Origin: Rhodobacteraceae bacterium Alg238-R152
Lineage (GTDB): Bacteria > Pseudomonadota > Alphaproteobacteria > Rhodobacterales > Rhodobacteraceae
Assembly: GCA_900537125.1 (NCBI GenBank)
Contig: UNRJ01000004.1
Span: forward strand, 372,001-436,000
DNA: 64,000 bases
Direction: 5' to 3'
Shown here: positions 1-64,000 of the stretch, one piece after another
Position numbering within the stretch: position 1 is the stretch's first letter
Layout: every line of letters starts with the position of its first letter
Made by a program: the position numbers and the translations under genes
Notes under the pieces: model-generated
What the model was told of the DNA's origin: nothing
What the model saw: only the letters and a program-made list of their open reading frames with translations
Database searches by the model: none

Positions 1-79
1 AGTGGCATCATAGGAATCTCTCGCAGGGCTCAATTTGGAAATGGCAAAATGTATAAGCCCTCATTGTGCAAGAATTAAT

Positions 80-424
80 CTACGCTGCAAGGTTTCTTTC
101 GCAGTCATGTTTGTCACGGCCTTTGGCTGCAAATTCAATTCGTTTTACGGAGCTTGCAGGAACAGATGAAGGTATATGTGTTGGCACAAGAATGGCCATG
201 ATCCCGAACGCACCAGACGTATGCGCAACCGAGCGCCACAGCACATCGGTTTTCTCTGTTAACTCCCCAATCACGCGAACAAGGTTGCCAACATCAAACG
301 CGACCGAACTCGACCGTTCTATGGGCAAAACAACGGAGTACCCGTTATATGCGCCCCTCGGTATGGAGAGAATCCAAGTGTTGTCGTTTGTTTTGGATGG
401 AGCAACCGAACTGAAGTCTTGCAT
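80..424 (-). CDS. Hypothetical protein, 114 aa
   Basis: I do not recognise the family. The reading has ordinary amino-acid composition, with a hydrophobic stretch near residues 70-82 (SGAFGIMAILVPTHI) and a basic, Cys-containing tail. A purine-rich GGGAAG lies about 11 bases before the ATG. An overlapping plus-strand reading of similar length has a less protein-like composition, so the minus strand is preferred. The gene stands alone beside an IS3-type element and could be a remnant. No function is assigned. Confidence 0.4.
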   Translation of the reverse strand: MQDFSSVAPSKTNDNTWILSIPRGAYNGYSVVLPIERSSSVAFDVGNLVRVIGELTEKTDVLWRSVAHTSGAFGIMAILVPTHIPSSVPASSVKRIEFAAKGRDKHDCERNLAA

Positions 425-765
425 CTTGGTAGTCTTCCCTTTTCCGGAGTTAGCATGTTGTTTGTTCGAGGAAATCTGGATTGGTCCTTTAGGCCATTTC
501 CTGAATCACAAATGGTGATCAACACTCAGATAGCCTTTCTCTTTCAGGACAAGTTTTGAAGAGATCGAGACAAAGCTTGGACCTGTCGCGGTTTGATGCC
601 GCTCCCATTCCTCCGGCTTGGCTTCGAGATCGACGTCGCCCTTGTAGCTCAAGAGTTGATAGAATTCCTGCTGGTCAGATCAGTGGGACCGCTCGACCTA
701 GAGGTGGTCGCGAGATTTCAGACCAGCCGTTAAGGTGGATCGCCTGACAAAAGAAGTGATCCAGA

Positions 766-1074
766 ATGAAGAAACGCAAGAACCATTCGCCTGAGTTCCA
801 GGCCAAGGTTGCGCTTGAAGCAATCCGTGAGGAGATGACGCTGGCGGAACTGTCCAAGAAATATGGTGTGCATCCGACTCAGATCGGGACTTGGAAACGC
901 GCAGCGATAGAAAATATGGCGGCGGCTTTTACGCGCCGAGGTGCAGCCCCGGAACAGGTGAACACGGCTGAAGTCGACAAGCTGCATTCGAAGATCGGTC
1001 AGCTGGTGGTGGAACGGGATTTTTTGGCCGATGCCTCGCAGCAGTTGCTCGGGGCGCGAGGCAAAAAATGGTGA
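766..1074 (+). CDS. IS3-family transposase OrfA
   Basis: This is the DNA-binding subunit, 102 aa. The N-terminus (KKRKNHSPEFQAKVALEAI) and the following TLAELSKKYGVHPTQIGTWK form the typical IS3 helix-turn-helix. The C-terminal third has leucine/valine-spaced heptads suited to dimerisation. It ends in a GGC-AAA-AAA-TGG-TGA context, and the downstream orfB lies in the -1 frame and overlaps the end. The A6 run at 1063-1068 is a plausible programmed -1 frameshift site giving the OrfAB fusion transposase, as known for this family. The frameshift itself is inferred. Confidence 0.9.
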   Translation: MKKRKNHSPEFQAKVALEAIREEMTLAELSKKYGVHPTQIGTWKRAAIENMAAAFTRRGAAPEQVNTAEVDKLHSKIGQLVVERDFLADASQQLLGARGKKW

Positions 1075-1898
1075 GCAAAGACCACAAGATAAGTGTGCGC
1101 CGTCAATGCAAGCTGCTGACGCTGACCCGATCCAGCCTGTATTATGAGCTGAAGGGCGAGAGCACTGAGAACCTGCGGTTTATGGAGATCATTGATAGGC
1201 AATTCCTGGAAACGCCGTGGTACGGATCGCGCCAGATAGCACGTTACATGAAGCGCAACGATCATACATGCGGGCGACATCGTGTGCACCGTTTGATGCG
1301 CCTTATGCGACTGGTTCCGATTTATCAGGAACCCAACACCAGCAAGCAACATCCGCAGCATAAGATCTGGCCCTACCTGCTGCGCAACGTGGTGATTGAC
1401 CGACCCAACCAGGTTTGGTGCGCTGACATTAGCTATATCCCAATGCGACGCGGCTTCCTGTACCTCGTGGCCATCATGGATTGGTACAGTCGCAAGGTCC
1501 TGGCTTGGAGGCTATCAAACAGCATGGACGCGGACTTCTGTGTTGAAGCTTTGAAAGAGGCCTTGGACAAGCACGGCAAGCCGGAGATATTCAATACAGA
1601 TCAGGGCAGCCAGTTTACCAGTAGCGCTTGGGTCGCCGAGCTGACCGACGCAAAGATCAAAATCAGCATGGACGGCAAAGGCGCATGGCGCGACAACCGC
1701 ATGATCGAACGGCTCTGGCGGTCTCTGAAGTATGAATGCGTTTACTTGAATGCCTTTGAAACAGGTTCTGAAATGCGGGCTGGGATCAGCAAATGGCTGA
1801 CCTACTACAACTTTGAGCGCCCGCATTCGACGCACGGCATATTGACCCCTGGCGAAGCCTATGCCAGCAAAACAGAACAATTGAAAATAGCAGCCTAA
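1068..1898 (+). CDS. IS3-family transposase OrfB (DDE integrase core)
   Basis: This is the catalytic part of the transposase, 276 aa. An N-terminal HTH_21-like segment (residues 1-85) precedes an rve-type integrase core. The acidic triad is visible: the Asp in VWCADISY, the Asp in FNTDQGSQFTS and the Glu in NRMIERLWRSLKYE. The C-terminal YYNFERPHSTHGILTPGEAY is the standard IS3 ending. It overlaps orfA by 7 bases in the -1 frame and is probably made mainly as an OrfAB fusion. No internal stop or frameshift was seen. Confidence 0.92.
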   Translation: MVSKDHKISVRRQCKLLTLTRSSLYYELKGESTENLRFMEIIDRQFLETPWYGSRQIARYMKRNDHTCGRHRVHRLMRLMRLVPIYQEPNTSKQHPQHKIWPYLLRNVVIDRPNQVWCADISYIPMRRGFLYLVAIMDWYSRKVLAWRLSNSMDADFCVEALKEALDKHGKPEIFNTDQGSQFTSSAWVAELTDAKIKISMDGKGAWRDNRMIERLWRSLKYECVYLNAFETGSEMRAGISKWLTYYNFERPHSTHGILTPGEAYASKTEQLKIAA

Positions 1899-2099
1899 AT
1901 GAAACCCTGATCCATCTTAACCAGGTTGCAAACTGGTCGAAAAAGCAGGACCACCTCTGACTTCTCACTGCTAGAACAGTAGATGCTTCGCAGCCAAATC
2001 TGCCATTTTCTGACGGAATTCTCACAGAAAATAATTGTACGCGCCGGAAAGGGACAACTGTTCGGTGCGCCTAAAAGTTTTTGAGACTTGGATCAACTG

Positions 2100-2133
2100 A
2101 CGCCAAGCGGAGCGAATGATCCCCGCTTGGCGT
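2100..2133 (-). terminator. Hairpin after the BCCT gene
   Basis: A perfect 11-bp inverted repeat (ACGCCAAGCGG / CCGCTTGGCGT, 12-nt loop) begins 7 bases past the stop codon of the BCCT gene. There is no T-run on the minus-strand side, so it may stabilise the mRNA end or act with other factors rather than being a classical intrinsic terminator. Confidence 0.5.
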
Positions 2134-2139
2134 ATGGAT

Positions 2140-3975
2140 TTACTCGCCCGGTGCTGCCACCGTTTCGATGGCTTTGTCCCTTTGGCCATCTCGGAACAGA
2201 GCTTTGGCAAGTGAAATGCACATCAGTCCCATGACAACCGTGAAGGGAAGAGCGCCGATGATCATAGCGCTCTTGAGAGCTTCCATTGGGTCAGCCCCCC
2301 CATTGGTTTTGCCCGCAATTAGCAATGTGCCGATCACTGCTGTAAGAATGACGCCCCAAACCACTTTGTGCTTGTTTCCGACTTCTTGATCACCCCCGGA
2401 CATGATGGTGTTCATCACTAGAATGCCGGAATCTGCGGAGGTCACCAAGAAGGTCATAATCAGCACGACGCACATAACAGTGATCGCACTGAGAAGGCCG
2501 CCGGACAGCATTTCACTCAACGTGACAAAAAGCTTGGCCGTATTGGAGGCTCCGATGATGGCCCCATCGGCGCCACCTGTGAGTTCCAAGTCGATTGCTG
2601 TGCCGCCCAGAATGGTCATCCACGCGAAACAAACAAGTGCCGGTGCAAACATGCAGCCCACGATAAATTCCCGCACAGTCCGACCGCGAGAAATGCGGGC
2701 CAGGAACAGACCAACAAATGGCGAGAAGGCAATCCACCATGCCCAGTAAAAGGTTGTCCAACCGGCCTGCCAACCAAATTGGCGACCCGGCTCACCTGCG
2801 GCATATGCAGCTTGAAGCACCGAATCTGGTAACGCAGCTGCATCCCCCTCAAGCCCAGACTTGAAACTGTCAAATGACCCCCATGCATTGGTGGCCCCCC
2901 CCTGGAGAGCATCTGCAAAAGGCGCAGCCTCACTTGGCAAACCTGCGGCAAACTCGCCGGCGGCCTGCGGTCCGTATGCGCCAAAGCTTAGCGACACAAA
3001 GTTCATTAGATAGTCGATAAGAGCCGTTGCATAGGTGGTCATGGCAAAGAAGAAGGAGCCGAACACCACAAAGACAAACAACAAGATAAGCGACAACACC
3101 AAGTTCAGGTTGGAAAGGTATTTCACGCCTTTGCCAACACCAGAAACAGCAGACACAATGGACAGACCCATGATCACCAACAAACCGGCGATCAATCCTA
3201 CGGTTCCAGGAGCTGGCGCTTCACCGCTCATGTCCATCATCCAACTCATACCGGTGATCGCGTACATGCCATCGATGAACTGGGACACGCCAAAGCCAAT
3301 CGTGACTGAGACGCCCAGAATAGTGGCAACCACTCCCAATACATCCACTATATGACCCAAAGGGCCGTTCATAAGTGGGCCAAACAGTGGGGTTAGCGCA
3401 GATCGGATCGTCAGCGGCATGTCTCGGGTATAGGCGTAATAGGCAAGTGACAGCCCCGTTACGACATAGATGGCCCAAGCATGAAAGCCGTAATGCGCAA
3501 AGGTATAGCGATACGCAGATTTCAGCGCATCTTCTGTATTACCAGTCACATCGCCCGCGACAACAACTGGGTTTGAGCCCCAAAGACCAAGAGGCTCTGC
3601 TGTTGCAAACACCATCAGTCCCACGCCGAGACCAGCGCCAAACATCATGGAAAACCATGAGAAATTTGAAAACTCCGTGCCTTCCCCTGGGCGCCCCATT
3701 ACGCGTTTTCCGGTTTGCGGGAGTGCTGCGAGCACAAACAAGAAGAACGCAAAGAAACCAACTATGATGATGTAGAACGTGTTGAAACTCTCGAGCAACT
3801 GCCAGTTCAAACTGCCCAATACGCCATTTGCATTTGCGGGCCAGACAAGTGCCCAAAGCACTAATCCAACCAAGATTGCCTTGGACAAAAGCGCAATTTC
3901 GACGCTGTGTCCTTCATAAAATCCGGACGCGGCCCTGTTGACCTCGACCTCTGTAAACGGTGGCTTAATTGACAT
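2140..3975 (-). CDS. BCCT-family betaine/carnitine/choline transporter
   Basis: This is a sodium- or proton-coupled carrier for quaternary or tertiary amines, 611 aa, of usual family length with about 12 hydrophobic segments. The BCCT signature is clear: FYWAWWIAFSPFVGLFLARI near residue 410, followed by SRGRTVREF. The segment MMFGAGLGVGLMVFATAEP near residue 110 is the glycine-rich TM3 region. It is the last gene of the minus-strand operon headed by an aldehyde dehydrogenase, 59 bases after the Ldh-type reductase. By position it should import the compound that the operon degrades, most simply a betaine-like (N-methylated) substrate. The exact substrate cannot be read from the sequence. Confidence 0.93.
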   Translation of the reverse strand: MSIKPPFTEVEVNRAASGFYEGHSVEIALLSKAILVGLVLWALVWPANANGVLGSLNWQLLESFNTFYIIIVGFFAFFLFVLAALPQTGKRVMGRPGEGTEFSNFSWFSMMFGAGLGVGLMVFATAEPLGLWGSNPVVVAGDVTGNTEDALKSAYRYTFAHYGFHAWAIYVVTGLSLAYYAYTRDMPLTIRSALTPLFGPLMNGPLGHIVDVLGVVATILGVSVTIGFGVSQFIDGMYAITGMSWMMDMSGEAPAPGTVGLIAGLLVIMGLSIVSAVSGVGKGVKYLSNLNLVLSLILLFVFVVFGSFFFAMTTYATALIDYLMNFVSLSFGAYGPQAAGEFAAGLPSEAAPFADALQGGATNAWGSFDSFKSGLEGDAAALPDSVLQAAYAAGEPGRQFGWQAGWTTFYWAWWIAFSPFVGLFLARISRGRTVREFIVGCMFAPALVCFAWMTILGGTAIDLELTGGADGAIIGASNTAKLFVTLSEMLSGGLLSAITVMCVVLIMTFLVTSADSGILVMNTIMSGGDQEVGNKHKVVWGVILTAVIGTLLIAGKTNGGADPMEALKSAMIIGALPFTVVMGLMCISLAKALFRDGQRDKAIETVAAPGE

Positions 3976-4034
3976 GCGTTTCCTCCCTGAATGTCAAAAT
4001 CCTTCGGCCCTTTCTGCGCCCCTCCTGCGCCAGA

Positions 4035-5042
4035 TCAGCCGATGATGTTTTCTATTTTCTCCAGCGTCGCCACATTTACCGCCACCCCGTCTATGCGGGC
4101 TTGAATGCGGTGCTTGTTACGGCCATCGCCGGGAAGTCTTGCGCCATCTTGCGCGCGAATTGTGTCTGTAAGCCGCGCGACCAAAGCTGCGAATCCACCG
4201 CCTGATGTTGCCATTGGATCTATTGCTATGAAGAATTGCCCGGTGCGAGGTGGCCCGCCCGCGGTGCCAGAGAATGGCGAGGCATCGATACCCAAGGTGG
4301 CCCCGGTCAGGGCTGCGGCCATAAGCTCAACAAGCAAGGCCGTTCCGACACCTTTGTAGCCGCCGGACGGGGCCATGGAGCCCTTTAGGCCAACGGCAGG
4401 ATCCGTTGTTGGTTGCCCCTCACTGTCAAGCGCCCAACCAACCGGAATTGGCTTGCCTTCCCGTGCGCGCTTCATGACTTCGCTTTTGGCGATTGTGCTG
4501 GCGCTTTGATCGATTAACAGCGCGGGGTCTCCACCAGGGCCGGGTACAGCAACTGAAAACGGATTTGTGCCAACCACTGGCTTGGATCCACCTGACGGCG
4601 CAATTGAGGCTGGTGCATTAGTGAAGCCAAGTCCAAGCAGCCCCGCTTTGGCCAGTTGTTGTGTGTGGTACCCAAGAACGCCGCAATTATAGCTGTTGTT
4701 TACTGCCAGTGCCGCTATTCCCTGGGAACGGGCAAGTGGGACTAAGGCATCAAAACCAATGTCGATTGCCGGATGGGCAAATCCTGTTGAGGCATCGACG
4801 GTGATCACGGAGGGAGCCGTGGTTTCACGCCTTGGTGTTACTTGGCCGTCTACTTTGCCGCAAATCACGTGCTCGCAGTATATTGGAATATAGGCCAGAC
4901 CATGACTGGATATCCCGTCAGCTTCGGTTGCTGCGGTGGCCACCGCAAGGGGGCGGGCATTTTCAACTGAGGTGCCTGCAGCCACCAACGCGTGCAGGCT
5001 CAGATCTTCGATTTCAGCAAGGCTTAGCGTTCTGGTTTCCAT
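4035..5042 (-). CDS. Ldh2/malate-lactate dehydrogenase-family oxidoreductase
   Basis: This is an NAD(P)H-dependent oxidoreductase of the type 2 malate/L-lactate dehydrogenase fold, 335 aa. The family also contains delta1-piperideine-2-carboxylate/pyrroline-2-carboxylate reductases and ureidoglycolate dehydrogenase. Supporting motifs are the N-terminal HALVAAGTSVENARPLA, SSHGLAYIPIY near residue 48, NNSYNCGVLGYHTQQLAKAG near residue 115, and GGSKPVVGTNPFSVAVPGP near residue 150. Its neighbours include an alpha-ketoglutaric-semialdehyde-type ALDH and a BCCT carrier, so reduction of a cyclic imine or oxidation of a hydroxy acid are both possible. I favour the cyclic imine, as inference only. Confidence 0.88.
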   Translation of the reverse strand: METRTLSLAEIEDLSLHALVAAGTSVENARPLAVATAATEADGISSHGLAYIPIYCEHVICGKVDGQVTPRRETTAPSVITVDASTGFAHPAIDIGFDALVPLARSQGIAALAVNNSYNCGVLGYHTQQLAKAGLLGLGFTNAPASIAPSGGSKPVVGTNPFSVAVPGPGGDPALLIDQSASTIAKSEVMKRAREGKPIPVGWALDSEGQPTTDPAVGLKGSMAPSGGYKGVGTALLVELMAAALTGATLGIDASPFSGTAGGPPRTGQFFIAIDPMATSGGGFAALVARLTDTIRAQDGARLPGDGRNKHRIQARIDGVAVNVATLEKIENIIG

Positions 5043-5056
5043 CTTGGCGTCCTCGT

Positions 5057-5695
5057 TTAGTCGTTGTCAGTAATTCCCGCGCCAGCGCCCGTCATACGAG
5101 ACGCTTCGGTTGCTGGCGCATATGTGCGATGCGCCAGCGTTTGCAGCACAGTCCAATCCGCTTCGTCGGGGGTAACGCGGGAGAAAGCGTCACTGGGCAG
5201 CACCGCCGTATACGTTGTTCGGATTGTCACCGAGACGCCTCGAGCAGGCACCTGTGCGTTGAGGCTCAGGTGATTACCATCGGTCACCGCAGAGAAACCT
5301 TGCCCCATCATCGCGACCGTTTGCCCCGTCTTAACGGCAATGTCGGCCACGAAAGGCATTAGGAAAGTAGCGCAAACAACATCGTTCACCTGCCAGCCTT
5401 CCGCACTCAATCCGTGCGCTTGATCAGCCATGCACGCGCCTACGTTAATAGGGCAGAGAGGTGCAGATTCGGATGTCCACGTCCCAATCTTCCAAGTCGG
5501 AGTGCGCTCAATGTTATGCTCTTCGATAGACAGCAGTCGGGCGAGGTCCGCACACCCGTTGATGCCTTTCCCACAAAGCCAACGCGTCGCCTTGGCTGCT
5601 TCTTCTGCCATACCCCATGTGAAACCAGCGCCACGTGCAGCCTTCTTCGCTGTTGCTTCGACTTCATTTAAAGACACGGTCAAGTGAATGGTCAT
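5057..5695 (-). CDS. DUF3726-family protein
   Basis: This is a soluble protein of 212 aa with no known function; it resembles the DUF3726 family. Recognisable parts are VSLNEVEATAKKAARGAG at the start, WGMAEEAAKATRWLCGKGING near residue 30 and VCATFLMPFVADIA near residue 110. I chose the ATG at 5695 because it overlaps the stop of the upstream gene as ATGA, the usual sign of translational coupling. An in-frame ATG 24 bases upstream (5719) is possible. The gene lies between an equally unknown 561-aa gene and the Ldh-type reductase. The tight linkage argues for a role in the same pathway, perhaps with the 561-aa protein. Confidence 0.75.
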   Translation of the reverse strand: MTIHLTVSLNEVEATAKKAARGAGFTWGMAEEAAKATRWLCGKGINGCADLARLLSIEEHNIERTPTWKIGTWTSESAPLCPINVGACMADQAHGLSAEGWQVNDVVCATFLMPFVADIAVKTGQTVAMMGQGFSAVTDGNHLSLNAQVPARGVSVTIRTTYTAVLPSDAFSRVTPDEADWTVLQTLAHRTYAPATEASRMTGAGAGITDND

Positions 5696-7377
5696 GGGGC
5701 CAACTCCGGGTACACCCAATCATCCGCGTTGGCTTCAGAAAGGGTCTCGGGGTATGGGGCGCCAGCAAACATACAAATGCGGACCCAGCGGTCTGACCTA
5801 GGATCAAAATGTGTAGCACCGAAAAAGGAGAGTTTTGCGCGCAGCATGTCTATTGGCAGCACATCACTTGAGATCGTGTTGTCGCGAATTTCTCCATAGG
5901 GCGCGGCGCGGCCCAATTGTGCACGTCGTATGGTATGGCGGTGTTCTGGGTGACGCTGCAGAAACTCGGCGACCTCGCACGTCTCAGGCCATTGCTTTAA
6001 CGCCTGGAAAGCTTGCACCGCATCACGTGCCGGTGCCCAAGGTTGCTCATAGGGAGCAATCGGTTCCTCAAACCGTTCCCCCAGCCGGGGCTCCAGTTTC
6101 TCCTCGGACACATACCAAGCCCGAGCGCAGTTATGAGGAGACTGCCAGTCAAGATCAAAAGCCCAGCCGAAACTTACCTCCAATAGCTTGTTCACCTCCC
6201 CAATCGGCATCGCGCCGTCGATGCTAGCCACTGCTGGGGTGGTATCGGCCATGCTGTTTGCAAGCGGATCAACCAGATCTGGGTAAGGTTCCAAAATCAA
6301 CGACGCCAGTAGTTCCTGTCCTTCGGAACTGAGGTGCGAGGTCGCCCAAGTCATCAACTGATCCCATGGATAGGGAGACTGAAAATCACACTCCTCAACC
6401 CGCGAACTCAGATGCACCAAATCGCGCTTCAATGCGTCGATTTTCTTCATCTGAATTGTGTGTTTGGACGTCCAACAGGAGACTGAATGGGTGCTGCGTT
6501 TCAGCCGGTCTTTGAAGACAGCCGTGGCATCGTCTGTCGCCTGCACAACCAAACGCACCTGAAGAATGGCTTCTTCCCGTGCCATAATCCAGTTGTTGAA
6601 CAAAACCGGATGGTTGATCACATAGGGCGCCATGCCCAAACCCGTGGAGTTTCCGATCCCAAGCCGTTGGGCAATGGAGTGATCGAGCCGGGCCGTCGTT
6701 GCCCCCCCCCTGACGCGCGCCATGTGCTGAACCAAATCCAAGACAAACGCGCGCGTGAGGTAAACGGACAACATCTCGACCTGAAACGGCGCGAAAAGTT
6801 CCTCGCGGCTGCAAAGCGTTTCACGGTCCGCGGCCCCGAACTTGCCGGACCCATACACCGCCGTTGTCCGCATGAGATAGCCAACCTGATCGATGGCGTC
6901 TGTGTCGGGCTGTTCGCCAGATGCCAAAGCAGATTCAACATGATCCCAAAGACGAACTGAACGGTTGGCACGTGACAAAGACAACTCTTTCTCACTGATG
7001 CGGCCCGCCTCCTGCAGCGGTACATTTTGCCTCAGTCGATCGATATCCGCGGCACTCGGCACACCATCAAACAACGTGAACGTCGCGTCCCATGCCTCCG
7101 CAATCACCCGATCAGACCGCATCTCATCTGGCAGATCATGGGCAAAGGCCACAAGAGAATAGCTGCGTTCTGGCCCAGTCGCCGTGTAAACGGCAAATCC
7201 AACGCCGGTTTCGTCAATCTCAAATTGTGGCCGAGAAAACTGCCAGTTTTCGGCAGCCAACCGTCGCAACAATACCCGCATGAAACTCAGTCGACATTGA
7301 TGCAGGGAGCCCAAGCGCTCCAATCGCATCACCTCCGACGGAGGGCGCCTTTTGATTTGCGGCGCGCTTGTGATCAT
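5692..7377 (-). CDS. Conserved hypothetical protein, 561 aa, operon-linked
   Basis: I do not recognise a domain. The protein is soluble, with no signal peptide or membrane segment. It is rich in Trp/Phe/Arg and has an amphipathic helical middle (residues 150-320). A conserved-looking segment is GIGNSTGLGMAPYVINHPVLF near residue 250, where the small-residue loop could bind a ligand. The C-terminus has FGATHFDPRSDRWVRICMF. It overlaps the M19-like gene upstream by 4 bases and the DUF3726 gene downstream by 4 bases, so three proteins are translationally coupled. Its size and position suggest a catalytic or subunit role in the pathway, but no reaction can be named. Confidence 0.8.
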   Translation of the reverse strand: MITSAPQIKRRPPSEVMRLERLGSLHQCRLSFMRVLLRRLAAENWQFSRPQFEIDETGVGFAVYTATGPERSYSLVAFAHDLPDEMRSDRVIAEAWDATFTLFDGVPSAADIDRLRQNVPLQEAGRISEKELSLSRANRSVRLWDHVESALASGEQPDTDAIDQVGYLMRTTAVYGSGKFGAADRETLCSREELFAPFQVEMLSVYLTRAFVLDLVQHMARVRGGATTARLDHSIAQRLGIGNSTGLGMAPYVINHPVLFNNWIMAREEAILQVRLVVQATDDATAVFKDRLKRSTHSVSCWTSKHTIQMKKIDALKRDLVHLSSRVEECDFQSPYPWDQLMTWATSHLSSEGQELLASLILEPYPDLVDPLANSMADTTPAVASIDGAMPIGEVNKLLEVSFGWAFDLDWQSPHNCARAWYVSEEKLEPRLGERFEEPIAPYEQPWAPARDAVQAFQALKQWPETCEVAEFLQRHPEHRHTIRRAQLGRAAPYGEIRDNTISSDVLPIDMLRAKLSFFGATHFDPRSDRWVRICMFAGAPYPETLSEANADDWVYPELAP

Positions 7378-8351
7378 GGGACGCTTGCGCCAAAGTTCTC
7401 ATCAAAGAAACGGTACCAATTACCGCCCATGATCGCGGCAACCTCATCCGCATTCATGCCGACGTCCCGCAATCCAGCCTCAATGGTGCCAAAATCACGA
7501 TTGTCTTGGAACCAGCTGGGCATCTCAGGAAAACCGGGCGAAGCGGCAGACCCTTCTCCAAAGTCGATCTCTTTGCTCCAGCGACCTGTGCGCATCCATT
7601 CGACAACGCTGTCGGGCTGGTCTTGACACAGATCGGACCCGATACCCAAATGGGTGACCCCATATGTGTCCGCGGCGCGGGCGACCATCTCGCAGAAACT
7701 CTGAAGCGTACAGGCCGATTTGTCCTTTAAGTGGTGAGGATATAGCGAAAACCCTATCATGCCTCCATTCTGCGTGACCGCCCGGAGCACATCGTCTTTC
7801 TTGTTGCGCAGCGCCGGTGACCACTCAAACGGGTTGGCGTGGGTGATAGCGATCGGCCGTTCCGAAACATCAGCGGCCTCAATGGTTGATCGGTCCGCAG
7901 AATGGCTCATGTCGACGACCAGACCGACCCGGTTCATTTCTTTAATGACCTGTTTCCCCATGCGGGTGATGCCGGTGTCTTCCGCCTCATAACATCCGGA
8001 TGCCAGCAACGATTGGTTATTATACGTCAGCTGCATAAAGCGCGCGCCCAGGGTGTGCAGAATCTCAATAAGCCCTATGTCATCCTCCATCGGGCTCGGG
8101 TTCTGAAACCCAAAGAAAATGGCGGTCCGGTTTGTGTCGCGGGCCACATCAATGTCTCGCGCGGATGTGCCTTTCATAATCAGGTCGCCATAGGTCTCAA
8201 ACCAGCGGTTCCATTGTTCGAAATTCAAAACCGTTTCACGGAAGGTTTCGTGGTAGGCAATAGTGACATGCACTGCATCAACACGGCCTTCGCGCAGTTG
8301 CCGGAAGATCTTCTCAGACCAATTGGCGTATTGAAGGCCGTCGATGCGCAT
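7374..8351 (-). CDS. M19 (membrane dipeptidase)-like amidohydrolase with altered metal site
   Basis: This is a TIM-barrel protein of the renal dipeptidase (M19) family, 325 aa and without a signal peptide. Family features are MQLTYNNQSLLASGCYE near residue 106, VDMSHSADRST with His150, ITHANP with His171 and GIGSDLCQ with Asp240. The expected N-terminal His-x-Asp ligand pair is replaced by Leu-Gln-Tyr (DGLQY, residues 4-8). The expected bridging Glu is Gln83 (GFQNPSP). Only two of the five usual zinc ligands remain, so a classical dipeptidase reaction is unlikely. It overlaps the next gene by ATGA and abuts the ALDH stop. A hydrolase for a lactam or amide intermediate, possibly mononuclear, is an inference. 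Confidence 0.88.
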   Translation of the reverse strand: MRIDGLQYANWSEKIFRQLREGRVDAVHVTIAYHETFRETVLNFEQWNRWFETYGDLIMKGTSARDIDVARDTNRTAIFFGFQNPSPMEDDIGLIEILHTLGARFMQLTYNNQSLLASGCYEAEDTGITRMGKQVIKEMNRVGLVVDMSHSADRSTIEAADVSERPIAITHANPFEWSPALRNKKDDVLRAVTQNGGMIGFSLYPHHLKDKSACTLQSFCEMVARAADTYGVTHLGIGSDLCQDQPDSVVEWMRTGRWSKEIDFGEGSAASPGFPEMPSWFQDNRDFGTIEAGLRDVGMNADEVAAIMGGNWYRFFDENFGASVP

Positions 8352-9802
8352 CAGGAAGGAACTCCTGCGCTGATGTAGGCTGTTTTGACCGTGGTGTAGA
8401 ATTCCGCAGCCGCCCGTCCTTGCTCGCGTGGCCCATAAGAACTGTCACCACGACCACCAAATGGCACGTGGTAGTCGGTTCCCGCCGTTGGCAAATTGAC
8501 CGTTACAACACCTGTTCGAGCGTGTCTCCGGAAATGCGTCGCGCGTGCCAGATCGCGGGTGACGATGCCAGACGTCAGCCCAAAGTTGGTGTCATTTACC
8601 GTTGCGAGGGCTTGATCATAGCTGTCGATCTTGATCACAGAAGCCAAAGGCGCAAACATCTCTTCCCGATTGATGCGCATGTCGTTTGTGGTGTTCAAAA
8701 AGATGCCCGGCGACATATAAAATCCATCCTCCGGCATCTCCAATCTGTCTCCGCCACAGGCAAGTTCGGCGCCTTCGGCTTGCCCTAGCGCGACATATTC
8801 GAGGTTTTCCTGAAGTTGTTGGGCGCTCACAACCGGTCCCATTTGGGTGCCGTCGTGCAATGCGTGGCCCACTTTCATCGACTTTGCGCCAGCAACCAGT
8901 TTGTCCACAAACGCATCATGCACTGACGCATGGACGATAAGCCGCGAAGAGGCTGTGCATTTTTGGCCTGTACCGCCAAAGGCACCGCCGAGAGCGACAG
9001 ACACGGCGAGATCAAGATCGCCGTCGTCCATTACAGCCAGTGCATTTTTGGAGCCCATTTCCATCTGGACCTTGGTCAAGTTCTGAATGGCGGCGGTCGC
9101 GATACCTTTGCCTACTGGCACGGAGCCAGTGAAGGAAATTGCATCGACGGAGGGGTGTTCAACAAGATGCTGACCTATCGAGCTCCCCGCACCCATAACC
9201 AGGGAAAAGAGCCCTTCTGGAATGTCTTGTCGGGAGATGATTTCGGTGAGTGCAACGGCTGATGCTGGCGTGACATTTGCCGGTTTCCAAACCACTGCAT
9301 TTCCGTAACACAATGCGGGTGCGATCTTCCAAGACGCTGTGGCAGTTGGGAAATTCCAAGGGGAGACAATGGCCACCACACCAACGGGCTCTCGGCGGAC
9401 ATCAATTTCGACACCTTCGCGCACACTGTCGGCATTTTCGCCCAGTTGACGCAGACACTCGGCAGCGTAGTAGGAGAAGAACTGTCCCGCACGAAAAACC
9501 TCTCCACGCCCTTCCGCGAAGGGTTTACCTTCTTCCCGGCTAAGCAACCGGCCAAGCTCGTCGGCACGGCTCATCAGTTCATTACCGATGCTCATCAGAA
9601 CGGCCTGCTTGCGCTCCATGCCATAGGTAGCCCACACAGCTTGCGCGCGTTGCGCCTGTTCTAGTGCCTCGTCCAACTGGCCCCGGCTGGCCTGCGCATA
9701 CCGGCCAATCAAGTCGCTTGTGTCCGAGGGGTTCCGGTTTTCAATTTCCTGATCCCCGGTGACCCATTGCCCCGCCACAAAATTGCAATTGATGTTCGAC
9801 AT
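8351..9802 (-). CDS. Aldehyde dehydrogenase, alpha-ketoglutaric semialdehyde type
   Basis: This is an NAD(P)-dependent aldehyde dehydrogenase of 483 aa. Catalytic residues are visible: Asn150 in SPWNFP, Glu248 in QMEMGSKN and Cys282 in GTGQKCTASSRL. The C-terminal VPFGGRGDSSYGPREQG and AAEFYTTVKTAY match the 2,5-dioxovalerate (alpha-ketoglutaric semialdehyde) dehydrogenase subgroup better than betaine or succinic semialdehyde enzymes. It is the first gene of the operon and shares a 116-base intergenic region with the divergent LysR gene. It probably makes the terminal oxidation to a dicarboxylate such as 2-oxoglutarate. The subgroup call is from memory of family motifs. Confidence 0.9.
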   Translation of the reverse strand: MSNINCNFVAGQWVTGDQEIENRNPSDTSDLIGRYAQASRGQLDEALEQAQRAQAVWATYGMERKQAVLMSIGNELMSRADELGRLLSREEGKPFAEGRGEVFRAGQFFSYYAAECLRQLGENADSVREGVEIDVRREPVGVVAIVSPWNFPTATASWKIAPALCYGNAVVWKPANVTPASAVALTEIISRQDIPEGLFSLVMGAGSSIGQHLVEHPSVDAISFTGSVPVGKGIATAAIQNLTKVQMEMGSKNALAVMDDGDLDLAVSVALGGAFGGTGQKCTASSRLIVHASVHDAFVDKLVAGAKSMKVGHALHDGTQMGPVVSAQQLQENLEYVALGQAEGAELACGGDRLEMPEDGFYMSPGIFLNTTNDMRINREEMFAPLASVIKIDSYDQALATVNDTNFGLTSGIVTRDLARATHFRRHARTGVVTVNLPTAGTDYHVPFGGRGDSSYGPREQGRAAAEFYTTVKTAYISAGVPS

Positions 9803-9820
9803 GCCGTGTCCCTTACGCGC

Positions 9821-9883
9821 TGGCCAAAATGGCCAAAGTTTGATGAGACATCGTGGACTCTCGACTCAACATCAGTCAAACTT
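9821..9883. promoter_or_regulatory. Candidate LysR binding region in the ALDH/LysR divergon
   Basis: The intergenic region contains TGGCCA-AAA-TGGCCA at 9821-9835 and an inverted repeat AAGTTTGA (9836-9843) ... TCAAACTT (9876-9883), with another TCAAACT half-site just downstream at 9895-9901. LysR regulators usually bind such interrupted dyads between divergent genes. The site assignment is tentative. Confidence 0.35.
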
Positions 9884-9917
9884 AAACTTCTTAATCAAAC
9901 TACAGAAAAATTGAAGT

Positions 9918-10787
9918 ATGATCAAAATCGATATGTTGCGGTGCTTTAGCACCGTCGCTCAGCTAGGAAGTTTGATGGAGGCTTCCACAAGATTGGGACG
10001 CACCCCATCCGCACTCTCCATGTCGCTCAAGCAGCTCGAGGGCCATCTTGGTGCGCGCCTGTTTGAAACAGAGCGGAAAAACAAACTGACCCCCCTCGGT
10101 CAAGAGGTCTTTCGCATCGCCCAAGCACAACTGCGCCAGTTTGATGACACCGTGACCTCCATTGAAAACGCAGCAAATGCACCCCAGGGGCTAATAAAAA
10201 TTGCGTCAATTCCGTCCGCCACAGGGCTTGCGTTACCTCAAGCGATTTCGACAATGATGGACCAACACCCACATCTAAAAGTCGAACTAAGAGACATGGA
10301 CAGTGCAATGGTTGCCGAGGCCATGCTGCATGGCGAGGCCGACATTGGCATCGCCTCGGGCCAACAGTCGCTCAACGGAGTGGATAGTGTCACGCTTTTT
10401 GAAGACGCCTTTGGTTTACTGTGTGGCGCCAAACATCCGCTGGCCATAACCGCGTCTCCACCAACCCTCGACGACATTTTCTCATATGCATTTATGAGCA
10501 ACAATTTATGTAGCCAGTTGGAGCTGAGCGAAGTCAAAATCGCCTCGGCGGGCGCCCATATAGCTGTGCACAACACACACTCTTTGATCGCGATGACACG
10601 AACAAACAATTGGGTGACAATCCTGCCGCAAAGTGTGGCCCGCGCCTTGCCTGATGAACTCGTTTTTCAGCCGATAGATGGCATAACTCAGCGACGCACT
10701 GTTTCTTTGCTTACAAGGCAACGCACACGATTTCCGGAATTGCTTGAGGCATTTTCCAGCCTTCTGATCCAATCAGACTGGACATAG
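9918..10787 (+). CDS. LysR-family transcriptional regulator
   Basis: This is a DNA-binding regulator of 289 aa. The N-terminal winged HTH (LRCFSTVAQLGSLMEASTRLG followed by TPSALSMSLKQLEGHLGARLFE) is followed by a type 2 periplasmic-binding-like effector domain from about residue 90 (IKIASIPSATGLALPQAIS). It is divergent from the aldehyde dehydrogenase operon and so is its likely local regulator, responding to the substrate or an intermediate. The ATG at 9918 is preceded by an A-rich region without a strong ribosome site. A second in-frame ATG at 9933 is possible. Confidence 0.93.
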   Translation: MIKIDMLRCFSTVAQLGSLMEASTRLGRTPSALSMSLKQLEGHLGARLFETERKNKLTPLGQEVFRIAQAQLRQFDDTVTSIENAANAPQGLIKIASIPSATGLALPQAISTMMDQHPHLKVELRDMDSAMVAEAMLHGEADIGIASGQQSLNGVDSVTLFEDAFGLLCGAKHPLAITASPPTLDDIFSYAFMSNNLCSQLELSEVKIASAGAHIAVHNTHSLIAMTRTNNWVTILPQSVARALPDELVFQPIDGITQRRTVSLLTRQRTRFPELLEAFSSLLIQSDWT

Positions 10788-11088
10788 ATGCTGCCAAGCT
10801 CCGCCAAGTCACATCCCGTGACCTCCAGTCACAAAAAATCCATTGCCACGGGCTCGGTCCGTAGAGCCTTCAATGTCTGCTTCCTGGGCCATTGTGTCCA
10901 AACACCAAAATTAATGCGAAGGGCCTCTGGGAGCAGGCCAAGATCGTCGCGGCCCTCGATTTGGAGATGTCCCAGCGAGCTCTTTTGGCAGAGACACATA
11001 CTGTGCTACCGTCAGAAACGGCTACTCCTCGTGCTTCATGCGGTGGTGTTGTACCGATGGCCCAAGCAGCGATTGAAGGCTCGAATAG
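10788..11088. other. Gene-free stretch
   Basis: About 300 bases lie between the ends of the LysR gene and of the last Gfo/Idh gene, which converge here. Short open frames exist but have no recognisable content, ribosome site or domain. No clear terminator hairpin with a T-run was seen. Confidence 0.5.
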
Positions 11089-12207
11089 CTAACGAAGGTC
11101 AATCCAAGATGCCCGGTTCTGTGTCGATCGCTGACAGGCATCCACGAACCGAACACCTTCGAGACCATCCAGGGAACCAATTGAAGTATTTTTCCCAACC
11201 TTCGTCGCAATGACTTCTGCGGCTTCTCGATACAGGGTCGCGAAGGCTTCCAAATAACCTTCGGGATGGCCCGCCGGAATTCGTGTCACCGCAGAAGCCG
11301 CTTCGTTGGAAGCAGCTCCGCCACGGGTGATTAGCTGCGAGGCTTTCGCCAGCTCCGAGAACCAGAGGACATTAGGGTCTTCTTGAGCCCAACGGAGAGC
11401 CCCCTTGGAACCGTAAACAGCTAAGGTCAGGTTGTTCTCGTTGCCGATAGCCACCTGACTGGCCCAGATATGACCATGCGCGCCACAATCATATTGCAAA
11501 GCAATGCGGGCATCGTCGTCGACCATACGTCCGTCGACATGGGTGCTAAGCGTGGCGCTGAGCGATGCGGCGCGCAGCCCAGATACAAAACAGGCGAGGT
11601 TATAGGCATGGGTGCCGATGTCGCCGATGGCTCCGCCTCCCGATTGAACTGGGTCAGCGCGCCATTTGGCCTGTTTATTGTCTTCGGCCGGGGCCTCGCT
11701 CAACCAATCTTGCAGGTAATTCACCTCGATGATCCGGATATTGCCCAATGCGCCCTCGGCCACCATTTGACGCGCTTGCCGGACCATCGGATAGCCAGTG
11801 TAATTGTGGGTCAGAAAGAAATATCCCTTAGATGCTTCTGCAGCTGCCAGAAGGCTCTTGGCTTGCGCCAAAGTAGCGGTCATTGGCTTGTCGCAAATGA
11901 CGGAAATATCGTGCGCCAGGAATGCTTCGGCAATGGGGCCATGTAGGTGGTTGGGAGTGACGATGGAAACGGCGTCGATCCCATCGGCGCGGGCGGCCTC
12001 AACCTTCGCCATTTCGGTGAAATCCGCGTAAGAGCGATCCCCGTCGATACCAATCTCGGCTGCAGAGGCATGCGCGCGCGCGGGATCAGACGAAAAGGCT
12101 CCCGCGACCAGATCGAAACACCCGTCCAGTCGCGCTGCCATCCGGTGAACACTACCGATGAACGCCCCCTGGCCACCACCAACCATACCGAGTTTCAACG
12201 CAGCCAT
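11089..12207 (-). CDS. Gfo/Idh/MocA-family oxidoreductase (sugar dehydrogenase)
   Basis: This is an NAD(P)-dependent sugar or inositol-type dehydrogenase of 372 aa. The Rossmann motif is at the N-terminus (LGMVGGGQGAFIGSVH). The family Glu-Lys-Pro motif appears as VICDKPMT near residue 117. The substrate-site segment is GGGAIGDIGTHAYNLA near residue 190, with the usual Asp and His. It is the last gene of the ABC-transporter operon, one base after a TIM-barrel gene. Two Gfo/Idh proteins and two TIM-barrel proteins in one sugar operon suggest oxidation of a sugar or glycoside hydroxyl followed by isomerisation or elimination. The substrate is unknown. Confidence 0.9.
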   Translation of the reverse strand: MAALKLGMVGGGQGAFIGSVHRMAARLDGCFDLVAGAFSSDPARAHASAAEIGIDGDRSYADFTEMAKVEAARADGIDAVSIVTPNHLHGPIAEAFLAHDISVICDKPMTATLAQAKSLLAAAEASKGYFFLTHNYTGYPMVRQARQMVAEGALGNIRIIEVNYLQDWLSEAPAEDNKQAKWRADPVQSGGGAIGDIGTHAYNLACFVSGLRAASLSATLSTHVDGRMVDDDARIALQYDCGAHGHIWASQVAIGNENNLTLAVYGSKGALRWAQEDPNVLWFSELAKASQLITRGGAASNEAASAVTRIPAGHPEGYLEAFATLYREAAEVIATKVGKNTSIGSLDGLEGVRFVDACQRSTQNRASWIDLR

Positions 12208-12208
12208 C

Positions 12209-13264
12209 TTAGAATCCCATCATTTTACGCAGAGCAGCAGGGTCAGTTTCACCCCCTGCGAAGTCGTCAAAGGCCCGCTCGGTCTGACGGATCAAATGAT
12301 TGGCAATGAATGGTGCTCCTTCGGCTGCCCCCTGCTCTGGGTGCTTCAAACAACACTCCCATTCAAGCACTGCCCAGCCATCAAAGCCGTATTGTGTGAG
12401 CTTTGAGAAAATGCCTTTGAAATTGACCTGACCATCCCCCAGAGAGCGAAAGCGACCAGCGCGATCTGTCCAATCAGCGTAGCCGGAATAGACGCCCTGC
12501 CGTCCTGTCGGGTTGAACTCGGCGTCTTTGACATGAAAGGCACTGATACGGTCATGGTAGATGTCGATGAAGGCCAAATAGTCCATCTGCTGCAACAGGA
12601 AGTGAGAAGGATCATAGGTGATTTTGCACCGTGAATGATCGTCTAGCCCGTTGAGGAAGCGTTCAAACGTCGTTCCATCAAACACGTCCTCACCGGGATG
12701 GATTTCAAATCCGAGGTCGACGCCTGCCTCGTCGTAGACGTCGAGGATTGGTTTCCAGCGGCGTGCCAGTTCACCAAAGGCTTCGTCGATCAAGCCCGCA
12801 GGGCGCTGTGGCCAGGGATAGAGGTAAGGAAAGGCAAGGGACCCGGTGAAACCAACGGCCCCCTTCAATCCAAGGTTCTTGGACGCTTGCGCAACTTTGG
12901 TGACCTGATCGACAGCCCACAGCTGGCGCTCGGCGGGGCTGCCGTGCAAATGGTCGGGTGCGAAGGCGTCAAATGCGGTGTCATACGCTGGATGCACTGC
13001 AACCAGTTGGCTTTGCAGGTGGCACGACAACTCGGTGATGGTCACGCCATGCGCGGCGCAGATGCCGGCCACTTCCTCGCAATAGGTTGTGCTGGAAGCG
13101 GCCTTATCCAAATCAAATACCCGTGCATCCCATGAAGGAATTTGCACGCCCTTATAGCCCAATCCCGCAGCCCATTCGACAATCGCGGACAGGGAATTAA
13201 ACGGCGCTTCGTCGCCCAGAAACTGGGCGAGAAAGAGGGCAGGACCTTTAACGGAAGTGGACAT
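12209..13264 (-). CDS. Sugar phosphate isomerase/epimerase-like TIM-barrel protein
   Basis: This 351-aa xylose-isomerase-like TIM barrel belongs to the IolE/IolH/epimerase superfamily. Likely divalent-metal ligands are visible: Glu in GFEIHPGEDVFD near residue 193, Asp and His in ITYDPSHFLLQQMDYL near residue 227, His in ISAFHVKDAEF near residue 250 and Glu in WAVLEWECCLKHPEQGA near residue 305. It follows the Gfo/Idh gene at 14407 by 21 bases and is separated from the next gene by one base. Members of this superfamily act on keto-sugars as isomerases, epimerases, dehydratases or 3-keto-glycoside lyases, so the reaction here is open. Confidence 0.88.
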   Translation of the reverse strand: MSTSVKGPALFLAQFLGDEAPFNSLSAIVEWAAGLGYKGVQIPSWDARVFDLDKAASSTTYCEEVAGICAAHGVTITELSCHLQSQLVAVHPAYDTAFDAFAPDHLHGSPAERQLWAVDQVTKVAQASKNLGLKGAVGFTGSLAFPYLYPWPQRPAGLIDEAFGELARRWKPILDVYDEAGVDLGFEIHPGEDVFDGTTFERFLNGLDDHSRCKITYDPSHFLLQQMDYLAFIDIYHDRISAFHVKDAEFNPTGRQGVYSGYADWTDRAGRFRSLGDGQVNFKGIFSKLTQYGFDGWAVLEWECCLKHPEQGAAEGAPFIANHLIRQTERAFDDFAGGETDPAALRKMMGF

Positions 13265-13285
13265 CTTACTCTCCGGGAATTGCGA

Positions 13286-14407
13286 TTATGCCAGCAGTGC
13301 TTGGGCCGCGTCGGGTCCAAGAATGTCGGGGCGTTTACAGCTGGTTTTCATCGTCATGACCGATCCGGTTTCACCAGCGTCAAGGATCGCGGTCATGACC
13401 TCAACCACATGGGTCGCAAATTCATCGTTACAGCGATGCGAACGCCCTTCGGAAATTGCCACGGCCATGTCGGCCAACCCGGCGCCACGGTAGTTGGCTT
13501 GGGTATCCTCGAAATTGGGGACGCTGAAGGGATGGTCCCATGATTTCTCAATCGGCTCACCGCTGCGTTCCGTCACGGTCAAAATGCCCCCAAAGAAATT
13601 GGGGTCTGGCAGGTTCATCGTCCCTTCGGTGCCGTAAAGCTCCATGATCGGGTGATTGCTGTCCCACACATCCCAACTGGCCAGCAGTGTGACAATTGCC
13701 CCGCTCTCGAAAGATAGAACGGAGTGGATCGTCGTTGGCGTTTCAACCGGCACAGTCTCGCCGTTGCGCGGACCGTTCTGGATGGTGCGGGTGTCGTGGG
13801 CCGCACCTGTGAAACTCGTGACCTTGGTCACCGGGCCCAGCATCTGCACCAGATTGCAGATGTAGTAGGGGCCCAGATCAAGGATGGGGCCCCCGCCCCT
13901 CTGAAAGAAGAAATCAGGGTTTGGATGCCAGTCCTCCATGCCGCTGGACATCACGACGGCCGCGCCGGACGCGACTTTGCCAATCACACCGGAATCGATC
14001 AGAGTACGGGCCAATTGGTGGCTTCCGCCCATAAAAGTATCGGGGGCTGATCCGATCCGCAGTTTATTTGCTGTCGCGATGTCGCTCAACTGCTGTCCCT
14101 CGGCGAGGCTGAGAACAAAGGGTTTTTCGGAATAGACGTGCTTGCCTGCCTGCAAAATTGAGCGGGACACGTCAAAGTGGGCAGCCGGGATTGTCAGATT
14201 GATGATCAAATCAACGTCCTCTGCGGCCAACAACTCCTCGACCGTGTCTGCCCGCACATCAAATGCCTCGGCCTGAGCGCGGGCGTTATCCATGTTGATG
14301 TCGGCGACTGCGACAATGTCATAGCCTTTGAACTTCGAGGCCAAGTTCAGGTAAGCCGTTGAAATGTTACCGCATCCGATGATGCCAACGCCAAGCGTTT
14401 TAGTCAT
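13286..14407 (-). CDS. Gfo/Idh/MocA-family oxidoreductase
   Basis: This is a second NAD(P)-dependent sugar dehydrogenase, 373 aa from the chosen ATG at 14407 (MTKTLGVGIIGCGNIS). That start overlaps the end of the preceding TIM-barrel gene by 8 bases. A longer frame begins 54 bases upstream but its extra residues are not family-like. Motifs are the GIIGCGNIS nucleotide loop, VYSEKPF near residue 92 and GGGPILDLGPYYICNLVQML near residue 174, where Tyr stands in the usual His position, as in one subgroup of the family. It probably works in sequence with the neighbouring TIM-barrel proteins. Confidence 0.9.
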   Translation of the reverse strand: MTKTLGVGIIGCGNISTAYLNLASKFKGYDIVAVADINMDNARAQAEAFDVRADTVEELLAAEDVDLIINLTIPAAHFDVSRSILQAGKHVYSEKPFVLSLAEGQQLSDIATANKLRIGSAPDTFMGGSHQLARTLIDSGVIGKVASGAAVVMSSGMEDWHPNPDFFFQRGGGPILDLGPYYICNLVQMLGPVTKVTSFTGAAHDTRTIQNGPRNGETVPVETPTTIHSVLSFESGAIVTLLASWDVWDSNHPIMELYGTEGTMNLPDPNFFGGILTVTERSGEPIEKSWDHPFSVPNFEDTQANYRGAGLADMAVAISEGRSHRCNDEFATHVVEVMTAILDAGETGSVMTMKTSCKRPDILGPDAAQALLA

Positions 14408-15164
14408 GGGTGTTCTCCCACAGGGTTTTGAGAGCAGCTGCAGAGCGGCTTGCATAGCCAACTGGATCTGCGGGTTTGTCGTGTTCCAGCACGTAAATCA
14501 GATCGCCAGACGTCACTCGGCATGCCTCCAATAGACCCGGCCAATCCATTGTTCCTGCCCCAAGATCAGACCAGCCGTCCTCATTCAGATTGGTGCCCTC
14601 GGCAGCGATGTCTTTAACGTGGATTGCCGCGAGGCGGTCGCCGTAACGTTTGATGTAGTCAAAAGGGTCTTGCCCGCCGCGAACGATCCATGCCAGGTCA
14701 GCTTCCCACGCGATATTGGGGGCTGCTTCTAACAACACGTCCATGGGCGTACTGCCATCAGCCTGCTTTACGAACTCAAAATCGTGGTTGTGCCACCCAA
14801 AGGTGATGCCGTGGTCTGCATATTTCTTGCCTGCCTCACCAAGACGTATGCCAATTGCGGCCCAGCCTTGCGCGGTGGTGGGACGGTCCTTCTCTTCAAG
14901 GTAAGGAGCAAAAATCCGGGTGATCCCAAGAGACGATGCGATCGCCAAAGTACCTTCGAAATCACCTTCGATATCAGCCAATCCCATGTGTCCCGACGGC
15001 ATGGTGATACCATTGGCATCCATCGCCGCGCGGTAGCTAGCAGGATCGCCGTAGACGCCACCGTAGCCTTCGACCTTGTTGATTCCCAAATCGGGCAATT
15101 GCGACAAGAGCGCGATCTGATCTGCACAATCGCGCATGGAATAGAGTTGTAGTGTTGCTGTCAT
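14400..15164 (-). CDS. Sugar phosphate isomerase/epimerase-like TIM-barrel protein
   Basis: This is a 254-aa TIM-barrel protein of the xylose-isomerase-like superfamily, shorter than its neighbour at 12209. Motifs are LYSMRD at the start, KVEGYGGVYGDPASY near residue 31, FGWHNHDFEFV near residue 121 (conserved His), IAWEADLAWIVRGGQDP near residue 150 and IAAIHVKDI near residue 177. I chose the ATG at 15164 because the product then starts directly with the first beta strand; upstream in-frame residues look non-coding. It lies 16 bases after the ATP-binding gene, so it is co-transcribed with the importer. Confidence 0.88.
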   Translation of the reverse strand: MTATLQLYSMRDCADQIALLSQLPDLGINKVEGYGGVYGDPASYRAAMDANGITMPSGHMGLADIEGDFEGTLAIASSLGITRIFAPYLEEKDRPTTAQGWAAIGIRLGEAGKKYADHGITFGWHNHDFEFVKQADGSTPMDVLLEAAPNIAWEADLAWIVRGGQDPFDYIKRYGDRLAAIHVKDIAAEGTNLNEDGWSDLGAGTMDWPGLLEACRVTSGDLIYVLEHDKPADPVGYASRSAAALKTLWENTHD

Positions 15165-15180
15165 GGAGCTTTTTCCAGAA

Positions 15181-16260
15181 TTAGAGGCGAATTTCAGTTT
15201 CAACGTCGAACAGATGAAGCCGTGCGGCATCGAACCCGATTGTCAGTTCGTCGCCCGCTTTTAGGCCTGACTGTCCTTCGGTTCGCACCCGCAAGGGTTG
15301 GCCGGCGAAGTTTGCCCAAACCAAGGTGTCCGAACCCATCGGCTCAACGATGTCGATTTCGGCTGTGCCGGTGAAGGATGCAGCCTTGGCCGCGTCTCCC
15401 GTCAAGATGTGTTCAGGGCGAATTCCCAACCAAACGGATCCGTCCTGGCGCGTTTGGGAAGCGAATTCGTACCCGGCAATGTCGATGGAAAGTCCTTCTC
15501 CGCTGAAATGCGATCCGGTCAACTGCCCTGCGAACTGGTTCATCGCGGGAGACCCGATAAAATCTGCGACGTATTTGTTACAAGGCTTGGCGTAGATCAC
15601 CTCGGGACTGTCGAGTTGTTGGATCAGACCGTCCTTCATGATCGATATGCGGTCGGCCAGTGTCATCGCCTCGACCTGATCATGGGTCACGTAAATCATC
15701 GTGTTTTTGAGTTTTTTGTGTAGCCGTTTCAACTCGACCCGCAGATCAGTGCGCAACTTCGCATCAAGATTGGAGAGCGGTTCGTCGAAAAGGAAAACAT
15801 CCACGTCCCGAACCAGTGCACGCCCAATGGCGACCCGTTGGCGTTGCCCGCCCGAAAGAGCGCCTGGTTTGCGATCCAGCAGTGGTTCAATTTGCAGAAC
15901 CTTTGCCGCGTATTCCACCCGCTCCTTGATTTCGGCTTTGGGGACTTTGGCGTTTTTCAACCCGAACGACAAATTTCCGCGAACCGACATTTGCGGATAG
16001 AGCGCATAGGATTGAAACACCATGCCGATGCCGCGGTCCGAAGGCTCAGCCCAAGTGACGTTATCACCTTTGATAAAGATCTGGCCGTCGGACACATCGA
16101 GCAACCCCGCGATGCAATTAAGCAAGGTCGATTTACCGCATCCCGAAGAGCCGAGAAGTACAAGAAATTCACCTTCCGCAATGTCGAGATTAAGTTGCTT
16201 CAGAACTTTGACTGCACCGAAGTTCAGGTCCAAATCTTTAATTTCTACAGAGTTTGTCAT
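15181..16260 (-). CDS. Sugar ABC transporter ATP-binding protein (UgpC/MsmK type)
   Basis: This is the ATPase of a carbohydrate importer, 359 aa. Visible motifs are Walker A LLGSSGCGKSTLLN near residue 37, the Q-loop VFQSYALYPQMSV, signature LSGGQRQRVAIGRAL, Walker B VFLFDEPLSNLDAKLR and the switch His in YVTHDQVEAM. The C-terminal 120 residues form the OB/TOBE regulatory domain (WLGIRPEHI). The ATG at 16260 begins the canonical MTNSVEIKDLDLNFG. It follows the permease stop by 7 bases and serves the permeases and binding protein upstream in the same operon. Confidence 0.93.
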   Translation of the reverse strand: MTNSVEIKDLDLNFGAVKVLKQLNLDIAEGEFLVLLGSSGCGKSTLLNCIAGLLDVSDGQIFIKGDNVTWAEPSDRGIGMVFQSYALYPQMSVRGNLSFGLKNAKVPKAEIKERVEYAAKVLQIEPLLDRKPGALSGGQRQRVAIGRALVRDVDVFLFDEPLSNLDAKLRTDLRVELKRLHKKLKNTMIYVTHDQVEAMTLADRISIMKDGLIQQLDSPEVIYAKPCNKYVADFIGSPAMNQFAGQLTGSHFSGEGLSIDIAGYEFASQTRQDGSVWLGIRPEHILTGDAAKAASFTGTAEIDIVEPMGSDTLVWANFAGQPLRVRTEGQSGLKAGDELTIGFDAARLHLFDVETEIRL

Positions 16261-16267
16261 AGTTTTA

Positions 16268-17173
16268 TTAGCCTTTGACTGCGCCGGCCGCGATTCCGCG
16301 GACAAAGAGTTTGCCAGAGGCAAAATAGATGACGAGAGGGACCAATCCGGTCAGCAAGGTTGCTGCCATATTGACGTTGTATTCCTTAACTCCCTGCACC
16401 GAGTTGACGATGTTATTGAGTTGCACCGTCATCGGATACGTGGCGGGTTTGGTGTAAATCACGCCAAACAGGAAGTCGTTCCAGATGCCCGTAACTTGCA
16501 GGATGATTGCGACCACGAAGATTGGTAGCGCCATGGGGATCATGATCTGGAAGTAGATCTGCCAGAACCCAGCTCCGTCGACCCGCGCGGCCTTGAACAG
16601 CTCTTCAGGAACCGAGGCAAAGTAGTTGCGGAACAGCAGCGTCAGGATCGGCATCCCGAAAACCGTGTGCACCAGCACCAGCCCACCGATAGACCCCATC
16701 AGGCCGATTTCGCGCAGCATGATGACGATTGGGTAAAGCATTGTCTGATAAGGGATGAAAGCGCCGATGATGAGGATGGTGAAGAAGGTCTCAGACCCTT
16801 TGAACTTCCAATTCGACAGGGCGTAGCCATTTATGGATGCAATCACGATCGACATCAGCACGGACGGCACCAGAATGCGAACCGAGTTGCCGAACCCGCG
16901 CGAAAGCCCGTCACAGTTAATGCCCGTGCAGGCCTCCGCCCATGCTTTGACCCACGGCTCGAATGTGACCTCCATTGGGGGACCAAAAACGTTGCCCATT
17001 CGAATTTCCGGCATCCCCTTTAGTGAAGTGACAATCATCACATAGAGCGGCAACAGGTAGTACATGGAGACCACGATAAGCGTGCCGTAAAGGAAGATAT
17101 TGGCGCGCGAGAACGTCTTCTTTGGTTTGGGGCCGCGTGGGCCTTGTGTAGTATTTGTAGTTATATCAGCCAC
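16268..17173 (-). CDS. Carbohydrate ABC transporter permease (MalG type)
   Basis: This is an inner-membrane permease of 301 aa with about six membrane helices. The first is near residues 25-48 (NIFLYGTLIVVSMYYLLPLYVMIVTSLKG, split here only for description). The coupling EAA loop is EELFKAARVDGAGFWQIYFQ near residue 204. A large periplasmic loop with a Cys pair (ACTGINCDG near residue 80) is a small oddity. It overlaps the preceding MalF-type permease by 8 bases. Confidence 0.93.
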   Translation of the reverse strand: MADITTNTTQGPRGPKPKKTFSRANIFLYGTLIVVSMYYLLPLYVMIVTSLKGMPEIRMGNVFGPPMEVTFEPWVKAWAEACTGINCDGLSRGFGNSVRILVPSVLMSIVIASINGYALSNWKFKGSETFFTILIIGAFIPYQTMLYPIVIMLREIGLMGSIGGLVLVHTVFGMPILTLLFRNYFASVPEELFKAARVDGAGFWQIYFQIMIPMALPIFVVAIILQVTGIWNDFLFGVIYTKPATYPMTVQLNNIVNSVQGVKEYNVNMAATLLTGLVPLVIYFASGKLFVRGIAAGAVKG

Positions 17174-18083
17174 GTTTTCGGCCTCCGAATTCGAGGTAGG
17201 CCCAAGGGATCAGAATGATCACTACGGAGCACAGCATCATGGTTGAAGCGGCAAAGCCTTGGCCCAGGTTTTGGGCGCGGAACATGTATTCGATTACGTA
17301 TTTGGCCGGCACTTCCGAGCTAAGTCCCGGTCCGCCACCTGTTTGTGCCACAACCAGATCATAAAGCTTGATGATGCCAGACGCGATAAGCACCAAAGCT
17401 GTGATGAAGACCGGACGCATCATGGGAATGATGACCACGACATAAGTTTTCACTGTGCCGATCCCATCCACTCTGGTGGCTTTCCAAATGTCTTCATCAA
17501 TGCCGCGCAGGCCTGCGAGCATGATGCACATGATCAGCCCAGTGCCTTGCCATAGCCCCGCAATCAGCAGACCAAAAATGACGGTTTCGGGGTCGTTGAG
17601 CGGATTGAACGTAAAGCTTTCCCACCCCCAACCGCGCACCACGCTTTGCAGGCCAAAGTCTGGGTTCAGGATCCACTGCCAAACCAAGCCTGTCACGACA
17701 AATGACAGCGCGAATGGATAGAGGAAAATCGTTCGAAAGGCGCTTTCAAATCGGATCTTGCGGTCCAGGCAGGCCGCAAGGCTAAAGCCCAGAACCAACG
17801 TCAAGACCAGCGAACACCCACCATAAACCGCGAGGTTCTTAATCGAGATAATCCAGCGATCCGTTTCCCAAAGCCGTTCGTATTGATCGAAACCGACCCA
17901 CTTCGTCTTGGGCAGCATACGCGATCCGGTAAAGGAATAAGTGACAGTCCAGGCGGTGCCGCCGACGAAGACGAAAAGTGCTGTCATGATCATCGGAAGC
18001 GACGCAACTTTTGCCATCCAGTTCTTGAACAGACGGTTGGGCCGCTTTGTTCGACGGTGAGGGCTGTCCGAGGCCACGGTCAT
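17166..18083 (-). CDS. Carbohydrate ABC transporter permease (MalF type)
   Basis: This is an inner-membrane permease of 305 aa with six predicted helices. The N-terminal tail is basic (HRRTKRPNRLFKNW). The first helix is SLPMIMTALFVFVGGTAWTV, and the EAA-type coupling loop is DIWKATRVDGIGTVKTYVVV near residue 204. It lies between the binding-protein gene and the MalG-type permease, with which it should form the channel. The 75-base gap after the binding-protein gene is common where binding protein is made in excess. Confidence 0.93.
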   Translation of the reverse strand: MTVASDSPHRRTKRPNRLFKNWMAKVASLPMIMTALFVFVGGTAWTVTYSFTGSRMLPKTKWVGFDQYERLWETDRWIISIKNLAVYGGCSLVLTLVLGFSLAACLDRKIRFESAFRTIFLYPFALSFVVTGLVWQWILNPDFGLQSVVRGWGWESFTFNPLNDPETVIFGLLIAGLWQGTGLIMCIMLAGLRGIDEDIWKATRVDGIGTVKTYVVVIIPMMRPVFITALVLIASGIIKLYDLVVAQTGGGPGLSSEVPAKYVIEYMFRAQNLGQGFAASTMMLCSVVIILIPWAYLEFGGRKRG

Positions 18084-18158
18084 CGTGTCGGCTCCAATTT
18101 AGCAAAATGTCGGGGTTGGTCCGGCGCCCCATGCCGCCGGACCAGATCAACGTGGTGT

Positions 18159-19400
18159 TTAGTCCGCGTCTTCGATCAACTTAGCATAGGCCGCCTGAGC
18201 GTCCGTTGCAGACATATCGCTGGACCAGAACTGTGCCATCAAGTCTTCGATCTGAAGCGTTGTGTCCTGAGAAAACGAGATATCTCCGGATGGAAGCACG
18301 CCCCCCTCAGCCAAAATGCCAAGGCCCTTCTGCATGCAACCGTTGGCCGCAGACATGTCAATGTCACCGCGCACCGGCAGAGAGCCTTTGGCAAGATTGA
18401 AAGACACTTGAACCTCTGGCGAGATCAGCAGTGCGGCCAATTCTTTCTGGGCGGCCGTGATTTCAGGATCGTCGTTGACAGGGAAGTAGAACGCATCACC
18501 TCCGGTATCCAGTACCGCGTTGAGACCCAAACCTGGCAGGCAAGAATAGTCTTGGCCCTCTACGGCTTTGGCTACGGCGAATTCACCCTGCGCCCAATCG
18601 CCCATGATTTGTGCACCAGCTTTACCGGTGATGACCATGTTTGTCGCCTGGTTCCAGTCCTGGACGTTGGATTCTGCTGCCAGCGCTCGAGAGGCGGCAA
18701 CAGCTTCAAAGGCCGCGGTGTATTCAGGGCCGCGTGCCACGTCTGCGTTCTTGTTGACGTTCACTTCGGTCCAAGCGTCCAGACCGGCGACCGCTAAGGT
18801 AACCGCACCAAATGCGATGTTTTGCTGCCAGCCCTGCTGCCCCATCGCCAACGGAAGGGTTCCCGCCGCTTTAAGGTCACCGGATGATGCCACAAATTCA
18901 TGCCAGTTCGTCGGAACGTCAAGACCAGCGTTCTTGTAGGCGTCGTGAGACAGCCAAATCCACTGCGCGGAGTGAATATTCACTGGAACACAATAGATGC
19001 GACCGTCCAGCGTACAAGCGCCAAGCAAGGATGATGGGTTCACGATGTCGGACCAGCCGCCAGCCTCGGCAACGTCTGTCAGATCAAGCAGAAGCCCGGC
19101 TTCGATCAGTTCTTGCGCCTGACGGCCATGGTTCAACTGTGTTGCGGCCATCGGGTCGCCGCCCAGAATGCGTGAAATAATAATTGGGCGCGCAGTGCCG
19201 CCGGAACCAGCAATTGCGCCATCGACCCAAGTGTTGCCAGTTGCATTCCACGCGTCGGCGAATTTGGACACGGCTGCGGCTTCACCACCCGAGGTCCACC
19301 AGTGCGTCACTTCGAGTTCGACGCCTTCGGCACTTGCGATCGTTGCGGACGCCGCAGTGAGCGCGGTTCCTGCTACAAGTGTCTTGATGATCTTTGACAT
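18159..19400 (-). CDS. Sugar ABC transporter substrate-binding protein
   Basis: This is a periplasmic binding protein of 413 aa with a signal peptide (MSKIIKTLVAGTALTAASA, cleavage near ASA-EG at residue 24). The mature part starts VELEVTHWWTSGGEAAAVSKF, typical of the extracellular solute-binding family 1 glucose/mannose subgroup. WNQATNMVITGKAGAQIMGD near residue 250 and NLAKGSLPVRGDID near residue 345 also fit. It is the first gene of the operon, transcribed away from the LacI regulator, with two operators upstream. It determines the sugar specificity, which cannot be read directly. Confidence 0.93.
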   Translation of the reverse strand: MSKIIKTLVAGTALTAASATIASAEGVELEVTHWWTSGGEAAAVSKFADAWNATGNTWVDGAIAGSGGTARPIIISRILGGDPMAATQLNHGRQAQELIEAGLLLDLTDVAEAGGWSDIVNPSSLLGACTLDGRIYCVPVNIHSAQWIWLSHDAYKNAGLDVPTNWHEFVASSGDLKAAGTLPLAMGQQGWQQNIAFGAVTLAVAGLDAWTEVNVNKNADVARGPEYTAAFEAVAASRALAAESNVQDWNQATNMVITGKAGAQIMGDWAQGEFAVAKAVEGQDYSCLPGLGLNAVLDTGGDAFYFPVNDDPEITAAQKELAALLISPEVQVSFNLAKGSLPVRGDIDMSAANGCMQKGLGILAEGGVLPSGDISFSQDTTLQIEDLMAQFWSSDMSATDAQAAYAKLIEDAD

Positions 19401-19464
19401 TGTTTCCTCCCAGAAAATGCGGGTTCCCGCCTATAATTTTCGATTGCTTTGCAGATCATCTGGC

Positions 19465-19530
19465 CTGCAATCGATTACATCGTCATCCGGCATTGATGTT
19501 TGTGTCAATAAGTAATGTAATCGATTGCAG
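19465..19530. promoter_or_regulatory. Two inverted LacI-type operators
   Basis: CTGCAATCGATTACAT at 19465-19480 is the exact reverse complement of ATGTAATCGATTGCAG at 19515-19530. Each copy has the LacI-family palindromic core AATCGATT flanked by TGC/ACA. The centres are 50 bp apart, between the binding-protein gene and the LacI gene, suited to paired occupancy or looping by the LacI product and to control of both promoters. Confidence 0.8.
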
Positions 19531-19559
19531 AAATACATGTGGGTTGCGGAGACTTAACG

Positions 19560-20582
19560 GTGGTAAAAACCTCGACACTTCAGGATGTTGCACGGGTTGC
19601 AAAAGTTTCGACTGCGACGGTCTCGCGGACGCTCTCAAACCCTGATGTTGTGTCCGAATCGACCCGGCGACGGGTGTCAGAGGCCGTGAAGGTCACCGGT
19701 TACCGCATCAATCGTGCGGCCCGTAACCTGCGCACTCAGCGGGCGCACTCGGTTCTTGTCCTGCTTCCCGACCTCACCAATCCGTTCTTTTCAACGATCC
19801 TCGAAGGTATTTCTCGGCACCTCTCACAGCAAGGTTATTCGATGCTGATTGCCAGCACCGAACAAGTACACGCGAGTGGCGAACGGTTGATCGATTACCT
19901 TGATGACGCCCGCGCAGACGGGATGATTGTTCTTGACGGTGGTCTTGATCCTGACGTGGTCGAGATGCTCGAAAACGCACCTCAGGCCAAACGCATCCTC
20001 TTTGCCTGCGAATGGGTCGATGGCGCAACCTTCGCGTCCGTGCGCTGCCAAAACCGTCAGGGCACTCGAGCGGCTGTGAACCACCTCTTTGACCTCGGGC
20101 ATCGCAATATTGCCCATGTGACCGGCCCGGTGGGTAACGTGCTGATGCAAGCCCGCAAAGACGCGTTTGTCGATGAGACTAAAAAATTAGGCCTTATACT
20201 GCGGCCCGAATGGTTGATTGCGGGAGACTTCTCTCTGGCTGCGGGGTGCTTGGCGGCGCAAGCTTGGATCGCAATGCACAACCGACCAACTGCGGTTTTC
20301 TGCGCGTCAGATCAGCTCGCCATGGGGTTCATTTCCGAACTGTCCCGCCATGACTTCAAGGTACCCAAGGATGTGTCCGTTATGGGCTTCGACGACATCG
20401 ACCTGGCCGAACAATTCATCCCGCCGCTAACCTCAGTGCGTCAAGATCGCTTACTGATCGGCGAAACTGCAGCCAAAATGCTGATGGCACGGGTCAAAAC
20501 ACCCGGTGACGATCAATTGGAACATGCTGCAGTTATCCCCGTGTCACTCGTCACGCGTGAAAGCACAGCAGCGCCAAAGTGA
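19560..20582 (+). CDS. LacI-family transcriptional regulator of the sugar operon
   Basis: This is a repressor of about 340 aa. The HTH (TLQDVARVAKVSTATVSRTLS) and hinge helix (INRAARNLRTQRAHSV) are followed by a periplasmic-binding-like effector domain (LVLLPDLTNPFFSTILEGI onward). I favour the GTG at 19560, which has GGAG 8 bases upstream and begins VKTSTLQDV. An ATG at 19539 would add seven residues without a clear ribosome site. It is divergent from the sugar ABC operon and next to the paired operators. Confidence 0.9.
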   Translation: MVKTSTLQDVARVAKVSTATVSRTLSNPDVVSESTRRRVSEAVKVTGYRINRAARNLRTQRAHSVLVLLPDLTNPFFSTILEGISRHLSQQGYSMLIASTEQVHASGERLIDYLDDARADGMIVLDGGLDPDVVEMLENAPQAKRILFACEWVDGATFASVRCQNRQGTRAAVNHLFDLGHRNIAHVTGPVGNVLMQARKDAFVDETKKLGLILRPEWLIAGDFSLAAGCLAAQAWIAMHNRPTAVFCASDQLAMGFISELSRHDFKVPKDVSVMGFDDIDLAEQFIPPLTSVRQDRLLIGETAAKMLMARVKTPGDDQLEHAAVIPVSLVTRESTAAPK

Positions 20583-20594
20583 TGATCGATTTCG

Positions 20595-20623
20595 CTAAAT
20601 CCAACACCAGAAATTGGATTTAG
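20595..20623 (+). terminator. Hairpin after the LacI gene
   Basis: A perfect 10-bp stem (CTAAATCCAA / TTGGATTTAG, 9-nt loop) starts 12 bases after the LacI stop codon. It lacks a following T-run, so its termination strength is uncertain. Confidence 0.5.
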
Positions 20624-20833
20624 AGCGGCGTCCACGATTGGCGCACGGACTGCTGTACAAGCAACTCAAGGCCACGGCAACAGCGGTTCCCCGGTTTCAC
20701 CGAACACCCCAAGAACAGGCAGCAACGGGGAAGATGCACGCTTAGGGCCGGGAGGCGTCATTCTCTGTGCAATTCACGAATGCCGGGATGGTGAGCTTTC
20801 TGTTGATTGGACAAATAGCCACGATCGCATCTC

Positions 20834-21166
20834 TTATTTGTAGGCTTGGTTCCAACTGTAGAGTTGTCCCAATATACGGCAAAGGGAGTGCCCCTTGTCA
20901 GTAAGCGAGTATCCGACCCGCCGACGTGCATCGTTCTTCGGAGAGCGACAGACTATTCCGTGCGCTTCGAAATCCTTCAACTGTTCGGTCAGTACCTTGC
21001 GGCTGATGCCGTCTATCGCTCGAATTAGCTCCAGAAAGTGCATTTCGCCCCCCGTTAAGCAATGCAAAATGCTTGGCCCGTGTTTGCCACCCAATACGCG
21101 AAGCGTTTGGGCGACAGGACACTCTCCGGTGACTGGGTCTACCCATGAATTGATCTCAACCATCAT
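20834..21166 (-). CDS. HxlR-family winged-helix regulator
   Basis: This is a small DNA-binding regulator of 110 aa. The HxlR hallmark Cys is in TGECPVAQTLRVLGGKHG near residue 14. The recognition region is FLELIRAIDGISRKVLTEQLKDFEAHGIV, and the wing is RRVGYSLTDKG. It is divergent from the metallo-hydrolase gene, with 100 bases between the two starts, and is probably its regulator. Such proteins often sense electrophiles or oxidants through the conserved Cys. Confidence 0.9.
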   Translation of the reverse strand: MMVEINSWVDPVTGECPVAQTLRVLGGKHGPSILHCLTGGEMHFLELIRAIDGISRKVLTEQLKDFEAHGIVCRSPKNDARRRVGYSLTDKGHSLCRILGQLYSWNQAYK

Positions 21167-21266
21167 CTCGTCACTTCAGTTTCTAGTTACAAAAAGGTGC
21201 CTAATTGCAGTGAATGGCGGAGTGTCTATCTACCGCATTAAACGCCCTTAGGAACAAACACCCGCA

Positions 21267-21995
21267 ATGACAAAAATCTGTATCGAAACCATTCCCATAC
21301 TGCCTTTTGGCATGCTGAACGCTTTCCTGATCATCGGTGATGGGAAAGTCGTTCTTGTGGACACGGGCCTACCTCATTCGGAGGCCAGAATCTATAAGTT
21401 GCTGAAAAAACACGGTTTAGACTGGTCGCATATCAGTGCCATTGTTCTAACGCATGCACATGTCGATCACGCAGGTTCTGCGGTTGCAGTTCAAGCTCTG
21501 ACATCTGCTCCGGTAATCGCCCATGAAAGGGAGATACCATATTGTCAGGGCGAGCCGCCGATCATGAACGCAACGGGGATGTTTGGGCGTCTGTTTTACA
21601 AAACTGGTGCGATACTGGAACCTTTTCCCTGCTTCACGCCAGATATACCCATGGTGACAACGGAGCTCAGCCTCGCAGAATTCGGTTTTCCGACAGTCAC
21701 TATTTTACACACGCCTGGACACACTCCGGGGTCGGTATCTGTGCTCTTGGACGACGGACGCGTGATTGCCGGTGATCTGGCTGCGTCTGGGATATTGCTA
21801 GGGGGGATCGTCTTACGGAAACGCCCCAAGCGCCCTCCGTTCGAAGAAAGCCCCCACCACGCTGCAACCTCTTTGGGTCAACTTTTGTCGCGTGGTGGAG
21901 AAACATTTTACATTGGTCATGGCGGGCCACTTTCTACAAAGGCGATCACGGTTCACATCACTGCCTTGAGAAAGCTAAATCCTGTGTCCGGCTGA
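21267..21995 (+). CDS. MBL-fold metallo-hydrolase
   Basis: This is a zinc hydrolase of the metallo-beta-lactamase fold, 242 aa. Metal-binding motifs are THAHVDHAGSA (residues 62-72), HTPGHTPGS near residue 150 and VIAGDLAAS near residue 168, with a final His in FYIGHGGPL. There is no signal peptide, so it is cytoplasmic. The substrate is unknown; thioester, lactone or glyoxalase II-like roles are all possible. The neighbouring HxlR gene suggests induction by a reactive compound. Confidence 0.9.
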   Translation: MTKICIETIPILPFGMLNAFLIIGDGKVVLVDTGLPHSEARIYKLLKKHGLDWSHISAIVLTHAHVDHAGSAVAVQALTSAPVIAHEREIPYCQGEPPIMNATGMFGRLFYKTGAILEPFPCFTPDIPMVTTELSLAEFGFPTVTILHTPGHTPGSVSVLLDDGRVIAGDLAASGILLGGIVLRKRPKRPPFEESPHHAATSLGQLLSRGGETFYIGHGGPLSTKAITVHITALRKLNPVSG

Positions 21996-22192
21996 TGTTA
22001 CGCAATGTCTCTAATTGCTTGAGCCATCTGGCAACGTGAATTGCGACCGGTCTTTCGCCGCTGCGGTTAAGAAGCGCACCAATGAGCCCAGAACATCTAT
22101 TGTCTGTGATGCGGGGAATGCCTGTTTCGACAAAAACACGCCTCCGAGAGCTGACAGACGATCTAACCTCTTTGAACGTTCCGAAGCTTAAT

Positions 22193-22225
22193 GCACTCCG
22201 CCTGCAGCCCAAAGTGGCGGAGTGC
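22193..22225. terminator. Hairpin between convergent genes
   Basis: A perfect 10-bp stem GCACTCCGCC / GGCGGAGTGC with a 13-nt loop lies between the metallo-hydrolase gene and the convergent NAD(P)-binding gene. It has no long T-run on either side. Termination for both directions is plausible. Confidence 0.45.
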
Positions 22226-22255
22226 GAATACTGATCCAGATTCAACCGCGTAGGT

Positions 22256-22897
22256 TCAATACCCGACGGTAAAGCAGGCTCGGCTGAACTCTGCATTCTG
22301 CGCTTCGTCCACTAAGGCAACGGCAAAGTCCTCCATCGAAATCTCAGAGTTGCCATTGGTGTCGACCAGAAGCGTATCTGTGCCGGTTCGAAATTCCCCC
22401 CGGCGCACACCCGGTCTTAGAAGTGCGGAGGGACTTGCATAGGTCCAATTGGTGCCGGTGGTGTCCACGCAGAGCTCGAACTGGGCGAAGGAGGCCCTGG
22501 CGGTTGGCACGACGTCTTCGGGCAGAAAATTCGGGTCTGAAAGCACGGTATGTGGGCTGCCATCAGGTAGGCGTAGACGAGCGGCTCCTCCCACAATGAT
22601 CACCCGTTGATCAGCGATCGACGCTCCTTTGAGGATGGACCGCGTGAGGTCAACGACTTCACCTTCCCTCCCTTTGGGTGTCCGGAGAGAACTGATTGCA
22701 ACATCATTTCCGGACATTGCCCTGGCAACCTCTGATGGATCGCTGACGTCAGTGATTTGACCAACGACAGAGTCAGGTAACTTCGACAGACCCGCCTCGT
22801 TTCTGACGGCGGCGGTAACGTCGTGACCGCGGGTGATGGCCTCTGTGACAGCGCGGGAGCCAACTTCACCTGTTGCTCCGAATACTATGATTTTCAT
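22256..22897 (-). CDS. NAD(P)-binding NmrA/atypical SDR protein
   Basis: This is an atypical short-chain dehydrogenase-like protein of 213 aa. The ATG at 22897 starts directly at the first beta strand, MKIIVFGATGEVGSRAV, with the GATGxxG nucleotide motif. Other parts are VAISSLRTP near residue 70, VIIVGGAARLRLPDG near residue 95 and NWTYASPSALLRPG near residue 147. It follows the EamA gene by 11 bases and probably belongs to the MarR-controlled unit. Proteins of this type often act as quinone or NADPH-dependent reductases or sensors. Confidence 0.85.
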   Translation of the reverse strand: MKIIVFGATGEVGSRAVTEAITRGHDVTAAVRNEAGLSKLPDSVVGQITDVSDPSEVARAMSGNDVAISSLRTPKGREGEVVDLTRSILKGASIADQRVIIVGGAARLRLPDGSPHTVLSDPNFLPEDVVPTARASFAQFELCVDTTGTNWTYASPSALLRPGVRRGEFRTGTDTLLVDTNGNSEISMEDFAVALVDEAQNAEFSRACFTVGY

Positions 22898-22908
22898 TTG
22901 GTGATCCT

Positions 22909-23799
22909 TTAGTTTGATGTGTGAACAGCAGGTTTGGAAAGGGTTAGACGGATTGGCCACTGGCTGACTTGACCGAGAGAAACAGCTATCAGAACGATGG
23001 CGGCTCCAGTGACTTGCCAAGCAGTGAGGGCTTGGCCCAGCACCACCCATCCAATCAAAACGGCTGATAGCGGGCTGAGGAAGCCGAGCGCGGATACCGC
23101 ACCCGGTTCGATGCGAGCGACACCTCTGAACCACAGGAAATAGGTCAGCGCGGCCCCCACGATCCCAAGATAAGTTATGCCAAGGAGGTTCCGGGTCTCG
23201 AAGGGCGGCAAAGGAGGTTCAAGCAAAACCGCAAGAGGCACCAACAACACCCCACCTGCAGTCAGTTGCCAGGATGTGAAGGTAAGCAGGGGAACCGGCG
23301 GCTGCCATCTGCGCGTAAGCACCGTGCCAGTCCCCATGGAGACTGCGCCGCCGAGCCCTGCGAGCAGCCCGACAGGGTCCAGCACATTTTCGCCGCCAAG
23401 CACAAGAATCCCGACACCGACAATTCCCATCAATGCGGCGGCAATTGAGGTGACCTTGATGGTGGTCCCCAGAGCGAACGAAGCAAGAAAGACAACGATG
23501 AGCGGTTGAACGGCTCCGACCGTTGCTGCAACCCCACCAGGAAGCCGGTAGGCGGCGACAAAAAGTAACGACCAGAACAGGGTGAAATTGAGCGCCCCAA
23601 GTAAAAACACACGGGCCCACCATAACCCTTGCGGCAATTGACGGGACAGAACCAGCAGCAGCAAGCCGGCTGGCAGCGCGCGCAGAGCTGCCATCGTGAT
23701 CGGATACCCCGCCGGCAAGAATTCTGTCGTCACGAAATAGGTACTGCCCCAAACCAAAGGAGCGATGGCCGTAGTGGCAATATCAATCTTGCGCGTCAT
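22909..23799 (-). CDS. EamA/DMT-family exporter
   Basis: This is an inner-membrane transporter of 296 aa with ten predicted helices in two EamA repeats (first near residues 5-135, second near 145-280). Typical motifs are APLVWGSTYFVTTEFLP at the N-terminus and GVARIEPGAVSALGFLSPL in the second repeat. Paired with a divergent MarR repressor whose operator begins 15 bases upstream of the start codon, it is probably an efflux pump for an amino acid, metabolite or drug-like compound. The substrate is unknown. Confidence 0.9.
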   Translation of the reverse strand: MTRKIDIATTAIAPLVWGSTYFVTTEFLPAGYPITMAALRALPAGLLLLVLSRQLPQGLWWARVFLLGALNFTLFWSLLFVAAYRLPGGVAATVGAVQPLIVVFLASFALGTTIKVTSIAAALMGIVGVGILVLGGENVLDPVGLLAGLGGAVSMGTGTVLTRRWQPPVPLLTFTSWQLTAGGVLLVPLAVLLEPPLPPFETRNLLGITYLGIVGAALTYFLWFRGVARIEPGAVSALGFLSPLSAVLIGWVVLGQALTAWQVTGAAIVLIAVSLGQVSQWPIRLTLSKPAVHTSN

Positions 23800-23813
23800 T
23801 TCGAATCTCCACT

Positions 23814-23856
23814 TATCTTGACGTCAAGATAGTTGCGGAAATCTTGACGTCAAGAT
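23814..23856. promoter_or_regulatory. Two MarR-type palindromic operators
   Basis: TATCTTGACGTCAAGATA at 23814-23831 is a perfect 18-bp palindrome. ATCTTGACGTCAAGAT at 23841-23856 repeats its central 16 bp. The centres are 26 bp apart, in the 80-base gap between the EamA and MarR start codons. The arrangement predicts repression of both genes by the MarR product. Confidence 0.85.
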
Positions 23857-23879
23857 AAGGCTTCGATATCTTTACTCAC

Positions 23880-24374
23880 ATGGATCATGTTGACCGCATA
23901 GTTGCGCAATGGAATGACGCACGCCCGGACCTGGACGTTGGACCAATGGAAACCATCGGTCGGCTGTCACGTCTGACTACTTTGTTGAGAAGTGAGATGG
24001 AGAAAACTTGGAAGAGTTACGGCCTGAACGCAGCAAGCTTTGATGTTTTGGCAACCTTACGAAGATCAGGGAAGCCTGATGGCTTGTCTCCAGGTGAACT
24101 TCTTGACTTGACGATGGTAACTTCCGGGACAATGACCAACCGTGTAGATCAGTTGGTCAAGGCCGGGTTGGTCACGCGAATTCAAAACCCCGACGATAAG
24201 CGTGGTTTCCTTGTTCGTCTGACAGACCACGGCATGACAACAATTGAGGCTGCGGTAACCGATCACGTAGAAACGCAGCACCGCTTGATGGATTGCCTGT
24301 CCGTCAGGCAAAGGGATGAATTGAACGGCTTTCTCAAAATGCTCACGGTGTCAATGAAACCCAACACTGGTTAA
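23880..24374 (+). CDS. MarR-family transcriptional regulator
   Basis: This is a winged-helix repressor of 164 aa. The DNA-binding segment is LSPGELLDLTMVTSGTMTNRVDQLVKAGLV (split by turn), the wing is NPDDKRGFLVRLTDHG, and the flanking helices give the dimer interface. The upstream pair of palindromes suggests autoregulation and control of the divergent exporter. Start at ATG 23880, 23 bases after the second operator. Confidence 0.92.
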   Translation: MDHVDRIVAQWNDARPDLDVGPMETIGRLSRLTTLLRSEMEKTWKSYGLNAASFDVLATLRRSGKPDGLSPGELLDLTMVTSGTMTNRVDQLVKAGLVTRIQNPDDKRGFLVRLTDHGMTTIEAAVTDHVETQHRLMDCLSVRQRDELNGFLKMLTVSMKPNTG

Positions 24375-24652
24375 CTCCGAGCCGCATTTTTCGGGCACCG
24401 AAACAACCGAAACTGTGTCCGCATATCGGTCATTTGTTCCTGTCATGGCAAAGATTTTCTTTCGCTAGGGCAAAACCTTTGGCCTGACTTTCGCTTCGGG
24501 CCGGGAGCTGTCGTCCGACGGAGCAAGTCGAGCGACTGCTTAGAACGCAGTTGCGGTTGGCATGTCGCAATTGCTGCACGACCAGCCAAGGTCCGCAATG
24601 GCGGGCTGCAGCCAAGTACATCATTGGGCGGTGTATGTCAGTTTTTGACCAG

Positions 24653-25218
24653 TCACTTCCCTTTGCCCCCCCAAGCGTGCAATGTTTTGGTCATCTCCAT
24701 CATGAACTGCTGCACAACTCGACTTAGAGTGCGCAGAGACCGGCTTTCTGCATACACGACCGTCAGCGCTTCCATCTCCTTGACGGACAGCTGAAAAGAT
24801 CCTCGGCGTAATCCATTCATGTCGGCAAAATCGGAGATCAGGCTTCGAATAATTGCGGGAGCCTTCTTGGTGGTGAGTTCAGGGATCCTGTAGATCGTGC
24901 ATTGTGACCTTAACGCGGCGGAAATGGCTGCACGGTCATTTTCCGTCAGATTCCAATTGATCTGGCTCGCATCTACGATGGCTTTGAGGTGGCGCTCAAA
25001 ATACCGGCGCGCCTCGTATGGTTCCAACAGGCCAAGCAACTCGCCCTGGATGTCGCCGTTTTGGTTGCGTGGGGCTTGTCTATTTCGTCGGCAAGAATGC
25101 ATTGGGCTATTGTCTGAGACGATGCATCTGCTTCAGTCACAATGCCCGCGTGGGGGCCGTGCTTGCCCAAACTGAAACCGAGGAAAATGAGATCCAGACC
25201 CGCAATCGCTCCTTATGG
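24653..25218 (-). pseudogene. Degenerate AAA+ ATPase (Lon-like) fragment
   Basis: Two minus-strand frames carry consecutive parts of an AAA+ domain. The frame around 25060-25170 has TIAQCILADEIDK, a Walker B motif. The frame from about 25064 down to 24653 has NGDIQGELLGLLEPYEARR, then VDASQINWNLTEND (sensor 1 position) and a C-terminal helical lid. The switch near 25064 needs a single-base change, so the gene is frameshifted. An in-frame TAA near 25218 and the lack of a Walker A motif show that the 5' part is lost. It is not linked functionally to the neighbouring TRAP genes. Confidence 0.7.
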
Positions 25219-25317
25219 CTGAGGAAACCTTGGGGGCAGGTCAGGAGCAGAACAAGTAGCTCTGCCCCTTTTAGGGGAGATGTTCCTGTATATGTCATGC
25301 GGTCGTGGCCAGTTTTA

Positions 25318-26649
25318 TTACCACCGAAGTGCAATACCCGGGAAAGCAATCAGCAATCCGACGGCAATGACCTGCAGCATGATGAATGGCAGGAGCGCAC
25401 GGAAGATCTCACCTAGGCTGATGTCCGGCGGTGCGACACTTTTGAGATAAAAGGCTGCCGGTCCAAAAGGCGGGGACAGGAAGCTAACTTGCATGTTCAT
25501 GGCAAACAGCACTCCGAACCAAATCGGATCAAAGCCCAGATCTATCACGATCGGCACAAAGATCGGCATGGTCAACAGTGCGATGCCAACCCAATCCAAA
25601 AACATGCCGAGCATAAACAGGATTAGCATCATGAACAAAATTACCATCGTCGGATTGTCAGACACGCCGGTAATCAGCGTCTGCACAAAGCGGATACCGC
25701 CCATCAGATTGAAGACTCCGACCAAGGCCGAAGCGCCGATACCGATCCAAACGATCATGCCGACCGTCGATAGCGTTTGCCGCGCAGCACCCATCATAAG
25801 TTTGATATTAAATTCTCGGCGGATCATGGTCGACAAAGTAACACCAAGAACGCCTACTGCGGAGGCTTCTGTCACACTAGCGATACCGCCATAAATCGAA
25901 CCAAGCACAAATATGACCACCAATATCGGCAATACCAGCCCCTGTAGCAGGCGCAGTTTTTCGGCTCTCGGCACTTCGCCAGGCTCCGGGATAGGGGCAG
26001 CCGCGGGGTTCGTATAGGCCAGAACCAGGATATAGGCGGCATACATGCCGGCCAGCATCAGTCCGGGTAGGAACGAAGCGGTAAAGAGATCACCAATCGA
26101 GACGCTGGCGGTCAGCCCATAAATGATCAACACAATGGACGGCGGGATCATTGTGCCAAGCGCGCCGCCCGCACAACAGACTCCGATTGCCAGTTTCCGA
26201 TCATAGCCAAGCCGCAACATTTGTGGCAGCGCAATCACGCCGAGGAGCACCACTTCGCCACCGATGATGCCTGACATGGCGGCAAGCACAACAGCCACCA
26301 ACAATGTTTGAATGGCGACGCCGCCGCGCAGTCGTCCGCCGACCAATCGCATGGCGTCAAACAGATCGCGCGCAATGCCGGACCGATCAAGGATGGCTGC
26401 CATCAGCACAAACATCGGAACGGACACGAAAACAAACGAATTCACAAAGCTGAAAATGCGACTGACAATCAGCGGGATGGCGTTTGGCCCGAACCACCCC
26501 AGAGCAAAAACCAGTGCCACCAGTAAAGTCACAAAGGCCAGGGGCATTCCTGTCAGCAAAAGCAGCAAGAGCGAGGCGAACATCAACAGAGTCGCGGTTT
26601 CGATCCCAAGCGCTTTGAGATCAGGAATAAGGGCAAGCAAGTCAGTCAT
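25318..26649 (-). CDS. TRAP transporter large permease (DctM type)
   Basis: This is the large membrane subunit of a tripartite ATP-independent periplasmic transporter, 443 aa with about 12 helices. Characteristic segments are LLLLTGMPLAFVTLLVALVF near residue 30, AMSGIIGGEVVLLGVIALP near residue 128 and CCAGGALGTMIPPSIVLIIYG near residue 159. It overlaps the small permease by 4 bases and is last in the gluconokinase/TRAP operon. Confidence 0.93.
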   Translation of the reverse strand: MTDLLALIPDLKALGIETATLLMFASLLLLLLTGMPLAFVTLLVALVFALGWFGPNAIPLIVSRIFSFVNSFVFVSVPMFVLMAAILDRSGIARDLFDAMRLVGGRLRGGVAIQTLLVAVVLAAMSGIIGGEVVLLGVIALPQMLRLGYDRKLAIGVCCAGGALGTMIPPSIVLIIYGLTASVSIGDLFTASFLPGLMLAGMYAAYILVLAYTNPAAAPIPEPGEVPRAEKLRLLQGLVLPILVVIFVLGSIYGGIASVTEASAVGVLGVTLSTMIRREFNIKLMMGAARQTLSTVGMIVWIGIGASALVGVFNLMGGIRFVQTLITGVSDNPTMVILFMMLILFMLGMFLDWVGIALLTMPIFVPIVIDLGFDPIWFGVLFAMNMQVSFLSPPFGPAAFYLKSVAPPDISLGEIFRALLPFIMLQVIAVGLLIAFPGIALRW

Positions 26650-27188
26650 TTCCGTCTCGCGTAATTAAAGGCCAAAACGGCAAATTGCAGGCACATCAAG
26701 ATCAGAATGACCAAGAGGAATAGCTTTAGCAGGCCAGGCGTCGGTGGATCCCATGCTGACCCGGAGGTCTCAAGCCGGAAATCCCCAGCGGGCGTCCAAA
26801 TGGCCCGCTTGACCACCAGCCAGCCCGCCCAGGAAAACAGGGTACAGGCCAGCGCGCAGGCCAGAGAAATGGCGATGTTAAACATCCGCCGCAACCTTGG
26901 AGGCAATGCGTCGTAAATCAGAACAACCCGGATATGCCGGTTCGTGGCAGTGCCAAACAAGCCGCCATAGACAAATGTGATCGCGGTAAGGAATATAACC
27001 GTTTCATGTGCCCATTTCGTTGGTGCGTTGAAGCCGTAGCGCATCACAACCTCATATATCAACGCAGCCGCAGAGAGCACGATGGCCACGGCGAAGAAAT
27101 CGCCTAACCGGACTATGACTCGCCCCAGCAAACCGGCCTCAGAAATGGCGGTGTTCCGTTTGCTGTCGAGATCGTCGGAATCTGTCAT
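26646..27188 (-). CDS. TRAP transporter small permease (DctQ type)
   Basis: This is the small membrane subunit, 180 aa from the ATG at 27188 (MTDSDDLDSKRNTAISEAG), with four helices. Typical motifs are YEVVMRYGFNAPTKWAHET near residue 46 and a C-terminal hydrophobic LLKLFLLVILILMCLQFAVL. A longer frame begins 51 bases upstream, but its residues are not family-like. It overlaps the large permease by ATGA and couples it to the binding protein. Confidence 0.9.
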   Translation of the reverse strand: MTDSDDLDSKRNTAISEAGLLGRVIVRLGDFFAVAIVLSAAALIYEVVMRYGFNAPTKWAHETVIFLTAITFVYGGLFGTATNRHIRVVLIYDALPPRLRRMFNIAISLACALACTLFSWAGWLVVKRAIWTPAGDFRLETSGSAWDPPTPGLLKLFLLVILILMCLQFAVLAFNYARRK

Positions 27189-27258
27189 TGAACTGTCCCA
27201 TATTAGAACCGAACCGCAGCAGAGGCCGCGGCTCGGCATAGTTTAGCGAGTGCCCGGC

Positions 27259-28278
27259 TTATTCGGCCAGAAGGCCTTGCTCGCTCAGGTAGGCGGTAAG
27301 AACATCATACACGCGCTGAGCGTTGTCCGATTTTTCCGCAATCGCCACCCACTGAGATTTTGCAATGGCACGGAATTTTGCACGCTCCGCTGCCGACCAG
27401 TTGTGGACGGTAATGTCGGGGTTCGTGTTGGCTGCGGCAACTGCAACCGCGTCACGCATCGCCAGCTGACTGGTCATGTTGCGGGCAAAATCGCGCACCG
27501 ACATCTCAAGGATCGCCTGAAGATCGGCAGGCATGCTGTCCCACGTACCTTTGTTGATTGAGACTTCCACGAGCGGCATCGAGTGAAAGCCCGGATAGAC
27601 CGGGTGGCCCGCGACGTCATGCATGCCCTGCTGATGGTTGGTTGAGAACACGGTGTAGTCAGCCGCATCAATCACACCCTTGTCGAGCGAAGTGAACACC
27701 TCTGAACCAGGCAAGTTTACTGGCGCGGCGCCTGCAGCCAAGAACACATTCTGAACCAGACCTTCAGGTGCCCGCATTTTTAGGCCCTTCAGATCATCTA
27801 CACCGTTCAGGGGCACTTTTGAAATAAATGCCTCAAGGCCGGGCGTGGTGGCGCCGATGAACTGCAGTCCATAGGGATTCAGCAATTCATTCATCAATTG
27901 CTTGCCACCGCCATATTCGATGAAATTCAGCATCTCGGAAGGCGAACCATAGGCGCCAACCGGGTTTGCGATCAGGCTAAAAGCAGCATCTTTGCCTGAA
28001 AAGTACGACGTATCGGTGATGTGCCCATCAATAATGCCAGCAGCAACAGCATCCTGAGTTTCGGTGTGCTGCACGATGGAGCCGACAGGCAGCATCTCAA
28101 CGGTCACGCGACCGTTGGTCATTGCCGCCACATTTTCAGCCCAGGCCTGCTTCAGTTCGAAGTTCGGGTTGCCGGACGGATCCGATGACTGGAACCGCAA
28201 TGCGTAGTCAGCGGCAAAGCCCGCGGTTGCGGTGCAAGCCGCAAGAACTGCGGCTGTGATTGTTTGTATAAGTTTCAT
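27259..28278 (-). CDS. TRAP transporter substrate-binding protein (DctP type)
   Basis: This is a periplasmic binding protein of 339 aa with a signal peptide (MKLIQTITAAVLAACTATAG, cleavage near FAA-DY). The mature protein begins ALRFQSSDPSGNPNFELKQAWAE. The DctP core includes GLKMRAPEGLVQNVFLAAGA near residue 160, with the conserved Arg that binds the substrate carboxylate. It lies 14 bases after gluconokinase. An organic acid, probably gluconate or a related sugar acid, is the expected ligand. Confidence 0.92.
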   Translation of the reverse strand: MKLIQTITAAVLAACTATAGFAADYALRFQSSDPSGNPNFELKQAWAENVAAMTNGRVTVEMLPVGSIVQHTETQDAVAAGIIDGHITDTSYFSGKDAAFSLIANPVGAYGSPSEMLNFIEYGGGKQLMNELLNPYGLQFIGATTPGLEAFISKVPLNGVDDLKGLKMRAPEGLVQNVFLAAGAAPVNLPGSEVFTSLDKGVIDAADYTVFSTNHQQGMHDVAGHPVYPGFHSMPLVEVSINKGTWDSMPADLQAILEMSVRDFARNMTSQLAMRDAVAVAAANTNPDITVHNWSAAERAKFRAIAKSQWVAIAEKSDNAQRVYDVLTAYLSEQGLLAE

Positions 28279-28292
28279 ACTCTAATCTCCTC

Positions 28293-28850
28293 CTATTGAG
28301 TATTTGTCGTGGTTTTAGGGCAATCGCCCAATTGCGGTTCAAGTGCTGCCAAAATCTCGGTGACGATCTTTTCTTTGGGATGGCTGGCGTCAATTTCGAT
28401 GTGACGCTCGTCCGGTGCCGGGGGTTCCAACGTCGCCAATTGACTGTCCAATAGCGTTGGTGGCATGAAATGATCGCGCCGCTGCGCCAGACGCTGGCTG
28501 ATCAATGACTTGTCCCCGGACAGGTAGACAAATTTTGCATTCGACAGATTCAATCGCAAAATATCGCGATAGCTCCGCTTCAATGATGAGCAGGCGACAA
28601 CAACAGCTTTGCCTGGATTACGGCGCTGGATTGATTTGATTTCTGCCGCAATGCCAAGCAACCAAGGTTGCCGCATGTCGTCGGTCAGTGGGGTTCCGCT
28701 GCGCATCGCGGCGATATTGACTTCTGGATGAAATTCATCGGCCTCAACATAGATCGCATGGATTTTCGCAGACAGCGCCTTCGCCACTACGGTTTTGCCA
28801 ACGCCACTGACTCCCATGACGATCAACGTTGCACTGCTGGATGTTTTCAT
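28293..28850 (-). CDS. gntK: Gluconokinase
   Basis: This is a P-loop kinase of 185 aa that phosphorylates gluconate to 6-phosphogluconate in the cytoplasm. It has Walker A VMGVSGVGKTVVAKAL near residue 12, DEFHPEVNIAAMRSGTPLTDDMRQPWL (the family's substrate region, near residues 36-62), CSSLKRSYRDILR near residue 86 and the lid AQRRDHFMPPTLLDSQLATLEP. I chose the ATG at 28850 because the longer frame would run into the operator palindrome. It heads the TRAP operon, which argues that the importer carries gluconate or an epimer. Confidence 0.9.
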   Translation of the reverse strand: MKTSSSATLIVMGVSGVGKTVVAKALSAKIHAIYVEADEFHPEVNIAAMRSGTPLTDDMRQPWLLGIAAEIKSIQRRNPGKAVVVACSSLKRSYRDILRLNLSNAKFVYLSGDKSLISQRLAQRRDHFMPPTLLDSQLATLEPPAPDERHIEIDASHPKEKIVTEILAALEPQLGDCPKTTTNTQ

Positions 28851-28876
28851 TGCTCGACTCCCCTTGCGGAAACCAT

Positions 28877-28896
28877 AAATGATTGCGCAATCATTT
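28877..28896. promoter_or_regulatory. LacI-family operator, 20-bp perfect palindrome
   Basis: AAATGATTGCGCAATCATTT is a perfect 20-bp palindrome centred between gluconokinase and the divergent LacI gene. Its central CG pair and symmetric half-sites match the usual LacI-family operator form. Confidence 0.8.
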
Positions 28897-28950
28897 TGCA
28901 ACCTTTTTCAGATCCTGCTAATCATGATCAACAAAATATGGGGATTCAGG

Positions 28951-29952
28951 ATGGCCAAGCCGACTCTTGTGGATGTGGGAGAAGAAGCTGGAGTTAGCGC
29001 AATCACGGTTTCACGCGCGCTCCGATCACCCGAAAAAGTTTCTGATTCGATGCGTGCCAAGGTGGAAGCGGCGGTAAAAAAACTGGGCTATGTTCCGAAC
29101 CAGTCAGCTTCCACGCTGGCCTCCAGCAAGACCAATTCAATCGTGGTGATGATCCCATCGATTTCCAACAACGTTTTCACCGATGTACTGGCAGGGATCA
29201 CCGAGGCGCTGAAAGATACGCGTCTGACGCTGCAGATCGGCAACACCGGCTATGACCCGCAGGAGGAAGAGCGCATTTTGCGTTCCTTTCTCAATCCTGC
29301 GCCGACTGGTGTTATTCTTGCCGGTTTGGAGCAAACGGCAGAAACCCGAAAAATGCTTGCATCAGTTGGGGTTCCAGTGGTGCAAATCATGGATTTGGGC
29401 GATCAGCCAATTGGCAAAATAGTCGGGTTTTCACACGAAGACGCCGCTGTTGCCGGGACACGACACTTGCTCGAGAATGGTTACCGCAATATCGGATTTC
29501 TCGGTGCGCAAATGGATCCTCGATCGCAAAAACGCCTTGCCGGATTTCAACGTGCCATGCGGGAGGTTGGGCTTCTACAGGAACACGCGATTGCCGTTAC
29601 CAACAGACCGTCAGACGTGCAGCAGGGCGCCACGCTATTCAACAAATTGGTGCGACGGTTCCCCGACTGTGACGCGGTCTTTTGCAACAATGACGACCTT
29701 GCACTTGGCGTCTTGTTTGAATGCCAGCGCCGGGGGATCTCGGTGCCGGACGATTTTGGAATTTGTGGGTTCAACGATCTTGGCACCACCTCTGAGTGTG
29801 TCCCGAAAGTGACCTCTGTCCGCACACCGCTCCGGCAAATCGGCATGGTGGCAGGGCAGATGATCAATAAAGGTGAAATGACCGAAACTGGGATAACAGT
29901 CGATCTCGGCTTTGAGATCTCTGAGCGCGAGAGTACGAGGCGAAAGATCTAG
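28951..29952 (+). CDS. LacI-family regulator of the gluconate/TRAP operon
   Basis: This is a repressor of 333 aa from ATG 28951 (MAKPTLVDVGEEAGVSAITV), preceded by CAGG. The HTH and hinge (VPNQSASTLASSKTNSIVVM) are followed by an effector domain. The earlier in-frame ATG at 28879 lies inside the operator palindrome and is unlikely. The layout resembles the GntR-type (LacI-family) repressors that control gluconate use, so gluconate or 6-phosphogluconate is the expected inducer. That is an inference from the gntK neighbour. Confidence 0.9.
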   Translation: MAKPTLVDVGEEAGVSAITVSRALRSPEKVSDSMRAKVEAAVKKLGYVPNQSASTLASSKTNSIVVMIPSISNNVFTDVLAGITEALKDTRLTLQIGNTGYDPQEEERILRSFLNPAPTGVILAGLEQTAETRKMLASVGVPVVQIMDLGDQPIGKIVGFSHEDAAVAGTRHLLENGYRNIGFLGAQMDPRSQKRLAGFQRAMREVGLLQEHAIAVTNRPSDVQQGATLFNKLVRRFPDCDAVFCNNDDLALGVLFECQRRGISVPDDFGICGFNDLGTTSECVPKVTSVRTPLRQIGMVAGQMINKGEMTETGITVDLGFEISERESTRRKI

Positions 29953-30160
29953 GTCACATTTATACCGGAGTTCGCCCGCGCGTCGGAAGTAAGCAACATA
30001 GGCTGCGAACCGAGAAGCATGGCAATGGCTAAAATGACTATTTTGGCGTCAATTCTTCGCACGGTAGGAGCGGCAACTTTGGCCGTACTGCCGACCTTCG
30101 TCTGAACCATGTGAATGTCCGCTTCTGACTGGTTCGCGCATGACGGTCAGTCTGCTTCGG

Positions 30161-31700
30161 GCTGATTCTGTGGAAAAACAACATGTTGCGAGCGCAGAAA
30201 GTGGCTTTCCAAATAGAGTGTGAGCACCTTTCTTTTCAGGCTTTGCGCATTTGCTGCGGTGCAGGGAAGATCTTGGCGAGCTTGCGGAGGTTTTGGGCTG
30301 TTGCGGCGAGGAGGAATTCGTCATTTGCGCCGCAGGGTCCACGCAATCGCATCCGCCCTAGGCCAAGGATGCGTTTAGATGTGCGAACAGCATCTCCACC
30401 TTTTTGCGCAACCGCATTGAGACTGCATACTGCTTTGTCTTGGCAATATCGCGGGCAACCTGACGGGCGTCTTCATGTTCTTCACGGGTGATCTTGCGCG
30501 CGTCAGCTTTGGGGCAGCACTTTAACTTTGACGGGCAGGCTTGGCAGGTGTGTTTCAGAGCTTGGTACTTGGCGACACCTTTTCCGCTGGGCCTGCGATT
30601 GGGATCAGAGTAATTGCGTCGGAACTGCTTAAGTGGCTCACCTTCGGGGCAGATGTACTGGTTGTTCGCGGGGTCCCATTCGAAGTCAGTCCGGGACCAT
30701 GTGCCATCGGTGCGACCTGCCTTGTCCAGCACGGGGATGTGGGGTTTGATGTCGCGATCCACGAGCCACCCCAACATTGGGCCAAATCCGTAGGCGCTGT
30801 CCGCGATCAATCGTTCAGGATCAATATCATGCAGATCTTTGATCCGATCCAACATGGTGCGCACCGAACCAACTTCAGCCTGTCTGATCGACCGTGTGCC
30901 CTCAACGTCCACGATGACGCTATGGTCGGTATCGATCAGATAATTGGTGGAATAGCTAAAGAATGCAGGGCCTTTACGGGCGGCGGTCCATTGGCTTGCG
31001 GGATCAGAATGGGATGTGAACTGGGTTTCCACCTCTGATGCCGCGCCAAATGCTGCATCATCCAAAACGTCGAGGCATTCCTTCACAGCACGTGGCGCAT
31101 CGTTTGGATCGATGGCGCTGCGATCCCAATCTTCCTTCGGTGTGGAGTTCTGTTTGTTCGCATCCGCCTCGATCAAACTGGCATCCGCCGCAAGGCGCTG
31201 CCCGCTCACCAGACCGTCTGCGATGCAGCGGGCAACGGTCTTCTCAAACAGATGCCGCAACAGTTTGCTCTCCCGAAAGCGCCCGTGACGGTTCTTAGAA
31301 AACGTCGAATGGTTCGGCACTGGCTCAGACAAATCGAGGCGACAAAACCAGCGATACGCGAGGTTCAAATGGACCTCCTCACACAACCGCCGTTCAGACC
31401 GGATGCCAGAACAATAACCCACCAGCAGCATGCGGATCAGCAGCTCTGGGTCGATGGATGGGCGGCCAGTGTGGCTGTAAAAGTCTGCGAGATATTGGCG
31501 GATGTCGCTTAGATCGACGAACCTATCAATGGAGCGCAACAGATGATCTTGGGGCACATGATCATCAATCGAGAACTCGTAAAACAGCGCGCCTTGCGCT
31601 TCTTGCTTTGGTCCTAACATCGAAATTATCCCCCTTGCCGAGGACAATTGAATCAGCGAATGGGCACTCAATCAAGCAAGAGTTTTTCAACAGAATTAGC
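30161..31700 (-). mobile_element. IS1182-type insertion sequence
   Basis: Terminal inverted repeats of about 19 bp bound the element. The left end reads GCTGATTCTGTGGAAAAAC from 30161. The reverse complement of the right end reads GCTAATTCTGTTGAAAAAC from 31700. Both flanks continue as TTCGG/CCGAA, so the repeat may extend or the target may be palindromic. The single transposase gene is frameshifted near its 3' end, so this copy is probably not autonomous. It separates the gluconate locus from nrdJ. Confidence 0.85.
30236..31620 (-). pseudogene. IS1182-family transposase, frameshifted near C-terminus
   Basis: The transposase starts at MLGPKQEAQGALFYEFSIDD (ATG 31620). It has the N-terminal DUF772-like domain (RPSIDPELLIRMLLVGYCSG), a DDE domain (RLAADASLIEADANK, LIADSAYGFGPMLG) and a Cys-rich insertion (CQACPSKLKCCPKA). 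After KKVEMLFAHL the frame runs into NASLA-stop at 30358. Near 30377 a one-base loss shifts the frame; the other frame continues KRILGLGRMRLRGPCGANDE and FLLAATAQNLRKLAKIF to a stop at 30236, exactly as in intact relatives. About 47 residues are therefore displaced. A programmed shift is possible but less likely. Confidence 0.85.
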
Positions 31701-31785
31701 CGAACCTCTGATCATTGAAGTAGGATTGGGCCATTGGCTAAACTCAGTTTTTGGAAAGAATTTAGCCAACGGCAAATTTATGAGC

Positions 31786-31819
31786 TCAAAATGGCAATCC
31801 CTGGGGTCAAAATGGCAAT
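31786..31819. repeat. Short tandem repeat downstream of nrdJ
   Basis: TCAAAATGGCAAT occurs at 31786-31798 and again at 31807-31819, in 21-base units. It lies between the IS1182 right end and the 3' end of the nrdJ gene. No function is apparent. Confidence 0.5.
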
Positions 31820-31854
31820 ACCATGGGTACGTCCACATTGTTTCTCAGATCACA

Positions 31855-34137
31855 TCACCCACACTTGCTGTGGCCACAGCTCCGGCATGTCATACAGCCT
31901 TCCACCATCTGCAGGTCAAACTGACCACAGCTTGGGCAGGCTTTGCCCCGTGGCGCTTCCCCCACAGCCATCACCTCGGCCTGCGGGTCGGACTTCAAGC
32001 CCATGCCCTCACCTTCGATGAAGCCAATTGCAATCATGTGGCGCTCAAGCACGCCGCCAATGGCTGCCAAAATGGATGGGATGTATTTGCCTTCCATCCA
32101 GGCGCCACCACGTGGGTCGAACACCGCTTTCAGCTCTTCCACCACAAAGGACACGTCGCCGCCACGACGGAACACCGCCGAAATCATCCGGGTCAGCGCC
32201 AGCGTCCAGGCGTAGTGCTCCATGTTTTTGGAGTTGATAAACACCTCAAACGGACGGCGATGGCCGTTGATGATCACATCATTCACCGTCAGGTAAATAG
32301 CGTGCTCGCTGTCTGGCCATTTCAGCTTGTAGGTCGCGCCTTCAAGGCTCTGCGGACGCTCCAACGGTTCTGCCATGTAGATGACCTCACCGGAGTCCGC
32401 CACGTGATCCGCGGGCTGCTCACCCGGCGCCTGTTCGCTGCTCTCAGAAACAGTCAAAACCGAGCCGGTCACATCATTTGGACGGTAGGTGGTGCAGCCT
32501 TTGCAGCCAGTGTCCCAAGCCTGCATGTAGACATCTTTGAAGCTCTCAAAATCAATGTCTTCCGGGCAGTTGATGGTTTTGGAGATCGAGCTGTCGATCC
32601 ATTTCTGCGCCGCCGCCTGCATGCGCACATGCGCCGCTGGTGCCAAGGTCTGCGCGTTCACGAAATAGCTCGGCAGCTCTTTGTCGCCAAACTTGTCACG
32701 CCACATTTGCACTGCGTAATCAACAACTTCCTCTTCCGTTCGCGAGCCGTCTTTCTGCAAAACCTTACGGGTGTAGGCATAGGCAAACACCGGCTCGATG
32801 CCCGAGCTCACGTTGCCCGCATAGAGGCTGATTGTGCCGGTTGGCGCGATGGATGTCAGCAGCGCGTTGCGAATGCCGTGCTCTGCAATCGCCGCTTTCA
32901 CGTCCTCGTCCATGTCCTGAACCAGACCGCCATTGATGTATTTCTCTTTGTCGAAAAGCGGGAAAGCCCCCTTCTCTTTCGCCAGATCCACCGACGCGAG
33001 ATAAGACGCCCGCGCGATGGCTTTCATCCAGGCTTCGGTCTGCAAGGCCGCCTCTTCGGTGCCATACTCCAGACCCAACATCAAAAGAGCATCGGCGAGA
33101 CCAGTCACACCAAGGCCAATTCGGCGCTTGTTTTGTGCTTCGTTCTGCTGCTCCGGCAGCGGAAATTTGGACGCGTCCACCACATTGTCCATCATCCGCA
33201 CGGCGGTTGCCACCAGATCAGTCAGCGCCGCTTCATTGAGTTCCGCCGCTTTTTCAAACGGATCAGTCACCAAACGCGCGAGGTTGATCGAGCCCAGCAA
33301 ACACGCCCCATAAGGCGGCAAAGGTTGCTCGCCACACGGGTTGGTTGCCGCAATCTCTTCAACATAGCTGAGGTTGTTGCGTTGATTGATGCGGTCGATG
33401 AAAATCACGCCAGGCTCGGCATAATCATAGGTGCCCTGCATGATCTTATTCCACAGATCGCGCGCATCCACAGTGTGATACACCCGATCGCCAAACTTCA
33501 GCTCCCACGGGCCATCGGCTTTCACCGCTTCCATAAAGTCATCGGTCACCAGAACGGACATGTTGAACATGCGCAGGCGGGCTGGATCCGATTTTGCGGT
33601 GATGAAATCTTCCACATCCGGGTGATCACAACGCATGGTCGCCATCATCGCGCCGCGTCGTGACCCCGCAGACATAATGGTGCGGCACATTGCGTCCCAC
33701 ACATCCATAAAGCTCAACGGACCAGAGGCATCCGCCGCCACCCCCATAACGTCCGCGCCGCGCGGACGGATGGTGGAAAAATCATAGCCAATGCCGCCGC
33801 CCTGCTGCATGGTCAGGGCCGCTTCTTTCAACATGTCAAAAATGCCGGACATGCTGTCAGGCACGGTGCCCATCACAAAGCAGTTGAACAATGTCACGTT
33901 ACGCGCAGTGCCTGCGCCAGCCGTAATCCGGCCTGCTGGCAGGTATTTAAAGTCTTCCAGCGCACCGTAGAATTTCTCTTCCCACTTGGCCGGGTCTTTT
34001 TCCACCTTAGCCAGGTCACGCGCGATGCGGCGCCAGCTGTCTTCCACCGACTGATCAATCGGCGTACCGTCCGCCTCTTTAAAACGGTATTTCATGTCCC
34101 AGATTTGCTCTGCGATGGGGGCGGCGAAACGGCTCAT
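31855..34137 (-). CDS. nrdJ: Adenosylcobalamin-dependent (class II) ribonucleotide reductase
   Basis: It reduces ribonucleotides to deoxyribonucleotides using vitamin B12 coenzyme; 760 aa. Key parts are NVTLFNCFVMGTVPDSMSGI near residue 79, EAALTMQQGGGIGYDFSTIRP, then NPCGEQPLPPYGACLLGSINL near residue 266, which carries the active-site Asn-x-Cys-x-Glu, and SIAPTGTISLYAGNVSSGIEP near residue 425. The C-terminus has a Cys-rich tail (CPSCGQ ... CMTCRSCGHSKCG) supplying redox or zinc cysteines. The upstream region carries two NrdR-type boxes. Oxygen-independent activity suits varying oxygen. Confidence 0.96.
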   Translation of the reverse strand: MSRFAAPIAEQIWDMKYRFKEADGTPIDQSVEDSWRRIARDLAKVEKDPAKWEEKFYGALEDFKYLPAGRITAGAGTARNVTLFNCFVMGTVPDSMSGIFDMLKEAALTMQQGGGIGYDFSTIRPRGADVMGVAADASGPLSFMDVWDAMCRTIMSAGSRRGAMMATMRCDHPDVEDFITAKSDPARLRMFNMSVLVTDDFMEAVKADGPWELKFGDRVYHTVDARDLWNKIMQGTYDYAEPGVIFIDRINQRNNLSYVEEIAATNPCGEQPLPPYGACLLGSINLARLVTDPFEKAAELNEAALTDLVATAVRMMDNVVDASKFPLPEQQNEAQNKRRIGLGVTGLADALLMLGLEYGTEEAALQTEAWMKAIARASYLASVDLAKEKGAFPLFDKEKYINGGLVQDMDEDVKAAIAEHGIRNALLTSIAPTGTISLYAGNVSSGIEPVFAYAYTRKVLQKDGSRTEEEVVDYAVQMWRDKFGDKELPSYFVNAQTLAPAAHVRMQAAAQKWIDSSISKTINCPEDIDFESFKDVYMQAWDTGCKGCTTYRPNDVTGSVLTVSESSEQAPGEQPADHVADSGEVIYMAEPLERPQSLEGATYKLKWPDSEHAIYLTVNDVIINGHRRPFEVFINSKNMEHYAWTLALTRMISAVFRRGGDVSFVVEELKAVFDPRGGAWMEGKYIPSILAAIGGVLERHMIAIGFIEGEGMGLKSDPQAEVMAVGEAPRGKACPSCGQFDLQMVEGCMTCRSCGHSKCG

Positions 34138-34241
34138 CGGTGGATTCCTTGGTTGTGCTGCGCGTGTGTTTAGGGTTTTTTAATCTATATCAAATCTGCG
34201 TCATCTGACAACGGGCAAATAGGGTGTTTTTCGCATGATGA

Positions 34242-34288
34242 CCACTTTATTTTGGGGTTGAAGGTTAACAAGCCCACTATATACTGTG
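34242..34288. promoter_or_regulatory. Pair of NrdR boxes upstream of nrdJ
   Basis: CCACTATATACTGTGT at 34273-34288 matches the NrdR-box consensus (acaCwAtATaTwGtgt) at 14 of 16 positions. A weaker box, CCACTTTATTTTGGGG at 34242-34257, matches 11 of 16. The spacing is exactly 31 bp, about three helical turns, as known for NrdR box pairs. This predicts repression of nrdJ by NrdR when nucleotides are plentiful. Confidence 0.8.
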
Positions 34289-34329
34289 TGTCCCGTGCAT
34301 AATCCTGTGGGAAAACTGTGGATAAATTC

Positions 34330-34749
34330 ATGCATCTTGTGAAATTGTCAGTGGGCTCAGAGAGCCCCGAAACCCTTGCCGCATGGCAAGCCACTCATAA
34401 AGCACGCTTTCCCGATGGGTTGCCGCGTCATGTCACACGTATGTGGCCCAAACGTGAAGCTGAAATTGTCAACGGCGGCTCAATCTATTGGGTTATCAAG
34501 GGCAGCATCCAGTGCCGTCAGCGTATTCTGCGGCTCGACGAAGTTATCGGAGAAGACGGCATTCGTCGCTGCGCCATCGTTCTGGAACCAGAGGTACATC
34601 TAACACAGGCCGCACTCAAACGGCCTTTTCAAGGGTGGCGTTATCTGAAGCCCGAAGACGCGCCTGCGGACCTGCCATCCAACCGCGCCAATGACGACGT
34701 CCTGCCGGACGAGCTTAACCGCGCACTCGCCGAAATTGGCGTGCTCTAA
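34330..34749 (+). CDS. DUF1489-family protein
   Basis: This is a conserved alphaproteobacterial protein of unknown function, 139 aa from ATG 34330 (MHLVKLSVGSESPETLAAWQ). A GTG at 34318 would add four residues. Recognisable parts are THKARFPDGLPRHVTRMWPK, GSIYWVIKGSIQCRQRIL and the C-terminal KRPFQGWRYLKPEDAPADL. It is a small soluble protein, divergent from nrdJ, so the NrdR boxes also lie upstream of it. Confidence 0.88.
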   Translation: MHLVKLSVGSESPETLAAWQATHKARFPDGLPRHVTRMWPKREAEIVNGGSIYWVIKGSIQCRQRILRLDEVIGEDGIRRCAIVLEPEVHLTQAALKRPFQGWRYLKPEDAPADLPSNRANDDVLPDELNRALAEIGVL

Positions 34750-34894
34750 AGGGATGAAACGCGCGGTGTGGTAACCGTTGCGCGCGCCCTGCCCCGCGCA
34801 AAAACGCACCGCTGCGAAGCAGTCGTGAAACCGACGCGATACCGGCATAGATTTCGCGGAGGTTTGGCGGGTTAACACGCCAACAAAACCAAGC

Positions 34895-35980
34895 TCAGCG
34901 CGCACCAATATCCTGCGGAGCCACCGACACTGACTTCATCACCGCATAACACGTCACGCCCCCTGACAACTCCAGCGCGGCCGCTGACCGTCGCGTGATC
35001 CGCGCCAATATGCGCCCAGCTATGGTGTCCACCGACACAATGGCGCCCGGCCCACAGCCAGACCGGACCGAGTGCACCTTGCCTTCCACAATGTTGAGCG
35101 CAGACAACCCCTTAGGCGCCTCTCTTGACAAGATCACATCATGCGCCGCCACGCGTACGCGCACCTGATCACCCACAGAATGGGACAGCTGAGGCAGCAT
35201 CAAGGCCACGCCATTGGCGGACAACTCGGTCAATCCATCCTCATGGTGCCTGACCACCTTGGCCTCCAAAACCGCGCCCACTGCGCGCGGCCCCATTGGC
35301 GTAAAGCTCGGATCAGACAACACCTCCGCTGCTGGCCCCACCCGATCCACCTTACCATCCTTGAGCGCAACCACCGTTGTCGCCAACCGCGCCACTTCGG
35401 CAATCGAATGGGTAACGTACAGAATTGGCAGGGAAAATTCGTCCCGCAGACGCTCAAAATACGGCAGAATTTCCGCTTTGCGCGGCTCATCCAGCGCCGC
35501 CAATGGCTCATCCGCCAAGATCAATTTGGGCCGCGCCAACAACGCCCGCCCAATCGCGACACGCTGTTTTTCACCGCCCGACAACTCCGACGGTCGCCGC
35601 TCCAGCAACGCACCAATGCCAAGAATGTCGACAACCTGATCAAAACTCGCCACTTCGCACCGATCTTTGGACAACTTGTTGCCATACAACAGATTTTTAC
35701 GCACATTCATATGTGGAAACAGCCGGCCTTCCTGGAACACGTAGCCCAGGCCGCGTTGATGTGTTGGCAGCCAGCGCCCTGCCGCACTGTCACTCAAAAC
35801 CTCACCGTTCACCACAATGCGGCTCTGCGCGGGTTTAGCCAGACCGGCTACCGCATTGATCACACTGGTTTTTCCTGATCCGGAACTGCCAAACAAAACC
35901 GTCAGCCCTTTCGGCGCCTCAAAGCCTACATCGAGATCAAATCCCCGAAAGCCCTGCTGGATCTGCACCTCAACACTCAT
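34895..35980 (-). CDS. modC: Molybdate ABC transporter ATP-binding protein
   Basis: This is the ATPase of the molybdate importer, 361 aa. It has Walker A LFGSSGSGKTSVINAV near residue 30, signature LSGGEKQRVAIGRALLA near residue 133, Walker B LILADEPLAALD and the switch His in YVTHSIAEVARLA. The C-terminal TOBE/Mop domain (residues 290-355, LSALNIVEGKVHSV) binds oxyanion and separates it from sugar ATPases. It overlaps modB by 4 bases and is last in modABC. Confidence 0.94.
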   Translation of the reverse strand: MSVEVQIQQGFRGFDLDVGFEAPKGLTVLFGSSGSGKTSVINAVAGLAKPAQSRIVVNGEVLSDSAAGRWLPTHQRGLGYVFQEGRLFPHMNVRKNLLYGNKLSKDRCEVASFDQVVDILGIGALLERRPSELSGGEKQRVAIGRALLARPKLILADEPLAALDEPRKAEILPYFERLRDEFSLPILYVTHSIAEVARLATTVVALKDGKVDRVGPAAEVLSDPSFTPMGPRAVGAVLEAKVVRHHEDGLTELSANGVALMLPQLSHSVGDQVRVRVAAHDVILSREAPKGLSALNIVEGKVHSVRSGCGPGAIVSVDTIAGRILARITRRSAAALELSGGVTCYAVMKSVSVAPQDIGAR

Positions 35981-36672
35981 GTCTGCCCCACCTTTGCCGC
36001 GATCCGGCGCGCGAGCACTTCAGACAGAATTAACGCCCCTGCAGCCACAATGATGCTGATCACCACAAGCCGCATCGCCGCGATTTCGCCACCTGGCACT
36101 TGCAAAAATGAATAGATTGCACTGGGCAAAGTGCGTGTTTGTCCAGGAATATTGCTGACAAATGTGATGGTTGCACCAAATTCGCCCATCGCCTTGGCAA
36201 ACGCGAGCATCATACCGGCCAACAACCCAGGCAACATCAACGGCAAGGTCACCGTTGCAAATACACGCAAGCGCGATGCGCCCAATGTGGCCGCCGCCTG
36301 CTCCAATTTTGGGTCAATAGCCTCGATCGAGAGCCGGATAGAGCGCACCAAAAGCGGAAACGCCATCACCGCTGCCGCCAGCGCCGCCCCTGTCCAGCGA
36401 AAGGCAAACACAACCCCAATCTCTTTGAGCGCGCCACCGATCACACCTTGGGTGCCAAATGTCACAAGCAGCAAATATCCGGTCGCAACTGGTGGAAGAA
36501 CAAGCGGTAAGTGTACCAATATATTAATAAATTGTTTACCATGAAACTCCCAGCGCGCCAGAGCATAAGCCACAAATACCCCTGGCCCCACCGCGCAGAT
36601 CATCGCCCAAAACGCCACCTTGAGCGACAGGCCCACAGCAGCCCATTCCTGAGGGCCAAGCCACTCGGTCAT
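35977..36672 (-). CDS. modB: Molybdate ABC transporter permease
   Basis: This is an inner-membrane permease of 231 aa with five or six helices. Typical ModB parts are LVHLPLVLPPVATGYLLLVTFG near residue 50 (split at the turn), the EAA loop LEQAAATLGASRLRVFATVTLP near residue 125 and LAFAKAMGEFGATITFVSNIPG near residue 160. It overlaps modA and modC by 4 bases each, so the three genes are translationally coupled. Confidence 0.94.
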   Translation of the reverse strand: MTEWLGPQEWAAVGLSLKVAFWAMICAVGPGVFVAYALARWEFHGKQFINILVHLPLVLPPVATGYLLLVTFGTQGVIGGALKEIGVVFAFRWTGAALAAAVMAFPLLVRSIRLSIEAIDPKLEQAAATLGASRLRVFATVTLPLMLPGLLAGMMLAFAKAMGEFGATITFVSNIPGQTRTLPSAIYSFLQVPGGEIAAMRLVVISIIVAAGALILSEVLARRIAAKVGQT

Positions 36673-37448
36673 TGCGCCACCTCCCGCACAAGGAACCCGC
36701 GACTTGCAAACGCGGAACGCGCGACTTCACTTTCCAGAAAGGACATAAACTCAACCACTTCGGGCCGAACTTGGCCTGCAACAATGGCTGCGGGATAGAC
36801 AATTTCACTGTGGCTCTCTGCGGGCAATTCCATCAAAATCTGAACGTTGTCTTCGACCAGCGCATCCGTGACATACACGAGGCCCGCTCCCACTTCGCCC
36901 AATGCCACCAGTGCGAGCGCCGCGCGCACGTTGTCGGTCTGCACAACAATCGGCTGGACATCCTCCCACATGCCCAACGACGTCAGCGCTTCTTTGCCAT
37001 AAATACCCGCAGGTACAGCCTCCACAAGCGCCATCGCCACACGACCAGACTTTAATATTTTCAATAATTGAGAGATATCCGGCTCTGTCGCGTTGGGTCG
37101 GGTGTTTACCGGAACAACAACGGTCAACGCATTGCCAAACATGGAATTTATCGAGAAGTTCTCGAGGAAACCCTTGGTCCTAAGATATGTCATCCAATTG
37201 ACATTTGCCAACATCACAACATCCGCTGGCGCGCCATACTCGATTTGCCGGGCCAATGCCGACGACCCTGCAAAAGACAGGGTTACCTGATGCCCGGTCT
37301 GCACCTCAAAAGCGGTCACAACATCTGTCAAAACTTCTTGTAAACTGGCTGCAGCAAAGACGTTGACTTGGTCCGCGCGCGCCGACGCAGCCACTCCGCT
37401 CCAGACACTGGAGGCGATCAAGAAAGCAAAAAGATGAAACCGCAGCAT
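36669..37448 (-). CDS. modA: Molybdate-binding periplasmic protein
   Basis: This is a periplasmic oxyanion-binding protein of 259 aa from ATG 37448, with a signal peptide (MLRFHLFAFLIASSVWSGVA, cleavage near ARA-DQ). The mature protein starts VNVFAAASLQEVLTDVVTAF with the conserved Ala-Ala-Ser oxyanion site. LSFAGSSALARQIEYGAPADVV near residue 65 carries the second Ser. An in-frame ATG 21 bases upstream is possible. It is first in modABC. Confidence 0.93.
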   Translation of the reverse strand: MLRFHLFAFLIASSVWSGVAASARADQVNVFAAASLQEVLTDVVTAFEVQTGHQVTLSFAGSSALARQIEYGAPADVVMLANVNWMTYLRTKGFLENFSINSMFGNALTVVVPVNTRPNATEPDISQLLKILKSGRVAMALVEAVPAGIYGKEALTSLGMWEDVQPIVVQTDNVRAALALVALGEVGAGLVYVTDALVEDNVQILMELPAESHSEIVYPAAIVAGQVRPEVVEFMSFLESEVARSAFASRGFLVREVAQ

Positions 37449-37578
37449 TGAACCTATGTGGCAAGACAACTTCTCAGTGTTTGCATAGGCCTAACGAATG
37501 AAGCCCAACCTGCGCAAGGAGTTTGCACATACGAATCCGTCTTTTCGGTGACTTCGCGCGCGGCGCAGGCTTTCTGGC

Positions 37579-37704
37579 TTAATCGTAACTTAGAAATCCA
37601 AATGTCGAGGAGGACGTAAACCCTTTTTCGGCGGACCCTGTCGCGGCCATCGCCGACATCGCCAAAACCGTCAACGTCAGAAACATCATCGCGCGTTTTT
37701 GCAT
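37579..37704 (-). CDS. Small secreted protein, 41 aa
   Basis: This short frame has an excellent ribosome site, GGAGGT, 6 bases before the ATG. Translation gives a basic start (MQKRAMMF), a hydrophobic core (LTLTVLAMSAMAATGSA) and a short Ser/Thr-rich tail (EKGFTSSSTFGFLSYD). It looks like a signal peptide with a tiny mature part of about 17 residues, or a small membrane peptide. It lies downstream of the chemoreceptor, after its terminator, and probably has its own promoter. Its function is unknown. Confidence 0.6.
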   Translation of the reverse strand: MQKRAMMFLTLTVLAMSAMAATGSAEKGFTSSSTFGFLSYD

Positions 37705-37807
37705 ATCAATACCTCCAAATGACACCACCTTCCCCCATGCGGTCCATTTTAGGGAGTTTTGGTAAAACCAGAGTGAACACCACTAGGTTTCTAACACGGA
37801 CAAACAT

Positions 37808-37842
37808 AAAAAGGCCGGCATACGTTTTCCGCATACCGGCCT
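37808..37842 (-). terminator. Intrinsic terminator of the chemoreceptor gene
   Basis: Read on the minus strand, a stem-loop (AGGCCGGTATGC ... GCATACGGCCT-like, with GGAAAAC loop) is followed by TTTTT, 27 bases beyond the chemoreceptor stop. It is a classical rho-independent form. Confidence 0.85.
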
Positions 37843-37868
37843 CGTTAAGACATTGGTTTTGTTGCCGC

Positions 37869-39599
37869 CTATGCAGACAATCGATGGTCTTCATCAAAGG
37901 CTTCTGCTGCGCTTCCAACAGGGGACGGGCGGAAACTCCCCACCAGTTCAGCCAGCTCACTTGCCGCTTCCTGCAAGGCGCGGCCTTGTGCGCTGGACCG
38001 GTCCACCAAGCTGGCATTTTGCTGGGTCACACGGTCCAAATCCATCACTCCGGCGTTGATTTCAGTAATCGCAGTGGCCTGATCACGAGAGCTGTCGGCA
38101 ATCTGCACCGCCAGTTTACTGACGTCCTGGATCTTGTGGATGATCTCTTCAATCGCCTTGCCTGCCTGATCCACCAGATCCACGCCAACCTCAACCTGAT
38201 CTGACGACATATCAATCAATTCCTTGATTTCATGTGCACTTGTTGCGGAGCGGAGCGCCAGAGAGCGCACCTCCGAGGCCACCACCGCAAATCCACGACC
38301 ACTGTCACCAGCCCGCGCAGCCTCCACCCCGGCATTCAGAGCCAAAAGGTTGGTTTGGAACGAAATGTCTTCGATCACACGGTTGATTTCGCTGATTTTG
38401 CCGGAACTGTCTTTGATGTCTTGCATCGCATCCATCGCGGATTTGACAATTTCACCGCCACGCAGCGCCTCACCTTTGGTTGCAGTCACGGTGCTCTCGA
38501 CCGATTTGGTCTGATCGGAGGCTGTCTGCACGCTGTCGGTGATGGAGCCAATTGCAGCGGCGGTCTCTTCCAACGTGGCCGCCTGCGCCTCGGTGCGTTT
38601 GGCCAGGTTCTGTGTGCCTTCCGCCATTTCCCCGGTCTCATCTTCGATCTGGGAAATCGTGCCCAACACACGGCCAATCACATCATCCAGCGCCTCAGCG
38701 GTTTTGTTGAAATCAGCCCGCAGCATTTCGTAGTCGCTGTTGAACGCGGTGGTGATGCGGTGGCTCAACTGCCCTTGCGCCAGATGGTTCAAGCCGTCGG
38801 CCAACTCATTCACCACTTCGGATTGCTCACGTGCGGCATCTTGGGCTTGGCTTTCCATCGTTTTGTTGGCTTTAATGGTCTCGACAAACTCCCGGACAGC
38901 GCGCGCCAGACGGCCCAACTCATCCTTGCGCTCGGTGGAGGGCACCTCGCTTGCTGTGTCGCCTTCTCGCAAGGCCGTGATGCGCGCCACGATCCGCGCC
39001 AATGGACGTGTCACACCGGCGGCGGAAAAATACACAATTGCCGACATCACCAGGCAAATGACAGCCACAGCAATCAAGGACTGCATATAAAGCTGGTTGA
39101 CCACAGCGGCGATCACACCGTCATAAAACCCCATGACCATTTCCGCGACCACTGTGCCATCGGTGTGATGGATCGGAAATTTCACATAGGCCACATGATT
39201 GGCCTCAAACCGCGCCTCAGCCTCTTCCATCGCCAGAATCTCGGCCACGCCAGCTTCCCAACCGGTTTCATCCGCGCCTTCTACGGCCACTTTGGCAAAC
39301 AGCTCTCCGTCCACGAACACTTTGGCAAACAAGGCATTTTCCATTTGGGTCACGCCGGCAATTGCGCCTGCGGCCCCATCGGTATTGAAATCCCAAACCG
39401 CGGCGGCCACCGGTGGCGCAACAAAGGTCTGTGACAACGCCAATTCGCTCTCAAACGCCCTGATCAACGTATTGCTCTGCTTGGTTACCCAAAACACCGT
39501 GGTGGCAATGAAGGCCACCAAAATACAGGCCACGATGGGCAGCAACAGCCGCCCCATGATCGACAGCCCCAAAGACCGCTTCTTTTCACCAGTCATCAT
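37869..39599 (-). CDS. Methyl-accepting chemotaxis protein
   Basis: This is an inner-membrane chemoreceptor of 576 aa. TM1 is near residues 16-36 ([20 protein letters not shown]). A periplasmic sensing domain of about 150 residues follows, then TM2 near 188-208 ([20 protein letters not shown]), a HAMP domain and a second HAMP-like segment. The signalling hairpin tip is [20 protein letters not shown] followed by [14 protein letters not shown]. No C-terminal pentapeptide for CheR was seen. The ligand is unknown. Confidence 0.94.
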
Positions 39600-39916
39600 T
39601 CGCTCCGGCCAGACCGCGTCCGCATCCTGCAGCGCGACCTGAATAGGCGCCAGCTCTATGGCGCAGTTTCAAATCTGTTGTCGGTTCCGAGTCTGCCTCT
39701 GTAACAAGCCCGAAACGCTCCGCCCCAACCGGCCCAAACAACCAAATTGGGAGTACCTTCAACCCTGAATGCCTCTGTGAGTTTTGGCGCACAGAGCAAC
39801 CATCCCGCCCTGAAAAAACCGCACCGACGCATTAAGTTCATCGGTCAAACTAGAGCTGGTGAGTTAATAGAGGCTTACGGGATGCGACAGAATTTCACAT
39901 GTGAAACAGGCTTTAC
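39600..39916. other. Gene-free stretch
   Basis: This holds the upstream region of the chemoreceptor gene and the end of the region after nadD. Open frames here have no recognisable content. The chemoreceptor promoter should lie here, but no convincing promoter boxes could be picked by eye. Confidence 0.4.
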
Positions 39917-40522
39917 CTAAGCCTTTGGCCACGCGCCGTTTTTCCGCAGGTCGGTTGAACTGATTTCCCGCATAGGAATATTTGCGAAGGCCCAGGCAGG
40001 AGCTTCTACGCGACTCAGCTGGCGGCTTTGCTTCGGTTGCAGGCGCGCCTTTTTGAACACCTGTGCTGCCTTGGCGGTGCGCGCCTCAATCCGGTCGCCG
40101 GGGCGCGCCAACACCCCTACCGGCACCCGCGCCATGATCTCTTGCCAGTCGCGCCAAAGATGAAACTGCGCCAGGTTGTCCGCGCCCATAAGCCAAACAA
40201 ACTGTGCGTGCGGACATTTGTGCTGCAAGACCGCAAGCGTCTCGGCGGTGTAGCGCGTGCCCACACGGGCCTCAAAATCGGTGATGTGCACCCTCGGATG
40301 ATCCATAATCTGAGCCGCTGCCGCCATGCGTCGCTCAAGCTTCGCTGGCCCACGATCTTTGAGCGGATTGCCTGGGCTCACCAGCCACCAGACCTGATCC
40401 AGTCCAAAGCGCTTGAGTGCCTCTAGCGTAATATGCACATGGCCTTTGTGTGGCGGATCAAACGATCCCCCAAGCAGCCCAATTCTTTGGCCGCGCGCGA
40501 CATATGGCAATCCGTAAGGCAC
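39917..40522 (-). CDS. nadD: Nicotinate-nucleotide adenylyltransferase
   Basis: This 201-aa enzyme of NAD biosynthesis transfers AMP from ATP to nicotinate mononucleotide in the cytoplasm. The nucleotidyltransferase motif [17 protein letters not shown] is at residues 15-31. [18 protein letters not shown] near residue 110 and the closing [12 protein letters not shown] motif are also diagnostic. It stands on the minus strand, upstream of the chemoreceptor gene. Confidence 0.95.
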
Positions 40523-40578
40523 GCTGGCTAAAGAGCTTTGAGCGGCGCTGAAGTCAACATCAAAGCTCCGCCTTCGGC

Positions 40579-40605
40579 AAAAAGGGCGGCCAATCGTGAC
40601 CGCCC
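40579..40605 (-). terminator. Intrinsic terminator after the YcnI-type gene
   Basis: On the minus strand GGGCGG ... CCGCCC (6-bp GC stem, 10-nt loop) is followed by TTTTT, 24 bases beyond the stop of the YcnI-type gene. Confidence 0.85.
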
Positions 40606-40628
40606 ATCTCTTTCTTTTAGCTTTGGGA

Positions 40629-41159
40629 TTAGTGCGAATGCGCGTGTGGCGCGGTCAACATCAACCCGGGGGCTGGCTTCTTCAGGTCATGCGGGTCTTG
40701 CCCTTTGGCCGGAATTTCCACCCATGGGTTTTCGCCTTCAAAACAGGCCTGAACCGTTGGGAAAAACAGCATTTCACCTGCGGGCAGAGACTTATCCAGC
40801 TTCGCCATAAAGACAAACTCGTCAAAGTGAGGGGCGGCCAGCTCACCGGTCCAAACCACCTCTTTGACACCTTCGGTCATGGTCCGACCATGCAGCTCGT
40901 AGCTGTTTTCATAGGCGCCATTCACAGTTTCCAGCGTCCAGCCTGGTTTGGGCATTGGCTTTACCGACAGCACGCCCTCAGGGATCTGCACGCGCATGGA
41001 TTTGGTTGCGGAGCCATCACAGCCATGGCCGATACGAACAACCGCCTTATAGTAGCTGCCCACTTCGGCTTCTTTGACTTCCAACGTGGCATGCGCATTG
41101 GCCACGGTTGCAGTTGCCGCCGCAAACACGCAGGCGGACACAATGTGAGAGAGTTTCAT
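40629..41159 (-). CDS. YcnI-family (DUF1775) copper-associated periplasmic protein
   Basis: This is a periplasmic protein of 176 aa with a signal peptide ([20 protein letters not shown], cleavage after NA or ANA). The mature protein starts with [20 protein letters not shown]; in known YcnI proteins the N-terminal His coordinates copper. [20 protein letters not shown] and PKPGWTLE are family motifs. The ATG at 41159 begins the signal peptide; a longer frame upstream overlaps the small gene before it and is rejected. The tail has a His-rich ending (APHAHSH), which may also bind metal. Confidence 0.9.
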
Positions 41160-41211
41160 GTTTGATTTCCTGATTTCTTTGAGATGTAGGGGGACTCCCC
41201 CGTTGGATTGG

Positions 41212-41550
41212 TCAGGAAAAAACCGGCGGTGCTCTTGCAGAATAGGCGGCATCTCCTGTCCGCACAGACCAAGTCTGAGACGGCCAGAAAACCCGGCCCT
41301 TGTAAGAGGAAGCAGGGATCGGTAGGGATTGGGTTTGCCCGAGCAAAGCGGTTGTGGCGATGACACAGCTTGGGCACTCCTGCCCCGCATCGCTGCCCAT
41401 CTCGCCGCAGATGTCCCCAGCACCAAACAGCCCCGTGGCGTCAAACACCGGCTCCGCCACCGCGCGGGTGACATGGGCGGTTGAAAACGTCGCAAAACTC
41501 AGCGCTGCAAACAGCAACACGAAGAGATTTATCAAGACTCTGCTTTTCAA
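41212..41550 (-). CDS. Small secreted Cys-containing protein (DUF2946-like)
   Basis: This is a 112-aa protein with a signal peptide (MKSRVLINLFVLLFAALSFA) and three cysteines, in DICGEMG and ECPSCVIATTALL. The order (signal, Cys pair, short C-terminal SARAPPV) resembles DUF2946 proteins, which are often found beside copper genes. It lies 52 bases upstream of the YcnI-type gene on the same strand, so the two are probably co-transcribed. The family match is from memory and moderate. Confidence 0.65.
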   Translation of the reverse strand: MKSRVLINLFVLLFAALSFATFSTAHVTRAVAEPVFDATGLFGAGDICGEMGSDAGQECPSCVIATTALLGQTQSLPIPASSYKGRVFWPSQTWSVRTGDAAYSARAPPVFS

Positions 41551-41742
41551 CGCCTGCGGTCTTTCAGCTACTCAAGGACACCTTTTGGCTTTGTCTCTTG
41601 AGGACAACCGCTGCGACATAACCTAGCTCAAGTCACCAGAAGAAAACACCTTTTTATCGTGTCTACCTTCAATGAAACTATAAAAAGAGATGACACCTAG
41701 GGGAACTCCCAGTACGGCTGTAGCCCAAAATAGGAGATACAA

Positions 41743-42267
41743 GTGATTTTTTTGAAATGCGGACTGGTTGCAAAATTCGTCTGCCTTGTTGCCGCGAGCA
41801 GCGCGCTGGCCGAAAATCGTCAAGACTCCCTTTTTAAGAGATTGAACCGTCCTGCCACCGTTGCAGGTCACAATTCTCCAAGCACTTTTGCGATATACTT
41901 AGACCAAGTGAATGAGCGAAAGACTATCTTAGTGCCCTCCAAGGAGGGATCAAACCCGATCGAAGCCGACGTTTGGGTGCTCTTCTTTCAGAATGAAGCC
42001 GAAGTGAGCGCGATGCCGAAGCTTATACAGGATGTCTACGATGCCATCCCAAAAGGGACAGGAAGCCCTGCTTCAAAGTACATTGAGTTTCAGCTCAGTA
42101 GTGGCGACCCAAAAGCTGCTTCATTTCACTTTCTTGAACCTTACGGGACGGGCAGCGAGGACGTCGTTGCCTGCAAAGCAGCCGTTGCCGTTTATTCTGG
42201 CGTGATCGGAAGTACAAACTCGCATGACCGTAAGAACCTAACAAAAAAATGCGAGAGCTTGATGTGA
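41743..42267 (+). CDS. Hypothetical secreted protein, 174 aa
   Basis: I do not recognise the family. The N-terminus is a signal peptide (MIFLKCGLVAKFVCLVAASS, cleavage near ALA-EN). The mature part is mixed alpha/beta with a Cys pair (VACKAAVAV and KKCESLM). It overlaps the next gene by 19 bases. A more AT-rich composition than the flanks suggests recent acquisition. It is the first of several short unknown genes on this strand. Confidence 0.6.
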   Translation: MIFLKCGLVAKFVCLVAASSALAENRQDSLFKRLNRPATVAGHNSPSTFAIYLDQVNERKTILVPSKEGSNPIEADVWVLFFQNEAEVSAMPKLIQDVYDAIPKGTGSPASKYIEFQLSSGDPKAASFHFLEPYGTGSEDVVACKAAVAVYSGVIGSTNSHDRKNLTKKCESLM

Positions 42268-42542
42268 CAGAGTTTCTAGAAAGCCATTTCTCAAAGGCAA
42301 AGCTTCTCCACTACCTGAAGCAACGACTGCGCCAAAAGGGCGGCAAACGAAAGGCGGCAGTTTTCTTTGCAATCTTTGTAGGGGGAATTTGCGCTCTGCT
42401 GTTTGCAACCGAAGACACCATGCGGAACACTTATGGGCGCTCCATAGGCCACGTGAAGGCCATTATCTTCCTCAGCCTTGCTGGTCTATTTGCTTATGGT
42501 GTTAGGGACTATTTGCGATTTCACAACTCGGACGGAAAATGA
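42249..42542 (+). CDS. Hypothetical membrane protein, 97 aa
   Basis: No family is recognised. A basic, helical N-terminus (HYLKQRLRQKGGKRK) precedes two hydrophobic segments (AAVFFAIFVGGICALLF near residue 36 and AIIFLSLAGLFAYGV near residue 70). It overlaps the preceding secreted-protein gene by 19 bases, so the two are probably expressed together. Confidence 0.6.
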   Translation: MRELDVTEFLESHFSKAKLLHYLKQRLRQKGGKRKAAVFFAIFVGGICALLFATEDTMRNTYGRSIGHVKAIIFLSLAGLFAYGVRDYLRFHNSDGK

Positions 42543-42639
42543 CGGCCGCGTATCACAACACACAGGACATTTATGCTTTCCTGAAGCCACTTTTTGCGTA
42601 GAGTCGCGGTGATCTAAACTGGGATCTGGATGCCATTGA

Positions 42640-42888
42640 ATGCGTGAGAAACGAATGTCCGACCTTCAAGAGGACCGAAAGAAAAGGCGGAGCGTTGGCG
42701 CTCTGATGATCGTTTCGTTATGTGCGCTCTGCCTAGCTGGTTTTTATGCATCACATATTTGGGAAGGTCGGCATGAGACGCACCTATACAGTGAAGCGAC
42801 AATGAAAACAGCTTTTTGGTTTGCTCTGTTCTCGTCCATCTTTCTCATAGCGAAAATCCTTTCCGCTCTATTTTCAAACAAGGGCTAG
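42640..42888 (+). CDS. Hypothetical small membrane protein, 82 aa
   Basis: No family is recognised. A charged N-terminus (SDLQEDRKKRRSVG) is followed by two membrane segments (ALMIVSLCALCLAGFYA and TAFWFALFSSIFLIAKILSA). The size and topology resemble the preceding gene, though the sequences are not alike. An internal ATG at 42655 is an equally good start. Confidence 0.55.
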   Translation: MREKRMSDLQEDRKKRRSVGALMIVSLCALCLAGFYASHIWEGRHETHLYSEATMKTAFWFALFSSIFLIAKILSALFSNKG

Positions 42889-42910
42889 CTGGACGAGTTT
42901 GGCGCAGGAA

Positions 42911-43072
42911 ATGATCTACTTAACTCGCATCCTAATTTTCGCAGTTGTTGTGCTGATTGGCTATCACGACGATGGGCGTTTCAGCTTCTTCGACATTCTT
43001 GGCTTGGTCATGATCGGACTGTGCTTGGTGTTTTATGACCAAATTCAGAAGTTCCTTGATCCGCCGTCTTAG
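42911..43072 (+). CDS. Hypothetical small membrane protein, 53 aa
   Basis: This short frame starts at ATG 42911 with CAGGAA directly before it, 22 bases after the previous stop. It has two hydrophobic stretches (LTRILIFAVVVLIGY and FFDILGLVMIGLCLVFY) separated by HDDGRFS. No family is recognised. Its position in line with three other small genes suggests a common transcript. Confidence 0.5.
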   Translation: MIYLTRILIFAVVVLIGYHDDGRFSFFDILGLVMIGLCLVFYDQIQKFLDPPS

Positions 43073-43215
43073 ATTTGTTCAGGCAAAAGCCAGACAACTT
43101 GGACCATTTTGATCGAGGAGGTGTGTCGTCGTCCGAACACCCCGCTGGTCACCAACCTCCATTGCCCCCGCCCCCGCCCTCCGCTATCACACCTCCCAAC
43201 GTGAATTCTGGCGAA

Positions 43216-43303
43216 CGGAGTCGTCCCAATGGCCTCATATCAGTACGTCTACCATTGGGGTGACTTAACCGCGTACCGCCAAGGCCTCTAAGTGTTTGAT
43301 CCC
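43216..43303 (+). pseudogene. Internally deleted relic of ettA
   Basis: CGGAGTCG, the ATG and the first codons (MASYQYVYH) closely match the start of the intact ettA gene (CGGAGTCG, then MAAYQYVYH at 43977). After a short unrelated stretch the frame ends at TAA, followed by GTGTTTGATCCC, which matches the ettA stop TAA followed by GTGTTTGACCCC at 45630. Start and stop surroundings are thus both kept while about 1.6 kb is missing. It encodes at most 20 residues. Confidence 0.6.
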
Positions 43304-43322
43304 TAGGCTGTCTCAGACCGCC

Positions 43323-43880
43323 TCACCCACACTGCAAATATTCCTCCAACAGCATCTCCCAGCTTTCCGCGGGATCAAAATCCTGCAAAAGCCCATCGCC
43401 CTCGCGTCCGGTAAACGCCGTCATCCCATGTTGCACCATATAACGCGGCGAATGCGTCGGCGACCCGAACTCCGCCATCTGCGCACACAAGGCGGAATGT
43501 TTGGGGCTGCCACTGTCGCCAAACCGCGCCACTGCCTCCCGCATGCGCGGGCCAAACGCGTCGCCGGTGGCATATCGGATTTCCAACATCATCACCTGCC
43601 CGGCCTGATGCGCTGTGGTGTCCTCCACCCGCAACGTGTCAAACGCGGTGCGCAGCTGCATGGTCACCACCAACTCAAAGGCGCGGTCGTCCTGACCATC
43701 TTTAAAACAGCGGATCACTCCGCCCGCCAAATCGGCAGGCGAATAGTCATTGGACAGCGCACTAATCGCCACACAGCCCACATCATAGGTGCTCTCCAGA
43801 TTGCCATCCGCCTCAAAATTGGTCACCTGAGCCCCCACTTGAGAGCCCCACAACACACCAACAATCGCCAACCATCGCAT
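43323..43880 (-). CDS. Hypothetical periplasmic protein, 185 aa
   Basis: No family is recognised. From ATG 43880 (AAGGA upstream) the product has a signal peptide (MRWLAIVGVLWGSQVGA, cleavage before QV). The mature part has Cys in DVGCVAISALSNDY and GGVIRCFKDGQDDRAFE and a C-terminal LLEEYLQCG. It lies between the ettA relic and intact ettA on the opposite strand. It may be a lipid- or protein-binding periplasmic protein, but nothing decides this. Confidence 0.7.
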   Translation of the reverse strand: MRWLAIVGVLWGSQVGAQVTNFEADGNLESTYDVGCVAISALSNDYSPADLAGGVIRCFKDGQDDRAFELVVTMQLRTAFDTLRVEDTTAHQAGQVMMLEIRYATGDAFGPRMREAVARFGDSGSPKHSALCAQMAEFGSPTHSPRYMVQHGMTAFTGREGDGLLQDFDPAESWEMLLEEYLQCG

Positions 43881-43976
43881 GGCAAATTCCTTCCCCAAAA
43901 TCGCGCGGATCATTGCCCTTTTGCCCGCGCTTGGCTAGACCCGCTGAAACAGCATTTTTCTTCGGAGTCGACTCCC

Positions 43977-45632
43977 ATGGCAGCTTATCAGTACGTCTAT
44001 CACATGCAGGGTGTGTCCAAGACCTATCCCGGCGGCAAAAAGTGTTTCGAAAACATCCACCTGTCCTTCCTTCCGGGCGTGAAAATCGGTGTGGTTGGAG
44101 TTAACGGCGCCGGTAAATCCACCCTGATGAAAATCATGGCTGGTCTGGACAAAGACTTCACCGGTGAAGCCTGGTCTGCCGAAGGCGCCCGCGTGGGCTA
44201 CCTGCCACAGGAGCCCAAGCTCGACGAAAGCCTGTCCGTGCGCGAAAACGTCATGCTCGGCGTGAAGGCCAAGAAGGACATTCTGGACCGCTACAACGAA
44301 CTCGCCATGAACTACAGCGACGAAACCGCTGATGAGATGGCCAAGCTGCAAGACGACATCGACGCCCAGAACCTCTGGGATCTCGACAGCCAGGTCGACA
44401 TCTCCATGGAAGCCTTGCGCTGCCCGCCGGATGACGCCCGCATTCAAGACCTCTCCGGCGGTGAAGCCCGTCGCGTGGCGCTCTGCAAACTGCTGCTCGA
44501 AGCGCCCGAAATGCTGCTGCTGGATGAGCCGACCAACCACCTCGACGCGGAAACCATCGCCTGGCTGCAACAGCACCTGATCGACTACAAAGGCACCATC
44601 CTCTGCGTCACCCACGACCGTTACTTCCTCGACGACATCACCAGCTGGATCCTCGAGCTCGACCGCGGCAAAGGCATCCCATACGAGGGCAACTACTCCG
44701 CATGGCTGGAGCAGAAAGCCAAACGTCTGGAGCAGGAAGCCCGAGAGGACAAATCCAAGCAACAAACCTTGCAGCGCGAACTTGACTGGATGCGTCAGGG
44801 CCAAAAAGCCCGTCAGGCCAAATCCAAAGCCCGTATCAGCGCCTATAACGAGATGGCCAACCAGTCCGAGCGTGAAAAAGTTGGGCGCGCGCAGATCGTC
44901 ATTCCAAACGGCCCGCGTCTGGGCTCCAAAGTCATCGAGGTCAACGGCCTGTCCAAGCACTTTGGCGACAAGCAGTTGATCGAAAACCTCGAATTCTCCC
45001 TGCCACCGGGCGGCATTGTCGGCGTGATCGGCCCCAACGGCGCCGGTAAATCCACGCTCTTCAAAATGCTCACCGGTCAGGAACAGCCCGACGAAGGCAC
45101 CGTGGAATACGGCGACACCGTGAAGCTCTCCTACGTCGACCAGTCCCGCGACGATCTGAACGACAAAGACACCGTCTGGGAAGCCATCTCCGGCGGTGCG
45201 GAAATCATCGAACTGGGTGACGCGCAGGTGAACTCCCGCGCCTACTGTTCTTCGTTTAACTTCAAAGGCGGCGATCAGCAAAAACCGCTGAACCTGCTCT
45301 CCGGCGGTGAACGCAACCGCGTGCACATGGCGCGCCTGCTCAAGGAAGGCGGCAACGTGCTGCTGCTTGACGAACCCACCAACGACCTCGACGTGGAAAC
45401 CCTCCGCGCGCTCGAAGACGCCTTGGTTGATTTCGCCGGCTGCGCCGTGGTCATCTCCCACGACCGTTTCTTCCTCGACCGCATCTGTACCCACATGCTG
45501 GCCTTTGAAGGCGACGCCCATGTGGAATGGTTCGAAGGCAACTTTGAGGACTACGAAGAAGACAAAAAGCGCCGTCTTGGCGCAGATGCCTTGGAGCCCA
45601 AACGTCTGAAGCATAAGAAGTTTACAAGGTAA
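43977..45632 (+). CDS. ettA: Energy-dependent translational throttle protein EttA (ABC-F)
   Basis: This is a soluble ABC-F ATPase of 551 aa that binds the ribosomal E site and gates translation by energy state in known homologues. Two ABC domains are visible: Walker A VVGVNGAGKSTLMKIM and VIGPNGAGKSTLFKML, signatures LSGGEARRVALCKLLL and LSGGERNRVHMARLL, Walker B LLLDEPTNHLDAET and LLLDEPTNDLDVET. The ABC-F linker between them is rich in Lys/Arg. The arm insertion is short, as in EttA. I chose ATG 43977 (AAYQYVYHMQGVSKTYPGG); the frame extends upstream without family-like content. Confidence 0.95.
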   Translation: MAAYQYVYHMQGVSKTYPGGKKCFENIHLSFLPGVKIGVVGVNGAGKSTLMKIMAGLDKDFTGEAWSAEGARVGYLPQEPKLDESLSVRENVMLGVKAKKDILDRYNELAMNYSDETADEMAKLQDDIDAQNLWDLDSQVDISMEALRCPPDDARIQDLSGGEARRVALCKLLLEAPEMLLLDEPTNHLDAETIAWLQQHLIDYKGTILCVTHDRYFLDDITSWILELDRGKGIPYEGNYSAWLEQKAKRLEQEAREDKSKQQTLQRELDWMRQGQKARQAKSKARISAYNEMANQSEREKVGRAQIVIPNGPRLGSKVIEVNGLSKHFGDKQLIENLEFSLPPGGIVGVIGPNGAGKSTLFKMLTGQEQPDEGTVEYGDTVKLSYVDQSRDDLNDKDTVWEAISGGAEIIELGDAQVNSRAYCSSFNFKGGDQQKPLNLLSGGERNRVHMARLLKEGGNVLLLDEPTNDLDVETLRALEDALVDFAGCAVVISHDRFFLDRICTHMLAFEGDAHVEWFEGNFEDYEEDKKRRLGADALEPKRLKHKKFTR

Positions 45633-45657
45633 GTGTTTGACCCCGTCAAACACTTAC
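45629..45657 (+). terminator. Perfect hairpin overlapping the ettA stop codon
   Basis: GTAAGTGTTTGAC / GTCAAACACTTAC form a 13-bp perfect stem with a CCC loop. It includes the ettA stop codon. There is no T-run after it. It could terminate, pause or stabilise the message. Confidence 0.55.
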
Positions 45658-45929
45658 AGCGCGTGGCAGGGTTTTGGCGCAGCCAGAACCCGTACGCACC
45701 CCGGTGAGACGGCACACAGACGCCGAGTGACAAACCAAAAACACCCGCGCCCCGGCGCGGCTGTTCTCTTTTGACCAACTCTAACTCTGGCATCCAAAGC
45801 CCGCAAAGCGGGCTTACGCGTCCGCCCCGCCCTCGCTTCGGACACGAGGTACGGATTTCCAGCGTTGAGATTTCCGTAGACCCGCCCCAATTTCAGAAAA
45901 CCGAATTTACAAACCGAATGGAAGCGCCG

Positions 45930-46946
45930 ATGGCTGGCAAAAAACAGCATCATGTTTGGCAAATGATCCAACGAGGTTTCGGAACCAAAACGGGTAAAGA
46001 CCACCAAATCTGGGTATTTGAGCGGGACGGCCCTGCAAAACAAACCGTCACAAGAAAGCATGGGGTTCAAAAACACTATTTGTCCGAGGGAGACGACCAC
46101 TCTGCGGATCAAATCTTGACCGACTTCGAGCAATCAATCCAATCCACCGTACAAGAAGCTAGACTTGCAAGTGACGGAACCCAAGTGCCCGTGGATATCG
46201 TTGCCCCTTTTATCTCACACTTAGAAATGCGGAGCCTTTTCTTGAGAGATGAGATATCTCGCGTCGGAGTTTTCTTCTTTGAGCAACTTACTAAAATGCT
46301 GACGTCACCAAAGAACGCAAAGAGGTTCCTTCTAAAAGCTCTACAAGAAAACCCGAACATGATTAGCGAAAAACTCGATGAGTTTCCTTTGCGGGATGCT
46401 GATCGTGAGTTGGCTGAGGCGGCGGTTGAACATCTGCTACCTGAGACGCTTAATACCGCATCTCTTGAATTGGCTTTGTTCGCACCGGCGTTCTTCAATC
46501 CGATCGTTTCAAATATGGCCGAAACCGCCAAGTCTTCGCACATCAAAGCGATGCAAAATGGTTTTACTGAAATTGAGCGAACAGCATCGCACTCAAAGTT
46601 CAACTTCGTAGTAAGTAAAACCGACACCCCAATTATTCTGCCAGACACAGGCGTTGCGTTTCTAAAAAGAAAAGGCGCGACACCAATTTCGCAAAAAGGC
46701 GACAGGATTTCCGACATCATTGCGCCGATAGACGAAACAACCTACCTGCACGGTTTTCTGGACAATCGGTTGGCTCGCCCTGAAAAAACAATCAATTTGC
46801 TACTCGCATCGTGTTCCTATGAAAACTTCATCGCACGTTCTCCATCTTCGGACTTTCGGAAACTTCAGCCAAAAATTGGCAAATATGCTCAGATGCTCGG
46901 CGAGCGCGAAATGTCCCAAATATTAGATGAGAAAATGAAGTTCTGA
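45930..46946 (+). CDS. DUF4238-family protein
   Basis: This is a 338-aa protein from ATG 45930 (AGKKQHHVWQMIQRGFGTKT). The opening QHHV...IQRGF and IWVFERDG, then KHGVQKHYL, fit the DUF4238 family (function unknown, His pair near the N-terminus). A middle helical region and CSYENFIARSP close to the end follow. Upstream in-frame ATGs at 45771 and 45918 exist, but the extra residues are not family-like. Its AT-rich composition contrasts with ettA, so it was probably acquired. No partner gene is next to it. Confidence 0.75.
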   Translation: MAGKKQHHVWQMIQRGFGTKTGKDHQIWVFERDGPAKQTVTRKHGVQKHYLSEGDDHSADQILTDFEQSIQSTVQEARLASDGTQVPVDIVAPFISHLEMRSLFLRDEISRVGVFFFEQLTKMLTSPKNAKRFLLKALQENPNMISEKLDEFPLRDADRELAEAAVEHLLPETLNTASLELALFAPAFFNPIVSNMAETAKSSHIKAMQNGFTEIERTASHSKFNFVVSKTDTPIILPDTGVAFLKRKGATPISQKGDRISDIIAPIDETTYLHGFLDNRLARPEKTINLLLASCSYENFIARSPSSDFRKLQPKIGKYAQMLGEREMSQILDEKMKF

Positions 46947-47229
46947 TCCAATCTTGCCGCTCCAAAAGGCTTGCTGCGCAAGCCGCTGGGCATCGCACGA
47001 CCTCCCCCACGGGAGGGCGATCTTGTACCCGCTGCACCACAAACCACCGCCAATGATCTTGGCACACAAAACCCCAAGCCACGCACCACCCCTCGCCCAC
47101 CCGAGGTCGGCCGACGCCCAGCCCACCAACACCAAACATCACACCCCCGCCATCCCACTGTAACACCGCTTAAAACCACCACACCGCGCCCCCATCCTCA
47201 TCTGCACCCCCCTCACGAGGAACCACACC

Positions 47230-47616
47230 ATGCGTCCCCTGCTCCCTGCCCTCATCGCCGCGCTCGTCATGGCTGCACTCATCGCGCTCGACATCGCCCG
47301 CCCCCTCGGCGCCCACCCATGGTGGAGCCAAAAGACCCTGCTCATCGGCGCCCCCTTCGGTCTAATCCTCGCCACCCTCGCGGGCCTCAAACTGCGCCCA
47401 ATCCCACTCACTGTCACCTTTGCCATCGCCACCGCATTGGCCTTTGCCACCGCCAAATACGGCCAAACCCAATTCGCCGTCTCTTATGCCGAGGATCAAC
47501 TGGCCGGTAAGCTCTGGTACTTTGGTTGGATCGCCACCGGTGCCACCGCCGCTGCAACGCTCACGGCCATGCTCACCGCGCTTGGGCAAGCGCTCTTGCG
47601 TCACTCAAAGCCTTGA
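47230..47616 (+). CDS. Hypothetical membrane protein, 128 aa
   Basis: No family is recognised. The product has four hydrophobic segments: LLPALIAALVMAALIALDIA, LLIGAPFGLILATLAGLKL, LTVTFAIATALAFATAKYG and WYFGWIATGATAAATLTAML. This is typical of small Rhodobacteraceae inner-membrane proteins. It is GC-rich like the housekeeping genes. It sits alone before the tRNA-Val gene, which is on the opposite strand. Confidence 0.75.
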   Translation: MRPLLPALIAALVMAALIALDIARPLGAHPWWSQKTLLIGAPFGLILATLAGLKLRPIPLTVTFAIATALAFATAKYGQTQFAVSYAEDQLAGKLWYFGWIATGATAAATLTAMLTALGQALLRHSKP

Positions 47617-47709
47617 TAAGACAGAATCTTGAACCACACACATTGGGGCTACCAGCGGCGCACCACATCCGCAGCCATCTGGCTGCTCTACACTTGTCTA
47701 GGGGGTAAA

Positions 47710-47785
<76 letters not shown>

Positions 47786-47901
47786 GTTAGGCGGGGATTT
47801 AGCCCCTAGCGCGGGGACATGCAAGCCCTCTTTTTGAACTTTCTTTGCGTCTGGCCAAACTTCCTCATAAGGTGGCCCAAAAAAAGGGAAAAGAACCGCC
47901 C

Positions 47902-48903
47902 ATGCCAGATCCAATTGTGCCCAAAGGCGTCGCCCATGTGGCTGTTGATGTGGTGAAAACGCCAGATCCGATCGTCTTTGCGCTGCAACCGAATCTTTCG
48001 ATGCTCGCATTCACCTCCGCGGTGGAAACCCTGCGCATCGCAAATCAGCTTACCGGGCAGATTCTCTACACCTGGACCACCATGTCAGAGACCGGTGAAA
48101 CTGTGCGCTGCTCCAATGGCATCGAAATTGGCATCGACGCGCCCTTGGGTGACACCCCGACCAATGCCTGCGTGTTTGTCTGCTCCGGTGTGGAACCCGA
48201 GCACGCCGCCACCGCCAAAGTGGCCGACTGGATTCGCCACCAATGGCGGACGGGCCGTCGGGTTGGTGGCCTGTGCACCGGGGCCTTTACCCTGGCCAAA
48301 GCTGGCATCCTCGAGGGCAAAGATTTTACATTGCATTGGGAAAACATCACGCCGTTTCGCGAGCAACACCCAACGCTGGATCCGCTGGAGCAACTCTACG
48401 CCATTGATGACCGTATCATGACTTGCGGCGGCGGGGTGGCGGCCATGGATCTGTTCCTGAAGCTAATCTACGACCGCCACGGCGCCCCCCTCGCCCGCGC
48501 GGTGCTCAACATGTGCCTGCACACGGTGCAACGCTCTGAAACGGACCGTCAGCAAAGCTCCACCGCCGCCGTGATTGGCAACCGCAACGACAAGCTTGTC
48601 AAAATCATTGCCCATTTTGAGGAAAACCTCGAAGAAGCCATCGACTTGGACTTGGTGGCCCGCAACCTTGGCGTATCTCGGCGCCAGATGGAGCGCCTGT
48701 TCAAAACCCACTTGAGCATCACCCCCAAACGCTTCTTGCAAGACCTCCGCCTGCAACGCGCTCGGATCTTACTTGCAGAAACCGACATGCCGGTTGTCGA
48801 TGTCGCCATCGCTTGTGGCTACGAGTCCGCTGGGAACTTCTCCAAACGCTTCCGCGAGGCGTATGGCATCTCCCCGCACCGCTTCTCGGCGGGTCACGGC
48901 TGA
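47902..48903 (+). CDS. GlxA-family AraC-type regulator with DJ-1/PfpI domain
   Basis: This is a transcriptional regulator of 333 aa from ATG 47902. The N-terminal class I glutamine amidotransferase-like domain (residues 20-190) includes VCSGVEPEH and GGLCTGAFTLAKAGIL. The C-terminal AraC domain has two HTHs (LDLVARNLGVSRRQMERLFK and VVDVAIACGYESAGNFSKRF). An earlier ATG at 47845 adds 19 basic residues. Known relatives include glycine betaine and carnitine regulators (GbdR, CdhR type), but no such genes are adjacent. Confidence 0.92.
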   Translation: MPDPIVPKGVAHVAVDVVKTPDPIVFALQPNLSMLAFTSAVETLRIANQLTGQILYTWTTMSETGETVRCSNGIEIGIDAPLGDTPTNACVFVCSGVEPEHAATAKVADWIRHQWRTGRRVGGLCTGAFTLAKAGILEGKDFTLHWENITPFREQHPTLDPLEQLYAIDDRIMTCGGGVAAMDLFLKLIYDRHGAPLARAVLNMCLHTVQRSETDRQQSSTAAVIGNRNDKLVKIIAHFEENLEEAIDLDLVARNLGVSRRQMERLFKTHLSITPKRFLQDLRLQRARILLAETDMPVVDVAIACGYESAGNFSKRFREAYGISPHRFSAGHG

Positions 48904-49293
48904 GACCGTGGCAAATTGAACACCTCCTCGCTCACGAGCACATCCATAGGGATAGTGATCTTGCATTCCCTCGCGGGTTAACTCATCTTTAACGATAATT
49001 GTAAGTTTCTGACCACCGCTTAACCTTCCAAAGGTCACAGCGGATGGCGCTGGAGAACCACGCCGGTAGTGAACGACCATAAAAGGACGCCGTCATACCC
49101 GCCAATCCAGGCAAAACCATACAGAAGAGCCAACATCGCCCCTCTGACCGCGTCGACGGCACAGAGAGCGTTGTCAGCCAAACACCTTTCTAAATCACCG
49201 CCTACGAATCCCTGGCGCACCAAGCGCTCTTGCCATTGAGACAGGGCGCCATTTTCCAGAACAACACGACCAACCAGATTTGAGTACGCCATT
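48904..49293. other. Intergenic region before the RTX gene
   Basis: About 390 bases lie between the GlxA-type gene and the RTX gene. A minus-strand frame at 49035-49292 reads like a short hydrophobic protein but has no ribosome site or recognised match, so it is not called. The RTX promoter must lie here; no clear boxes were identified. Confidence 0.4.
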
Positions 49294-52200
49294 ATGCCAG
49301 ACGATCATTCCAATACCATTGCAGGCGCAACTGAAATCACCCTTGATACAGGGTTTTCAGGAACACTCGATTATGTCCGAGATAGCGACAAGTTTGCCAT
49401 CGCCCTCACGGCTGGCCAGACCTACCGCTTTGAATTTGAGATGCTGGACAATGCCTTCAGTTGGCTGGACCTCTACCTCCTGGACGCCGATGGCAACAGC
49501 GTTCTGGAAGCTGGCGACACCTCCTTCACAGCTATGACGTTTCGCGCCCAAGTATCGGGCACATACTACATTTCTGTGGATCACTTCGAAGACTATGATG
49601 GCTATTTTTCATACTTGGGGGCCTACACAGGTCAGGTGCAGGCCATAGCTGATGACTACCCAACCAACGCCCTCCCCTCCGATGGAGCAATAAACATCGG
49701 GGACTCTGTTAATGGCATGTTCGATTACCAAGATGACATTGACGAGGTTCGGATCAACACTGAAGCCAAAGGGCTGTACCGAATTTCTATAGACAGCTCT
49801 GCTGACCGCCTGACGCTGGGTCTGGATCAAACCAGTGGCTCTGGCAGTGTTAAGCTCTCTCTCGAAGATAATTACGAAATGTATTTCGTCGCGAACTCAG
49901 ATGATCCTGTAGAGTTTTCACTTCAAGGAAGCTCTGGCGTCAATTATTCTTACACAGTTGAACGGGTTGGCACCGATGATCACAGCGCGCTTGAAGCACA
50001 GGCGACGCAGTTGTCAAACGGGGACGTGCTCGACGGAAATATCGCCTTTGAACTTGATAAAGACGTTTTCGAACTCAGTGGAACTGCAGGGGCCACATAC
50101 CTGCTGACGATCGACCTGACCGACCACGCCACGCTGGACGGTTTGTGGGTGGAATTGAGCCAATTTGACACCTCTTCTCCGACGATGGTGCGCACCAGAA
50201 CTGAGACCCAGATCATTTATGAGTGGACACAAACCGAGGACATGACTCAGTTCTTGAGTGTCGGATTGGACGTTCACCGGAGCTGGCCCAGCGCTCCGCA
50301 AGGCGACTATACCGTGTCCCTTTCCGTCGAATATAGCGACTTTCTTATCCTTGGTGACGATAATGACAATAACGTCCTGGGCACCGACCAAGCAGAACTG
50401 TTCCGCACCCTCGGCGGCAATGATTCCGTCAGTACCAGCGAAGGCGCTGATGTGGTCTTCCTTGGTGACGGTGATGACTACGTGCGGGCTGGTGGTGGCC
50501 AGGAAGTGTTTCACGGTGGTGCAGGACACGATCGCATCAGCTATTATGACAGCTTGGACGGCGTGCACATCAATCTGGCGACCAACGACGTATCCGGGTC
50601 CTGGGCGGCAGACGACAAGATCAGCGGCTTTGAAAGCGTCGACAGCTCCCGCACGGGTCACGACGTGATCCATGGCACCGATGGCGCCAACACCATCAGA
50701 ACCTATGGCGGCAACGACAGTGTCTACGCAGGAGCTGGCAACGACACCATCCACGCAGGCCGAAGCAGCGACGAAATCTATGCCGGGGACGGCGACGACA
50801 AAGTCTTTTCTGGCGAGGGAAGCGACAAGGTATTTCTCGGCAATGGCAACGACTATGTGCGCGTCGGCGGCGGCCAGGAAGAGTTCCATGGCGGCGATGG
50901 CAACGACTACATCAGCTATTACGACAGCAAAGATGGCGTGACCGTCAATCTGGATACCAACGCGGTATCCGGGTCTTGGGCGTCAAATGACATCATCAGC
51001 GGCTTCGAGGGCATCTCCGGATCAAAAAACGGCCACGATACGATTCAGGGCACCTCCGGCGCAAATAAAATCAAGACATTTGGCGGCAACGACATTGTCC
51101 ACGCGGGCCGAGGCGATGACAAAGTCTATGCGGGGGACGGCAACGACAAAGTCTTTTCCGGCGTCGGCAGCGACAAGGTGTATCTCGGCAATGGCAACGA
51201 CTATGTGCGCGTCGGCGGTGGCCAGGAAGAGTTCCATGGCGGCGATGGCAACGACTACATCAGCTACTACGACAGCAAAGATGGCGTGACTGTCAATCTG
51301 GCAACCAACGCAGTATCCGGCTCTTGGGCGTCAAATGACATCATCAGCGGGTTTGAAGGCATCTCCGGATCAAAAACCGGCCACGATACGATTCACGGCA
51401 CATCCGGCGCAAACAAAATTAAAACTTTTGGTGGCAACGACATTGTCCACGCGGGCCGAGGCAATGACAAAGTCTATGCAGGGGACGGCAACGACAAAGT
51501 CTATTCCGGCAAGGGCAGCGATAAGGTCTATCTTGGGGATGGCAACGACTATGTGATGGTCGGCGGCGGCCAAGAAGAATTCCATGGTGGTGATGGCTAC
51601 GACTATCTCAGCTACTACCACAGCCGAGACGGCGTAACCGTTAATCTGGAAACCAATGAGGTATCAGGATCTTGGGCGTCGAACGATGTCATCAGCGGGT
51701 TTGAAGGCGTCTCCGGATCAAAATCCGGCCATGATACGATTCGAGGCACCTCCGGCGCGAACATAATCAAGACCTATGGCGGCGACGATGTAGTCTATGC
51801 GGGCGCTGGCAACGACAAAGTCTATGCCGGTCTCGGCAGCGACAAAGTGTTTCTCGGTGATGGCAATGATTATGTGCTCGCAGGCGGCGGCAAAGAGGAG
51901 TTTCACGGCGGCGACGGCAATGACTATATCAGCTACTACCACAGCCAAAGCGGTGTGACCGTCAATCTACGAACCAACGAAGTATCCGGCTCCTGGGCGT
52001 CAAACGACAGTATCAGCGGGTTTGAAAGTGTCTCCGGCTCCAATACTGGCCACGATACAATTTACGGCTCTTCCGGCGCAAACGTCATCAGGACCTATGG
52101 CGGCAACGACGTCATCCGCGCAGGTGCTGGTAACGACACCGTCTACGCCGGCAGTGGAAATGACCAAGTCTACCTTGGTGATGGGAATGATTTCGTCATT

Positions 52201-52812
52201 GCAGGCGGCGGCGAAGACAGCCTTGATGGCGGCGATGGGCATGACATCATCAGCTACCGCAACAGCGAAACTGGCGTACAAATCGATCTTGAGGCCAATA
52301 CTGTTTCTGGATCCCTGGCCAACGGTGACAAAATCGCGAACTTCGAAGACGCAGTTGGCTCAAATTCAGGCGACGACCTTATTTACGGCACCTCTGGCAG
52401 AAACATCTTGGACGGGTTTGGCGGCAGCGACACACTTTATGGCCGCGACGGAAATGACATCCTGAATGGCCGCGACGGGGACGATCACCTTTATGGCGGC
52501 GCGGGCAACGACCTGCTAGAAGGTGGCACGGGCAACAACTCGCTTTCAGGCGGTGGAGATGCGGATACCTTCTATTTTAATATGGAAATCTTCTCTAGCG
52601 GCACAGCAAGCCACGCCGTCATTGAGGATTTTAAAGACGACGTGGATACAATTGAGGTTTCAAGCAGCGGTCAGGTGGACTCGAATATATTCGAATTTGC
52701 CGTACAACGGGGACAGGATGTTGTCATAACCGGCTACGGACATCTGGATATTACCGTTAGAAACACCACCATCGATGCACTCCAGGACGACTTCGTTTTT
52801 GAGATGGTTTAA
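49294..52812 (+). CDS. Large RTX (hemolysin-type calcium-binding) repeat protein
   Basis: This is a 1172-aa acidic protein, most likely exported by a type I secretion system; it has no N-terminal signal peptide. Residues 1-110 look like a pre-peptidase C-terminal (PPC) domain (NTIAGATEITLDTG to YYISVDHFEDYDGYF), with a second similar unit to about 230. From about 350 to 1110 there are Gly/Asp-rich nonapeptides (GDGNDYV, GGAGNDLLEGG) in large modules. The C-terminal DADTFYFNMEIFSSGTASHA and EDFKDDVDTIEV fit the secretion end. No HlyB/HlyD-type genes are in the window. ATG 49294 is the only start in the frame after an upstream stop. Confidence 0.92.
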   Translation: MPDDHSNTIAGATEITLDTGFSGTLDYVRDSDKFAIALTAGQTYRFEFEMLDNAFSWLDLYLLDADGNSVLEAGDTSFTAMTFRAQVSGTYYISVDHFEDYDGYFSYLGAYTGQVQAIADDYPTNALPSDGAINIGDSVNGMFDYQDDIDEVRINTEAKGLYRISIDSSADRLTLGLDQTSGSGSVKLSLEDNYEMYFVANSDDPVEFSLQGSSGVNYSYTVERVGTDDHSALEAQATQLSNGDVLDGNIAFELDKDVFELSGTAGATYLLTIDLTDHATLDGLWVELSQFDTSSPTMVRTRTETQIIYEWTQTEDMTQFLSVGLDVHRSWPSAPQGDYTVSLSVEYSDFLILGDDNDNNVLGTDQAELFRTLGGNDSVSTSEGADVVFLGDGDDYVRAGGGQEVFHGGAGHDRISYYDSLDGVHINLATNDVSGSWAADDKISGFESVDSSRTGHDVIHGTDGANTIRTYGGNDSVYAGAGNDTIHAGRSSDEIYAGDGDDKVFSGEGSDKVFLGNGNDYVRVGGGQEEFHGGDGNDYISYYDSKDGVTVNLDTNAVSGSWASNDIISGFEGISGSKNGHDTIQGTSGANKIKTFGGNDIVHAGRGDDKVYAGDGNDKVFSGVGSDKVYLGNGNDYVRVGGGQEEFHGGDGNDYISYYDSKDGVTVNLATNAVSGSWASNDIISGFEGISGSKTGHDTIHGTSGANKIKTFGGNDIVHAGRGNDKVYAGDGNDKVYSGKGSDKVYLGDGNDYVMVGGGQEEFHGGDGYDYLSYYHSRDGVTVNLETNEVSGSWASNDVISGFEGVSGSKSGHDTIRGTSGANIIKTYGGDDVVYAGAGNDKVYAGLGSDKVFLGDGNDYVLAGGGKEEFHGGDGNDYISYYHSQSGVTVNLRTNEVSGSWASNDSISGFESVSGSNTGHDTIYGSSGANVIRTYGGNDVIRAGAGNDTVYAGSGNDQVYLGDGNDFVIAGGGEDSLDGGDGHDIISYRNSETGVQIDLEANTVSGSLANGDKIANFEDAVGSNSGDDLIYGTSGRNILDGFGGSDTLYGRDGNDILNGRDGDDHLYGGAGNDLLEGGTGNNSLSGGGDADTFYFNMEIFSSGTASHAVIEDFKDDVDTIEVSSSGQVDSNIFEFAVQRGQDVVITGYGHLDITVRNTTIDALQDDFVFEMV
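50506..52213 (+). repeat. Higher-order tandem repeat in the RTX gene (116-aa unit)
   Basis: A module beginning with a (E/V)FHGGDGNDYISYY-type motif recurs at 50506, 50881, 51229, 51577 and 51898, with a diverged copy near 52213. The middle units are exactly 348 bases (116 residues). The first spacing is 375 (one nonapeptide more) and the 51577-51898 spacing is 321 (one nonapeptide fewer). Each module pairs RTX nonapeptides with a GVTVNL...VSGSWASND-type segment. Confidence 0.88.
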
Positions 52813-52823
52813 CACCGCAGCCC

Positions 52824-52863
52824 AGCCAACAAAGCAAGCCGTTTGGCCTTTGCTTCGTTGGCT
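52824..52863 (+). terminator. Hairpin after the RTX gene
   Basis: AGCCAAC(A)AAGCAA at 52824 pairs with TTGCTT(C)GTTGGCT ending at 52863, a stem of about 14 bp starting 11 bases past the RTX stop. No strong T-run follows, so it is called with moderate confidence. Confidence 0.55.
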
Positions 52864-53015
52864 ACAGGGGTTCGCTTGGGCCCCTTGAGGTGCAGCGCCA
52901 CACGCTTGGGACCCAACACATTTTATATACCCCGCACAGCAAAGCCCCGCCCGTGCCACATTTGCGCCCCATTTCACCCTAGTAATGGTTAACGAGATCA
53001 ACCGGAGACGCAGAC

Positions 53016-53231
53016 ATGGCCCTTATCCTCATCTTTGCTGGCAGCATCGCAGGCATCCTGCTTGGTGGCATTCAGATGATGTTTCAGGACGCCTCGGTCT
53101 GGACCGCCCTCACCACCTATCTGAGCTTCTCGCTGGGCTTCCCGCTCTGCACAGGTCTGATCGCGCTCAGCCTCACCGCCCTGCGCGGGCGCTTTGCGGA
53201 ACAAGACGAGTTTGGCCTCTACAAAGCCTAA
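53016..53231 (+). CDS. Small membrane protein, 71 aa
   Basis: No family is recognised. The product has two hydrophobic helices (LILIFAGSIAGILLGGIQMM and FSLGFPLCTGLIALSLTAL) and a charged tail (GRFAEQDEFGLYKA). GGAGACGCAGAC precedes the ATG, giving a fair ribosome site. It is GC-rich and looks native. Confidence 0.7.
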   Translation: MALILIFAGSIAGILLGGIQMMFQDASVWTALTTYLSFSLGFPLCTGLIALSLTALRGRFAEQDEFGLYKA

Positions 53232-53294
53232 GCCCTTCACAGTCTGAAAAAATCCTGGGGGAGTCCCTGCCCCGCAGGGACGGGGGCAAAGCCC

Positions 53295-53660
53295 CTACTC
53301 CCGAAGCTGCGCCGCCAAATGCGCATCAAGCTGCATTTCCTCCGCAATCTTCATCTGTGCCCAAGTCGCCAGCAACCGATTGATGCGCGCCTGATAGCCC
53401 TGCCCCATGGCGCGGTAAAACTTCGCCACCGAACGATCGAGATACAGCGTCACCTTCTCCTTTGGCTCCGCCACATCCAGATCCTGCTCCAGCGTGTGCC
53501 ACGCCTCCGGCACCGCCTCACGCAACGCCTCAGTGATCCAGGTCTCTGCGGTCAACGCCAGCAGGTTCCGCCCCAGCGCCTCCCGCGCCATGCGCTGCGT
53601 CTTGGTGCCTTTGCTCGCTCTTTGAAAAACCGGCAGCTCTTCGTTGAAATCTGCTGACAT
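53295..53660 (-). CDS. BrnA/DUF4415-like protein, orphan
   Basis: This is a 121-aa protein from ATG 53660 with a strong ribosome site (AGGAGGTG, 4 bases before). The C-terminus EKVTLYLDRSVAKFYRAMG and GYQARINRLLATWAQMK resembles the BrnA antitoxin (ribbon-helix-helix) motif. The N-terminal half (residues 1-60) is longer than in ordinary BrnA. No BrnT toxin gene is adjacent, so either it is an orphan regulator or the family match is only partial. It may bind DNA as a dimer. Confidence 0.7.
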   Translation of the reverse strand: MSADFNEELPVFQRASKGTKTQRMAREALGRNLLALTAETWITEALREAVPEAWHTLEQDLDVAEPKEKVTLYLDRSVAKFYRAMGQGYQARINRLLATWAQMKIAEEMQLDAHLAAQLRE

Positions 53661-53796
53661 GTTGCACCTCCTGTGCCTCACCCTGCGCAGCAAAGCTTAC
53701 AACAGACCGACCACAGCGCGCGCCACCGTTGCGCGACACGTCAAAACGCACCTCCGCAAAGCAGCCGCGATACAGACGTTATACCGACGTGCAAAA

Positions 53797-54204
53797 TCAG
53801 CCCTTTGGCCAGTCCGCCTCTACCTGGGGTACAACCCTCGGCTTACCATACTCATCAATTGCCACATAGGTGAACACCGCTTCAGTCACCTTCTCGGAAT
53901 CCCCATGTCGGTGCCGCACCGCCCAAGCCTCAATCTTGATGCCCATGGAGCTGCGTCCCACCCGCTCCACCCAGGCCCAAACACAAAGAATATCCCCCAC
54001 TTGCACCGGTCGAATAAACTGCATCGCATCCACCGCCACAGTGGTCACTCGCCCCTTGGCACGCTGGGCTGCAATGATGCCGCTGGCGATGTCCATCTGA
54101 CTCAACACCCAGCCGCCAAAGATGTCACCGTTGATATTCACATCCGAAGGCATCGCCAGCACCCGCAGCGTTGCCTCCCCGTCTGGTTGTCTCTCATCAC
54201 TCAT
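53797..54204 (-). CDS. Acyl-CoA thioesterase (hotdog fold)
   Basis: This is a cytoplasmic thioesterase of 135 aa. Characteristic parts are AMPSDVNINGDIFGGWVLSQ near residue 17, with the Asn and Asp of YciA-type enzymes, MDIASGIIAAQRAKGRVTTV, and FIRPVQVGDILCVWAWVERVG. The ATG at 54204 follows AAGGATGTGCG, a reasonable ribosome site; a much longer in-frame reading upstream lies antisense to the flavoprotein gene and is rejected. It probably cleaves medium- or long-chain acyl-CoA. Confidence 0.9.
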   Translation of the reverse strand: MSDERQPDGEATLRVLAMPSDVNINGDIFGGWVLSQMDIASGIIAAQRAKGRVTTVAVDAMQFIRPVQVGDILCVWAWVERVGRSSMGIKIEAWAVRHRHGDSEKVTEAVFTYVAIDEYGKPRVVPQVEADWPKG

Positions 54205-54291
54205 CGCACATCCTTTCTTGGTTTTCCCCACCCTAACCCTCTGGCGTCGCCGCGAAAAGCTGGTAGAAACCCGCCCCAGAAGGACGCGCGC

Positions 54292-55449
54292 ATGACCCAG
54301 TTTGACATCATTGTAATTGGCGCAGGCCCCGCGGGCAGCGCCGCGGCCACCTGGGCCGCCAAACAGGGGTGTTCCGTAGCGCTGATCGACAAGGCAACCT
54401 TCCCGCGTACTAAGCTCTGCGGCGGGCTGTTTACCGAACGCAGCCGGGCTTACTACCACGAGATTTTTGGTCAGGACGTCGACCTCACCCATGCTGTCAC
54501 ACGTGAGGAAATTGCCTTCTGGCACGAGGGCCGCGAACTGGCCGTTCTGACCGACATCCCAGCCCTGCATCTGACCATGCGGCTGGATTTGGATGCGGCC
54601 ATGTTTGCCCATGCCTTGGACGCGGGGGTCGAAGACTTCACCGGACAGGCCATTGCAGAACTTACTGAAACCGCAGTGAAGTTTCGCGACAACAGCACCC
54701 TGACAGCCGCCGTGATCATCGGTGCAGACGGGGTGAACTCTATTGTCGCCAAGCAGCTTTTTGGCAAGTCCTTTGACACCAAGACCATCGGCTTTGGTTT
54801 GGAAATCGAAGCACCTCTGTCGCTGCAAGACCCGGCCACACAGCCCCTGCGCATTGATTTTTCCGCCGCCACATGGGGCTATGGCTGGTCCTTCCCCAAG
54901 CAAGGCTCCACCACGGTTGGCGTTGGCGGTCTGCGCGCGCCAAACCCGGACATGAAAGACCACATGCAGCGCTACATGCGCACGCTGGGCCTGCCCTCTG
55001 AAGCGGTGAAGATCAAAGGCCACCACCTGCCTTTTGGCGACTTCCGCCCCACCCCAGGCCGCGCACATATCCTGCTGGCCGGGGACGCCGCCGGGCTGGT
55101 GGATCCGATCACCGGCGAAGGCATTGCCTTTGCGATGAAAAGCGGCCAAATCGCCGCGCAGGCCGCCTGTGACGCGCTCAAATCCAATGCACCCCACACC
55201 GCCATCGACCGCTACAAGTCCGGCCTCAAAGACATGCACCGAAATCTGCGCATCGCCCGCAATTTGCGCCGCATCATCTTTGCTCCACGCTGGCAGAAAG
55301 CCTTCGTCGGCACATTTCGCCGCTCCGGCACCGTGCGCATGATGTACATGCGCCTGCTGGCAGGCGAGGTGGAATACCCGGAGTTGGCGCGGCGTGTGCT
55401 GGCCCGCCTGCCCCGTTATTTGCTCAACGCGCTCAGACGGACGCCTTAA
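54292..55449 (+). CDS. Geranylgeranyl-reductase-family FAD-dependent oxidoreductase
   Basis: This is a flavoprotein of 385 aa. The FAD dinucleotide motif is IVIGAGPAGSAAATWAAKQG (residues 6-25). The second FAD site is LAGDAAGLVDPITGEGIAFA near residue 264, and KLCGGLFTERS near residue 43 matches the geranylgeranyl reductase subgroup. The ATG at 54292 follows AGAAGGA. Lipid, quinone or isoprenoid reduction is likely in the family, but the substrate cannot be given. Its 3' end overlaps the thioredoxin gene by 17 bases in convergent orientation. Confidence 0.88.
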   Translation: MTQFDIIVIGAGPAGSAAATWAAKQGCSVALIDKATFPRTKLCGGLFTERSRAYYHEIFGQDVDLTHAVTREEIAFWHEGRELAVLTDIPALHLTMRLDLDAAMFAHALDAGVEDFTGQAIAELTETAVKFRDNSTLTAAVIIGADGVNSIVAKQLFGKSFDTKTIGFGLEIEAPLSLQDPATQPLRIDFSAATWGYGWSFPKQGSTTVGVGGLRAPNPDMKDHMQRYMRTLGLPSEAVKIKGHHLPFGDFRPTPGRAHILLAGDAAGLVDPITGEGIAFAMKSGQIAAQAACDALKSNAPHTAIDRYKSGLKDMHRNLRIARNLRRIIFAPRWQKAFVGTFRRSGTVRMMYMRLLAGEVEYPELARRVLARLPRYLLNALRRTP

Positions 55450-55864
55450 CCCACTTCACAATCGCAGACTTGGGCATCGCACCGGACTGCCGCGCGCGCT
55501 CTTTGCCATTGGCAAACGCTGCCATCGTCGGAATGCCGCGAATGCGGTATTTCGCGCCTGCATTCTTGTGCGCTTCGGTGTTCAATTTGACCAAGCGCAC
55601 CGCGCCTTTCACCTCCAGTGCCGCCGCCTGATACTGCGGCGCCATCTGCCGACAGGGTCCACACCAGGGTGCCCAAAAATCCACCACCAGCGGCACATCA
55701 TCCGTGCGCACGGCCTTCTCAAAGGTCACGAGATCAACCTCCGCCACCTTGCCGCTCATCAAGCCTTTGCCACAGGTGCCACACTTCGGCCCCGCCCCCA
55801 GCTTGTCATAAGGCACACGGTTCACCTGGCCACAGTCAAAACAAGTCAGCTTCTTGCCGCTCAT
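55433..55864 (-). CDS. trxC: Thioredoxin 2-type protein with zinc ribbon
   Basis: This is a cytoplasmic thioredoxin of 143 aa. An N-terminal zinc ribbon (CFDCGQ and CGTCGKG, residues 8-34) precedes the thioredoxin fold with active site WAPWCGPCRQM near residue 66 and the cis-Pro loop RIRGIPTMAAF near residue 107. In known TrxC the zinc site modulates redox potential and responds to oxidative stress. The gene is single and ends inside the convergent flavoprotein gene. Confidence 0.92.
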   Translation of the reverse strand: MSGKKLTCFDCGQVNRVPYDKLGAGPKCGTCGKGLMSGKVAEVDLVTFEKAVRTDDVPLVVDFWAPWCGPCRQMAPQYQAAALEVKGAVRLVKLNTEAHKNAGAKYRIRGIPTMAAFANGKERARQSGAMPKSAIVKWVKASV

Positions 55865-55937
55865 GAGAATTCTCCGCCATCACATTCCGCAATCCACATA
55901 TGTGGCACACACCGGAATTGAAACCCTGCACCAAAGA

Positions 55938-55966
55938 AAAAGGCCGGGCAAAACCCGGCCTTTTTC
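55938..55966. terminator. Bidirectional intrinsic terminator
   Basis: AAAAAGGCCGGG-CAAAA-CCCGGCCTTTTT forms a GC-rich stem with A-run before and T-run after. It ends the pyrimidine-transport operon on the minus strand. Confidence 0.85.
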
Positions 55967-55983
55967 CACGCTTGAAACGAACC

Positions 55984-56973
55984 TTAGTTCAGCGCTTTGT
56001 CGGTGATCGCGTGGGTCCACGCACCTTCTGGTTTCTTGGTGATCACAGGATCGGAACCACCGGACATCAGGCTCTCCACGGTGCGATCAAAGTCTGCCAC
56101 ATCCAGCGCGCCATTGCTGCCCGCAGTCAGCTTGGCAATCTCGCTCATCATGCGCACCTGATGCTCTTCGGTCTGTGCACCGGAGGCATCGTTGTCCAGC
56201 ACAATCATAGCCGCTTCTTCTGGGTTCTCTTCGGCCCACTTCCAGCCTTTCATAGACGCGCGCACAAAGCGCACCATTTTGTCTTCAAACGCCGGATCGG
56301 CCAGCTTCTCTTCCATGACGTACATGCCGTCTTCCAGCGTCGCCACGCCCTGGTCTTCATACTTGAACACCACCAGGTCATCCGGGCTCAGACCGGCGTC
56401 AATGATCTGCCAATACTCGTTGTAGGTCATGGTCGACACACAGGCCGCCTGACCTTGCAGGATTGGGTCGACGTTAAAGCCTTGCTTTAGCACCGTCACA
56501 CCGCCATCAGAGCCGTCGGTCGCGAGCCCCAGTTTGCTCATCCAGCTTAGGAATGGGTATTCATTGCCAAAGAACCAAACACCAAGCGTTTTGCCAGCGA
56601 AGTCTTCTGGTGAAGACACACCAGCGTCCTTACGGCAGGTCAGCATCATGCCGGAAGTTTTGAACGGCTGAGCAATGTTTACCAACGCCAGACCTTTTTC
56701 ACGGGACGCGAGCGCGGATGGCATCCAGTCCAGAACCACATCTGCACCACCGCCGGCAATCACCTGCGCCGGGGCAATATCCGGACCGCCGGGCTTGATG
56801 GTCACATTCAGATCTTCTTCGCCGTAGAAACCTTTGTCCTGCGCCACATAATAGCCGGCAAATTGCGCCTGCGTGACCCACTTCAACTGCAGTGTCACAT
56901 CATCCGCAGCATGTGCCACGCTTGCGGCAACGCCCAGCGCCGCGGCTGTCAGTGCTTTCATCATCGTTTTCAT
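55984..56973 (-). CDS. ABC transporter substrate-binding protein, NMT1/THI5-like
   Basis: This is a periplasmic binding protein of 329 aa with a signal peptide (MKTMMKALTAAALGVAASVA, cleavage after AHA). The mature part starts DDVTLQLKWVTQAQFAGYYV, and ARSGYY-like GGADVVLDWMPSALASREKG and GVWFFGNEYPFLSWMSKLG place it in the NMT1/THI5 group, which binds pyrimidine-like compounds in known cases. It is the last gene of the operon with dihydropyrimidinase. Uracil, thymine or a related base or hydantoin is therefore a likely ligand. Confidence 0.9.
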   Translation of the reverse strand: MKTMMKALTAAALGVAASVAHAADDVTLQLKWVTQAQFAGYYVAQDKGFYGEEDLNVTIKPGGPDIAPAQVIAGGGADVVLDWMPSALASREKGLALVNIAQPFKTSGMMLTCRKDAGVSSPEDFAGKTLGVWFFGNEYPFLSWMSKLGLATDGSDGGVTVLKQGFNVDPILQGQAACVSTMTYNEYWQIIDAGLSPDDLVVFKYEDQGVATLEDGMYVMEEKLADPAFEDKMVRFVRASMKGWKWAEENPEEAAMIVLDNDASGAQTEEHQVRMMSEIAKLTAGSNGALDVADFDRTVESLMSGGSDPVITKKPEGAWTHAITDKALN

Positions 56974-57159
56974 TTTGGCTTTCTCCTTGTTGGTATTTGG
57001 CTGTTTGTTTTTGCTGCACCATCTTTGTGGCGCCTATCACAAAGCAGAACCCTCTGGGATTGCTATGAATTCATTCAAATGTGCCTTTGCCTAACTTCAC
57101 TTGTCCGGACATAGGATTGCACATCCCCTGCCCGGAGGGAAAAGGAAGTTACCTCTTCG

Positions 57160-58008
57160 TCATCGCGACTTCCTTTGTGAGGGGTGCCAGAAGGTCACCG
57201 ACTTCTCCAGTAGGGCCACACCGCCGTAAAACAGCGAGCCTGCCAAGGCTGCGACCACAATCTCCGCCCAAACCATATCCAGCGCAAGCCGCCCGACCTC
57301 TGTCGAGATACGGAACCCCATGCCTTTGATGGGACTGCCGAAAAATTCAGCAACGATCGCGCCAATCAAGGCCAGCGTGGTGGAGATTTTCAACCCGTTA
57401 AACACAAACGGCATCGCCGCCGGCAACCGCAACTTAAACAGCGTTTGCTTATAGCTGGAGCCATAGGTGCGCATCAGATCACGCTGCATGTGGTCCGTTG
57501 CCTGCAATCCTTCCACTGTGTTCACCAACATCGGGAAGAACACCATGATCACCACCACCGCTGCTTTGGATTGCCAGTCAAAACCAAACCACATCACCAT
57601 GATCGGCGCCATGCCAATGATCGGCAAAGCAGCGACAAAGTTGCCCACCGGCAGCAGACCGCGTCGTAAAAACGGAAATCGGTCAATCACCAACGCGGTC
57701 AGGAAGGCGGCACCGCAACCCAGAATATAGCCAGACATCGCGCCTTTGATCACTGTCTGCACAAAGTCCTGCCACAGCGTCGGGATCGACGTCGCAAACT
57801 TGAGCGCAATCGCCGTGGGGGCGGGCAGCAACACAGGGTTGATCTCAAACCCGCGCACCGCGCATTCCCAAAGCACCACAATGGTGAGGCCAAAGATCAC
57901 TGGCACCGCCAGTGCGGTAAATCGTGTCCTAGGCTGGTGCGATAAATATGAGTTTATCCGCCAGCCAAGCAGCCACGTCACTATTCCAAAAACAACCCAC
58001 CCCATCAC
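57160..58008 (-). CDS. ABC transporter permease (pyrimidine-type importer)
   Basis: This is an inner-membrane permease of 282 aa with six helices (first MMGWVVFGIVTWLLG). The EAA coupling motif is DLMRTYGSSYKQTLFKLRLP near residue 178, as in taurine/thiamine-precursor permeases (ThiX/SsuC group). It overlaps the second permease by ATGA and lies 186 bases upstream of the binding-protein gene. With the other permease it should form the heteromeric channel. Confidence 0.9.
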   Translation of the reverse strand: MMGWVVFGIVTWLLGWRINSYLSHQPRTRFTALAVPVIFGLTIVVLWECAVRGFEINPVLLPAPTAIALKFATSIPTLWQDFVQTVIKGAMSGYILGCGAAFLTALVIDRFPFLRRGLLPVGNFVAALPIIGMAPIMVMWFGFDWQSKAAVVVIMVFFPMLVNTVEGLQATDHMQRDLMRTYGSSYKQTLFKLRLPAAMPFVFNGLKISTTLALIGAIVAEFFGSPIKGMGFRISTEVGRLALDMVWAEIVVAALAGSLFYGGVALLEKSVTFWHPSQRKSR

Positions 58009-58877
58009 GCCATCCCCATCCGTTTGAGAACCACTTTCTGGATCACGCCTATGATCGCCACCAGCGCCGCCGCAAGGGCCGCCGCAGTGATCAACGCGCT
58101 CCAGATCTGGATCGTTTGTCCGTAGTAACTACCAGCCAGAAGACGCGCGCCCAATCCGGCCACTGCGCCTGTTGGCAATTCGCCCACAATGGCCCCGACC
58201 AGCGAGGCTGCCATCGCAACCTTCAATGAAGGGAACAAAAACGGCATCGAGCTTGGCAACCGCAGTTTCCAGAACTCCTGCCCTTTGGTCGCGCTCCAAG
58301 TCTTCATCTGATCCACCATCATATGGTCCGGGCTGCGCAGGCCTTTCACCATGCCAACAACCACCGGGAAGAAACTGAGGTACATGGAAATCACCGCCTT
58401 AGGCAGAAGACCGGAAATACCAATTGCGTTCAGAACCACAATGATCATCGGCGCAATTGCCAGGATCGGGATGGTCTGGCTGGCAATCACCCAGGGCATG
58501 ACGCTCATATCCATGGTGCGGTTGTACACAATCCCCACCGACAGCGAGACACCCAGCGCCGTGCCCATGGCAAAGCCCAAAAGTGTCGCTGAGAGCGTGA
58601 TCCAGCTGTGATAAATCAGGCTGCGTTTGGAAAATGCGCGGCCTTTGGCGACCATTTCACCGGTGGTTTTCCAAATTTCCTTGCCCACCTGATGCGGGGC
58701 CGGAAGCTTGGGTTTCTTTTGTTGCATAGTATCCGCCACCATCTCGGAGAAGGTGATTTCCACATTGGCACGTTTGGCTTTGTCATAAGCCCAGGATGCA
58801 TTGAGCGCGACGGCGCCCGCATACCACAATACAAAGATCGCGGCGACAACGGTCAGGATCGGTCCAATATTCCTCAT
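58005..58877 (-). CDS. ABC transporter permease (pyrimidine-type importer)
   Basis: This is a second inner-membrane permease, 290 aa from ATG 58877. That start overlaps the GNAT stop as ATGA; a start three codons earlier is also possible. It has an N-terminal helix (ILTVVAAIFVLWYAGAVAL), a charged cytoplasmic segment and five more helices. The coupling loop is MKTWSATKGQEFWKLRLPSS near residue 200. It is related to the neighbouring permease, so the importer probably has two different channel subunits. Confidence 0.9.
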   Translation of the reverse strand: MRNIGPILTVVAAIFVLWYAGAVALNASWAYDKAKRANVEITFSEMVADTMQQKKPKLPAPHQVGKEIWKTTGEMVAKGRAFSKRSLIYHSWITLSATLLGFAMGTALGVSLSVGIVYNRTMDMSVMPWVIASQTIPILAIAPMIIVVLNAIGISGLLPKAVISMYLSFFPVVVGMVKGLRSPDHMMVDQMKTWSATKGQEFWKLRLPSSMPFLFPSLKVAMAASLVGAIVGELPTGAVAGLGARLLAGSYYGQTIQIWSALITAAALAAALVAIIGVIQKVVLKRMGMA

Positions 58878-59305
58878 GCCCGCCACTCCATTCGCACTTC
58901 GCGCACCGTTTCATGCAAGTCCCCGTCATGGCGGCTTACTTCTTCAAAACCTTCGCGTTTGTAGAATTTCTGCGCTTTCTCATTTGGTTCATGAGTGGTC
59001 AGCCAGACAAAACCACGCCCCTTTTTTACCTGATCCATCAAGGTTTTGCCGATACCAGCCCCGGTGGTTTTGCAATACAGCCCACCCACCCGCGACACAT
59101 TGGGATCAAACGACAAATAGCCCTCAATTGGCTCTCCCGCGACCCAGATTTCCCGCGCTGGCAATGCTTCCCGTATAAAGGTGGCAATCTCTTCCGGCCC
59201 ATAAAGTGAGGTCATCCACTCCGTAGCGGCCTCCCAGTCACAGACAATCTGCGCCATCGCTGGCACATCCGCCTCCACCGCCCGTCTCACGGCCACCTCA
59301 GTCAT
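58874..59305 (-). CDS. GNAT-family N-acetyltransferase inside the importer operon
   Basis: This is an acetyltransferase of 143 aa from ATG 59305 (MTEVAVRRAVEADVPAMAQI). The acetyl-CoA loop is LYCKTTGAGIGKTLMDQVKK near residue 77, and WLTTHEPNEKAQKFYKREGF gives the typical GNAT end. It overlaps the ATPase gene by 8 bases and the permease gene by 4, so it is fully embedded in the transport operon. It may acetylate a product such as beta-alanine or a ureido compound, but that is inference. Confidence 0.88.
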   Translation of the reverse strand: MTEVAVRRAVEADVPAMAQIVCDWEAATEWMTSLYGPEEIATFIREALPAREIWVAGEPIEGYLSFDPNVSRVGGLYCKTTGAGIGKTLMDQVKKGRGFVWLTTHEPNEKAQKFYKREGFEEVSRHDGDLHETVREVRMEWRA

Positions 59306-60077
59306 CACCATGCCCCGCACGCAGGCCATCGCGCACCCGATGCGCAATTTCGATGAACTCAGGGCTGTCGCGAATGTCCAGCGGGCGTTCTGTTGGCAAT
59401 GTGCTTTCAATCACATCATGAATGCGCCCCGGACGTGGGCTCATCACCACAATCTTTGTGCTCAGATACACTGCCTCAGGGATCGAGTGTGTCACAAAGC
59501 CAATGGTTTTGTTGGTCCGCGCCCACAGCTCCAAAAGCTGCTCATTCAGGTGATCACGCACGATCTCATCAAGCGCGCCAAACGGCTCATCCATCAACAG
59601 GATATCGGCCTGAAACGCCAACGCCCGCGCAATCGACGCCCGCTGCTGCATCCCGCCAGACAACTGCCAGGGGAATTTGTTTTCAAACCCCTCAAGATGC
59701 ACCAGCTCCAGCACCTCTTGCACGGATTTGTCCTGTTCTGCCTTGCTAATCCCCATGATCTCCAGTGGAAGGCGAATGTTGCCGCCAATGGTGCGCCACG
59801 GATACAGCCCCGCGTGCTGGAACACATAGCCATAGGCACGGGATTTGCGCGCCTCAGTCGGGCTTACTCCATTGACGGTAATCTCTCCCGCCGTGGGCTG
59901 TTCCAGATCGGCCATACAGCGCAGAAATGTGGTCTTGCCACAGCCCGACGGCCCGATGAAGGAGACAAAATCCCCTTTGTTGATATCAAGGTTAATATCC
60001 TTAAGCGCATGAACCGGCCCGTCGTTTGTTTCAAACGTCAGGCTCAGGTTCTTGGCTGAAATGACTGTGTCGTTCAT
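59298..60077 (-). CDS. ABC transporter ATP-binding protein (pyrimidine-type importer)
   Basis: This is the importer ATPase, 259 aa. It has Walker A FIGPSGCGKTTFLRCM near residue 40, Q-loop VFQHAGLYPWRT, signature LSGGMQQRASIARALA, Walker B ILLMDEPFGALDE and the switch His in FVTHSIPEAVYL. It resembles the SsuB/TauB/ThiZ group. It is downstream of dihydropyrimidinase with an 84-base gap that holds a hairpin, and is followed by the GNAT, two permeases and the binding protein. Confidence 0.92.
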   Translation of the reverse strand: MNDTVISAKNLSLTFETNDGPVHALKDINLDINKGDFVSFIGPSGCGKTTFLRCMADLEQPTAGEITVNGVSPTEARKSRAYGYVFQHAGLYPWRTIGGNIRLPLEIMGISKAEQDKSVQEVLELVHLEGFENKFPWQLSGGMQQRASIARALAFQADILLMDEPFGALDEIVRDHLNEQLLELWARTNKTIGFVTHSIPEAVYLSTKIVVMSPRPGRIHDVIESTLPTERPLDIRDSPEFIEIAHRVRDGLRAGHGDD

Positions 60078-60119
60078 CTTGGCTCTCGTTTCACCGCCCT
60101 GCGCGGAGGTTTGTTTTTG

Positions 60120-60154
60120 GGTGGCCCCGGGTTGATCCCGGGTGCCACCTTTTT
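60120..60154. other. Intra-operon hairpin
   Basis: GGTGGC and CCCGGG arms (GGTGGCCCCGGG ... CCCGGGTGCCACC) form a strong stem between dihydropyrimidinase and the ATPase gene. A T-run follows only on the plus strand, opposite to transcription, so it is more likely an mRNA-processing or attenuation element than a terminator. Confidence 0.45.
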
Positions 60155-60161
60155 AGCTGTC

Positions 60162-61619
60162 TTAAACGCCGGTCGCCGGAATGCCGGATCGCTTCACCGG
60201 TTGCGGCGAGGTCAGCTCTTTCCAGGTGGAAAGCGCCTTGTTCACCGTGGTGTTGGCTTGACGCTCGACAAACTTGCCGTGGCCTTCCTGGGTGCGGATT
60301 TCACCGTCATGCACCGCCACCTGACCACGGGTCAGGGTGAAGCGTGGCAGGCCTTTGACCTCATGACCTTCAAACACGTTGTAGTCGATCGCTGACTGCT
60401 GACTGCTGGCCGAAATGGTTTTGGACTTCTCCGGATCCCAAACCACAAGGTCCGCATCCGCGCCCACCAGCACCGCACCCTTCTTCGGGTAGCAGTTCAG
60501 GATTTTTGCGATATTGGTTGAGGTCACCGCGACAAATTCATTGGGCGTCAAACGGCCCGTGGCCACACCTTGTGTCCACAGCATCGGCATCCGATCCTCA
60601 AGCCCGCCGGTGCCATTTGGGATTTGGCTGAAATCTGTCAAACCATTGCGTTTCTGCTCTGTGGTAAAGGCACAGTGATCGGTGGCCACCACACTCAAAG
60701 AGCCGGACTGCAACCCAGCCCACAGGCTGTCCTGATGTTTCTTATTGCGGAACGGCGGCGACATCACACGCCGCGCGGCATGGTCCCAATCCGGGTTGAA
60801 ATACTCGCTCTCATCCAGCGTCAGATGCTGGATCAGCGGCTCGCCCCACACGCGCTTGCCCTGCATCCGCGCCCGGCGAATGGCCTCATGCGCCTCTTCA
60901 CAAGAGGTGTGCACCACATAAAGCGGCACGCCCGCCATATCGGCAATCATAATCGCACGGTTGGTGGCCTCGCCTTCGACCTGCGAGGGCCGCGAATAGG
61001 CATGCGCCTCCGGACCGGTATTGCCCTCGGCCAACAGCTTCGCGGTCATTTCCGCAACCACATCACCGTTCTCGGCATGCACCATGGCAATCCCGCCCAG
61101 CTCGCTGAGACGGTTGAACGAAGCAAACAGCTCATCGTCATTCACCATCAGCGCGCCTTTGTAGGCGAGGAAGTGCTTAAACGTGTTAATGCCGCGCTGC
61201 TCGATCACGGTTTTCATGTCGTTGAACACCTGTTCCCCCCACCAGGTCACTGCCATGTGGAAGGAGTAGTCACAGTTTGCACGGGTCGATTTATTGTCCC
61301 ACCGCTTGATCGCATCCAGCAGGCTCTCACCTTGGTTGGGCAGACAGAAATCCACCACCATCGTTGTGCCGCCCGCAAGCCCTGCCCGCGTGCCACTCTC
61401 AAAGTCATCGGTCGAATAAGTGCCCATAAACGGCATCTCAAGATGCACGTGTGGGTCAATCCCGCCCGGCATAACGTAACAGCCGGTTGCGTCCAGCGTC
61501 TCGTCGCCTTTGAGGCCTTTGCCAATTTCGATGATCTGCCCGTTCTCAATCAGCACATCCGCCTCATAAGACAGATCTGCCGTCACAACGGTGCCGTTTT
61601 TGATGACTTTGGTAGTCAT
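60162..61619 (-). CDS. hydA: Dihydropyrimidinase
   Basis: This is a zinc amidohydrolase of 485 aa that opens dihydrouracil/dihydrothymine to N-carbamoyl-beta-amino acids. Metal and substrate motifs are GGIDPHVHLEMPF near residue 54, HFLAYKGALMV near residue 146 (the Lys is carboxylated in the family), AMVHAENGDVV near residue 177, LYVVHTSCEEAHE near residue 228 and VVATDHCAFTTEQK near residue 310 (Asp). The ATG at 61619 begins MTTKVIKNGTVVTADL; upstream in-frame sequence is intergenic. It lies between the M20 hydrolase and the importer genes. Confidence 0.95.
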   Translation of the reverse strand: MTTKVIKNGTVVTADLSYEADVLIENGQIIEIGKGLKGDETLDATGCYVMPGGIDPHVHLEMPFMGTYSTDDFESGTRAGLAGGTTMVVDFCLPNQGESLLDAIKRWDNKSTRANCDYSFHMAVTWWGEQVFNDMKTVIEQRGINTFKHFLAYKGALMVNDDELFASFNRLSELGGIAMVHAENGDVVAEMTAKLLAEGNTGPEAHAYSRPSQVEGEATNRAIMIADMAGVPLYVVHTSCEEAHEAIRRARMQGKRVWGEPLIQHLTLDESEYFNPDWDHAARRVMSPPFRNKKHQDSLWAGLQSGSLSVVATDHCAFTTEQKRNGLTDFSQIPNGTGGLEDRMPMLWTQGVATGRLTPNEFVAVTSTNIAKILNCYPKKGAVLVGADADLVVWDPEKSKTISASSQQSAIDYNVFEGHEVKGLPRFTLTRGQVAVHDGEIRTQEGHGKFVERQANTTVNKALSTWKELTSPQPVKRSGIPATGV

Positions 61620-61705
61620 GGATGAACTCCCTAAATTCTTATCGCGCACTTCACGCGCAGTTTGCCCCGGCCATGGCTTCTTCTGGCTCAAAATACTCCG
61701 GGGGT

Positions 61706-61724
61706 CTGGGGGCATTGCCCCCAG
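61706..61724. repeat. REP-like GC hairpin
   Basis: CTGGGGGC-ATT-GCCCCCAG, 8-bp stem with 3-nt loop, sits in the gap between the M20 hydrolase and dihydropyrimidinase, next to ATACTCCGGGGGTC. Such elements are, from memory, common between genes in this bacterial family. A related GC-rich hairpin region occurs near 53265. Confidence 0.5.
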
Positions 61725-61733
61725 CCTTAGATA

Positions 61734-62984
61734 TTACTCAACGATTTCCGCTGTCTCGAGCACCGCATGCAACATCACATCCGTGCCCGCGCTGGCCCAC
61801 TCTTTGCTGATGTCTTCTGCCTCATTGTGCGACAGCCCGTCCACACAAGGACACATGATCATCGCCGTTGGCGCTACATCGTTGATCCAGCAGGCGTCAT
61901 GCCCCGCGCCGGAGACAATATCCATGTGGCTATAGCCCAAACGTTCCGCTGCAGTGCGCACCGCGCCCACGCAAGCCTCATCAAACGCAGGTGGGTTAAA
62001 CTGGCCAACAATCTCCCACTCCAGTCCAACTTCGATCTCTTCACAGAGCTTCGGGGCTTTCTCAGCAAACTCCGCCAGCATCGCGTCAATCACCTCTTGC
62101 AGGTGGCTGCGGAAATCGATGGTGAACACCACCTTGCCCGGAATGATGTTGCGCGAGTTTGGATAGACATCCACATGGCCAATCGCGCCCACAGCGTTTG
62201 GCTGATGCTTCATCGCAATCTCATGCACCAGCTCGGTGATACGCGCCAATCCCCGCCCGGCGTTCTTGCGCATGGGCATCGGCGTGGAGCCGGTGTGGCT
62301 CTCTTTGCCGGTTACGGTACATTCAATCCAGCGCAGGCCCTGACCGTGGGTCACAACCCCAATGTCCTTGCCTTCCGCTTCCAGAATGGGCCCCTGCTCG
62401 ATGTGCAACTCAAACATCGCATGCATCTTGCGCGCGCCAACTTCCTCGTCGCCAACCCAGCCAATCCGCTTCAGCTCATCGCCAAATGTCTTGCCTTCCG
62501 CATCGACGCGATCATAAGCCCAATCCTGCGTATGCCGCCCGGTGAACACACCTGATGCCAGCATCGCCGGCGCATAGCGTGTGCCCTCCTCGTTGGTCCA
62601 GTTGGTCACCACAATCGGGTGTTTGGTCTTGATGCCCAGATCATTCATCGAGCGCACAACTTCCAGCCCGCCAAGCACCCCCAACACACCGTCATACTTG
62701 CCGCCGGTTGGCTGCGTATCCAAGTGGCTGCCCATATAGACCGGCAGTGCCTCAGGGTCTTCGCCTGCACGCGTGGCAAACATATTGCCCATCGTGTCCA
62801 CACCCATGCTCATGCCCGCGGCCTCACACCAAGATTGGAACAGCGCGCGACCTTCTGCGTCTTCATCGGTCAAAGTCTGGCGGTTGTTACCACCGGCGAT
62901 ACCAGGGCCAATCTTGGCCATATCCATCAGGCTGTCCCACAGCCGGTCCGCGTTTACCTTGAGGTTCTCACCTGGTGCACCCAT
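61734..62984 (-). CDS. M20-family amidase, N-carbamoyl-beta-alanine/amino acid hydrolase
   Basis: This is a zinc hydrolase of 416 aa, of the ureidopropionase/N-carbamoyl-L-amino acid amidohydrolase group. Motifs are MGSHLDTQPTGGKYDGVLGV near residue 80, WTNEEGTRYAPAML near residue 128, FELHIEQGPILE near residue 190, GSTPMPMRKNAG and GAGHDACWINDVAP near residue 365 (His ligand). It should complete pyrimidine breakdown by releasing CO2 and ammonia from the carbamoyl group. It is first in the operon, divergent from the TetR gene. Confidence 0.93.
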   Translation of the reverse strand: MGAPGENLKVNADRLWDSLMDMAKIGPGIAGGNNRQTLTDEDAEGRALFQSWCEAAGMSMGVDTMGNMFATRAGEDPEALPVYMGSHLDTQPTGGKYDGVLGVLGGLEVVRSMNDLGIKTKHPIVVTNWTNEEGTRYAPAMLASGVFTGRHTQDWAYDRVDAEGKTFGDELKRIGWVGDEEVGARKMHAMFELHIEQGPILEAEGKDIGVVTHGQGLRWIECTVTGKESHTGSTPMPMRKNAGRGLARITELVHEIAMKHQPNAVGAIGHVDVYPNSRNIIPGKVVFTIDFRSHLQEVIDAMLAEFAEKAPKLCEEIEVGLEWEIVGQFNPPAFDEACVGAVRTAAERLGYSHMDIVSGAGHDACWINDVAPTAMIMCPCVDGLSHNEAEDISKEWASAGTDVMLHAVLETAEIVE

Positions 62985-63072
62985 TGCATCTACTCCCTAA
63001 TGTCTGGCCCGGGTCCCTGCCCCTCTCTTGGGGTGGTCCCTCGCTGGCGGGGCTCTTGCTTTCACGGTCTTC

Positions 63073-63121
63073 CTGACCGTATGGTCAAATTCAGACGACC
63101 ACACCCTGACCAACCGGTCAA
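63073..63121. promoter_or_regulatory. Two RutR-type operators
   Basis: CTGACCGTATGGTCAA at 63073-63088 and CTGACCAACCGGTCAA at 63106-63121 each match the known RutR box (TTGACCANNTGGTCAA) at 12 of 14 fixed positions. They are 33 bp apart, upstream of both the M20 hydrolase and the TetR gene. They predict pyrimidine-responsive control of the operon. Confidence 0.85.
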
Positions 63122-63143
63122 GATTTTTATCAGGGCATTTTTG

Positions 63144-63791
63144 ATGGCAGAGACCCCAGCGACATCCCCCAAAGCGACCAGCAAGAAAATGCGCCGTCAG
63201 GAAGCAGAGGCGCTTATTTTGTCAGCAGCCGAAAAAGTCTTTGCCGAGGCAGGCTTTGGCGGCGCCACCATGCAGCTGATCGCCGACGTCGCTGGACTAC
63301 CCAAAGCCAACCTGCATTATTACTTTCCTACCAAGGAGTTGCTCTATCGGCAGGTGGTGCAGAAAATCTTTCAGATCTGGCTTCAGGCGGCGGATATCTT
63401 TGATCAAGCCGACGGCCCGGAAGAAGGCATTGGCGCCTATATTGACGCCAAAATGGAGATCTCCCGCCGCCATGCCGATGGCTCAAAAGTCTGGGCCAGC
63501 GAGGTCATGCACGGCGCGCCGGTGATTCAGGATTATCTGGAGACCACGCTCACCGATTGGACCAACGGGCGAATCGAGGTGATCGAACGCTGGATCGCCG
63601 AGGGCCGCATGGCACCCATCGATCCGCGTCACCTGCTCTATATGCTTTGGGCCACCACCCAGCACTACGCTGACTTTGGCCACCAGATTGACACGCTCAA
63701 CGGCGGCAGCCCTCTCGACGACAAACAGTGGGAAGCCGCCAAATCCAACATCAAGACCATCATCCTGCGCGGGATTGGTGCCACCGAGTAA
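63144..63791 (+). CDS. RutR-like TetR-family regulator
   Basis: This is a TetR regulator of 215 aa from ATG 63144. The DNA-binding domain is ALILSAAEKVFAEAGFGGAT followed by MQLIADVAGLPKANLHYYFP. The ligand domain contains WASEVMHGAPVIQDYL and WATTQHYADFGHQI. The adjacent boxes match those of RutR, which senses uracil or thymine in E. coli. By position it should control the dihydropyrimidinase/importer operon. The reading extends upstream of the ATG into antisense of the hydrolase and is rejected there. Confidence 0.9.
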   Translation: MAETPATSPKATSKKMRRQEAEALILSAAEKVFAEAGFGGATMQLIADVAGLPKANLHYYFPTKELLYRQVVQKIFQIWLQAADIFDQADGPEEGIGAYIDAKMEISRRHADGSKVWASEVMHGAPVIQDYLETTLTDWTNGRIEVIERWIAEGRMAPIDPRHLLYMLWATTQHYADFGHQIDTLNGGSPLDDKQWEAAKSNIKTIILRGIGATE

Positions 63792-63872
63792 GGCTTTCCT
63801 ATCCTAAATCCCTGTAGACCCACGCCTTTGGCTGCAGTAGCCTAAAAGGCAAAGAAATACGGAATGTTACCT

Positions 63873-64000
63873 ATGCCCGAGGCATCGACGCGCAAACCCA
63901 GCCGCATTCAGCAGCGCAACCGCAAGCGCATTCTAGACGCCGCTCTAGAGGTGTTTTCCCGCCACGGCTATCGCGGCGCCACGCTGGATCTGATCGCCGA
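63873..64000 (+). CDS. TetR-family regulator, truncated by window end
   Basis: The start of a second TetR gene runs off the window. The visible 42 residues are NRKRILDAALEVFSRHGYRG and ATLDLIA, the first helices of a TetR HTH. It is in tandem with the RutR-like gene, 81 bases after its stop. An in-frame ATG at 63864 is an alternative start. A second regulator of the same pathway or of a downstream gene is possible. Confidence 0.85.
   Translation, partial: MPEASTRKPSRIQQRNRKRILDAALEVFSRHGYRGATLDLIA

Follow-up and report, generated by a model that had tools for sequence, protein, structure and literature searches.

The operon described here, carried in a 64,000-nucleotide stretch of Rhodobacteraceae DNA (the window), is one version of a genuine and widely conserved bacterial gene cluster. 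The core of this cluster has three members, an M19-like protein, a 561-residue protein (U561) and a DUF3726 protein, and the exact six-gene set of the window is one arrangement of it. To judge from protein families and neighbouring genes, the operon probably serves the catabolism of an N-methylated, betaine-like nutrient.

All seven genes were located again and assigned to families (Table 1), and the open reading frame positions and Pfam and NCBIfam matches agree with the places and families given in a preliminary description of this DNA. The order in transcription is aldehyde dehydrogenase (ALDH), M19-like protein, U561, DUF3726 protein, Ldh-type reductase (Ldh) and BCCT transporter, with the LysR gene divergent. 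The overlaps of 1 or 4 bases said to join the first four genes measure 1, 4 and 4 bases; the final two gaps, DUF3726/Ldh and Ldh/BCCT, are 14 and 59 bases. In the open reading frame list the DUF3726 gene begins at a TTG at 5719. The start adopted here is the ATG ending at 5695, because many relatives start at the corresponding methionine, and this start produces the 4-base overlap with the U561 gene. A promoter scan of the 115-bp region between LysR and ALDH found no consensus site, and the promoter and terminator scan gave a result near shuffle expectation.

Table 1. Features of the operon and its regulator, as positions in the 64,000-nucleotide window.
Feature	Position	Strand	Basis
BCCT transporter (611 aa), at the end of the operon	2140..3975	-	Pfam BCCT, E 1e-143
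Ldh_2-family NAD(P)H oxidoreductase, 335 aa	4035..5042	-	Pfam Ldh_2, E 3e-90
DUF3726 protein, about 212 aa, core gene	5057..5695	-	Pfam DUF3726, E 4e-21
U561, 561-aa core protein, no annotated family	5692..7377	-	Position, open reading frame
M19-like amidohydrolase, 325 aa, core gene	7374..8351	-	Pfam Peptidase_M19, E 7e-69
Aldehyde dehydrogenase (483 aa), at the start of the operon	8351..9802	-	Pfam Aldedh, E 1e-153
Divergent intergenic region, 115 bp, presumed LysR-controlled promoter	9803..9917	.	Position only
LysR-type regulator, 289 aa	9918..10787	+	Pfam LysR_substrate, E 5e-28; HTH_1, E 4e-15

Among the 248 family genomes searched, 115 (46%) contain a match to U561, which in one of them (G108) is only a 54-residue fragment (E 5e-4). 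Of the 116 family genomes with U561 or DUF3726, 113 carry both (the two genome lists were compared by eye). A search of 398 genomes of the phylum gave 29 matches to U561, 12 of them outside the family. Gene neighbourhoods were counted at 161 distinct loci (166 less five duplicates, with the broken fragment L101 excluded from every count). This is a non-random sample, in which 80 loci are the best-scoring named contigs of at least 576 and the rest were chosen over the identity range; genes in unannotated loci were called as longest open reading frames. Within 7 kb of U561, the M19-like gene is present at 152 of these loci and DUF3726 at 146. Near the core, ALDH is found at 93 loci, a LysR gene of the same type at 87, Ldh at 64, BCCT at 52 and RidA at 29. 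All six operon genes fall within 7 kb at 23 of the 161 loci; for the 60 loci in which U561 is at least 62% identical, the number is 20. The densities of DUF3726, M19, Ldh, ALDH and BCCT genes drop to zero or near zero past 5-7 kb of U561. Chance gene order is ruled out by the co-occurrence of U561 and DUF3726, the locus counts and the distance-dependent densities. The conserved co-occurrence that the earlier reading called for thus holds for the core of three, but not for the six genes as a unit. One clade carries the core without nearby ALDH, Ldh, RidA or BCCT, adjoined by housekeeping genes (L083, L086, L088-L092, L095). The designation as a catabolic operon is supported. No solved pathway for the whole set was found among the open-licence PMC papers listed, and a search of the same literature gave no paper containing the word DUF3726.

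The preliminary description had suggested that the two uncharacterised proteins would hold the novel steps, and their analysis supports this. U561 has no family match in Pfam or NCBIfam beyond weak one-member matches, and no relative among PDB sequences. Its structure is predicted with a pLDDT of 90.1 and a pTM of 0.92, and nothing convincing was found among the best 50 matches of the model to PDB and to BFVD structures, respectively; the predicted model is possibly a new fold. An alignment of 19 diverse sequences contains 40 invariant columns, including 10 Arg and 5 Asp/Glu, and two conserved glycine-rich stretches, with no invariant His, Cys or Lys. The DUF3726 protein (predicted structure, pLDDT 91.8) is probably a shortened relative of the Ldh_2 fold without the catalytic His. 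The first 24 PDB matches of its model by Foldseek are all Ldh_2-family proteins (probability 0.87-1.00), with E values of 0.002-0.1, none at or below 0.001, and TM-scores on the query of 0.41-0.48. Its N-terminus is colinear with that of Ldh by hhalign (probability 63, E 7e-5), an alignment of only that probability in which Cys56, counted from the TTG, stands opposite Ldh His47. The probable kinship with Ldh_2/YiaK-type malate-lactate dehydrogenases lies in a related predicted fold and the colinear N-termini, whereas the protein is about 212 residues long against 335, its TM-scores are below 0.5 and the catalytic position has no His in the alignment.

The M19-like protein matches Peptidase_M19 in Pfam with 232.9 bits (cut-off 26), and its best PDB match is 2i5g (E 1e-48). 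In M19 membrane dipeptidases an N-terminal HxD and a bridging Glu, found as GIEG in GliJ, are metal ligands. Compared with the membrane dipeptidases of MEROPS M19, the operon's protein shares the family match, two His and a late Asp (DMSH, ITH and GSD, retained in 30 of 30 sequences), but lacks three of the five metal ligands, namely the HxD and the bridging Glu. The N-terminus of the window protein reads IDGLQYANW, HxD is absent from all 27 readable N-termini of the 30 sequences, and the bridging Glu is replaced by Gln in 29 of 30, the window's own included. Of the other two M19 proteins of the genome, compared in one alignment, L235 retains both motifs and L236 shows neither. The label of an ordinary peptidase was rejected on this motif table, which weakens that implication of the name M19-like.

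Outside the cluster, a DgcA-like NADH:flavin oxidoreductase gene stands beside 10 of the 30 M19 loci (L254-L263, relatives of 29-32% identity), none of which is a U561 locus; no such gene is present in the short flanks of the closest outside relative, L253 (34%), or of the more distant L264-L266. These dimethylglycine-dehydrogenase-like neighbours tie the operon to N-methyl catabolism. M19 relatives are also found in sarcosine-oxidase contexts. Two papers report an M19 dipeptidase and a hypothetical protein within the dgcAB operon of Pseudomonas and Vibrio (PMC12093977, PMC8079746); U561, DUF3726 and Ldh do not figure in these passages. The likeness is that an HxD-less M19-like protein adjoins a DgcA-like gene in 10 genomes; the window operon differs in having no DgcA, DgcB or ETF by Pfam.

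The best PDB match of Ldh is the Delta1-piperideine-2-carboxylate reductase 1wtj (Pip2C/Pyr2C reductase; E 3e-56, residues 3-335), which scores 195 bits, well ahead of the next match at 132. This closest solved relative aligns over the full length and its catalytic His54 is kept as His47, but its Arg58, which binds the carboxylate, is replaced by Tyr51. The Arg58 equivalent is Tyr in 12 of 15 Ldh sequences (alignment A4), and Arg or His in L081, L094 and L099. The other genes of the operon are not known from the lysine and hydroxyproline pathways to which this reductase belongs.

Ldh and RidA, an imine/enamine hydrolase, are mutually exclusive at the loci examined: 64 of the 161 have Ldh, 29 have RidA and none has both (Fisher p 8e-8, ancestry ignored), with 47, 24 and 0 among the 93 ALDH-bearing loci (p 7e-10). 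RidA requires 12 changes by parsimony on the U561 tree, on which the labels are strongly clustered (35 changes, compared with a mean of 70 after shuffling). The linkage of RidA to the core is less sharp than that of the other genes, with 0.8 genes per 100 kb at 0-3 kb, 1.1 at 3-5, 2.7 at 5-7, 0 at 7-9 and 0.9 beyond 9 kb. The RidA model derives from the cluster identified in this work together with three more and does not detect further RidA types; the RidA genes of S. meliloti lie more than 7 kb away and are outside the 29. The exclusion suggests an imine or enamine intermediate, either reduced by Ldh or hydrolysed by RidA. The imine-type intermediate proposed earlier is thus favoured both by the reductase match and by the replacement of Ldh in other lineages.

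The aldehyde dehydrogenase falls far under the cut-offs of its best NCBIfam models, 2,5-dioxovalerate dehydrogenase (488 bits, cut-off 750) and KGSA dehydrogenase (482, cut-off 770), which counts against its earlier classification as an alpha-ketoglutaric-semialdehyde-type enzyme. Betaine aldehyde dehydrogenases are its best PDB matches, and it is below the NCBIfam cut-off for these as well (402 against 669 bits).

The window BCCT transporter (Pfam, 480 bits) has the aromatic-cage segments WAIY and FYWAWW, is under the glycine-betaine equivalog cut-off (388 against 650 bits) and has a trimethylamine transporter, a BCCT transporter and BetP as best PDB matches. In other genomes a different BCCT type of 514-542 residues lies between the M19 and U561 genes, and of the 54 BCCT reading frames located near U561, 32 lack all three cage segments sought. 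ProX/ProU-type ABC genes accompany the same core in some other genomes; the ProX-like protein of Aminobacter is under the ProX cut-off (72 against 215 bits). The caged BCCT, these ABC genes and the M19 kinship with the dimethylglycine operon speak for the betaine-type substrate put forward earlier. In distant relatives the transporters are of SBP_bac_8-type ABC, tripartite tricarboxylate or other kinds, so the substrate may be something other than a betaine. We take smb20383 to belong to the core locus on S. meliloti pSymB, where the sequence record is unannotated. One paper lists this gene under histidine or spermidine/putrescine transport.

With 11 GCV_T-domain matches (10 above cut-off) and 4 MttB-family matches in the genome, N-demethylation elsewhere is plausible, as the preliminary description supposed. 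GCV_T-FAD/sarcosine-oxidase genes number 0.1-0.2 per 100 kb within 5 kb of the core against 0.7-1.2 further away; they lie near it in TM1040 (L031) and in L053, L122, L124, L133 and L135, without enrichment. Urate, dihydropyrimidine, CoA-ligase, D-serine-dehydratase-like, acyl-CoA-dehydrogenase and M24 neighbours occur at a few loci each and indicate no single substrate; in L051, PALP, M24 and Asp/Glu-racemase-like genes follow Ldh. The trigonelline (tgn) and ectoine/hydroxyectoine (doe/eut) clusters resemble the operon as zwitterionic N-compound catabolism with an ALDH; none of their known first-step enzymes is in the window operon.

A tentative scheme, given slightly less than an even chance, is a LysR-controlled operon that breaks down an imported N-methylated zwitterion, a betaine-type osmolyte, by means of a C-N-attacking core of three proteins. 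The BCCT transporter would import the zwitterion and the core would attack a C-N bond: U561, probably in a complex with DUF3726 as a shortened Ldh_2-type partner, would act first, and the M19-like barrel, having at most one metal site, would hydrolyse a C-N bond. The imine or enamine so produced would be reduced by Ldh to an (N-methyl) amino acid in the window organism and hydrolysed by RidA in other lineages. ALDH would turn the aldehyde product into an acid for central metabolism, and demethylases encoded elsewhere in the genome would take off the remaining N-methyl groups. Speaking against this scheme are the clade with a solo core, the transporters of the distant relatives, the BCCT frames lacking the cage segments, the low ProX score in Aminobacter, the absence of GCV_T-FAD/sarcosine-oxidase enrichment, the looser linkage of RidA, the clustering of the labels on the tree, and the lack of a DgcA-like gene beside L253 and L264-L266.

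Other readings of the same genes assign the core different roles. It could be a general C-N hydrolysis or repair module against a reactive internal nitrogen compound, recruited beside varied catabolic genes; the solo core next to housekeeping genes, the cores beside HIU hydrolase and urate-oxidase-type genes (L079) or PreT/PreA-like dihydropyrimidine dehydrogenase genes (L073), the very different transporters elsewhere and the dgc and sarcosine-oxidase contexts of M19 relatives would fit this. The frequency of ALDH (93/161) and LysR (87/161) near the core instead resembles a substrate-induced catabolic operon, and the repair role is considered unlikely. In the route proposed in the preliminary description, a cyclic betaine (proline betaine, hydroxyproline betaine or homarine) would become a dicarboxylate through Ldh, acting as pyrroline/piperideine-2-carboxylate reductase, and ALDH, acting as 2,5-dioxovalerate dehydrogenase. 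The 195-bit match of Ldh, the top NCBIfam models of ALDH, the imine chemistry suggested by the RidA exchange and a Shinella module adjoined by a pyrroline-5-carboxylate-reductase-like gene and a ProU-type transporter are consistent with it. It is weakened by the Tyr at the Arg58 position and by an ALDH 260-290 bits short of the cut-offs; moreover, Ldh and BCCT are near only 64 and 52 of the 161 loci, and racemase, deaminase and ring-oxidase families are absent from the operon (Pfam, NCBIfam), which leaves this route unlikely.

It is improbable that U561 and DUF3726 are non-enzymatic, serving the M19-like enzyme as sensor, scaffold or chaperone: the lack of invariant His, Cys or Lys in U561 and of the Ldh catalytic His in DUF3726 (hhalign) would suit such a role, but the 40 invariant columns of U561, with their Arg and Asp/Glu, and its glycine-rich stretches look more like ligand binding or catalysis. 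That the M19-like protein is a true dipeptidase, acting on a peptide or amide, is highly improbable despite its family score of 233 bits and its retained His and Asp, given the HxD missing in 27 of 27, the Gln in 29 of 30 and the two other M19 proteins of the genome, one with both motifs and one with neither.

The most far-reaching form of the zwitterion scheme is more doubtful than the scheme itself: a possible new-fold enzyme (U561), a truncated Ldh_2-type protein (DUF3726) and an M19-like hydrolase without a binuclear centre would together be a new C-N-cleaving system, encoded in almost half of the family genomes sampled and opening an abundant marine betaine to give an imine. If it is true, an uncharacterised core of three proteins would perform a step in the turnover of N-bearing algal or plant compounds, and would do so in 46% of the genomes sampled from a major marine family as well as in genomes outside it. 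The opening of betaines beyond glycine betaine would become directly testable from one locus, U561 may add a new protein fold, and a first testable role would be gained both for DUF3726 and for the M19-like protein encoded in the dimethylglycine operon.

Six genes transcribed in one direction form the operon, with a LysR gene divergent from them, and their order and positions in the preliminary description are borne out by gene coordinates and family matches. Successive genes, in order of transcription, overlap by 1, 4 and 4 bases and are then separated by 14 and 59 bases. The genome that carries the window measures 4.27 Mb. Among the named matches listed, those closest to the 561-aa protein (U561) come from two Shimia strains (75-76%).

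Genes of the operon, in order of transcription, and the divergent LysR gene (window positions)
Gene	Position	Strand	Remark
ALDH	9802-8351	minus	
M19-like	8351-7374	minus	
U561	7377-5692	minus	561-aa protein
DUF3726	5695-5057	minus	
Ldh	5042-4035	minus	
BCCT	3975-2140	minus	
LysR		plus	115 bp from operon

A two-ORF transposase (102 + 276 aa; window 766-1898), which we take to be of the IS3 type, ends ∼240 bp past the end of the BCCT gene. The block at 11089-20582, which adjoins the operon, resembles sugar or cyclitol catabolism in its translations, with two Gfo/Idh/MocA-like and two TIM-barrel isomerase-like proteins, a binding-protein ABC transporter and a LacI-type regulator. Further along, the translation of 49294-52812 is a 1172-aa protein with long internal RTX-like repeats of the GGxGxD type, across whose gene a 291-aa antisense frame is open, and 55984-63791 resembles a locus of reductive pyrimidine catabolism (hydantoinase/dihydropyrimidinase-like and carbamoyl-amidase-like genes, ABC transporter, TetR-type regulator).

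The fixed unit is M19-like, U561 and DUF3726, and the ALDH, Ldh and transporter genes around this core are variable, as the neighbours of U561 show. At 161 distinct loci (166 minus 5 duplicates), M19 lies within 7 kb of U561 in 152, DUF3726 in 146, ALDH in 93, LysR in 87, Ldh in 64, BCCT in 52 and RidA (PF01042) in 29, and the densities of DUF3726, M19, Ldh, ALDH and BCCT are zero or nearly so past 5-7 kb. The preliminary description treated the six genes as one catabolic unit; they do recur together across genomes, but the complete set is found at 23/161 loci and its constant part is three genes. A U561 match is present in 115 of 248 Rhodobacteraceae genomes (a fragment only in one, G108), and an independent search of the same sample finds DUF3726 in 114. 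Matched up by eye, the two lists share 113 genomes, leaving U561 alone in two (a partial match, residues 5-412, in G098; a distant copy, 32%, in G149) and DUF3726 alone in one (G057). Across the phylum sample, 29/398 genomes carry U561, 12 of them outside the family. Fifteen loci have no DUF3726 match: U561 identity is ≤40% in 14, and at the remaining one (L131, 62%) the sequence stops ∼650 bases past U561. In gene maps of the low-identity loci, 12/14 have an unmatched gene of 232-255 aa directly 3′ of U561; the post-U561 gene of a Vibrio locus (L187) is DUF3726 by Pfam, and that of a Sinorhizobium meliloti locus (L033) has no Pfam match.

The locus exists in several versions. The Rhodobacterales order is LysR, ALDH, M19, (514-aa BCCT), U561, DUF3726, (Ldh), (611-aa BCCT); that of some genomes from other classes and of Vibrio THAF190c is LysR, (RidA), ALDH, M19, BCCT, U561, DUF3726, (RidA). 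Aminobacter, Pararhizobium and Shinella have ABC genes of the glycine-betaine/proline type and no BCCT in the loci displayed; the Aminobacter binding protein scores under the ProX cut-off. Distant versions run U561, DUF3726-like, M19 and then transporter genes, with IclR-type regulators, the transporter being ABC in S. meliloti, Bosea and Neorhizobium; in Variovorax a binding protein of the tripartite tricarboxylate type takes its place. Two RidA genes, an aminotransferase and an ALDH of the succinate-semialdehyde type are also present at the S. meliloti locus. In one clade the core adjoins housekeeping genes (YcjX, DUF697, pseudouridine synthase, TamB/Omp85), with an acyl-CoA dehydrogenase gene upstream at three loci. 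At L079 (6342-8929), HIU hydrolase and urate-oxidase-type genes lie immediately 5′ of M19-U561-DUF3726 and CoA-transferase genes 3′. In two distant taxa (L036, L087), the module is preceded by an alpha/beta hydrolase gene and a gene of 200-234 aa that fall into shared clusters (c52 and c53); the c53 member of L036 is named ‘amino acid synthesis family protein’.

The strongest new lead is that Ldh and RidA exclude each other: they share none of the 161 loci (Fisher p 8e-8) and none of the 93 with ALDH (RidA 24, Ldh 47; p 7e-10), p values that overstate the evidence because the labels are clustered on the U561 tree (three-state label, 35 changes versus a shuffled mean of 70). Parsimony on the FastTree phylogeny of U561 requires 12 changes to account for the RidA label and 26 to account for that of Ldh, and the exchange has therefore occurred repeatedly. 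The position of RidA varies (LysR-ALDH interval, far side of LysR, or 3′ of DUF3726), and its hits per 100 kb, 0.8 (0-3 kb), 1.1 (3-5), 2.7 (5-7), 0 (7-9) and 0.9 (>9), fall off with distance more weakly than those of other families. RidA hydrolyses imines and enamines, and the closest relative of Ldh is an imine-reducing enzyme. Given this and the mutual exclusion, the most economical interpretation has the core yield an imine or enamine that either Ldh or RidA would then process.

The closest solved relative of the M19-like protein is 2i5g, presumably from Pseudomonas aeruginosa and annotated just ‘amidohydrolase’. Compared with the M19 dipeptidase GliJ, the M19-like protein has Gln at the bridging Glu and retains two His and the late Asp. 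Among 30 M19-like sequences, window included, the HxD metal ligands are missing in 27/27 readable N-termini and Gln replaces the bridging Glu in 29/30; of the two other M19 proteins of the genome, L235 has HxD and the bridging Glu and L236, in the same alignment, neither. Sixteen of the 30 loci, from U561 genomes (51-100% identity), have no DgcA-like gene in their flanks. In 10 of the remaining 14 (L254-L263, 29-32% identity), a DgcA-like NADH:flavin oxidoreductase gene lies within ∼1.5 kb; none was found in the flanks of the other four (L253, L264-L266). According to two papers, the dgcAB operon encodes a hypothetical protein alongside a predicted dipeptidase (PMC12093977; PMC8079746). In Azospirillum a related M19 gene (29%) follows soxBDAG. 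These neighbourhoods link the M19-like subfamily to N-methyl amino acid catabolism. With HxD and the bridging Glu also lacking at L254-L263, the ‘dipeptidase’ annotation beside DgcA-like genes is doubtful there too.

Across 19 U561 sequences (down to 27% identity), 40 columns are invariant, and no His, Cys or Lys is among them. Pfam gives no credible match for any member (best stray E 0.026, in 1/19), and a PDB sequence search gives none. The AlphaFold2 model (66 sequences) has pLDDT 90.1 and pTM 0.92, and among the best 50 Foldseek matches nothing is convincing in the PDB (best E 0.11, top probability 0.13) or in BFVD (0.32 and 0.33). A model this confident, yet with no structural match, suggests a new fold as judged against the PDB and BFVD.

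DUF3726 (model pLDDT 91.8, pTM 0.85) is probably related to the adjoining Ldh, as a shortened version with altered catalysis. Its top 24 Foldseek matches in the PDB are all Ldh_2-type dehydrogenases, including YiaK, ureidoglycolate, sulfolactate and type 2 malate dehydrogenases and similar (probability 0.87-1.00, E never reaching 0.001; TM on query 0.41-0.48, rmsd 3.7-14 Å), and hhalign aligns its N-terminus with that of the operon Ldh (probability 63, E 7e-5), placing Cys56 opposite the catalytic His47 of Ldh.

Ldh itself, whose closest solved enzyme is a Pip2C/Pyr2C reductase, retains the catalytic His. The Arg58 position is Tyr, as in 12/15 sequences of the Ldh alignment, and is Arg or His in L081, L094 and L099. 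In L073, L074 and L078 the catalytic His is Cys (SHG motif = ICG), and the gene still adjoins the core. For ALDH, the closest NCBIfam models are 2,5-dioxovalerate/KGSA dehydrogenases, at scores far under the cut-offs, and the closest PDB entries are betaine aldehyde dehydrogenases. The window BCCT, of the 611-aa type, has the WAIY and FYWAWW segments; among 54 BCCT reading frames near U561, 19 have all three aromatic-cage segments sought and 32 none, and in the 514-542 aa type the segments are altered.

N-demethylation, which the preliminary description placed outside the operon or with its uncharacterised proteins, can take place elsewhere in the genome, as far as gene content indicates: there are 11 GCV_T matches (10 above cut-off) and four MttB-family matches. 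Sarcosine oxidase genes adjoin the core in some relatives but are not enriched near it. The version of the operon with the M19-like, U561 and DUF3726 core was not found in the literature searched. Regulated operons for the catabolism of betaine-like solutes are a known kind of system, and there is a real chance that this one holds a new enzyme fold.
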